The translations under genes and the position numbers were made by a program. The notes beneath the pieces were generated by a model. The model was not told the DNA's origin and ran no database searches. It saw only the letters and a program-made list of their open reading frames with translations. A stretch of DNA of 32,588 nt from assembly GCA_011522725.1 (NCBI GenBank), contig WTIL01000057.1:1-32588 (forward strand). Reading direction: 5' to 3'. Positions 1 to 32,588 of the stretch are shown in pieces (position 1 is the stretch's first letter; each line of letters opens with the position of its first letter). Source of the DNA: Rhodospirillaceae bacterium. Lineage in GTDB: Bacteria; Pseudomonadota; Alphaproteobacteria; Puniceispirillales; Puniceispirillaceae.

Positions 1-15
1 AATAGGGACAGGATC

Positions 16-1308
16 ATGACCGACAACAGCCCGATGACAGAACTCGCCGAACGTGCCCGCGCCGTTATGCCGGCAGGCGGCTTTGGCAATTTCGAACCGG
101 GATTCTTCGTCAAGTCGGGCGCCGGGTCGCGCGTCATCGACGAGAACGGCAAGGAATATGTCGACTACATGATCAGCTCCGGACCGATGATCCTCGGCCA
201 CGGGCATGAGGAAGTGAACGCCGCCGTGCGCGAGCAGCTGGATATCGGCATGACCTTCTTCGCCAACAACGCCGCCGGCCTCGAGCTCGCCGAGGCGATC
301 TGCGATGCGGTGCCCTGCGCCGAGCAGCTGCGTTATGTCAGCACCGGCGGCGAGGCGGACATGTACGCCATGCGGCTTGCCCGCGCGCATACGGGCCGGT
401 CGAAGATCATGAAATTCGAGGGCGGCTATCACGGCATGTCGGCCGAGGCGCTGATGAGCCTCGCCCCTTCGCGGCTGCAGAATTTTCCGCGCGCGGTGCC
501 GGACTCGGCCGGCATTCCCGAAAGCGTCGGGGACGGCATGCTGGTCGCGCCCTTCAATGATTCGGATTTTGCAGAATCCCTGATCGACGAGCATGGCGAC
601 GACATCGCCGGCATCATCGTCGAGCCGCTGCAGCGGTTGATCCCGCCGGCGCCGGGCTTCCTTGAGACGCTTCGCGCCAAGGCGGACGAGCATGGCATCG
701 TGCTGATCTTCGACGAGGTGGTGACCGGGTTCCGGCTGGCCTATGGCGGCGCGCAGGAAGCCTATGGCGTGACCCCCGACCTGTGCACGCTCGGCAAGAT
801 CATCGGCGGCGGCATGCCGCTGGCGGCGATTGCCGGCCGCGAGGAGATCATGCGCCATTTCGACAAATCCGCTGTTGGCGAGGAAGGCTTCACCTTCCAG
901 ACCGGCACGCTGAGCGGCAACCCGCTTGCCTCGATCGCCGGGCTGAAGACACTGGAAATCCTGCGCCGCCCCGGCGCCTACGAGACCCTGTACGCGCATG
1001 GCAAGCGGCTGATGGCGGCCATGTCGGACCCGCTCACCGCGCATGGCATCCCGCACCAGATTGTCGGATCGCCTGTCCTGTTCGACGTTGTCTTCACCGG
1101 CGATCCGGTGCGTGACTATCGCGACATGATGAAGGGCGATGCCGACAGCGCCGCCATCTTCAACGCGGCTGTGCGTGAAAAGGGCATTCTCAAGCCGGGG
1201 GCGAAACTCTACCCGCATCTGGCGCTCACCGAGGAAGACCTGCAGCAGACCGAGGCCGCCTTCGCCTATGCCGCCGCGCAGGTTGCCGCGAAGGGTAACG
1301 CCGCGTAA
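16..1308 (+). CDS. Class-III PLP aminotransferase, glutamate-1-semialdehyde aminomutase-like
   Basis: This is a 430-residue fold-type I PLP enzyme that moves or isomerises amino groups. The PLP-binding Asp is in [10 protein letters not shown] (Asp233), and the Schiff-base Lys is Lys261 in [12 protein letters not shown]. The phosphate-binding region is a divergent [12 protein letters not shown], and [12 protein letters not shown] closes the fold. These features place it nearest to the HemL/GSA aminomutase branch of aspartate aminotransferase-fold class III proteins. The Gly-Gly-Glu in place of the usual Ser/Asn-Gly-x-Glu suggests it may be a paralogue acting on another amino acid rather than true HemL. 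The start is supported by an AGGGACAGG-type ribosome site at the window edge. The gene is followed 10 bases later by uracil-DNA glycosylase. The substrate cannot be read from the sequence. Confidence 0.85.
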
Positions 1309-1318
1309 GTTCGGCGAC

Positions 1319-2017
1319 ATGTCGGACGACACCGCCCAACAGCAAGACGTCAGGATCGAGCCGAGCTGGAAAGCCCGGCTCGGCGCCCAGTTTGCCGCGC
1401 CGCATATGGCCGGGCTCGGCAATTTCCTGCGGGCCGAAAAGGCCGCCGGCAAACGCATTTACCCGCCGGGAAGCCAGATTTTCCGCGCCTTCGAGCTGAC
1501 ACCGTTCGAAGAGGTGAAAGTGGTGATCCTGGGGCAGGACCCCTATCACGGCCCCGGACAGGCGCACGGGCTGAGCTTTTCGGTGGCGCATGGCGTTGCC
1601 CCGCCGCCGTCGCTGCAGAACATCTACAAGGAACTGGCGACGGATCTCGGCGTCGCCCACCCGGGACACGGCAATCTGGAAAGCTGGGCGCGGCAGGGCG
1701 TGCTGCTGCTGAATGCCTGCCTGACGGTCGAGGACGGCCGCGCCGGATCGCATCAGGGCAAGGGGTGGGAGCCCTTTACCGACGCCGTGATCTCGGCACT
1801 GAACCGCGAGCGCGAGAATCTCGTCTTCATCCTCTGGGGGCGCAAGGCCCAGGACAAGGGCGCGGTCATCGACCGCGAGCGCCATCTGGTGCTGACAAGC
1901 GTCCATCCGTCGCCCCTGTCGGCATCAAACGGCTTTTTCGGCAGCCGCCCGTTCTCGGCGGCCAATGCCTGGCTTGAACGGCACGGCATGACGCCGATCG
2001 ACTGGCGGCCATCTTGA
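1319..2017 (+). CDS. ung: Uracil-DNA glycosylase, family 1
   Basis: This 232-residue enzyme removes uracil from DNA as the first step of base excision repair in the cytoplasm. The water-activating motif [13 protein letters not shown] holds the catalytic Asp74, and the C-terminal HPSPLSA loop holds His196. LLLNACLTV and ILWGRKAQ are also typical of family 1, and the length is normal. An in-frame ATG at 1139 would add 60 residues read out of frame inside the aminotransferase gene, so the start at 1319 is chosen because the family N-terminus begins there. It lies 10 bases after the aminotransferase stop and its own stop overlaps the next start, so co-transcription is likely. Function is near certain. 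Confidence 0.96.
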
Positions 2018-2916
2018 CAGCGGCGCCGTCAGCCCGCGCCACCCAGGCCGGCATCCTGCTGATGATCGGCGCGTCGCTGACCTTCGGGGCGCAGGACGGG
2101 CTGTCACGGCTGCTGGCCGAAAGCTATGGCCCGGTCACCGTCATTGCCATCAGGTTCTGGTTCTTCGCGCTGTTCGTTCTGGCCTTCGCCGCGACAAGGC
2201 CGGGCGGGATCCGCCGCGTTGCGAAAAGCAAACGGCCTGTCTTCCAGACGCTTCGCGGGCTGTTGCTGATCACGCAGATCTGCACCGCTGTCTATGGCTT
2301 CACCATGGTCGGGCTTGTCGGATATCAGGTGATCTTTGCCAGCTATCCGCTGATGGTCGCCGCCCTGTCGGTTCCCTTTCTGGGGGAACGCGTCGGCTGG
2401 CGGCGCTGGCTGGCAATCAGCGCCGGGTTCGGCGGGGTGGCGCTGGCGCTGGACCCGCGCGGCAGCCCGTTCGGCCCGCAGATGATCATCCCGCTGGTCG
2501 GGGCCGTCCAGTTCGCCGCCTATGGCATCATGACCCGCATCGCGGCCCGCCATGACAGCGCCGAGACCAGCTTTTTCTGGACGGGCATTGTCGGCGCTGC
2601 CGGCATGAGCCTTGTCGTGCCGCTGGCATGGAGCCCTCTGCAGGGCAATGACTGGATATGGATGGCGACCCTGTGCCTGACCAGCACCGGCGGGCATTTC
2701 CTGCTGATCAAGGCGTTCGACATGGCCGAGGCCAGCGTGCTGCAGCCCTTTGCCTATATCGGCGTTGTCACATCGGCAGTGGTCGGTTTCCTGTTCTTCG
2801 CCGACCCGGTGACGGCTGCGATGCTGACCGGCGGCGGGATCGTCATCGCCGCCGGGCTGTTCACTTTCTGGCGCGAGCGTGTGCAGGCCCGCGCCGCCGA
2901 GGCTGATACCGGCTGA
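2014..2916 (+). CDS. DMT-superfamily EamA transporter
   Basis: This 300-residue inner-membrane protein has about ten hydrophobic helices in two EamA repeats, the usual architecture of drug/metabolite transporters. The first repeat starts near [12 protein letters not shown], and the second starts after the loop near residue 155 ([15 protein letters not shown]). [25 protein letters not shown] is the conserved end of repeat two, here described rather than diagnostic of substrate. The proposed start is a TTG that overlaps the ung stop (TTGA). An ATG at 2062 is an alternative that would remove 16 residues just before helix 1. The substrate is unknown; relatives export amino acids, purines or other metabolites. 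Confidence 0.85.
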
Positions 2917-3396
2917 TCAGCTGCCCTGGCCGGCAGGACGCGGCATCGACACCGCCACCGTCATCCAGCAATTGTCGAACTCGCCGCCTTTCACCAGCTC
3001 GACGGCCCAGTTGAAATACAGCACGTTGCCGCGGCTGGTTTCCATGAAGACATCGAAATTGACCCGGTCTCCATCGCCCGGCACCGGAACGATGCGGTGG
3101 CTGGCATGATTCAGCATCTGGCCATAGGCCGGACCCTTGAGCATGCCGGCAAAGCGCGGCAGCGGGCCGGTCATCGCGCGGTTGCGCGGATGCGCGAAAT
3201 TCCAGGTCTGGGCGATGCCGAAATCGGGCTCCGGATTGTCGTTGAACTGAAGCGCCTTCATCTGGATGGCGACCACCTCTTCGGGCGCGATCGACGGGTC
3301 GGGAACCACGAGGTCCGCAGCACGGGCGCTGAACGAAACAAGGACGAGGCCGGCAATCGCGGCAATGATCGGCAGCAGGAACTTCATCTTCGGCAT
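2917..3396 (-). CDS. Secreted DUF4864-family protein
   Basis: This is a 159-residue protein with an N-terminal signal peptide. A hydrophobic core at residues 6-22 is followed by a likely signal-peptidase site after Ala-Arg-Ala26. The mature part carries the DUF4864 pattern: a VAIQMKALQFND segment, then a run ending in ARP-like HPRNRAMTGPLPRFAGML, then a beta-rich C-terminus. The fold resembles NTF2-like small secreted domains, and the function is unknown. The start at 3396 is preferred over one 19 codons upstream because AGGAG lies at the right distance and the signal peptide begins there. The gene is divergent from the short-chain dehydrogenase and convergent with the EamA gene, abutting its stop. 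Confidence 0.8.
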   Translation of the reverse strand: MPKMKFLLPIIAAIAGLVLVSFSARAADLVVPDPSIAPEEVVAIQMKALQFNDNPEPDFGIAQTWNFAHPRNRAMTGPLPRFAGMLKGPAYGQMLNHASHRIVPVPGDGDRVNFDVFMETSRGNVLYFNWAVELVKGGEFDNCWMTVAVSMPRPAGQGS

Positions 3397-3535
3397 AACG
3401 GTCTCCTTTGCGCTGTGCCTTGTGTAAATGGGTCGCCGCGCCCACATCTGCAATCATGCGGCGGTACGAGGCGCTTGTGACATGGCGTCACGCCACCTCG
3501 GCACCGCACCCTGCTGACAGGCCGGAGGCGAGACA

Positions 3536-4270
3536 ATGAACATCCTGATCCAGGGTGGCGGACGCGGCATGGGGCTGGCGCTGGCACGCCGGGCGCTGGC
3601 GGCGGGTGCCGAACGGCTGGTCGTCACCGCGCGCGATCCGGGCAATTCCGCTGCCCATGCCGAGCTTGGCGGCAATGCCCGTGTGACCTTCCTTCCCCTC
3701 GACATCACCGATGATGCCGGCATCCGGAACGCGGCCGGCGAGATCAAGGCGCTTGTGCCACGGCTCGACCGCGTGATCTGCACATCCGGCATCCTGCGCG
3801 AGGGCGACATCAGCCCGGAAAAGCGGATCGCTGATATTGATGCCGAGGCGCTGGTCACGCTGTACCGGGTGAACGCGCTCGGCCCGGTCCTGCTGGCGCG
3901 CGAATTATGGCCGCTGCTGAAGGGTGATCACGCGCTGCAGTTCAGCGCCATCTCGGCGCGGGTGGGCTCGGTCTCCGACAACAGGCTCGGCGGCTGGTAC
4001 GGCTACCGCGCCAGCAAGGCGGCGCTGAACCAGCTGATGCGCACCCTGTCGATCGAGCTTGCGCGCGCCAACCCGAATGCCTGCGTGGCGACGCTGCATC
4101 CGGGCACTGTCGATACCGACCTGTCAAAGCCGTTTCAGGGGAATGTGCCGGCCGACAAGCTGTTCACGGCCGATGACGCGGCAGCGCGCCTGTGGCGGGT
4201 GCTGGACGGGCTGACCCCGGCCGATACCGGCACATTGTTCGCCTATGACGGCAGCGTCATTCCCTACTGA
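3536..4270 (+). CDS. Short-chain dehydrogenase/reductase
   Basis: This 244-residue NAD(P)-dependent oxidoreductase has the Rossmann glycine motif GGGRGMGLA at residues 7-15. It also has NALGP (Asn113), a catalytic Ser near 140, and the YxxxK pair Tyr157/Lys161 in YGYRASK. The classical catalytic tetrad is therefore complete. HPGTVDTDLSKPF after the active site is typical of the CsgA/C-factor-like branch. A GGAGG ribosome site lies 7 bases before the ATG. Its 3' end overlaps the 3' end of the convergent yciB-like gene by seven bases. Related genes are sometimes found with photolyase clusters like the one next door, but this one is on the opposite strand. The substrate is unknown. Confidence 0.88.
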   Translation: MNILIQGGGRGMGLALARRALAAGAERLVVTARDPGNSAAHAELGGNARVTFLPLDITDDAGIRNAAGEIKALVPRLDRVICTSGILREGDISPEKRIADIDAEALVTLYRVNALGPVLLARELWPLLKGDHALQFSAISARVGSVSDNRLGGWYGYRASKAALNQLMRTLSIELARANPNACVATLHPGTVDTDLSKPFQGNVPADKLFTADDAAARLWRVLDGLTPADTGTLFAYDGSVIPY

Positions 4271-4827
4271 CTGTCATCGGCCGGCGCCGCGGATGAGGGC
4301 AGCCTGCCACGAAGGGTCAGCGGCAGCTGCGCCATCATGAAGGCAAAGCTGGCCGGGGCCGCGATGAACGTCTTGTAGAACACCCAGTCGGCCTCGCTGA
4401 AGCCGCGCCAGACAATTTCATTCGCCACCGCCAGGATCAGGAAGAAGCAGCCCCAGCGGAAGCTCAGCCGCCGCCAGGTATCGTCGGTCAGGAAGAACTG
4501 GCGCTCGAAAAACACCCGCATCATCGCCCGCCCGGCAAGCCAGCCGCCAAGCAGCACGGCGGCGAACAGTCCGTTGAAGATGGTCGGCTGGATCTTGATG
4601 AAAAAGCCGTCGCCGCCCCACCAGGCGACCGCGGTAAAGGCCGCCGACATCGCCAGCGAGAACAGCGGGAAGGCCGCCATCCGCCGCTCGCGGATCCAGG
4701 CGATCGCCAGAACGAGGGCCCCGCAGCCGACGGACAGCGCGGCCGCCGCGATCAGCCCGAAATACTGATACCCCGCGAAAAAGGCGAGAAGCGGCAGGAT
4801 CTCGAAGAAGAAGGCACCGAGTTTCAT
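4264..4827 (-). CDS. YciB/IspZ-family inner membrane septation protein
   Basis: This 187-residue protein has five or six predicted membrane helices. It opens with the family signature LGAFFFEILPLLAFFAGYQYFG, and later has QPTIFNGLFAAVLLGG, LTDDTWRRLSFRWG and NEIVWRGFSEADWVFYK. The last two match the conserved core of YciB (intracellular septation protein A). In E. coli this family affects cell-envelope integrity and elongation. The start codon overlaps the stop of the chalcone-isomerase-like gene as ATGA, so it is the last gene of the photolyase operon. The family is usually found alone or beside envelope genes; here its placement suggests membrane maintenance under the same stress control. 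Confidence 0.85.
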   Translation of the reverse strand: MKLGAFFFEILPLLAFFAGYQYFGLIAAAALSVGCGALVLAIAWIRERRMAAFPLFSLAMSAAFTAVAWWGGDGFFIKIQPTIFNGLFAAVLLGGWLAGRAMMRVFFERQFFLTDDTWRRLSFRWGCFFLILAVANEIVWRGFSEADWVFYKTFIAAPASFAFMMAQLPLTLRGRLPSSAAPADDSQ

Positions 4828-5360
4828 TTCACCCGGCCCATCAGCTTGTCCTGAAATTCCTTGTCACGCACCTTCGGTCCCAGCCAGACATCCATCAGCG
4901 CGGTGATGAATCTGCTGTCGGTGATTTCGCTGATCAGCTTGCCATTGGCCGTCAGCAGCAGCCTGCCGTCGCCGGTATGGATGAAATCGGCATAGCTTCC
5001 CTTGTCCATGCTGATGAAGGCATCCTCCATCAGGGGCACCCACCCTTCGATCACCTTGCTGCTTGCCGCCTTTTGCCGTTTCATCTCCTTCACCGTCGAG
5101 GAAATGATCCGGTCCTTTTTCGCATCGAGAAGATAGTTCAGGCGCAGCGCATAGGGACCCTTGCGGTCAAACCTGCCGTCCGGCGCGAACAGCTCGGCAT
5201 CATAGATCTTGAAAAGAAAGACCTTGAACCGGGCCTCGCCGACCTTCTTCGCCGTCGGCATGATCTCGGGCAGCGTATCCGCCAGCAGCCTGCCCGGCAG
5301 GGCCAGCGCGGCCGGCAGCGCAAACAGGGCGGCGATCAGCGACCGGCGCGGTACCAGCAT
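4824..5360 (-). CDS. Exported chalcone isomerase-fold protein
   Basis: This 178-residue protein has a signal peptide (RR at residues 5-6, hydrophobic core to about 22, possible cleavage near residue 28). The double arginine is Tat-like, but the motif is incomplete. The mature part follows the bacterial chalcone-isomerase-like pattern: GEARFKVFLFKIYDAELF, then YALRLNYLLDAKKDRI, then a fatty-acid/ligand-pocket-like helical region and a final ITALMDVWLGPK. Bacterial members are not shown to act as flavonoid enzymes and may bind lipids. An AGGAGGT ribosome site is 6 bases from the ATG. It sits 20 bases after the DUF3833 gene and overlaps yciB. Its recurrence with DUF3833 and photolyase genes in Proteobacteria suggests membrane-lipid stress work, which is inference. 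Confidence 0.8.
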   Translation of the reverse strand: MLVPRRSLIAALFALPAALALPGRLLADTLPEIMPTAKKVGEARFKVFLFKIYDAELFAPDGRFDRKGPYALRLNYLLDAKKDRIISSTVKEMKRQKAASSKVIEGWVPLMEDAFISMDKGSYADFIHTGDGRLLLTANGKLISEITDSRFITALMDVWLGPKVRDKEFQDKLMGRVK

Positions 5361-5380
5361 GTGCCACCTCCTGTTGCGGC

Positions 5381-6025
5381 CTATTGCGGCCAGTTTTCCA
5401 GATCGAGCGGACCGACCGCCGCCGCCGTCCTGCCGCGCAGGAAGACGATGGTCACCGATCCGATCTCGATGCCGAACTTGCTGATGAAGGCGCGGTTGAT
5501 GGCGACATCCTCGTCCTGGCGGTAGATCCAGTCATCAAAATGCACCTTCACCTCGCTTCCCGACATTTCAAGCACCACGTCATATTCCCAGTTCAGCGCG
5601 TTGCCGGCAACACGGCCGCTTGCCGTGCCCGAGACATCGGCGGCACTGCCCTCGTAGCTGACGATGCCGCCCTCGTCGGTGCCGGTCTTGCGGATCACCC
5701 ATGTGCGGTCGGCTCGCTCGCCGTCATCATAGAGAAAATCCTCGACCAGCGTCAGGGTATCGCCCTCGACCGTGCCGGTCATGTTCACCCGGAACTGGCG
5801 GCGCAGATTGCCGAACCTGTCCTCGAAAATGCCGTAGGCGACGCTGTCGCCGGCAAAGAAATCGGCAAGGTCCAGCGCCGGCTGCCTGTCGGCGAGAACC
5901 GACACATCGCGCCGCGCGCAGGCGGAAAGCCCGGCCAGCAGGCCAAGCGTCACCATCGCCGTCACCAGATATCCGGCGATCCGCCGGACCCACCCCGGGG
6001 ATTTCGCCCTGGATTGATAGCTCAT
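5381..6025 (-). CDS. DUF3833 lipoprotein
   Basis: This 214-residue predicted lipoprotein has a lipobox Leu-Ser-Ala-Cys36 after a hydrophobic segment at residues 18-33, so it should be anchored in the envelope. The mature domain is beta-rich with the DUF3833 hallmarks: DLADFFAGDSVAYGIFEDRFG, TLVEDFLYDDGE and the C-terminal HFDDWIYRQDEDVAINRA. Its biochemical function is unknown. It overlaps the Fe-S cryptochrome stop as ATGA, so translation is probably coupled. Genes of this family are often found with photolyase, cyclopropane-fatty-acid synthase and chalcone-isomerase-like genes in singlet-oxygen or light-stress regulons. No cfa or sigma factor gene is present here. Confidence 0.85.
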   Translation of the reverse strand: MSYQSRAKSPGWVRRIAGYLVTAMVTLGLLAGLSACARRDVSVLADRQPALDLADFFAGDSVAYGIFEDRFGNLRRQFRVNMTGTVEGDTLTLVEDFLYDDGERADRTWVIRKTGTDEGGIVSYEGSAADVSGTASGRVAGNALNWEYDVVLEMSGSEVKVHFDDWIYRQDEDVAINRAFISKFGIEIGSVTIVFLRGRTAAAVGPLDLENWPQ

Positions 6026-7572
6026 GTCAGACTCCCTTCGGTCTCGGGCACCACCCGGTCAAGGAACCGCGCCGAGTCGGCCCGGATCATCTCGACCTTT
6101 TCAGGTGCCATGCGGTCAAGCGACCGGTACATCATTCCCATCCGCGCATTGCCGCCGAGCTTGTCGCGGTTGCGGATCAGGAAATCCCAGTAGAGATAGT
6201 TGAAGGGGCAGGCCCCCTCGCCATTCTTCTTCGCCACCTTGTAGGTGCAGCCGCTGCAATAGTTCGACATGCGGTTGATATAGGCGCCGCCGGCGGCATA
6301 GGGCTTGCTGGCGAGATAGCCGCCATCGGCGAACAGCACCATGCCCGACACATTCGGCAGCTCCACCCACTCATAGGCATCGGCATAGACCACCAGATAC
6401 CATTCATTCACCTCGGCCGGATCGATTCCCGCCAGCAGCGCGAAATTGCCCAGCACCATCAGCCGCTGGATATGGTGGGCATAGGCAAACCGGCGTGTCT
6501 GGTCGATCGACTGTTGCATGCAGTTCATGCCGGTATCGCCGCTCCAGAAGAAATCCGGCAGCGGGCGATGCGCCTCAAGATAGTTCATGGCGGCATAGTC
6601 CGGCATCTTCAGCCAGTAGATACCACGCACAAATTCGCGCCAGCCCAGAATCTGGCGAATGAAACCCTCGACCGCGTTCAGCGGCGCATGGCCGGTGTGC
6701 CAGGCGGCCTCGGCGGCGCGCACCGCCTCGCCGGGAAGCAGCAGCCCGGAATTCAGATAAAAGCCGATATGGCTGTGATACATCCACGGCTCGTCCGCGA
6801 TCATCGCGTCCTGATAGGTGCCGAACAGCGGCAGCCTCTCGGCGATGAATGCGTCGAGGACGGCAAGCGCCTGCTCCCTTGTGACGGCAAAGCCGAAATC
6901 ATCGAGATCGCCGAAATGCTCGGCGCAGCGTTCGCCGACGAGGGCCAGCACCTCAATGGTGGTCTCGTCCGGCGGGAAGGCCGTCGGCTTCGGCACGGTC
7001 AGCGTCAGGTCGGGAGATTCGCGATTGTCGGCGTCATAGTTCCACCTGCCGCCGACCGGCTCGCCGCCTTCCATCAGCACGTCATGATGACGGCGCATCT
7101 CGCGATAGAAGAACTCCATGCGAAGCTGCTTGCGGCCCTCGGCCCAGCTTTCGAACATGCCGGGCGGGCACATGAACCTGTCGTCGTTCCTGATCTCGAC
7201 ATCGATTCCCAGCTCGTCTTCCCAGCCGCGCATCGCCGCAAGGACACGGTGCTCGCCGGGCTCGGTCAGCACAAGCCGTTCTGCGCCGTGCCGTGTCACC
7301 GCGCGCGCCACCTCACCGGAAAAGCTGCCACTGTTGACCTCGTCATCAAGCCGGACATAGTCGACGGTGATGCCTTCCCCGCGAAGTTCGTCGGCAAAGT
7401 GGCGCATCGCCGAGAACAGGAAGGCGACCTTGCGCTTGTGATGGCGGACATAGGTGACTTCCTCGATCACCTCGGCCATCAGCACGACATCCCGTTCCTT
7501 GTCGAGACCGGCCAGCCCGGACAGCGAGCGTGACAGCTGGTCGCCAAGAACGAGCCGGATCGTGCCTGCCAT
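6022..7572 (-). CDS. phrB: Fe-S bacterial cryptochrome/(6-4) photolyase (FeS-BCP family)
   Basis: This 516-residue flavoprotein belongs to the branch of Agrobacterium PhrB and Rhodobacter CryB, which repairs (6-4) photoproducts or acts in light signalling. It has the family's N-terminal lumazine/antenna domain (LVLGDQLS start) and C-terminal FAD domain. All four cysteines that bind the [4Fe-4S] cluster are present: Cys351, Cys439, Cys442 and Cys455, spaced almost exactly as in PhrB. Other matches are HIQRLMVLGNFALLAGIDP and YLASKPYAAGGAYINRMS. Its start overlaps the stop of the class I photolyase by one base (TGATG), and its stop overlaps DUF3833. Repair versus signalling cannot be decided from the sequence. 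Confidence 0.94.
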   Translation of the reverse strand: MAGTIRLVLGDQLSRSLSGLAGLDKERDVVLMAEVIEEVTYVRHHKRKVAFLFSAMRHFADELRGEGITVDYVRLDDEVNSGSFSGEVARAVTRHGAERLVLTEPGEHRVLAAMRGWEDELGIDVEIRNDDRFMCPPGMFESWAEGRKQLRMEFFYREMRRHHDVLMEGGEPVGGRWNYDADNRESPDLTLTVPKPTAFPPDETTIEVLALVGERCAEHFGDLDDFGFAVTREQALAVLDAFIAERLPLFGTYQDAMIADEPWMYHSHIGFYLNSGLLLPGEAVRAAEAAWHTGHAPLNAVEGFIRQILGWREFVRGIYWLKMPDYAAMNYLEAHRPLPDFFWSGDTGMNCMQQSIDQTRRFAYAHHIQRLMVLGNFALLAGIDPAEVNEWYLVVYADAYEWVELPNVSGMVLFADGGYLASKPYAAGGAYINRMSNYCSGCTYKVAKKNGEGACPFNYLYWDFLIRNRDKLGGNARMGMMYRSLDRMAPEKVEMIRADSARFLDRVVPETEGSLT

Positions 7573-8996
7573 CAGACAGCCCCCTCGCGCAGCCTGGCAA
7601 AGGCGGCAAGCGCGTCCTCACGGGACTGTTTCAGATCGACGACCGGCCGCGGATAGGTCTCGCCGAGCCGCACGCCGGCACCGTCCAGAACCGCCTTCGG
7701 CGCGGTCCAGGGGGCGAAGAGATATTTGTCGGGCAGATCGGCAAGTTCGGGGCAGAAGCGGCGTGTATAGGCGCCGTCCTTGTCGAACTTCTCGCCTTGC
7801 GTGACCGGGTTGAAGACGCGGAAATAGGGGGCGGCATCGGCGCCGCATCCGGCGATCCACTGCCATGAGGCGCTGTTGTTTGCGTGATCGGCATCGACAA
7901 GGCAGTCCCAGAACCATGCCTCGCCATGGTGCCAGTGAAGCCGCAAATTCTTCACCAGGAAGGACCCGGTCACCATGCGCATGCGGTTGTGCATATAGCC
8001 TGTCTGCCAGAGCTCGCGCATCGCCGCATCGACAAAGGGAACGCCTGTCATGCCGCGCTGCCATGCCCGCAGCAGGCCGTCATCCTCGCGCCAGTCGAAC
8101 CCGTCGAACTTGGTCTGCAGATTGCGCCGCTTCAGTTCGGGATTGAAATAGAGAAGCGAGTGCGAGAATTCGCGCCAACCGAGTTCCGAGCAGAAATTGT
8201 CGACATCGTCCGCCGGCAGGTCGCCGCGGTCGCGCGCCGCGTGCCAGACCCGATTCACCGAGATCTCGCCCCAGTGAAGATGCGGCGACAGGCGCGAGAC
8301 ATGGGGCTTTGCCGGAAGGTTGCGGCCCTCCTTGTAGCCGGCGATGCCGCCATCCAGAAAGGCCTGAAGACGCGCCTCGGCACCGGCCTCGCCGATCTGC
8401 CAGTGCGGGGCCAGCATCTCGCCCCAGTCCTCGGCAGGCAGCAGGTCAAGATCATCGACTGATGTCGCCGAGGGCGGGGTCGCCAGACCGATCTGCGGTG
8501 CCGGCAACGGCGCGCGCGGCGGCGCGGCGGCAAGGCAGCCTCTCCGGTAGAAGGGCGTGAAGACCTTGTAGGGCGTGCCGTCGCCCTTCTGAACTTCCCA
8601 CGGCTCCCACAACAGCGCCCCATTATGGCTGACAGCCTCGGTCCCGGCAGCCGTCAGCGCGGTTTTCAACTTGCTGTCGCGCTCGATGCGCCAGGCCTCG
8701 TAGCTGCGGTTCCAGTGGACGGCGCTGGCGCCCGTCTCGGCAACAAGGCGGGGGATCAGTTCCAGCGCGTCGCCCGCCATGATGTGCAGCACGCCGCCAA
8801 GCGAGGCCTTCAGCGCGGCCAGGGAATGATGAAGCCACCAGCGGTTGGCGGCGCCGATGCGGTCCTCGCCTGCGGCGCCGTCATCAAGGATGAAGACGGG
8901 CAGCACCTCGCCGCGCGCGGCAGCGGCGCAGAGCGCCGGATTGTCGGCAAGCCGCAGATCCTGGCGGAACCAGCAGATGGAGAGAGGTCGCGTCAT
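7572..8996 (-). CDS. phrA: Deoxyribodipyrimidine photolyase, CPD class I/III type
   Basis: This 474-residue photolyase uses blue light and FAD to split cyclobutane pyrimidine dimers. The N-terminal antenna domain starts with ICWFRQDLRLADNPAL. The FAD domain holds LGWREFSHSLLYFNP, GMTGVPFVDAAMRELWQTGYMHNRMRM and DADHANNSASWQWIAGCGAD, the latter covering the conserved flavin-contacting Asp/Asn region. Length and motifs are complete. The ribosome site is GGAAGGA 6 bases before the ATG. It is the first gene of the five-gene minus-strand operon, with a perfect 10-bp hairpin just upstream. The symbol follows common alphaproteobacterial use for the CPD enzyme and is tentative; phrB is used for it in enterics. 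Confidence 0.94.
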   Translation of the reverse strand: MTRPLSICWFRQDLRLADNPALCAAAARGEVLPVFILDDGAAGEDRIGAANRWWLHHSLAALKASLGGVLHIMAGDALELIPRLVAETGASAVHWNRSYEAWRIERDSKLKTALTAAGTEAVSHNGALLWEPWEVQKGDGTPYKVFTPFYRRGCLAAAPPRAPLPAPQIGLATPPSATSVDDLDLLPAEDWGEMLAPHWQIGEAGAEARLQAFLDGGIAGYKEGRNLPAKPHVSRLSPHLHWGEISVNRVWHAARDRGDLPADDVDNFCSELGWREFSHSLLYFNPELKRRNLQTKFDGFDWREDDGLLRAWQRGMTGVPFVDAAMRELWQTGYMHNRMRMVTGSFLVKNLRLHWHHGEAWFWDCLVDADHANNSASWQWIAGCGADAAPYFRVFNPVTQGEKFDKDGAYTRRFCPELADLPDKYLFAPWTAPKAVLDGAGVRLGETYPRPVVDLKQSREDALAAFARLREGAV

Positions 8997-9008
8997 AACA
9001 GTCCTTCC

Positions 9009-9032
9009 CGCCGCGATGCGATCATCGCGGCG
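9009..9032 (-). promoter_or_regulatory. Perfect hairpin in the photolyase leader
   Basis: CGCCGCGATG and CATCGCGGCG form perfect 10-bp arms around a 4-base loop. On the transcript the hairpin ends about one base before the GGAAGGA ribosome site of the photolyase gene. It has no T-run, so it is not a standard terminator. It could be an operator dyad at DNA level or an RNA structure limiting ribosome access. The structure is seen; the role is inferred. Confidence 0.5.
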
Positions 9033-9165
9033 TACTGGCGCAAACGGCTCCCCCTCCTTTGCGAAAATGGCCTTGTCCGGAGCTCCCGCCGGACCCCTGT
9101 TACATCGCGTTGAACGGCGCTGTTTTCAAGCCCCCGATACGCCCGGTGACGCGATCCGCGCCACC

Positions 9166-9978
9166 CTAGAAAAAGGCGAAGCAGCGGGTCTCGATGCTCT
9201 GGCGCGGCGCGGCGTCGGGCGGCGATGTCGGATCGTCGAAAGCGGTGTGGATCGTAAAGCGGTTGCGCCCGTCGGTGGCCGAATCATAAGTCTTGATCAG
9301 CGCCGCCTCGCCGGCCTCCATCGCCGGGAAATAGTACCACTCATGCGCCGGGTTGAACCGCGCCATCTGGATCTGGCCGACCCGGTCTTTCGCCTGGCGC
9401 GTCACCTCGACGAGATCGCCGTCGGCCAGCGAGGTGCTGTCGCAAAAGGCAAGCGGATGGCTCTCCACGCGGCCGGCGATGGAGCGCCATATGTTGATGA
9501 TGGCGAAACGCCGCGTCATCAGCGCCTCGGCCTCGTCAGGCAGAATTTCGCACAGCCGTTTTTCCGCCGACCACTGGGTGTAGTCGTTATGGATCACGGC
9601 TGACGGCTCACGCATGGTCTGGGCCCGCCGCAACCCGTCGCTCGCGGCGCGGCGGGTGTGATCGAAGATCACAACGCGGCGCGCACCGGTGATCCGGCTG
9701 ACCAGCGCCCTCGCCTCGTCCTCATAGATGGCGGCGATGGCGTCGTCATCGTGGAAATCAGACAGTTTGCTGGCATGCGGGACCAGCATGAAACCTGCCT
9801 TGTCGAGATCGAAGCTGCGGTCCCGCCCGTTGCGAACCTCCATCTCGCGATAATCATAGCTGCCGTCATGTTCGGCCGCCGCGCCGCCGGCCTGCGAGGC
9901 GTGATAGACGGCGCCGCCATCATCTGCCGCTGCCAGATATTGCAGGCTTGCACGAACGCTGTTTGTGGTTTCGGTCAT
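9166..9978 (-). CDS. CmcJ/NvfI-family oxidoreductase
   Basis: This 270-residue protein matches a family that includes fungal and streptomycete biosynthetic enzymes (CmcJ, NvfI endoperoxidase, gibberellin desaturase relatives), several of which are Fe(II)/2-oxoglutarate-type oxygenases. Seen are the HxD pair His130/Asp132 in VIHNDYTQWSAE, SHPLAFCDSTSL, and the C-terminal block HEWYYFPAMEAGEAALIKTYDS (His212) followed by HTAFDDP (His244). His130, Asp132 and His212 are candidate metal ligands. The ATG at 9978 is chosen because GGAAGGG precedes it and the family N-terminus starts there; 39 upstream codons are dropped. It lies 55 bases after the ABC permease stop, so it is the third gene of that operon. 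The substrate is unknown and may be what the transporter imports. Confidence 0.75.
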   Translation of the reverse strand: MTETTNSVRASLQYLAAADDGGAVYHASQAGGAAAEHDGSYDYREMEVRNGRDRSFDLDKAGFMLVPHASKLSDFHDDDAIAAIYEDEARALVSRITGARRVVIFDHTRRAASDGLRRAQTMREPSAVIHNDYTQWSAEKRLCEILPDEAEALMTRRFAIINIWRSIAGRVESHPLAFCDSTSLADGDLVEVTRQAKDRVGQIQMARFNPAHEWYYFPAMEAGEAALIKTYDSATDGRNRFTIHTAFDDPTSPPDAAPRQSIETRCFAFF

Positions 9979-10033
9979 TTCTGTCTGCCCTTCCGGATCG
10001 ATGTTCACCCTGACCACTATCCCGCAGGACGGA

Positions 10034-10789
10034 TCAGCGCTTGTCGGCGGCACCCATCCGCATTTCGAACCAGCGTACAGCCGCCGATACCACAAGGATC
10101 AGGACAAGATATTCGAGCACGAGAACGGTATAGATCTCCAGCGGCCGGTATTCTGTCACAACCAGCTCGTTGGCGCGGCGGGTCAGCTCTTCCATGCCGA
10201 TCACCGACACCAGCGACGACATTTTCAGCATATAGACGAGCTGGTTGCCAAGTGCCGGCAGGATGCGCTTGATCGCCTGCGGCAGGATCACGTACCGCAT
10301 CTTGTCGACATAGCTGAGCGAGATGGAATGCGCCGCCTCGTGCTGGCCCCGGTCGATCGACTGGATGCCGGCACGGAAGATTTCGGCCTGGAAGGCGCTG
10401 TCCGAAATCGCCAGCGCCAGCACCCCGGCCCAGAAGACCGAGATCGAGATATCGGCCACCTGCGGCAGCCCGTAATAGACCCACAGGATCAGCACCAGGA
10501 TTGGCACCGCGCGCACCAGCTCGACATAGACCCGGTTGACCACCCTCGCCGGCCGCTGGCTTGCCAGTCCGGGAAGCGCGACCAGAAGGCCGAGAATGAT
10601 CGAGATCAGGATCGCCGTCACCGACAGGGCGATGGTGTAATACAGCCCGTCGAGGAGGAACATCAGGTTGCGCTGGCCGGCCGGGGTCGACGGGTTGACC
10701 ACATACCAGCCCCAGTTGCCGGAACAGCCGCCAAGGAAAAGCAGCGCCGGAAACAGCGTGGACAGGGATATCAGGCGTCGAAAGCTCAT
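10034..10789 (-). CDS. Polar amino-acid-type ABC transporter permease
   Basis: This 251-residue inner-membrane permease of the HisM/GltK type has about five or six helices. A long N-terminal helix and periplasmic segment precede the core that begins YYTIALSVTAILISI. The cytoplasmic EAA loop is visible as EAAHSISLSYVDKMRYVILPQAI (residues around 150-172), which docks the ATPase. It lies 9 bases after the ATPase gene. Only one permease is encoded, so a homodimer is likely, unlike two-permease glutamate systems. The substrate-binding protein that would complete it is probably the one at 14770 on the other arm of the cluster. A Gly-Gly-Cys near residue 22 looks like a lipobox but sits in a membrane helix of a permease. 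Confidence 0.9.
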   Translation of the reverse strand: MSFRRLISLSTLFPALLFLGGCSGNWGWYVVNPSTPAGQRNLMFLLDGLYYTIALSVTAILISIILGLLVALPGLASQRPARVVNRVYVELVRAVPILVLILWVYYGLPQVADISISVFWAGVLALAISDSAFQAEIFRAGIQSIDRGQHEAAHSISLSYVDKMRYVILPQAIKRILPALGNQLVYMLKMSSLVSVIGMEELTRRANELVVTEYRPLEIYTVLVLEYLVLILVVSAAVRWFEMRMGAADKR

Positions 10790-10798
10790 CTCCGCCCC

Positions 10799-11620
10799 CT
10801 AGTGCCGCAGGATCTGCTGCAGGAAGGTCCGGCAGCGCTCGCTCTCGGGTTTCGAGAAAAAGGTGTCCGGCGGCGCCATCTCGACGATCCTGCCATTGTC
10901 CATGAACACCATCTGGTCGGCGACATGGCCGGCGAATCCCATCTCGTGGGTCACACAGATCATCGTCATGCCGCTTCCCGCCAGTTCCTCGATCACCTCG
11001 AGAACCTCGGCGATCATCTCGGGATCGAGCGCCGAGGTCGGCTCGTCGAACAGCATGATCCGCGGCTCCATGCACAGCGCCCGGGCAATCGCCACACGCT
11101 GCTGCTGGCCACCGGAAAGCTGATGCGGATATTTGTCGATCTGCTCGGGGATCTTCACCCGCTCGAGATAATATTCGGCAAGCTCGCGCGCCTTTTGCGG
11201 GTCGAGCCCCCGCGCCCGCACCGGCCCCAGGGTCAGGTTCTCGAGGATCGAGAGATGCGGAAACAGATTGAACTGCTGGAACACCATGCCGACATTGTTG
11301 CGCAGCACAGCGCGCGCCGCGGCGCCGTCGTCCAGTGCGACACCGTCGATCGAGATTGCCCCCCGGTCATGCGTCTCAAGCCGGTTGATGCAACGGATCA
11401 GCGTCGATTTGCCGGAACCGGACGGCCCGCAAATGACGATCTTCTGGCCAAGGCCGATATCCAGGCTGACATCGTCCAGCGCCTGAAAATCCCCGAAATA
11501 CTTGTCGACATTGCGAAGGCTGATGAAGGCCGTGTCGCCACCACCGGACATGCCGCCGGTGCCTGCAGGCGAATTGGCGGGCGAATTGGCGGACAATCTT
11601 GCGGGGTGCGAATCGCGCAT
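10799..11620 (-). CDS. Polar amino-acid-type ABC transporter ATPase (GlnQ-like)
   Basis: This 273-residue ATP-binding subunit powers import through the neighbouring permease. It has Walker A GPSGSGKST, the Q-loop VFQQFNLFPHLS, the signature LSGGQQQR, Walker B IMLFDEP and the switch His in VTHEMGF, so it should be active. The family pattern FNLFPHLSILENLTLGP with CVTHEMGFAGHVADQ is typical of PAAT (polar amino acid) importers. The start at 11620 has AGGGA upstream. It adds about 30 poorly conserved residues with a duplicated Ala-Asn-Ser-Pro, encoded by a 12-bp tandem repeat. An ATG at 11551 is possible but has no ribosome site. It is first in the left arm, divergent from the AhpD-like gene. 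Confidence 0.92.
   Translation of the reverse strand: MRDSHPARLSANSPANSPAGTGGMSGGGDTAFISLRNVDKYFGDFQALDDVSLDIGLGQKIVICGPSGSGKSTLIRCINRLETHDRGAISIDGVALDDGAAARAVLRNNVGMVFQQFNLFPHLSILENLTLGPVRARGLDPQKARELAEYYLERVKIPEQIDKYPHQLSGGQQQRVAIARALCMEPRIMLFDEPTSALDPEMIAEVLEVIEELAGSGMTMICVTHEMGFAGHVADQMVFMDNGRIVEMAPPDTFFSKPESERCRTFLQQILRH
11569..11592 (-). repeat. Perfect 12-bp tandem duplication in the ABC ATPase N-terminus
   Basis: GCGAATTGGCGG occurs twice in a row. It is in frame and encodes a repeated Ala-Asn-Ser-Pro in the non-conserved leader of the ATPase. It is probably a slippage duplication tolerated in a flexible tail. Confidence 0.75.
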
Positions 11621-11787
11621 GGCGGGTCCCTGAAGGTAACGTGCTGCCGGTCAGAACATAGGCAGAAAGGCACTGCCAGCACGCAGTTATGTCGCCATTC
11701 AGTCCGGATTTGCAAGAATAATGGTCTCCGGCGCCATTGGCAGACATATATTACGAGTTATTGATTGACGGCGTGCCGGTGCGGGTT

Positions 11788-11804
11788 CACGCTGTTTTAG
11801 CGTG
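11788..11804. promoter_or_regulatory. Inverted repeat in the divergent intergenic region
   Basis: CACGCT and AGCGTG are perfect 6-bp arms around GTTTT, 44 bases before the AhpD-like start codon. The 227-base gap between the ABC ATPase and this gene must hold promoters for both arms of the cluster, and this dyad is the clearest symmetric element in it. It is a candidate operator. No regulator gene lies nearby, and no clear -35/-10 pair was found. Confidence 0.35.
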
Positions 11805-11847
11805 TTAGCACCTACATATCTGACATGCCTGTTCTCGGGGGAGGTAC

Positions 11848-12423
11848 ATGGCAGCCTGGATAGAAATGATCGGCGATGCCGATGCCGGCCCGGACCTGCG
11901 CGAGGCCCTCGACCGCGCGCGGACACCGCATGGCACGGTCGACAATGTCATGCGGGTCCATTCGCTGCGCCCGAACACGATGCATGGCCATGTCACGCTG
12001 TACCGCGCTGCCCTGCATGACGACACCAACACCATTCCGACATGGCTTCAGGAAGCCGTCAGCTCCTATGTCTCGGTGCTGAATGACTGCGCCTATTCCT
12101 ATGCCAACCACTGGAAGAATGCGGCGCATCTGATCGGTGACGCCGACCGTGCCGGCGAGATCGAGACAGCCCTTCAGGCCCGCAAGCCGGAACAGGCCTT
12201 CGAGGGGGCGGAACTCGCGCTGATGCGATATGCCGAGAAGCTGACCCTGTCCCCGGGCGACATGGTCGAGGCGGATGTGGCCGCGCTTCGCGATGCCGGG
12301 CTGGATGACGGTGCCATTCTCGAGGCGAACCAGATCATCTGCTACTTCAACTATGTCAACCGGAGCATCAACGGCCTCGGCGTCACAACGGCGGGGGACA
12401 TCGTCGGCTATTACGCCGACTGA
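11848..12423 (+). CDS. AhpD-like/carboxymuconolactone decarboxylase-family protein
   Basis: This 191-residue all-helical protein is of the peroxidase-related AhpD-like group. The active-site region reads VSVLNDCAYSYANHWKNAA, with Cys81, Ser84 and His88 where AhpD-like enzymes have Cys-x-x-Cys-x-x-x-His. The second cysteine is replaced by serine, so ordinary disulfide-relay peroxidase chemistry is doubtful. The C-terminal NQIICYFNYVNRSINGLG is typical of the family. A GGGGGAGG ribosome site precedes the ATG. It is the first gene of the right arm, with the NicX-like gene 16 bases downstream. Possible roles are redox protection or a lyase/hydrolase step on a ring-cleavage product; both are inference. 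Confidence 0.82.
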   Translation: MAAWIEMIGDADAGPDLREALDRARTPHGTVDNVMRVHSLRPNTMHGHVTLYRAALHDDTNTIPTWLQEAVSSYVSVLNDCAYSYANHWKNAAHLIGDADRAGEIETALQARKPEQAFEGAELALMRYAEKLTLSPGDMVEADVAALRDAGLDDGAILEANQIICYFNYVNRSINGLGVTTAGDIVGYYAD

Positions 12424-12439
12424 TGTTTGGGGGGATGTC

Positions 12440-13564
12440 ATGAATTACCAGACCAGGCCATTGTTCGAGACATCGCCGCCACCGGCCGGGACCATTCGGA
12501 CGGGTGACAGCGGCGCGGCAAATCTAGTCGAGAACTGCATCGGCGATGTTGCCGGGCTGACCGTGCTGGTCGTCGCTGAAGACCCGAAACATGGCTGGTA
12601 TGACGCGGCCGCGCCGCAGCTGGTGTGCGACGAGCTTGCGGCGCGCGGCGCGCGTGTCACCAAGATGACGGTCGGGCTTCCGGAAAACCGGCCGAACGCC
12701 GAGGTGCAGGCGGCGATGAACGCGGCCGACCGGGTGGTGTTCTTCTCGCGGCTCGGCGACCAGGGGCGGTTCAACTGGCACTATACGGGTCCGCCCTGCG
12801 TGATGAGCTATGCGCTGGACGAGGCGATGCTGGAAAGCGGATATGGCCGCCTCGACCATCATGCGATGCGGCTGATGAAGGCTGCCATCGACGAGGTCAC
12901 CCTGACGGCCGGACATATCGCCGTGACCTGCCCGCGCGGCACCGATTTCCAAGGAAGCCCGGCCGCCTCCGGCGCGGCGGGGAGCGAGGTGATCATCAGC
13001 CGCTTCCCGATGGGCATTCCGCAGCCGGTCCTGAATGACGGCTTTCGCGGCAAGGCGGTGCTGACGAATTACCTGACCCCGACCGGATCGCGGATTTATG
13101 ATCCGGAATATCTTGCCATCGACACGCCCGTCACCGCGCATTTCGAGGGCAACCGCATCACCAGCTTCACCGGCGCGCCGGACATGGTGGCGGCCGTCGA
13201 GGCGCACTACGCCGATGTGGCCGACAGGTTCGGGCTCGACGCCTACAACATCGATTCATGGCATGCCGGCATCCACCCGCTGATGGCCTATGAGGGCAGC
13301 GCCGCCGCCGACCCGCTGCGCTGGTCGGGAACGGCGTTCCAGCATCAGCGCATCCTGCATTTCCACACCTGCGGCACCGGCCCGCCCGGCGAGATCTGCT
13401 GGATGATTCTCGATCCGACGATCCGCATCGATGGCGTGGCGCTGTGGGAAAACGGCAAGCTGCACCCCGAGAGGTTCGAGGCCACAGGCCGTGTACTGGA
13501 CGCCTTTCCGGAACTGGCCGCGGCCTTTGCCGCGCCGGCCGCGCCATGCGGCATAGACAGGTAG
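12440..13564 (+). CDS. M29 aminopeptidase/2,5-dihydroxypyridine dioxygenase-like metalloprotein
   Basis: This 374-residue protein resembles the M29/NicX superfamily, which contains thermophilic aminopeptidases and the iron ring-cleavage enzyme NicX. The N-terminal half has an alpha/beta domain (GLTVLVVAEDPKHGW). The C-terminal half has the expected metal region: SWHAGIHP (His275, His279), ILHFHTCG (His307, His309), then CWMILDPTIRIDG (Asp325). This resembles the His/His/Asp set of NicX, but exact ligand assignment needs alignment. The start at 12440 follows a G-rich ribosome site; longer in-frame starts lie inside the upstream gene. It sits between an AhpD-like gene and a Rieske oxygenase, which favours a ring-oxidation role over peptidase. 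Annotation as a leucyl aminopeptidase-family protein would be the cautious alternative. Confidence 0.6.
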   Translation: MNYQTRPLFETSPPPAGTIRTGDSGAANLVENCIGDVAGLTVLVVAEDPKHGWYDAAAPQLVCDELAARGARVTKMTVGLPENRPNAEVQAAMNAADRVVFFSRLGDQGRFNWHYTGPPCVMSYALDEAMLESGYGRLDHHAMRLMKAAIDEVTLTAGHIAVTCPRGTDFQGSPAASGAAGSEVIISRFPMGIPQPVLNDGFRGKAVLTNYLTPTGSRIYDPEYLAIDTPVTAHFEGNRITSFTGAPDMVAAVEAHYADVADRFGLDAYNIDSWHAGIHPLMAYEGSAAADPLRWSGTAFQHQRILHFHTCGTGPPGEICWMILDPTIRIDGVALWENGKLHPERFEATGRVLDAFPELAAAFAAPAAPCGIDR

Positions 13565-13568
13565 GCCC

Positions 13569-14609
13569 ATGCCCGACATCGAACAGGAATTCATCAGGGA
13601 TTGCTGGTATGTCGCCGGATGGAGCGAGGATTTCACCCACACGCTGACGCCGCTGCGGATCCTTGACGAGCCGATTGTCGTCTTCCGGACCGAGGCAGGT
13701 GTGCCGGCCGCGCTCGAGGATGCCTGCCCGCACCGCAAGCTGCCGCTGTCGAAAGGCCGTCTGACCGGCGAGACGGTCGAATGCGGCTATCACGGGCTGA
13801 CCTTCGACTGCAGCGGCGCCTGTGTCCGCGCGCCGACCCAGGACGGGCCGCCGCCGGCAGTGACCGTGCGGTCATACCCGGTCGAGGACCGCTGGGGCAT
13901 CCTGTGGATCTGGATGGGCGATGCCGACAAGGCCGACCCGGACGAAATCTTCGAGATTCCGAACTATGACAATCCGGCATGGGGGCGCACGCAAGGCGGC
14001 AGCATGGATATCGCCTGCCATTATCTCTATGTCGTCGACAACCTTCTCGACCCGTCGCATGTGGCCTGGGTGCATGTCTCGTCCTTTGCCGGGGCCGGCA
14101 CCGGCAACCTGCCGCTTGATCTTGAAAAGCTGGATGACGGGATCATCGTCTCGCGCTGGGTGATGGACGCGCCGCCCCCGCCCTATTACGAACCGATCCT
14201 GCCTTTCTCCGGCAATTGCGACCGCAAGCAGCATTACGAATGCCGCCTGCCCTCGACCGCGATCAACATGTCGGTCTACACCCGTGCCGGAACCGGCGGC
14301 GACAACGACAACCTGCCGGACGACGCGTTCCTGAACATCTCCTACAATTTCATGACGCCCGTCGATGCCGACAACACGCGGTATTTCTGGTTCCAGCATC
14401 GCAATTCGGACCCTGACAACCAGGAGATATCCAACCGGATGTTCGAAGGGGCGAAGGCCGCCTTTATCGAGGACCGGGACGTTCTGACCGAAGTTCACAA
14501 GGGTATGAAGACAAGCCGGACCCGCCACATCAATCTCGGCATCGATGCCGGTGCGATGCGGTTTCGCAAGATGGTCGAGAGACGCATCAGCGAGGAAAAC
14601 ACGACATGA
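13569..14609 (+). CDS. Rieske-type aromatic ring-hydroxylating or demethylating oxygenase
   Basis: This 346-residue oxygenase component is of the VanA/phthalate-type Rieske group. The 2Fe-2S ligands are in CPHRKLPLSKG and CGYHGLTFD. The mononuclear iron site is in DNLLDPSHVAWVH, where the two His and the bridging Asp are present. The likely third ligand is an acidic residue in the helix around FIEDRDVLTEVHKGM. Such enzymes hydroxylate, O/N-demethylate or oxidise small aromatics, and they need an electron-donating reductase that is not in this window. It starts 4 bases after the NicX-like gene, so the three right-arm genes are probably one transcript. The substrate cannot be read from sequence. 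Confidence 0.92.
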   Translation: MPDIEQEFIRDCWYVAGWSEDFTHTLTPLRILDEPIVVFRTEAGVPAALEDACPHRKLPLSKGRLTGETVECGYHGLTFDCSGACVRAPTQDGPPPAVTVRSYPVEDRWGILWIWMGDADKADPDEIFEIPNYDNPAWGRTQGGSMDIACHYLYVVDNLLDPSHVAWVHVSSFAGAGTGNLPLDLEKLDDGIIVSRWVMDAPPPPYYEPILPFSGNCDRKQHYECRLPSTAINMSVYTRAGTGGDNDNLPDDAFLNISYNFMTPVDADNTRYFWFQHRNSDPDNQEISNRMFEGAKAAFIEDRDVLTEVHKGMKTSRTRHINLGIDAGAMRFRKMVERRISEENTT

Positions 14610-14687
14610 ACATGGGGGACCGGACAGCCAAGATCGTTATTCTTCTGGCCGGCTTCCCTTAAATTCGCCCTGCGCGGTTGCATGCAT

Positions 14688-14702
14688 TGGTCACAATGAC
14701 CA
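14688..14702. promoter_or_regulatory. GntR-type inverted repeat upstream of the solute-binding protein
   Basis: TGGTCA-CAA-TGACCA is a perfect dyad, 67 bases before the binding-protein start. The TGGTC...GACCA form resembles operators of the FadR branch of GntR regulators. It lies in the 160-base gap after the Rieske gene, which suggests the binding protein has its own regulated promoter. No matching regulator gene is in the window. Confidence 0.45.
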
Positions 14703-14769
14703 TCTGAACCGTAACTCATTCACTGACAGATTGTCGCACCCCTTACCTTTCAAAAAACGGAGCAATCCC

Positions 14770-15546
14770 ATGAAGTTTCTGAAGCTCGCCTTCACCGCCG
14801 TCGCACTGGCTTGCGCCGCCGTGCCGGCCCATGCGCAAAGCGCCCTGCAGGACATCCTGTCGAGCGGCGTTCTCAAAGTCGGCACGACCGGCGACTGGAA
14901 CCCGATGACCATGAAGGACCCGGCCACCAACAGCTACACCGGATATGACATCGACGTCATGACCGAGCTTGCCAAGGACCTTGATGTGAAGCTGGAATTC
15001 GTCGCCACCGACTGGAAGACCCTCGTCAGCGGCGTCGTCTCCGGCAAGTACCACATGACCGGTTCGGCCTCGATCTCGCCGGCCCGCGCCAAGGCGGCAG
15101 GCTATTCGAACAGCTATTTCTCGCTGGCCACCGTGCCGCTGACGCTGAAGAAGAACGAGGGCAAGTTCACTGACTGGGCCGACCTCGACAAAGCGGAGGT
15201 GACTGTTGCCGCCACTCTCGGCACCACGCAGGAAAAGCAGGTGAAGCAGTTCTTCCCGAACGCCACGCACAAGATCGTCGAGGCCCCGGCCCGTGACTTC
15301 CAGGAAGTTCTGGCCGGCCGCGCCGACGCGCATATCACATCGAATGTCGAGGCCTACAAGCTCGTCGCCAAGTACCCGCAGATGATGGTCGTACCGGTTT
15401 CGGCGCCGAAGGCACCGACACCGATCGCGATGCTTCTGCCGCAGGGCGACCAGGTCTGGATCAACTATGTGAACACCTGGATCAAGCTGAAGACCGAGCG
15501 CGGCTTCTTCGACTCGCTTGGCAAGAAGTGGCAGCTGTCCAACTGA
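14770..15546 (+). CDS. Periplasmic solute-binding protein, family 3 (amino-acid ABC type)
   Basis: This 258-residue binding protein has a signal peptide (residues 1-22, cleavage after Ala-His-Ala). The mature domain has GVLKVGTTGDWNPMTMKDP, TGYDIDVMTELAKDLDVKLEFV and the closing YVNTWIKLKTERGFFDSLGKKW, all typical of family 3. It would capture a small polar molecule in the periplasm. The likely partner is the ATPase/permease pair at 10034-11620, because no other family-3 transporter is in the window. The ATG at 14770 is chosen for the signal peptide and CGGAG ribosome site. Cyclohexadienyl dehydratase (PheC) is a close relative in sequence, but the transporter context favours binding. The gene is closed by a strong terminator. 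Confidence 0.88.
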   Translation: MKFLKLAFTAVALACAAVPAHAQSALQDILSSGVLKVGTTGDWNPMTMKDPATNSYTGYDIDVMTELAKDLDVKLEFVATDWKTLVSGVVSGKYHMTGSASISPARAKAAGYSNSYFSLATVPLTLKKNEGKFTDWADLDKAEVTVAATLGTTQEKQVKQFFPNATHKIVEAPARDFQEVLAGRADAHITSNVEAYKLVAKYPQMMVVPVSAPKAPTPIAMLLPQGDQVWINYVNTWIKLKTERGFFDSLGKKWQLSN

Positions 15547-15564
15547 CGCTTGCCTGAAACGAAG

Positions 15565-15592
15565 AAAGGCGGGACCCTGTCCCGCCTTTTTT
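15565..15592 (+). terminator. Rho-independent terminator after the solute-binding protein
   Basis: Perfect 10-bp arms (AAAGGCGGGA and TCCCGCCTTT) enclose a 5-base loop and run into six T residues, 18 bases after the stop codon. It separates the binding-protein transcript from the GST gene. Confidence 0.95.
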
Positions 15593-15643
15593 GTGTCGAT
15601 GCCCTTCACGCCACCCTCACGCCGCCTTCCACAGGGACAGCCC

Positions 15644-16294
15644 ATGATCACCCTCTACAACGTTCCGGTCAGCAGCTATGGCGCCAAGGTGCGCATCATC
15701 CTCGCGCACAAGGGGATCGAATGGACCGAGCTTGCCCCGCCGGACGGCTATGGCAGCCCGGCCTATCGCGCGGTCATCCCGTCGGGCACCGTGCCGGCGA
15801 TCATCGACGGTGACCTGAAGCTGGCCGATTCCGAGGCCATCGCCGAATATCTTGACGAGCGTGTCCCGTCCACGCCGATGATGCCCGCCGATCCCGAGGC
15901 CCGCGCCCGCGCCCGCGAAATCTCGCGCTTTCACGACACCAGGCTTGAACCGGTGATCCGCGGCTATTTCGGGCAGGTGGCACCGGCCACACGTGACGCG
16001 GACTATATCGCGACCAATGCCCGCCTTCTTCAGGACCGTCTGGACCAGCTCGCGGTTATCGCCAGCCCGGACCCGCTGATGACGGGACCGGATCTTGCCA
16101 TTGCCGATTGCGGCTTTGTCGCCAGCTTCGGCATCATCGCGCTGCTGCAGGATCTGCTGGACCTGCCGGTGACGCTGCCGGAACCAATTGCCGCCTATGC
16201 CGCCGCGCTGGCCGCGCACCCGTCGGTGGCGCCGGAGGACGCCCGCTACCGCGCGGTGCTGGCACAATGGGCCGAGACCAAGCTGAACGGCTGA
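15644..16294 (+). CDS. Glutathione S-transferase-family protein
   Basis: This 216-residue protein has the thioredoxin-like N-terminal domain (ITLYNVPVSSYGAKVRIILAHKG, then SGTVPAIIDG and the glutathione-binding LADSEAIAEYL) and a helical C-terminal domain with TGPDLAIADCGFVASFG. GSTs conjugate or isomerise electrophiles, or reduce them with glutathione. An ATG at 15644 with AGGGACAG upstream is chosen. A longer open frame would start within the terminator region. It lies just beyond the terminator, so co-expression with the right arm is uncertain, but a maleylpyruvate-isomerase-like or detoxifying role on a ring-cleavage product is possible. That role is inference. Confidence 0.9.
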   Translation: MITLYNVPVSSYGAKVRIILAHKGIEWTELAPPDGYGSPAYRAVIPSGTVPAIIDGDLKLADSEAIAEYLDERVPSTPMMPADPEARARAREISRFHDTRLEPVIRGYFGQVAPATRDADYIATNARLLQDRLDQLAVIASPDPLMTGPDLAIADCGFVASFGIIALLQDLLDLPVTLPEPIAAYAAALAAHPSVAPEDARYRAVLAQWAETKLNG

Positions 16295-16413
16295 AGCCGG
16301 CTCGCCACCAGGTCTGATTGCCTTTTCACGGGTGCTGTGCGGTAATGGGTGACCGGCTGGCATTCTGCCGCCGCAACCACGGACATCCGATCTTGATCAG
16401 CCGCTTTCAATCC

Positions 16414-17310
16414 ATGCCGGTGACGCTTCAGGCGTCGCTGATGATGCTGCTTGCGCTGTTCCTGTTCACCACCATGGGGATCTGCATCCGCCTGTCATCG
16501 GCATTCGTGCCGGTGATCGAGGTCGTGTTCTTCCGCAATTTCCTCGCGGTGCTGATCATGGCGCCGGTGCTGATCCGCAAAGGGCTGCCGAGCATAAGGA
16601 TGAACCGCAAGCGGCTGTTCTTCGGGCGCGCCTCGATCAATTTCATCGGCATGCTGAGCGGCTTCACCGCGGTGACGCTGATCCCGCTTGCCGAAATGAC
16701 GGCGCTGTCCTTCACCGGACCGATCTTTGTGACCATGGGTGCGGCCCTGTTCCTTGGCGAGGCAATCCGCATCCGCCGGATCATGGCCATCGCGGTCGGC
16801 TTTGTCGGGGCGCTGATCATCCTGCGGCCGGGACTGGTCGATGTCTCGCTTGGCGCGATGCTGGCGCTTGTCAGCGCCCTGTCGATCGCGGCCGCCACCC
16901 TGATCGTCAAGAAGATGACCGAGACCGAGCAGGCCTCGGCCATCGTGTTCTGGATGGTGATGCTGCAGGCGCCGATCGCCTTTGTGCCGATGCTGTTCGT
17001 CTGGGAATGGCCGACAGCCGAGGCATGGCTCTATCTGTGGGGCATGGCGCTGTCGGGAACGGCGGCGCATGTTCTGTTCACCCGCGCCGTCGGGCTTGTC
17101 GAGATCACCAGCCTGCAGCCGCTGGAATTCGCCAAGCTGCCTTTTGCCGTCATTCTGGCATGGCTCGTCTTCAGCGAATGGCCGGATATCTGGATCTGGA
17201 TCGGCGGCTCGGTGATCTTCGCCTCGACCGCCTATATCACCCGGCGCGAGGCGATGGCGCGGCAGCCTGCCATCCCCGAGGCCAAGGCCGGGGTCGGAAC
17301 GCCTCTCTAG
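16414..17310 (+). CDS. DMT-superfamily EamA transporter
   Basis: This inner-membrane protein of about 298 residues has ten predicted helices in two EamA repeats. [14 protein letters not shown] begins repeat one. [23 protein letters not shown] ends it, and [24 protein letters not shown] marks the end of repeat two. It resembles the RarD/S-adenosylmethionine-uptake-like and general metabolite-exporter groups; the substrate is unknown. The start is uncertain: ATG at 16345, TTG at 16393 and ATG at 16414 are all in frame, and none has a strong ribosome site. The last fits the usual length. Its stop shares a CTAG with the convergent pyrC stop. Confidence 0.82.
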
Positions 17311-18350
17311 CCTTCCACCGCCCAGTGGATGGGCACCAGCGGGTCAAACACGGTCAGGTCTCCTTCCGGTGTGGCCCGGTCATCCGGCACCGGCTGCGGC
17401 GCGGCGGTGCGTACCAGCGTCACCGTGCCGTCATTGACCGGAACGCCGTAGAACGCTGCCCCGTGCCTTGCAACGAAACCGTCCAGCCTGTCGAGCGCGC
17501 CCTCGTTCTCGAAAACCTGCGCAAGGCAGGCCAGCGTGTTGGGCGCGGTGTAGATGCCGGCACAGCCGCAGGGCGCCAGCTTGGCGGAATCGAGATGCGG
17601 CGCGCTGTCGGTGCCGAGGAAGAAGGACGGATCGCCCGAGGTCGCCGCCGCGACAAGCGCAAGGCGGTGTGTCTCGCGCTTGGCCACCGGAAGGCAGTAG
17701 TAATGCGGCCTGATCCCGCCCGCCAGAATATGGTTCCGGTTGATGAACAGGTGATGCGTGGTCAGCGTCGCTGCGATGGACTCGCCGCCCGCGCGCACAT
17801 AATCGATGCCGTCGGAGGTGGTCACATGTTCCATCACCACGCGCAGTGTCGGCAGGCGGCGGCGCAACGGGTCGAGGACACGGTCGATGAACACAGCCTC
17901 ACGGTCGAAGATGTCGATCTCGGAATCGGTGACCTCGCCATGAACGCACAGCGGCACGCCTGCCTCGGCCATCGCCTCCAGCACCGGCATCACCCTGTCG
18001 ATGTCACGCACGCCGGAGGCCGAGTTGGTGGTCGCCCCGGCCGGATAGAGCTTTACCGCGGTGATGATGCCGTCCCGTGCCGCGGCGACCAGATCGGCCG
18101 CGTCCGTCCCCTCGGTCAGATAGAGTGTCATCATCGGCGTGAAGGATGCGCCGTCCGGGCAGGCCGCCATGATGCGGGCGCGATAGGCGGCTGCATCGCT
18201 TCCGGTGACGACAGGCGGCACCAGGTTGGGCATGATCAGCGCCCGGCCGAAATGCATCGCCGTATCAGGCGTCACCGCATCGAGCATGGCCCCGTCACGA
18301 AGATGGAGATGCCAGTCATCGGGACGTGTGATGGTAAGTCTGTCGGTCAT
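17307..18350 (-). CDS. pyrC: Dihydroorotase, class II
   Basis: This 347-residue enzyme interconverts N-carbamoyl-aspartate and dihydroorotate in pyrimidine synthesis. The zinc ligands are in HLHLRDG (His14, His16), with the carboxylated Lys100 in [13 protein letters not shown]. His137 is in CVHGEV, a further His in [10 protein letters not shown], and the catalytic Asp in FLGTDSAPH. The spacing mirrors E. coli PyrC, so all catalytic residues are present. GGAGGAG lies 5 bases before the ATG. A candidate promoter is found in the gap after the puuA-like gene, so independent expression is likely. Function is near certain. Confidence 0.97.
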
Positions 18351-18396
18351 CGCGCTCCTCCGGCCGGCGCCGGTTCACCCGGCACCATTGCGTTGG

Positions 18397-18425
18397 TGGC
18401 TAGCATTCCGGTGCAGATTTGACAA
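18397..18425 (-). promoter_or_regulatory. Candidate sigma-70 promoter of pyrC
   Basis: TTGTCA and TAGCCA are 17 bases apart on the minus strand, 47-75 bases before the pyrC start. The -35 is good and the -10 is weak. Confidence 0.35.
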
Positions 18426-18430
18426 TGGCG

Positions 18431-18464
18431 GCCTCGGGGCAGCCTCGGGGGCGGCCTCGGAAGG
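18431..18464. repeat. Short GCCTCGGGG-type direct repeats
   Basis: Three copies of GCCTCGG start at 18431, 18442 and 18454, in the gap between puuA and pyrC. They are an irregular 11-12-bp repeat, probably slippage; no function is apparent. Confidence 0.5.
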
Positions 18465-18479
18465 GGAGGCGCCTATCCG

Positions 18480-19820
18480 TCAGACATTCAGCAGCAGATA
18501 TTCGCGCTCCCACGGGCTGATCACCTCGAGAAAGGCATCGGCCTCGCCGCGCTTCACCTCGATGAACAGCTTCACGAACTCCTCGCCAAGCACGTCGTGG
18601 AGCGGGCTCGCCTTCTCCAGCGCGTCGAGAGCAATATCGAGGTTGCGCGGCAATGTCGCCAGATCCTCGCCGCTGTCCTTCAGCGGACGGGTCGGGCGGC
18701 GCTTTTCCTGAAGACCCAGCCACAGGGCGGCAAGGCTTGCCGCGATGGCCAGATAGGGGTTGGCGTCCGCGCCCGGCACCCGGTTCTCGATCCGGCGGTT
18801 GGCCGGGTCACCGACCGGCACGCGAAGGCCGACGGTGCGGTTGTCCATGCCCCAGGCCAGGTTGGTCGGCGAATCCTCGGTCAGGGAATGACGCCGGTAG
18901 GAATTGACGTAAGGCGCCATCAGCGCCATCGCACCTGCCAGATAGCGCTGCATGCCGGCAAGCGCATGGAAGAACTCCTCGCTCTCGCTGCCGTCCTCGC
19001 CAACGAACAGGTTCCGCCCGGTGGCCGTCTCCTTGACGGAGAGATGAAGATGCATCGAGCTGCCGGGCTGTTCCTGCATGGGTTTTGCCATGAAGGTGGC
19101 ATGCACATTATGGTTCAGGGCCGTCTGCCGGACCGTCCGCTTGAACAGGAAGGCCTGGTCGGCAAGCTCGAGCGCCGCGCCATGATTGAAATTGATTTCC
19201 ATCTGCGCCGCGCCGGCCTCGTGGCTGAGCGTGTCGATATCGATCTTCTGGACATCGCAATAGTCATAGATGTCCTCGAACAGCGGATCGAACTCGTTCA
19301 CCGCATCGATGCCGTAGGCCTGGCGCGCCTTTTCCGGCCTGCCCGACTTGCCGGTCGGCGTGACAAGCGGCGCGTTGGCATCGGCGCTCTGCTCGACAAG
19401 GAAGAATTCCAGCTCCGGCGCCACCACGGGCGCCAGCCCGGCATCCTCGAACAGCCCCAGCACCCGTTTCAGCACAGCCCGCGGCGAAAAGGGAACGATC
19501 GCCCCCTTGTGGTCATAGGCGTCGTGAATGATCTGCGCCGTCGGCTCGGCATACCATGGCACCAGCCGGCAGCTGTCCGGATCGGGACGCAGGATGACAT
19601 CCGCGCCGATCTCGTTCAGCACCTCGGAATCCAGATAGGCGCCGGTGACCGACTGGCCGAACACATATTCGGGAAGGCGCAGCCCGCCGGCCCCGGCAGC
19701 GCCGGAGAATTTGTGCACGGGCAGGATCTTGCCGCGCGGAATGCCGGCAATATCGCTGACCAGGCACTCGACCTCGGTGATCGACTGCTCTTTCAGCCAG
19801 CTGGTCATATCGAACGTCAT
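18480..19820 (-). CDS. puuA: Glutamine synthetase-family gamma-glutamyl-polyamine synthetase
   Basis: This 446-residue ligase of the GlnA fold is in the PuuA-like branch, which joins glutamate to putrescine or another amine using ATP. Visible are the N-terminal beta-grasp (VECLVSDIAGIPRGKI), the ATP/metal glutamates in VAPELEFFLV and GAAQMEINFNH, the catalytic His region GSSMHLHLSV, and IENRVPGADANPYLAIAA. It lacks the adenylylation-loop tyrosine region of housekeeping GlnA. It follows the polyamine aminotransferase by 36 bases and lies opposite a PuuB-like oxidase, which supports gamma-glutamylputrescine synthetase. Other amines (ethanolamine, isopropylamine) are possible for this family. 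No PuuC or PuuD homologue is in the window. Confidence 0.85.
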   Translation of the reverse strand: MTFDMTSWLKEQSITEVECLVSDIAGIPRGKILPVHKFSGAAGAGGLRLPEYVFGQSVTGAYLDSEVLNEIGADVILRPDPDSCRLVPWYAEPTAQIIHDAYDHKGAIVPFSPRAVLKRVLGLFEDAGLAPVVAPELEFFLVEQSADANAPLVTPTGKSGRPEKARQAYGIDAVNEFDPLFEDIYDYCDVQKIDIDTLSHEAGAAQMEINFNHGAALELADQAFLFKRTVRQTALNHNVHATFMAKPMQEQPGSSMHLHLSVKETATGRNLFVGEDGSESEEFFHALAGMQRYLAGAMALMAPYVNSYRRHSLTEDSPTNLAWGMDNRTVGLRVPVGDPANRRIENRVPGADANPYLAIAASLAALWLGLQEKRRPTRPLKDSGEDLATLPRNLDIALDALEKASPLHDVLGEEFVKLFIEVKRGEADAFLEVISPWEREYLLLNV

Positions 19821-19856
19821 CTGACGTCTCCTGTGGTGGCGGATCTCAATACCGGC

Positions 19857-21224
19857 CTAAAGCCCGAGCTGGTCGGCGGTGGCATCCAGCGCCTGCGCCG
19901 CGATCCGGACCGTCTCGTCGATATCGGCACGGCTGTAGGTCAGCGCCGGAGACAGGATCATGGCATCGCGGACCGCACGCATCATCAGCCCGCGGTTGAT
20001 GGCATGGTCGCGGCAGATCACACCCGTCGCGCCGGTGTCCTCGAACATCTCGGGCCCGTCCTTGCTTTTCACCAGCTCGATCGCGGCCAGCACGCCGAAT
20101 GTGCGAATCTCTCCGACAATCCTGTGCTCGGCAAGCGGGGCAAGCGCCTCGGCGAGATAGGGGCCGGTGTCCTCGCGGACGCGCGTGATCATGTCCTCGC
20201 GCTCGATCAGCTCGAGATTGGCCAGCGCCACGGCCGCCGCCACCGGATGCCCGGAATAGGTGAAGCCGTGATAGAACTCGCCGCCATCCGCGACGAGCTT
20301 GTTCGCGACCCGGTCGCCGACCATCACCGCCGACATCGGCACATATCCCGATGTCAGGCCCTTGGCCAGCGCCATCATGTCCGGCTCTAGTTCCATCGTC
20401 TGACTGGCGAACCACTGGCCGGTGCGCCCGAACCCGGTGATCACCTCGTCGGCAACGAACAGGATATCGTGCCGGCGGCAGATCTCCTGAATATGCTTGA
20501 AATAGCCTGCCGGCGGAACGATCACGCCGCCTGCCCCCTGAATCGGCTCGGCGACGAAGGCGGCGACGTTGGAGGCGCCGATCTCGATGATCTTGTCCTC
20601 GAGCCAGCTTGCCGCGTTGGCGGCGAATTCGGCCTCGTCCTGATTGCCCTGGTGAAGGAAGCCGTAGGGCGGCCTGATATGGGCGAAACCGGGCTCGTTG
20701 GCGGCCTGGTCGTGCATGCCCTTCAACCCGCCGAGGCTGGCGGACATGATGGTGCTGCCGTGATAGCCGAACTCGCGGCTGATGATCACCCGCTTTTCCG
20801 GCTTGCCCTCGAGCGCCCAGTAATGACGGACCATGCGGATGATGGTGTCGTTCGCCTCGGACCCGGAATTGGCGTAGAAGACGTTGCTCAGCCCGTCCGG
20901 GGTGATCTCGGCGAGCTTCGCCGACAACTCCGCCACCGGCTGGTTACTGGTCCGGAAGAAATTGTTGTAATAGGGCAGCTTCGCCATCTGGGTTGCCGCC
21001 GCCTCGACCAGTTCGGGCCGGCCATATCCGACATTCACGCACCACAGCCCGGCCATGCCGTCGAGGATACGGTTCCCGTCACTGTCGTAGATGTAATGGC
21101 CCTCGGCATGGGTGATGATCCGCGCGCCCTTCTGGCGCAGATCTCCGTAATCCGTGAACGGCGCCATGTGATGCGCCGAATCCAAGGCCTGCCATTCGTT
21201 GGTGGAAATCTCGTCAAAAGTCAT
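19857..21224 (-). CDS. spuC: Class-III polyamine aminotransferase (SpuC-like)
   Basis: This 455-residue PLP aminotransferase matches putrescine/spermidine:pyruvate aminotransferases. The start pattern EWQALDSAHHMAPFTDY is typical of SpuC. The catalytic Asp259 is in FVADEVITGFGRTG, and the Schiff-base Lys288 is in ALAKGLTSGYVP. FYANSGSEANDTIIRMVR is the phosphate-binding region. It would turn putrescine and pyruvate into 4-aminobutanal (pyrroline) and alanine. The start at 21224 is chosen because the SpuC N-terminus aligns there; an ATG 21 codons upstream is possible. It is divergent from the PuuB-like oxidase and leads the puuA transcript. Specificity within the beta-alanine/GABA/polyamine group is inferred. 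Confidence 0.85.
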   Translation of the reverse strand: MTFDEISTNEWQALDSAHHMAPFTDYGDLRQKGARIITHAEGHYIYDSDGNRILDGMAGLWCVNVGYGRPELVEAAATQMAKLPYYNNFFRTSNQPVAELSAKLAEITPDGLSNVFYANSGSEANDTIIRMVRHYWALEGKPEKRVIISREFGYHGSTIMSASLGGLKGMHDQAANEPGFAHIRPPYGFLHQGNQDEAEFAANAASWLEDKIIEIGASNVAAFVAEPIQGAGGVIVPPAGYFKHIQEICRRHDILFVADEVITGFGRTGQWFASQTMELEPDMMALAKGLTSGYVPMSAVMVGDRVANKLVADGGEFYHGFTYSGHPVAAAVALANLELIEREDMITRVREDTGPYLAEALAPLAEHRIVGEIRTFGVLAAIELVKSKDGPEMFEDTGATGVICRDHAINRGLMMRAVRDAMILSPALTYSRADIDETVRIAAQALDATADQLGL

Positions 21225-21383
21225 GTTGGCACCGTCGGGTTGTTTTCGGGCCCTTGCCCGGCATGTTGACGTTCCGGAGACCGTCATCTTGACCTTGATC
21301 CCCGAGATTGGCTGAGCCTACCTTGTGTATACCTTTCGCGCAAACATCCGCGTGCGAACACGTCTGACAGAAACGGAAGATCA

Positions 21384-22661
21384 ATGGCCGAAACCAGCAT
21401 CTACGAGACCAGCTATGCGCAGCGGCCGCGCTATCCGCGGCCCGACGAGGTTCCGCAGACCGATATCGCCATTATCGGCGGCGGCCTGACCGGCATTTCG
21501 GCGGCGCTGACGCTGGCCGAGGCGGGGCGCCGCGTCACCGTTCTCGAGGCCGGGCGGGTCGGCGCCGGCGGATCCGGCCGCAACGGCGGCCATCTGTGCC
21601 AGGGCTGGTCCAGCGATTTCGCCAAGATCAGCCGGCAGCTGTCGGCCGAGGATGCGGATATCGCCTGGCAGACCGGCATGGAGGCAGTCGATCTCGTCAC
21701 GTCACGAATCGAGGCCTACGGCATCGATTGCGAGGTCCGGTTCGGCTATCTGCATGCGGCGCTTCACGGCCGCCAGATGCGCGATCTCGACGCCGAGCAG
21801 GCGGAATGGGAGGCCCGCGGCTATAATCATTTCACACGGCTTGAAGGGCAGGATGCGATGTCGGCCCATATCGGCAGCACCGCCTATGTCGGGGCGTTGC
21901 ACGATACCGGCTGCGGCCATATCCAGCCGCTGAAATATCTTCACGGGCTCGCCGCCGCCGCATCCGCCGCCGGGGCGGTCATCTGCGAGGACTCACCCGT
22001 GCGCAGCATCCGCCGCGGCAAGACCAAGACGCTTGTCCTTGGTGACGGCACCGAGATCACCGCGCCGACGGTTCTGCTGTGCGGCAACGCCTATCTGGCC
22101 GATGTCGGGCTACCGGAAATGAAGGCAAGGCTGGCGCCGGTCACGTCTTCCGTCCTTGCGACAAGGCCGCTGTCGGAAAATCTGGTGAAACAGCTGCTGC
22201 CCACCGGCGCGGCGGTCGCCGACTGCAACGCGGCGCTGAACTATTACCGTATCGATGCCGACAACAGGATGGTTTTCGGCGGACGGGCCAGCTATTCCAA
22301 TGTCCAGTTCGGCGATGTCGAGGCCGACCTGCGCCGCCGCATGGCAGAAGTGTTCCCGATCCTGGCCGGGACAGAGGCCGAACAGGTCTGGTCGGGGCGG
22401 ATCGGCATCACCGTCAACCGCATCCCCCATTACGGGCGCACCGACGATGATATCTATTTCGTGCAGGGATTTTCCGGCCACGGGGTGGCGCTGTCCGGGC
22501 TGTCCGGCAAGATCATGGCCGAGGCGGTGATCGGCGATTCAAAGCGCTTCGACGTGATGAGCAGCCTTCGCCACATGCCGTTTCCGGGCGGTCCGCTGCG
22601 CACGCCGGCGCTGGCGCTTGGCATGGCCTGGTTCAAGCTGCGCGACAGGCTGAAGCTCTAG
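21384..22661 (+). CDS. puuB: FAD-dependent gamma-glutamylputrescine oxidase-like protein
   Basis: This 425-residue DAO-fold flavoenzyme has the dinucleotide-binding GGGLTG at residues 32-37, the following VTVLEAG, and the flavin-contact GSGRNGGH near residues 63-70. The C-terminal RIGITVNRIPHYGRTDDDIYFVQGFSGHGVALSG is the family signature. PuuB oxidises gamma-glutamylputrescine to the aldehyde with release of ammonia and H2O2. It stands alone on the plus strand, divergent from spuC-puuA and convergent with the agmatinase gene, whose 3' end overlaps its own by four bases. The match to PuuB is by fold, motif and neighbours; a different secondary amine substrate is possible. Confidence 0.85.
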   Translation: MAETSIYETSYAQRPRYPRPDEVPQTDIAIIGGGLTGISAALTLAEAGRRVTVLEAGRVGAGGSGRNGGHLCQGWSSDFAKISRQLSAEDADIAWQTGMEAVDLVTSRIEAYGIDCEVRFGYLHAALHGRQMRDLDAEQAEWEARGYNHFTRLEGQDAMSAHIGSTAYVGALHDTGCGHIQPLKYLHGLAAAASAAGAVICEDSPVRSIRRGKTKTLVLGDGTEITAPTVLLCGNAYLADVGLPEMKARLAPVTSSVLATRPLSENLVKQLLPTGAAVADCNAALNYYRIDADNRMVFGGRASYSNVQFGDVEADLRRRMAEVFPILAGTEAEQVWSGRIGITVNRIPHYGRTDDDIYFVQGFSGHGVALSGLSGKIMAEAVIGDSKRFDVMSSLRHMPFPGGPLRTPALALGMAWFKLRDRLKL

Positions 22662-23650
22662 AGCCTGCCGACCGGACTGACCGGCGCGCCGCGCTTCTTC
22701 GCGATCACAGCAATCCAGTCGAAGGCCATGCTTGCCGCCGCGATGGCGGTGATTTCGGCATGGTCATAGGCCGGCGACACCTCGACAAGATCCATCCCGA
22801 CGAGATTCAGCGGCTCAAGCCCGCGGATGAATTCCAGCCCCTGCCAGCTTGCCAGCCCACCAGCGACAGGCGTGCCGGTGCCCGGCGCAAAGGCCGGGTC
22901 CAGCCCGTCGATATCGAAGGACAGATAGACCGGCGCGTCGCCGGCGCGTTCGCGAACCACATCCATCGCGGCGTCGATACCGTTGCGATGAACCCACGGG
23001 CTGGTCAGGATTTCGAAACCGTGGTCGCTGTCATTATAGGTGCGCAGCCCAACCTGGGTGGAACGCGCCACATCGATGATCCCCTCGGCGGCGGCGCGGG
23101 CGAACATCGTTCCATGGTCGAAACGGCTGCCGTCGTCAGGCCAGGTGTCGCAATGCGCGTCGAACTGGACCAGCGCCACCGGTCCGTGTTTTTTCGCATG
23201 CGCCTTCAGCAGCGGGTAAGCGACCGAATGGTCACCGCCCAGGCTGAGCATCATCGCACCGGAATCAAGAATGCCGTCGGCGTGGGATTCAATCGCGTCA
23301 AACACACCGGTCGGGTGATGCGGGTCGATGAAAGCGTCGCCGTAATCCACAACCGACAAGCTATCGAACGGGTCGAAGCCGAAGGGGAAATGCTTCAGCT
23401 CGGCAAGCTGCACCGATCCGGCCCGGATGGCGCGCGGGCCGAGCCGGCAACCCGGGCGGTAGGTCACGGCGTTGTCATAGGGGATGCCGCTGACGACGAT
23501 GTCGGCGCCGGCAAGGTCCCGGCTGTAGCGGCGGCGGGCAAAGCTCACCGCGCCTCCGTAGGTCATTTCCTGCCAGGTGCCGCGCCCGTCCGCATCGCGG
23601 AATGCCTGGTCGCCGCGCCCGCCCTGTCCGTTCGATCTGTCAAGACTCAT
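22658..23650 (-). CDS. speB: Agmatinase-family ureohydrolase
   Basis: This 330-residue ureohydrolase cleaves guanidino compounds to an amine plus urea. The two-manganese site is complete: His141 in GGDHS, Asp164/His166/Asp168 in DAHCDTW, and Asp246/Asp248 in SFDIDGLDP. The N-terminal block IVVSGIPYDNAVTYRPGCRLGPRAIR is typical of agmatinases and guanidinobutyrases. The ATG at 23650 is chosen for its GGAGG; it overlaps the PotI stop by 11 bases. It is the last gene of the polyamine ABC operon, so the imported molecule, or one partner of it, may be agmatine. Substrate (agmatine, guanidinobutyrate, others) is not settled by sequence. Confidence 0.85.
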   Translation of the reverse strand: MSLDRSNGQGGRGDQAFRDADGRGTWQEMTYGGAVSFARRRYSRDLAGADIVVSGIPYDNAVTYRPGCRLGPRAIRAGSVQLAELKHFPFGFDPFDSLSVVDYGDAFIDPHHPTGVFDAIESHADGILDSGAMMLSLGGDHSVAYPLLKAHAKKHGPVALVQFDAHCDTWPDDGSRFDHGTMFARAAAEGIIDVARSTQVGLRTYNDSDHGFEILTSPWVHRNGIDAAMDVVRERAGDAPVYLSFDIDGLDPAFAPGTGTPVAGGLASWQGLEFIRGLEPLNLVGMDLVEVSPAYDHAEITAIAAASMAFDWIAVIAKKRGAPVSPVGRL

Positions 23651-24485
23651 GGCCTGATCCTCCGGTCGCGGCGGCCGCCTTCCGGCCGGCGCTGTTGCGG
23701 TAAATGATGGCACTGGCGATGACCACGCTTGCCGCCACAAGCAGGATCATGATGGTCGCCAGCGCGTTGATCTCGGGCGTCACGCCGAGACGGACCTTGG
23801 AAAAGACGACGATCGGCAGGGTCGAGCTTCCCGGGCCGCTGACAAAGCTGGCGATGACCAGATCGTCGAAGCTGAGCGTAAAGGCAAGGAGCCATGCCGC
23901 GATCACCGCCGGCGCGATCACCGGCAGGGTGATTGAGAAAAAGATATAGGGCTGCCGCGCACCGAGGTCGGCGGCCGCTTCCTCGATCGACATGTCGAAA
24001 TCCCGAAGCCGCGACTGAACCACCACCGCGGCGAAACACATGCCAAAAGTGGTGTGGGCGATGATGATGGTGTCGATGCCGCGTCCCGCCGGCCAGCCAA
24101 GCAGGCCTTCCATGGCGATGAACAGCAGCAGCAGCGACAGGCCGGTCACCACCTCTGGCATCACCAGCGGCATGCTGGCGAGCGCGCTCAGCAGAAGCCG
24201 GAACCGGAAATTGCCGAGCCGCACGAAAGCCAGCGCGATCAGCACCCCGAAGACGGTGGACAGCGTCGCTGCGTTCACCGCCACCCAGAGCGACTTGCCG
24301 AGCGCCTCGAGCACGGCGTCATTCTCGAGAAGCTCGCCATACCATTTGGTCGAGAAACCGGCCCAGACCGATACAAGGCGGCTGCTGTTGAAGCTGTAGA
24401 TCACCATCACCGTGACCGGCACATAGAGAATGCCGAAGCCGATGATGCCGAGCCACAATGCCGGCCATGAGATGCCGCGGGTCAT
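23640..24485 (-). CDS. potI: Putrescine/spermidine-type ABC transporter permease (PotI/PotC-like)
   Basis: This 281-residue inner-membrane permease has six predicted helices. FNSSRLVSVWAGFSTKWYGELL is a characteristic N-terminal loop of PotC/PotI. The cytoplasmic EAA loop is EEAAADLGARQPYIFFSITLPVIAPA, and LSFDDLVIASFVSGPG is the conserved core of polyamine permeases. Its start overlaps the PotH stop as ATGA, so coupling is likely. It forms the heterodimer with PotH. The agmatinase gene overlaps its 3' end. Confidence 0.93.
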   Translation of the reverse strand: MTRGISWPALWLGIIGFGILYVPVTVMVIYSFNSSRLVSVWAGFSTKWYGELLENDAVLEALGKSLWVAVNAATLSTVFGVLIALAFVRLGNFRFRLLLSALASMPLVMPEVVTGLSLLLLFIAMEGLLGWPAGRGIDTIIIAHTTFGMCFAAVVVQSRLRDFDMSIEEAAADLGARQPYIFFSITLPVIAPAVIAAWLLAFTLSFDDLVIASFVSGPGSSTLPIVVFSKVRLGVTPEINALATIMILLVAASVVIASAIIYRNSAGRKAAAATGGSGHES

Positions 24486-25420
24486 GCCGCGCCTCCCCGA
24501 CCGGCGTCCTCGGCACGGTCGAGCGCCGTCTCGCGGCCGTCCTGGTAACGGGCATAGATTATCGGCAGCGCCAGAATGGCCAGCAGCAGCATGGCGATGG
24601 CCGAGGCCACCGGCCAGTCACGGTTGCGGAAGAATTCGGTCCAAAGGACCTTGCCGATCATCACCTGTTCCGGCCCGCCGAGAAGCGCCGGAATGACGAA
24701 TTCGCCGACCGCCGGAATGAACACGAGAAGGCTGCCGGCGATGATCCCCGGGACAGTCAGCGGCAGGACGATGGTCCGGAACACCTCGACCCGCGAGGCG
24801 CCGAGATCGGCCGCCGCGTCGAGGAGGTCGTCATCAAGCCGGATCATCACCGCATAGAGCGGCAGGATCATCAGCGGCAGATAGGTCAGCAGCATGCCCA
24901 TATAGATGGAGAAATCGGTCTGCATCATGCGAATGGGGGCTTCGATCAGGCCGAGCTGCAACAGCATGCTGTTGATGAAGCCGTTGGTGTTCAGCAGCCC
25001 GATCAGCGCATAGATCCGCAGCAGGCTGGAGGTCCAGAACGGCAGCATCACCAGCACCAAAAGGATCGCCCGGTGGCTGGGGCTGGAACGCGCGATCCAC
25101 CAGGCCATCGGATAGGCGAAGAGGAGGCAGATCAGCGTCGAGAAAAAGGCGAGCCGCACGCTGTTGCCGGCAGGCCGCAGGTAATCCTGCGAATATTCGA
25201 CCAGAAGCCCGTAATTCTCGAGATTGAAATTGGTGAAGAACCCGTCCTCGCCAAACCCCCAGAGCGGGGCAAAGGGCGGGATGCCGCGCCGCGGCTCGGT
25301 AAAGGATGTCTGCGCCACCTCGACGAGCGGCAGGGCAAAGAAGACGACAAGCCACAGCAGCGGCAGCCACACCACGAGCCGGCGGCCATGGCGTGTCAGG
25401 AAATGCCGGACCGCCGCCAT
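24482..25420 (-). CDS. potH: Putrescine/spermidine-type ABC transporter permease (PotH/PotB-like)
   Basis: This 312-residue permease has six predicted helices and very strong similarity to E. coli PotH: LPFWTSSLLRIYALIGLL, the EAA-type loop DAAADLGASRVEVFRTIVLPLT, and FIPAVGEFVIPALLGG followed by the NRDWPVASAIA block. The periplasmic N-terminal part (about residues 40-75) is short and acidic. It lies 4 bases after the ATPase gene and overlaps potI. With PotI it forms the membrane pore for putrescine-like amines. Confidence 0.94.
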   Translation of the reverse strand: MAAVRHFLTRHGRRLVVWLPLLWLVVFFALPLVEVAQTSFTEPRRGIPPFAPLWGFGEDGFFTNFNLENYGLLVEYSQDYLRPAGNSVRLAFFSTLICLLFAYPMAWWIARSSPSHRAILLVLVMLPFWTSSLLRIYALIGLLNTNGFINSMLLQLGLIEAPIRMMQTDFSIYMGMLLTYLPLMILPLYAVMIRLDDDLLDAAADLGASRVEVFRTIVLPLTVPGIIAGSLLVFIPAVGEFVIPALLGGPEQVMIGKVLWTEFFRNRDWPVASAIAMLLLAILALPIIYARYQDGRETALDRAEDAGRGGAA

Positions 25421-25424
25421 GCCG

Positions 25425-26504
25425 TCAGTCCCGAAGCAGCACGACGTCGGCCGGATCGAAGGCGGCGTAACCCGTCTCTTCCCATTCCAGCGCCGGCTCG
25501 CCGCGCCGCATGTTCGGCTGCGTCAGCTTCAGCAGCACACCACCCGGGCCGGCCACGCGGTAGTTCGAGGCGACACCGGTGAAGGCCATGTCCTCGACCA
25601 TCACTTTCACCTCGTTCACGCCGCCGCCGGATTCCCGCGAAAGGCTGATCTTTTCCGGCCGGATTGCCATGCGCACGTCATCGCCCGCGGCAAACCCGCC
25701 GGGATCGACAGCGGTGACCGGGATGGGGCCGTCAATCTGCAGCATGCCGCCCTTGGCGGATTTTACCTTGCCCTCAAGGAAGCTGACCGTGCCCAGGAAG
25801 TCGGCGATGAAACTGTTTTTCGGGCGGTCATACAGGGTGCGGGGTGAATCCACCTGCACCAGCTTGCCGGCATCCATGACGCCGATCCGGCTTGCCAGCG
25901 TCATCGCCTCTTCCTGGTCGTGGGTCACGACGATGAATGTCGTTTCAAGCCGCTCCTGAATGTCGACAAGCTCGAACTGCGTGTCCTCGCGGAGTTTCTT
26001 GTCGAGCGCGGCAAGCGGCTCGTCGAGAAGAAGCAGCTTCGGCCGGCGCGCGAGGGCGCGGGCAAGGGCCACCCGCTGGCGCTGGCCGCCCGACAGCTGG
26101 TGCGGCTTGCGGCCGCCCATGCCGGACAGCCTGACAAGCCGCAGCAGTTCGGTCACCCGGCTCTCGATCTCGGCGCGCGGCAAACCGGCGCGCTTCAGGC
26201 CGTAGGCGATGTTGCTGTCGACCGTCATATGCGGGAACAGCGCGTAATTCTGGAACATGATGTTGACCGGACGCGTCGCCGGCGGCACACGCGACATGTC
26301 GATGCCGTCGATTTCGATGCTGCCTGAATCGACGCTCTCGAACCCGGCCAGCATGCGAAGAAGCGTGGTCTTGCCGCATCCTGACGCGCCGAGAAGGCAG
26401 AACAGCTCGCCCTTGTCGATGTCGAGCGAAAGATCGTCAACCGCCACCACATCGCCGAACCGGCGGGTGACGTTGCTGATCCTGATGAATGGTGATCCGG
26501 TCAA
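25425..26504 (-). CDS. potG: Putrescine/spermidine-type ABC transporter ATPase (PotG/PotA-like)
   Basis: This 359-residue ATPase has Walker A GASGCGKTT (residues 39-47), Q-loop MFQNYALFPHMTV, signature LSGGQRQR, Walker B LLLLDEP and the switch His in VVTHDQEEAM. A C-terminal TOBE domain follows (about residues 275-355, with VRMAIRPEKISL). The TOBE domain is typical of PotA/PotG and other CUT1/MOI importers and may sense substrate. It follows the binding-protein gene by 117 bases that contain a strong hairpin, and is 4 bases before potH. Confidence 0.94.
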   Translation of the reverse strand: MTGSPFIRISNVTRRFGDVVAVDDLSLDIDKGELFCLLGASGCGKTTLLRMLAGFESVDSGSIEIDGIDMSRVPPATRPVNIMFQNYALFPHMTVDSNIAYGLKRAGLPRAEIESRVTELLRLVRLSGMGGRKPHQLSGGQRQRVALARALARRPKLLLLDEPLAALDKKLREDTQFELVDIQERLETTFIVVTHDQEEAMTLASRIGVMDAGKLVQVDSPRTLYDRPKNSFIADFLGTVSFLEGKVKSAKGGMLQIDGPIPVTAVDPGGFAAGDDVRMAIRPEKISLSRESGGGVNEVKVMVEDMAFTGVASNYRVAGPGGVLLKLTQPNMRRGEPALEWEETGYAAFDPADVVLLRD

Positions 26505-26562
26505 AGCTGGGCAACCTGTGTCTGGCGGTTACCGGCAGGCAGGCTGCCCGCCTCTGTAAGGA

Positions 26563-26594
26563 CCCGCCGCCATTCGGGCATGAACGGCGGCGGG
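26563..26594 (-). other. Intercistronic hairpin between potF and potG
   Basis: Arms CCCGCCGCC and GGCGGCGGG pair over 9 bp, extended by a few weaker pairs, around a 6-base loop, 28 bases after the potF stop. No T-run follows, so it is less likely a terminator than a 3' stabilising structure or attenuator. That would allow the binding protein to outnumber the membrane parts. The role is inferred. Confidence 0.55.
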
Positions 26595-26621
26595 CAATTG
26601 TTCTACAGGCGTCGGAGCCGA

Positions 26622-27719
26622 TCAGCCGCCGGCGCTGAAGCGCGACCAGACGCGGGTGACAGCGCGGTCCAGACGGGCGTCATAGACCGGCACCACGAAC
26701 AGGTTCTTCTGCGCTTCGGCTGTCGGATAGATGCCCGGATGCTCGAGAATTTCCGGATCGATATCCGACTTCGCGCCCTCGCTGCCGCTGGCGTACCAGA
26801 CATAGTTCACATTCGACGCTGCCACGTCGGGACGAAGCATGTAGTCGATGAACTTGTAGGCATTGTCCAGATTCTTGGCATCGGCCGGGATGGCGAAATG
26901 GTCGAACCAGAGGTTGGTGCCCTCTTTCGGGATGTAATATTCGATGGTGTGGCCGTTCTCGGCTTCCTCGGCGCGGTAGGCGGCCTGGAATGCATCACCC
27001 GACCACATGATGGCAGCGCAGATGTCACCATTCGCGATGTCATTGATCGACTGGCTGGAATGGATGTAGCGCAGATGCGGACGGACCGCGTTCAGGATCT
27101 CGCCGGCCTTCTCGAAATCACCGGCCTCGGTGCTGGTGCCGTCGCCGCCCATATAGGCGATCACGTTCGGCAGCACGTCTGTCGGCGCATCAAGGATCAC
27201 GACGCCGCAATCCTCGAGCTTCGAGGCGTATTTCGGGTCAAGCACCAGGGCCCAGCTGTCCGTCGGGGCGTCAGCGCCGAGCCGCTCTTCGATCATCGCC
27301 ACATTATAGGCCACACCGGTGGTGCCCCACATATAGACCGCACCGGCATTGCCGACACCGATCTGGTCGTTGGCGAAGTTCTGCACCTGCATGTCCTGCT
27401 GGCTGTAATTGCCGAGCTTTGCCAGGTCGAGATCCTGATAGGCGCCCGCCTCGCGGCCGCGCGCCAGAAAATCGCCCGTCGGCACGACGACGTCATAGCC
27501 CGAAGAGCCGGCCAGCATCTTGGCCTCGAGAACCTCGTTCGAGTCGTACATGTCATAGGTGACCTTGATGCCGGTCTCCGCCTCGAAATTGGCGATGGTG
27601 TCCTCGGCGATATAGTCCGACCAGTTATAGACATTCAGCTCGTTCGCAACCGCGGAGCCTGCCGTCAGTCCCAGCGCCGCGGCAGCGGCGATGATCGATG
27701 TCTTGCGGATATGTGTCAT
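26622..27719 (-). CDS. potF: Periplasmic putrescine-binding protein (PotF/PotD-like)
   Basis: This 365-residue binding protein has a signal peptide (cleavage near Ala-Val-Ala25). The mature start ELNVYNWSDYIAEDTIANFE, followed by DSNEVLEAKMLAGSSGYDVVVP, follows PotF closely. YMWGTTGVAYNV and AIMWSGDAF are further family matches. PotF-type proteins bind putrescine; PotD binds spermidine; agmatine can also fit related pockets. GGGAGGG lies 8 bases before the ATG, and a good promoter lies about 90 bases upstream. The gene is the first of the potFGHI-speB transcript. Confidence 0.94.
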   Translation of the reverse strand: MTHIRKTSIIAAAAALGLTAGSAVANELNVYNWSDYIAEDTIANFEAETGIKVTYDMYDSNEVLEAKMLAGSSGYDVVVPTGDFLARGREAGAYQDLDLAKLGNYSQQDMQVQNFANDQIGVGNAGAVYMWGTTGVAYNVAMIEERLGADAPTDSWALVLDPKYASKLEDCGVVILDAPTDVLPNVIAYMGGDGTSTEAGDFEKAGEILNAVRPHLRYIHSSQSINDIANGDICAAIMWSGDAFQAAYRAEEAENGHTIEYYIPKEGTNLWFDHFAIPADAKNLDNAYKFIDYMLRPDVAASNVNYVWYASGSEGAKSDIDPEILEHPGIYPTAEAQKNLFVVPVYDARLDRAVTRVWSRFSAGG

Positions 27720-27763
27720 GGGGGCCCTCCCTTGTTAAAGCCGGGGTGATTGTGAGGCGGACC

Positions 27764-27771
27764 GTTCGAAC
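27764..27771. promoter_or_regulatory. GTTCGAAC palindrome upstream of potF
   Basis: An 8-bp perfect palindrome lies between the potF promoter and its start codon. The flanking GTTCGAACACG nearly matches GTGCGAACACG at 21352 in the puuB/spuC divergent gap, so both may bind one regulator. The match is short and could be chance. Confidence 0.3.
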
Positions 27772-27808
27772 ACGGCGCGCCGGAATCACCCGCTATTCCC
27801 TTGGCGCG

Positions 27809-27838
27809 AGTATGCGGCTCGCTTTCAAATCAAGTCAA
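27809..27838 (-). promoter_or_regulatory. Promoter of the potFGHI-speB operon
   Basis: TTGACT and CATACT are 18 bases apart on the minus strand, in the 148-base gap upstream of potF. This is a good sigma-70-type match and is the best promoter candidate for the operon. Confidence 0.6.
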
Positions 27839-27867
27839 CCGGAACCGTGGCCTGCCGCGCGCCCCGG

Positions 27868-29193
27868 CTACCCGTCCAGACGACGCTCCAGCCAGTCGCG
27901 GAAACCGTAATATTTGCCCACCATCGGCAGGAACCACGGCGTCTTGCGAAAACCCGGGAACGCATCCAGCCTGCGGCCGGAAAAGGCGCTTGGCCGGTTC
28001 AGGCTGCCGGCCGCCATCAGACCGGCGCGGTGGCCAAGCCAGCTCATCATCACCACGCCGCTTCCATGGCAGCCAAGCGCGTGGAACACGCCGGGAAGCG
28101 TCTCCGGCCGGCTCTCGCCGACATGGGGAACGCCGTCGCGAAGATAGGCGACATTGCCCCACCAGCCATGCGACAGCTTCACCCCGTCAAGCTGCGGAAA
28201 CACCCGCAGCAGGCGCGATCGCAGGAACGCCGCCCCGGCCGCCGGGTCATGTTTGAGATAACGCGCCCGGCCGCCGAACAGCACCCGCTTGCGGTCCGGC
28301 GATGGCCGGAAATAGTAGAGAAGCCGCTTGGTGTCGGCGATCATCCGGTGCGTCGGGAACAGCTCGGTCACACATTCGGCGCCAAGCTCCTCGGTCGCGA
28401 TCTGGTAGGACGGCACCGGCACCACACGGCGCTGGTGCCAGGGGCTGAGGTCGCCGGAATAGCCGTTGGTGGCGATGATGACCGCCCCGGCGCGGATGGC
28501 ATGCTCGCTTGTCTCGACCTCGAGGCCGGTTCCCGACCGCGTGATCGCACCGGCCCGGATGCCGCCGAACAGGCTGACGCCGGCCGCCTCGGCAACCGAA
28601 AGAACGCCGTGATGGAGCTTTGCCGGGTGCACGGCGCCGCTGCGGTCGAGCAGCATGCCGCCATGATAGAAATCCGAGGCGAGATGGTCATGCGTCCGAT
28701 CGGCAGGCACCATGCTGGCACCTGAATCCGCAATATCGTTCAGACGCGCCACCTCCTCCGCCTGTTTCAGCCAGGCGGCACGGGTATGGGCCCCGACAAA
28801 GCGGCCGCAGCGCTGATACATGGCGTCGATCTTCTCGTCACGGATGAACCCTTCGAACCAGCCGTATGATTCGGCGGCTTCGGCAAGCATCTCGTCGGCG
28901 GTGGCGGGATCGAGGCTGGCATGTTTGCCAACATTCACCCCGCCGGACACCATGCCGCCATTGCGGGTCGAGGCGCCAAGGCCGAGCGGCCCGGCCTCGA
29001 GAACGACAACCTCGCTTCCAGCCCGTGAAAGGGTGATGGCGGCGTGAAGGCCCGCATAGCCCGAACCCACAACAACCACGTCGGCGCGCTCCGGCAGGGC
29101 CTCGGCCGGAAGCCCGGCACCGGCGTCGCGGGGCACCGCATCCCACCAGTAGGGATCGGTCCTGAAGCCTTCCGCGAAAATACTGTCAGACAT
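27868..29193 (-). CDS. FAD-dependent amine oxidase (DAO/OrdL-like)
   Basis: This 441-residue flavoenzyme has GSGYAG at residues 43-48, VVVLEAG, and the flavin-contact STRNGG near residues 75-80. The C-terminal VFHALGCHGSGVVMMSWLGHRAG completes the DAO fold. It is related to the PuuB-like gene at 21384 but clearly distinct. It lacks a C-terminal GcvT folate-binding domain, so it is not a dimethylglycine/sarcosine dehydrogenase fusion. The chosen ATG is two bases after the folD stop; an ATG 12 bases earlier is possible. It is co-transcribed with folD. Likely substrates are secondary or methylated amines or a gamma-glutamyl-amine. Confidence 0.85.
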   Translation of the reverse strand: MSDSIFAEGFRTDPYWWDAVPRDAGAGLPAEALPERADVVVVGSGYAGLHAAITLSRAGSEVVVLEAGPLGLGASTRNGGMVSGGVNVGKHASLDPATADEMLAEAAESYGWFEGFIRDEKIDAMYQRCGRFVGAHTRAAWLKQAEEVARLNDIADSGASMVPADRTHDHLASDFYHGGMLLDRSGAVHPAKLHHGVLSVAEAAGVSLFGGIRAGAITRSGTGLEVETSEHAIRAGAVIIATNGYSGDLSPWHQRRVVPVPSYQIATEELGAECVTELFPTHRMIADTKRLLYYFRPSPDRKRVLFGGRARYLKHDPAAGAAFLRSRLLRVFPQLDGVKLSHGWWGNVAYLRDGVPHVGESRPETLPGVFHALGCHGSGVVMMSWLGHRAGLMAAGSLNRPSAFSGRRLDAFPGFRKTPWFLPMVGKYYGFRDWLERRLDG

Positions 29194-29195
29194 CC

Positions 29196-30077
29196 CTACA
29201 CCCATCCCAGTTCGATCTGTTTCTCGAAGGCAATGGCCGCGTTGCGCATCAGCATTGCCACCGTGACCGGGCCGACCCCGCCCGGTACGGGCGTCGTCCA
29301 GCTGGCGATATCGGCGACGGCGCCGGTATCGGCATCGCCGACAATGCGGCTGCTGCCGTCCGCATCCGTCACCTGGTTGATGCCGATGTCGATGACGGCG
29401 GCGCCGGGCTTGACCATGTCTGCGGTCAGCAGGCCCGGCACCCCGACGGCGACAAGAACGACGTCGGCACGCCGTGTGTGCGCGGCGACAGAACGTGTCA
29501 TATGGTGGCAGACGGTGACGGTCGCGCCCTCGGCCATCAGCATGAAGGCAGCCGGCTTTCCGACAATTTCGGAATGGCCGACGACGACGACCTCCATCCC
29601 CTCGATCTTCATGCCGGTGGCCCTGATCATCTCGACCGAGGCAGCGGCCGTACAGGGCGCCAGCGCCATCTGGTTGTAGACAATGTTGCCGATCGAGGCC
29701 GGGTTCATGCCCTCGACATCCTTCAGCGGGTGGATCGCCGACTGCAGCGAGCGCACATTGATATGATCCGGAACTGGCCGCTGCAGAATGACCCCCAGCA
29801 CGTCCGGATCATCATTCATCGCGACGAGACGTGCCTTGCATTCATCCTGCGTCAGGTCGGCCGGCCAGTGCTGCTCGTCGAACGGCAGGCCGACGGCGGC
29901 GGCGGCACGCGCCTGTCCGCGAATATAGACGGCGATCTCCTCGACCTCGCCGATCCCGACCGAGACGAGGCGCCCGACCTTGCGGCGGGTCGCAAGCCGC
30001 GCGATATCAGCCGCCACCTCGTCCAGAATGCGCTTGCGGATATCGGCGCCATACAGCAACCGCGGATCACGATTCAT
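29196..30077 (-). CDS. folD: FolD-like methylene-THF dehydrogenase, altered cyclohydrolase site
   Basis: This 293-residue protein has the FolD fold. The NAD(P) domain reads VVVGHSEIVGKP and the C-terminal signature TTPVPGGVGPVT is intact. In the catalytic domain, the Tyr-x-x-x-Lys pair is Tyr51 and Gln55 (YIRGQ), so the key lysine is missing. Gln99 in LQRPVP is kept. The folate-contacting Asp of KDVDG is Glu122 (KDVEG). The next motif is PCTA instead of PCTP. Work on the human and E. coli enzymes shows the lysine is needed for cyclohydrolase activity, so a dehydrogenase-only or specialised enzyme is likely. A standard FolD elsewhere in the genome would be expected. It is first in a transcript with the amine oxidase, and GGGAGGG precedes the ATG. 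Confidence 0.85.
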   Translation of the reverse strand: MNRDPRLLYGADIRKRILDEVAADIARLATRRKVGRLVSVGIGEVEEIAVYIRGQARAAAAVGLPFDEQHWPADLTQDECKARLVAMNDDPDVLGVILQRPVPDHINVRSLQSAIHPLKDVEGMNPASIGNIVYNQMALAPCTAAASVEMIRATGMKIEGMEVVVVGHSEIVGKPAAFMLMAEGATVTVCHHMTRSVAAHTRRADVVLVAVGVPGLLTADMVKPGAAVIDIGINQVTDADGSSRIVGDADTGAVADIASWTTPVPGGVGPVTVAMLMRNAAIAFEKQIELGWV

Positions 30078-30109
30078 GCCTGTCTGCCCTCCCCCGGCGA
30101 ACTGGCGGC

Positions 30110-30137
30110 ATTATATGGAGACGCCTCGGAGAAGGCG
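30110..30137 (-). promoter_or_regulatory. Candidate promoter -10 and dyad upstream of folD
   Basis: A perfect TATAAT (30110-30115, minus strand) lies 33 bases before the folD start. A CGCCT-N6-AGGCG dyad (30122-30137) sits just upstream, where a -35 or operator would be. No good -35 hexamer is seen, which would fit an activator-dependent promoter. Confidence 0.4.
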
Positions 30138-30209
30138 ACGGATTTCTGGTTTCGGGACAGTCGCCGATAGCCCTCGCAAACTCCTGCATACATCCTGCAA
30201 ACCCTTGGC

Positions 30210-30238
30210 TTTACAGTGCATGGGTTAGCGTCTATAAC
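30210..30238 (+). promoter_or_regulatory. Promoter of hppA
   Basis: TTTACA and TATAAC are exactly 17 bases apart, giving a leader of about 90 bases before the hppA start. This is a near-consensus sigma-70 promoter, consistent with strong expression. Confidence 0.65.
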
Positions 30239-30333
30239 CGGCGCGTTTTACGCAGCCTGACATATGTGTTGTTCGGGGGGAGTATCCGGCGGCGCAACGG
30301 CTCACAACCAACCTCTGTTAAAAGGAAGTCTTC

Positions 30334-32346
30334 ATGCTTACCACAGCCGTCCTTCCGATCAGCCTCGGCATTGCAGGCCTGATCGCGGCCTTCCTTGTCT
30401 ATGCACGAATTCTGCAGACCCCCGCCGGCGAAGGCCGGGTCAAGGAGATCGCCGACGAGATCCATCTCGGCGCGATGGTCTTCATGGCCAGCGAGTACAA
30501 GCGTCTCGCGGTATTCTGCATCATCTGTATTGTCGCCCTGTATGCGAGCCTCGGTTCCGATACGGCACTTGCCTTTACGCTCGGCGCGCTCTGCTCGGGC
30601 ACGGCCGGCTATATCGGCATGTACACCGCCACCAAGGCGAATGTCCGTACCGCCGTTGCCGCCAACAGCAAGGGCGCTGCCGAAGCGCTGAACGTCGCCT
30701 TCTTCGGCGGCTCGATCATGGGCCTGACCGTCGCGTCGATGGGCCTGTTCGGCATCGGCATCCTGTACCACTTCATGGGTGGCACCGCGCACGGCATCGA
30801 GGCCATCGAGGGCTTCGCCATGGGCGGCTCCTCGGTTGCCCTGTTCAGCCGCGTCGGTGGCGGCATCTTCACCAAGTCGGCTGACGTCGGCGCCGACCTG
30901 GTCGGCAAGGTCGAGGCCGGCATCCCCGAGGATGACCCGCGCAACCCGGCCGTCATCGCCGACAATGTCGGTGACAATGTCGGCGACGTTGCCGGCATGG
31001 GATCGGACATCTTCGAATCCTATTGCGGTTCGATGATCGCCTCGATCGCCCTTGCCGCGTCGATGTCGATGGCTTCCGTCGAAATGCTTGGCGGCGACCG
31101 CGCCGTGCTTCAGTTCATGCCGCTGGTTCTTGCATCCACCGGCCTGGTCTGTTCGCTTCTTGGCATCCTGTCGGTCCGCATGTTTGCCAACAAGAGCCCT
31201 GATGTGGCGCTTCGCTTCGGCACCATCGGTTCCGCTGTGATCTTCATCGCGGCAGCCTATTTCGTGATCACCAGCATGGGCGCTTCCGCCGGTGTCTGGG
31301 GCGCGGTTCTCGTCGGCGCGATCGGCGGCATCGTCGTCGGACTCGTCACCGAGTACTACACCGGTGGCGCACCTGTCCGTAAGATCGCCAAGGACGGCGA
31401 GACCGGCCCGGCAACCATCATGATCAGCGGCCTTGCCGTTGGCATGCAGTCGGTTGCGGTTCCGGTCCTGACCATCGCCGCGATCATCTTCTTCGCCAAC
31501 ATGTTCGCCGGCCTCTACGGCGTGGGCATGGCGGCTGTCGGCATGCTGGCCACGGTCGGCATCACCATGGCAATCGACGCCTACGGCCCGGTTGCCGACA
31601 ATGCCGGCGGCATTGCCGAAATGGCCGAGATGGGTCCCGAGACCCGCGAGATCACCGACTCGCTCGACGAGGTCGGCAACTCCACCGCAGCCATCGGCAA
31701 GGGCTTTGCCATCAGCGCCGCGGCACTCGCCGCACTGGCCCTGATCAGCGCCTATATCGCCAAGGTCAGCAATGGTGACCCTGACTTCGTTCTCGCGATC
31801 AACGACCCGATGGTTCTCGTCGGCATGTTCATCGGCGGCGTCTTCCCGTTCATCGTCAGCGCGATGACCATGACCGCTGTCGGCGACGCGGCCTTCGACA
31901 TGATCGTCGAGGTTCGCCGCCAGTTCAAAGAGATCCCGGGCCTTCTCGAAGGCAAGGCCAAGCCGGACACCGCACGCTGCGTCGACATCGCGACCCGCGC
32001 CGCGCTGCGCCGGATGATCCTTCCGGGTTCGCTCGCCGTCCTGGCGCCTGTCGTCATCGGTTTCGGCCTCGGGCCGAAGGCGCTCGGCGGCATGCTCGGC
32101 GGCGCGCTGATCTGCTGCGTGATGATGGCACTGATGATGGCGAATGCCGGTGGTGCCTGGGACAACGCCAAGAAGTACGTCGAAAAGGGCAACCTTGGCG
32201 GCAAGGGCTCGGACGTCCACAAGGCGGCCGTTGTCGGCGACACCGTCGGCGACCCGCTGAAAGACACCTCGGGCCCGTCAATGAACATCCTGATCAATGT
32301 GATGGCCATTGTCAGCCTGGTGATTGCCCCGCTGCTGATCGGCTGA
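30334..32346 (+). CDS. hppA: Membrane-bound ion-translocating pyrophosphatase
   Basis: This 670-residue protein has about 16 membrane helices and hydrolyses pyrophosphate to pump H+ or Na+. The substrate motifs are intact: [11 protein letters not shown] (184-194), [12 protein letters not shown] (210-221), and the C-terminal [18 protein letters not shown]. The potassium-type determinant is Ala452 with Gly455 ([10 protein letters not shown]), as in K+-dependent enzymes; the K+-independent enzymes usual in purple bacteria have Lys and Thr there. A gate glutamate is at Glu228 (SDIFESY). AAGGAAG lies 6 bases before the ATG. It is a single-gene unit with its own promoter and terminator. Function as a pump is near certain; the ion is not. 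Confidence 0.97.
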
Positions 32347-32370
32347 TCACAGCGACATCAAAGAAACACG

Positions 32371-32404
32371 AAACCGGCCTGCGCCCGCAGGCCGGTTTTC
32401 TTTT
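32371..32404 (+). terminator. Very strong rho-independent terminator of hppA
   Basis: Perfect 13-bp arms AAACCGGCCTGCG and CGCAGGCCGGTTT, then TTTTCTTTT, starting 24 bases after the hppA stop. The central GC pairs would open to give a workable loop. Confidence 0.95.
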
Positions 32405-32454
32405 GAGCCGGTTTTCCTATGGGCCGGTTTTCTTATGGGCTGGTTCTTCTACTG
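32391..32454. repeat. 16-bp tandem repeat derived from the hppA terminator arm
   Basis: Units start at 32391, 32407, 32423 and 32439, each close to GCCGGTTTTCYTWTGG. The first is the 3' arm and T-run of the terminator. The second and third differ at one main position; the fourth is degraded. Copies appear to have been made by slippage. Confidence 0.75.
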
Positions 32455-32469
32455 GCTCTTTCCGCCAGA

Positions 32470-32498
32470 CCGTCACAGCCTGATCGTCAGGACGGTCT
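32470..32498. other. Inverted repeat in the region after hppA
   Basis: CAGACCGT and ACGGTCTG flank an inner CCTGA-TCG-TCAGG dyad. The 242 bases after hppA contain no recognised gene, only this structure, two terminators and the 16-bp repeat. It could be part of a transcript end or an unannotated 3' untranslated region. Confidence 0.4.
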
Positions 32499-32549
32499 GC
32501 GACGGCTTTGGCACCAGCCTCTGCATGTAACCGGCATTGATCGCACCAC

Positions 32550-32586
32550 ACAAAAAGGGCCGGCCTGCATCGGCAGACCGGCCCTG
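32550..32586 (-). terminator. Minus-strand rho-independent terminator at the right edge
   Basis: Read on the minus strand, GGGCCGGTCTGC and GCAGGCCGGCCC form a 12-bp stem with one mismatch and a 4-base loop, followed by TTTTTGTG. It probably ends a gene lying to the right of the window and pointing towards hppA. Confidence 0.7.
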
Positions 32587-32588
32587 TC

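Follow-up and report, generated by a model that had tools for sequence, protein, structure and literature searches.

Organization of the locus

The window, by which we mean the whole stretch of DNA analyzed (32,588 nucleotides), is contig 62 of a Rhodospirillaceae genome assembly of 2.26 Mb, which is 86.5% complete. The gene discussed here is found at 29196-30077(-). It is a complete open reading frame which starts with ATG and codes for a FolD-family protein of 293 amino acids, called FolDQ in what follows. Directly downstream lies a gene for a DAO-family FAD oxidoreductase (27868-29205(-)), which overlaps it by 10 bp; if the second ATG is the true start of this gene, there is a gap of 2 bp instead. 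A gene for a PotF-like substrate-binding protein (26622-27719(-)) comes next, followed by PotG/PotH/PotI-like transporter genes and agmatinase (22658-26504(-)). Together with a glutamine-synthetase-like protein and a class III aminotransferase, they form a cluster of the polyamine type. On the other side of the FolDQ gene there is a divergent reading frame (30334-32346(+)), which we recognize as a putative membrane proton-pyrophosphatase. No Rfam match is found in the window. A vanillate O-demethylase-type Rieske oxygenase is encoded at 13569-14609(+), a possible further source of one-carbon units.

FolDQ is a member of the FolD superfamily: It matches both Pfam domains above the cut-off, THF_DHG_CYH (1.7e-23) and THF_DHG_CYH_C (5.9e-57), and has the FolD fold. 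Its best NCBIfam FolD score is 258.5 bits, where the cut-off is 421, and it stays far under every listed FolD cut-off. The AlphaFold2 model, obtained with 22 alignment rows, has a pLDDT of 91.2 and a pTM of 0.88, and Foldseek matches it to FolD, MTHFD1, MTHFD2 and MTHFD2L with TM about 0.9. Judging by this model the fold is ordinary, and the difference sits in the active site.

Altered residues in FolDQ

The residues of interest were read directly from the codons: Tyr51 (TAT), Gln55 (CAG), Gln99 (CAG), Arg100 (CGG), Glu122 (GAG) and Ala144 (GCC), as well as His168, Glu170, His192 and Trp260. Alignment with solved FolDs places Gln55 (29913-29915(-)) at the catalytic lysine of the YxxxK motif and Glu122 (29712-29714(-)) at the pterin-binding aspartate of KDVDG. 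Neither of these two hallmarks of a bifunctional FolD is present in any FolDQ member: All of them have Gln55 and Glu122, the latter retaining a carboxylate. In bacterial FolD, Gln98 sets the lysine in place, and Asp121 binds the pterin (PMC3338484). The canonical glutamine is retained in our protein as Gln99, and the leucine which follows it has become an invariant arginine, Arg100 (codons of both at 29778-29783(-)). This arginine might stand in for the lost lysine. Alanine is also present at positions 144 and 146.

A preliminary description of this DNA, made from the sequence alone, had pointed out the glutamine, the glutamate and a PCTA motif instead of PCTP, all of which are confirmed by the codons and the alignment. 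It had also considered the cofactor motifs to be intact, which is not the case: GRSN has become GHSE and HSRT has become HHMT, so both contacts with the 2'-phosphate of NADP are changed. His168 (29574-29576(-)) replaces the arginine of GRS, and His192 (29502-29504(-)) replaces the serine which binds the phosphate. In human MTHFD1 this serine is Ser197, a key residue for the 2'-phosphate, which is also contacted by Arg201 (PMC9173628). The arginine and serine expected of an NADP-dependent FolD are thus both histidines in FolDQ. From these two substitutions only, we predict that FolDQ probably prefers NAD+. Other parts of the folate and nucleotide sites (Tyr51, Gln99, PCT, PVPGGVGP) are invariant or almost so among the FolDQ proteins.

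A conserved clade without the catalytic lysine

The search for FolDQ covered 61 relatives, together with 385 genomes from the class and 398 from the phylum. It is found in 44 of these genomes, all of them Alphaproteobacteria, spread over many families; bacteria of the sea and of soil are well represented among the carriers. Further carriers are Ponticoccus alexandrii and Paracoccus aminovorans, found among plasmid records, and Aminobacter and Pseudogemmobacter, found in the genome collection. Loci nearly identical to ours belong to SAR116-cluster and other alphaproteobacterial MAGs. Gln55, Arg100, Glu122, Ala146 and His168 are present in all 42 non-redundant relatives (54-98% identical), and His192 in nearly all of them. 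Gln55 is not a sequencing error, nor is the gene a pseudogene, because near-identical copies are found in independent MAGs and the glutamine is invariant in the whole clade.

More than 30 positions in the alignment separate FolDQ from the FolD proteins which have the lysine. In a maximum-likelihood tree of 91 rows, whose root is unsettled and whose few outgroup rows form long branches, a single branch (support 100/99, length 1.47) parts 42 rows with glutamine from 48 rows with lysine, and a single change between both residues is enough to account for their distribution. Proteins with Gln55 do form a clade, a point raised in the preliminary description. As far as sequences can tell, FolDQ is an old, conserved, lysine-less branch of the FolD family: a real new variant within a known group of enzymes. 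Among the open-licence papers searched, we have found none which names a lysine-less bacterial FolD linked to fhs.

Partner enzymes in the same genomes

The preliminary description had suggested looking for a second, canonical folD in the genome. There is exactly one other match, found in contig 104 and 37% identical to FolDQ, with all the canonical motifs: YVRNK, QLPLP, KDVDG, PCTP and GRSN. FolDQ is therefore not the sole folD of its genome. A search with canonical FolD detects a second protein of this type, with the lysine, in 42 of the 44 carriers. In one carrier, a draft genome which is 58% complete (G005), neither this protein nor FchA was seen. The other one, G075, has FolDQ without an ordinary alphaproteobacterial FolD. 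This genome contains a divergent FolD which retains the lysine (YAGAK; L142, 5528-6415(-)), beside a gene for an FchA-type cyclodeaminase/cyclohydrolase (ORF 4809-6128(-)). FchA cannot be the general source of cyclohydrolase: It is present in only one of the 26 carriers searched.

All 44 carriers contain the formate-THF ligase Fhs, although in one of them (G610) it is seen only in pieces, located where contigs end. Fhs together with a separate cyclohydrolase, as expected for a component of tetrahydrofolate (THF)-linked one-carbon (C1) oxidation, is thus found in every carrier save the 58%-complete draft. In the class sample (385 genomes), Fhs is found in 21 of 21 carriers, compared to 171 of 364 non-carriers (47%; Fisher p about 3e-7), and the FAO_M domain, typical of dimethylglycine and sarcosine dehydrogenases (DMGDH/SarDH), in 21 of 21 compared to 118 of 364 (p about 2e-10), both tests ignoring the shared ancestry of the genomes. 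The median number of FAO_M copies is 7 in carriers and 0 in non-carriers. The genome which contains the window has nine FAO_M matches in its 2.26 Mb, many for a small genome.

Gene neighbourhoods

The genes which recur next to folDQ are fhs, canonical folD, tdm, those for formate dehydrogenase, and the sarcosine oxidase genes soxBDAG. The order fhs-folD-folDQ is found in seven loci: Ponticoccus, Pseudogemmobacter, and the SAR116-family genomes G013 (twice), G028, G029 and G033. The five folD/folDQ junctions which we have read all show a 4-bp overlap (ATGA, GTGA or TTGA). In another family, three loci (G082, G555 and G728) have the order fhs-folDQ-folD. In three loci a neighbour of folDQ is tdm, which codes for a trimethylamine-oxide aldolase containing DUF1989 and GCV_T domains, and fdhF is directly upstream of it in two (G176 and G280). 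In G122, a small, low-GC, SAR11-like genome, the neighbours are soxBDAG and thyA. On the other hand, the tandem arrangement is absent from most carriers, and no C1 gene was detected within about 8 kb of folDQ in several distant members.

This gene content is already familiar from Ruegeria pomeroyi, whose C1 module (fhs, folD, tdm and formate dehydrogenase), as described in the part of PMC4744692 devoted to it, corresponds to what is found around folDQ in Rhodobacterales. The scheme given there shows a single FolD activity and makes no mention of a lysine-less second FolD. The same account reports that the release of formate through the Fhs route matters for growth on betaine, and that R. pomeroyi has two copies of fhs. 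A THF-linked route of C1 oxidation has also been proposed for SAR11 (PMC3160333).

Two other arrangements should be mentioned. In G013 the whole panB/fhs/folD/folDQ module appears twice, in contigs C45 and C16 (L041 and L042), and both copies have diverged. In an alphaproteobacterial genus with genomes of 6-7 Mb, FolDQ is encoded beside or near a gene which, from its sequence, we have named a GlcF-like glycolate oxidase iron-sulfur subunit (L085, L086 and L092; in L086 the coordinates are 8140-9120(+) and 9132-10457(-)).

Comparison with known enzymes

FolDQ shares about 34-39% identity with bacterial FolD (E. coli 1B0A, P. aeruginosa 4A5O), as well as both Pfam domains, the fold, and the tyrosine, Gln99, PCT and PVPGGVGP motifs. 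It differs by the changes from Lys to Gln, Asp to Glu, GRSN to GHSE and HSxT to HHMT, and by its presence beside a canonical FolD. Human MTHFD2 and MTHFD2L, relatives of FolD which use NAD and supply the production of formate, also resemble it in structure (TM about 0.9) and in the role predicted for FolDQ, NAD-linked oxidation of methylene-THF towards formate. Nevertheless, MTHFD2 retains Lys88 and is bifunctional, and its arginine is kept while the serine has become Arg233, which acts with Pi/Mg; FolDQ has two histidines at these sites. Arg233 switches the cofactor to NAD, and oxidation in the direction of 10-formyl-THF is believed to be favoured when the reaction is coupled to NAD (PMC9173628).

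A further parallel is yeast MTD1, whose sequence agrees with PDB 1EDZ over the full length of 320 residues. A title cited in PMC5718140 catalogues it as a monofunctional NAD-dependent methylene-THF dehydrogenase. Like FolDQ, MTD1 has no catalytic lysine, has a glutamate in KDVEG, and presents the equivalents of Ala146 and Glu170. Unlike FolDQ, it is eukaryotic, with threonine at the lysine site and tyrosine at Gln99. A common ancestry of both proteins which excludes FolD is not found: The median score of MTD1 is 39.8 bits against FolDQ and 46.8 against canonical FolD. Since MTD1 does not resemble FolDQ more than it resembles canonical FolD, we have rejected a common origin as the simpler explanation, and the loss of lysine together with the change from Asp to Glu appears to have arisen twice, by convergence.

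Proposed function and alternatives

We propose, with a probability of about two thirds, that FolDQ is a methylene-THF dehydrogenase without cyclohydrolase activity, probably NAD+-linked, which feeds THF-linked C1 oxidation. The enzyme would retain the dehydrogenase reaction and would have lost the cyclohydrolase, or nearly so, with the lysine, and its cofactor would probably be NAD+ instead of NADP+. The 5,10-methylene-THF produced by THF-linked demethylation of betaine, dimethylglycine, sarcosine, TMAO or methylamine would be oxidized by FolDQ. The cell's own canonical FolD, or else FchA, would then hydrolyse methenyl-THF to 10-formyl-THF, Fhs would release formate and ATP, and formate dehydrogenase would produce CO2 and NADH. 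We favour this reading because of the likeness to MTD1, the histidines at both NADP-contact sites, and the E. coli K54N mutant of FolD, which keeps about 19% of the dehydrogenase with undetectable cyclohydrolase (PMC5688156). Points against it are that methenyl-THF can also be hydrolysed spontaneously (PMC5688156), that MTHFD2 reaches its NAD preference by another change, and that C1 genes were not detected near folDQ in several distant members. A dehydrogenase-only FolD working on C1 units from N-methyl groups had been suggested in the preliminary description; fhs, FAO_M and the neighbourhoods make it the best explanation, apart from its tie to the amine oxidase next door.

The strongest competitor, which we nevertheless consider unlikely, is a FolDQ which is still bifunctional: Gln55, Arg100 and Glu122 would form a rearranged cyclohydrolase site, and the protein would be an alternative isozyme, NAD+-linked for example, expressed during C1 catabolism. 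In silkworm MTHFD the K53A mutant retains cyclohydrolase, with a kcat/Km of 0.097 compared to 0.13 (PMC6443876), so the loss of lysine alone may not abolish the activity. Gln99 and a carboxylate at position 122 are kept, and the invariant arginine adjoins Gln99. These observations have to be weighed against the behaviour of K54N in E. coli, the same loss of lysine together with the change from Asp to Glu in MTD1, and the fact that a separate FolD with the lysine, or FchA, is nearly always kept, often in one operon.

A more speculative extension, which we regard as distinctly improbable, is that FolDQ and canonical FolD, when produced from overlapping genes, form a heteromer which splits both reactions and passes methenyl-THF towards Fhs. 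NAD-driven oxidation in one direction would thus be kept apart from the NADP-driven biosynthetic FolD, with Arg100, Glu122 and the two histidines as a new folate and cofactor site. About as improbable is a FolDQ whose substrate has changed, to a modified pterin or a different adduct of folate, or which serves canonical FolD as a partner with a regulatory or otherwise non-catalytic role, as it might within a heterodimer. The length of the stem branch, the location of several of the separating positions in the folate pocket, and the equal dosage suggested by overlapping tandem genes are in its favour; the conservation of Tyr51, Gln99, PCT and PVPGGVGP and the absence of the tandem in most carriers argue against it.

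The preliminary description had linked FolDQ to the adjacent amine oxidase, as an enzyme dedicated to the one-carbon unit which the oxidase frees. DAO genes adjoin or overlap folDQ in nine loci, but this idea is very improbable: All nine belong to the family of the window, a SAR116-like sub-branch, DAO is absent at the other FolDQ loci, and the cluster looks polyamine-directed, so the substrate of this oxidase need not bear an N-methyl group. Moreover, the close relatives of the window keep a molybdopterin formate-dehydrogenase-like operon on the far side of the pyrophosphatase-like gene. Because of this, and of the order in G013 (folDQ, fdh, pyrophosphatase gene), the window looks like a rearranged C1 locus.

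Biological significance

Abundant marine bacteria, such as SAR11, SAR116 and the roseobacters, gain energy from betaine, methylamines and DMSP-type compounds by THF-linked oxidation of methyl groups. To our knowledge, current schemes of this process draw a single bifunctional FolD. If our proposal is true, methylene-THF metabolism relies on one enzyme in the catabolic direction and on another in the biosynthetic direction, probably with distinct cofactors, as in the mitochondria and cytosol of eukaryotes. The FolDQ clade, present in many alphaproteobacterial families, would be an exception at least at the level of the class, and it makes this split directly testable in a genetically tractable group. 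Annotation tools which name all these genes as bifunctional FolD would mispredict the reactions of FolDQ.

Another FolD without the lysine is found in the Actinobacteria. Plasmid pYJN5-2 of Paenarthrobacter sp. YJN-5 encodes a very divergent FolD paralogue (L141, 3013-3894(+)) with isoleucine at the catalytic position, between genes for an amino-acid permease and a FAD-binding protein. It is possibly a second, independent lysine-less lineage.
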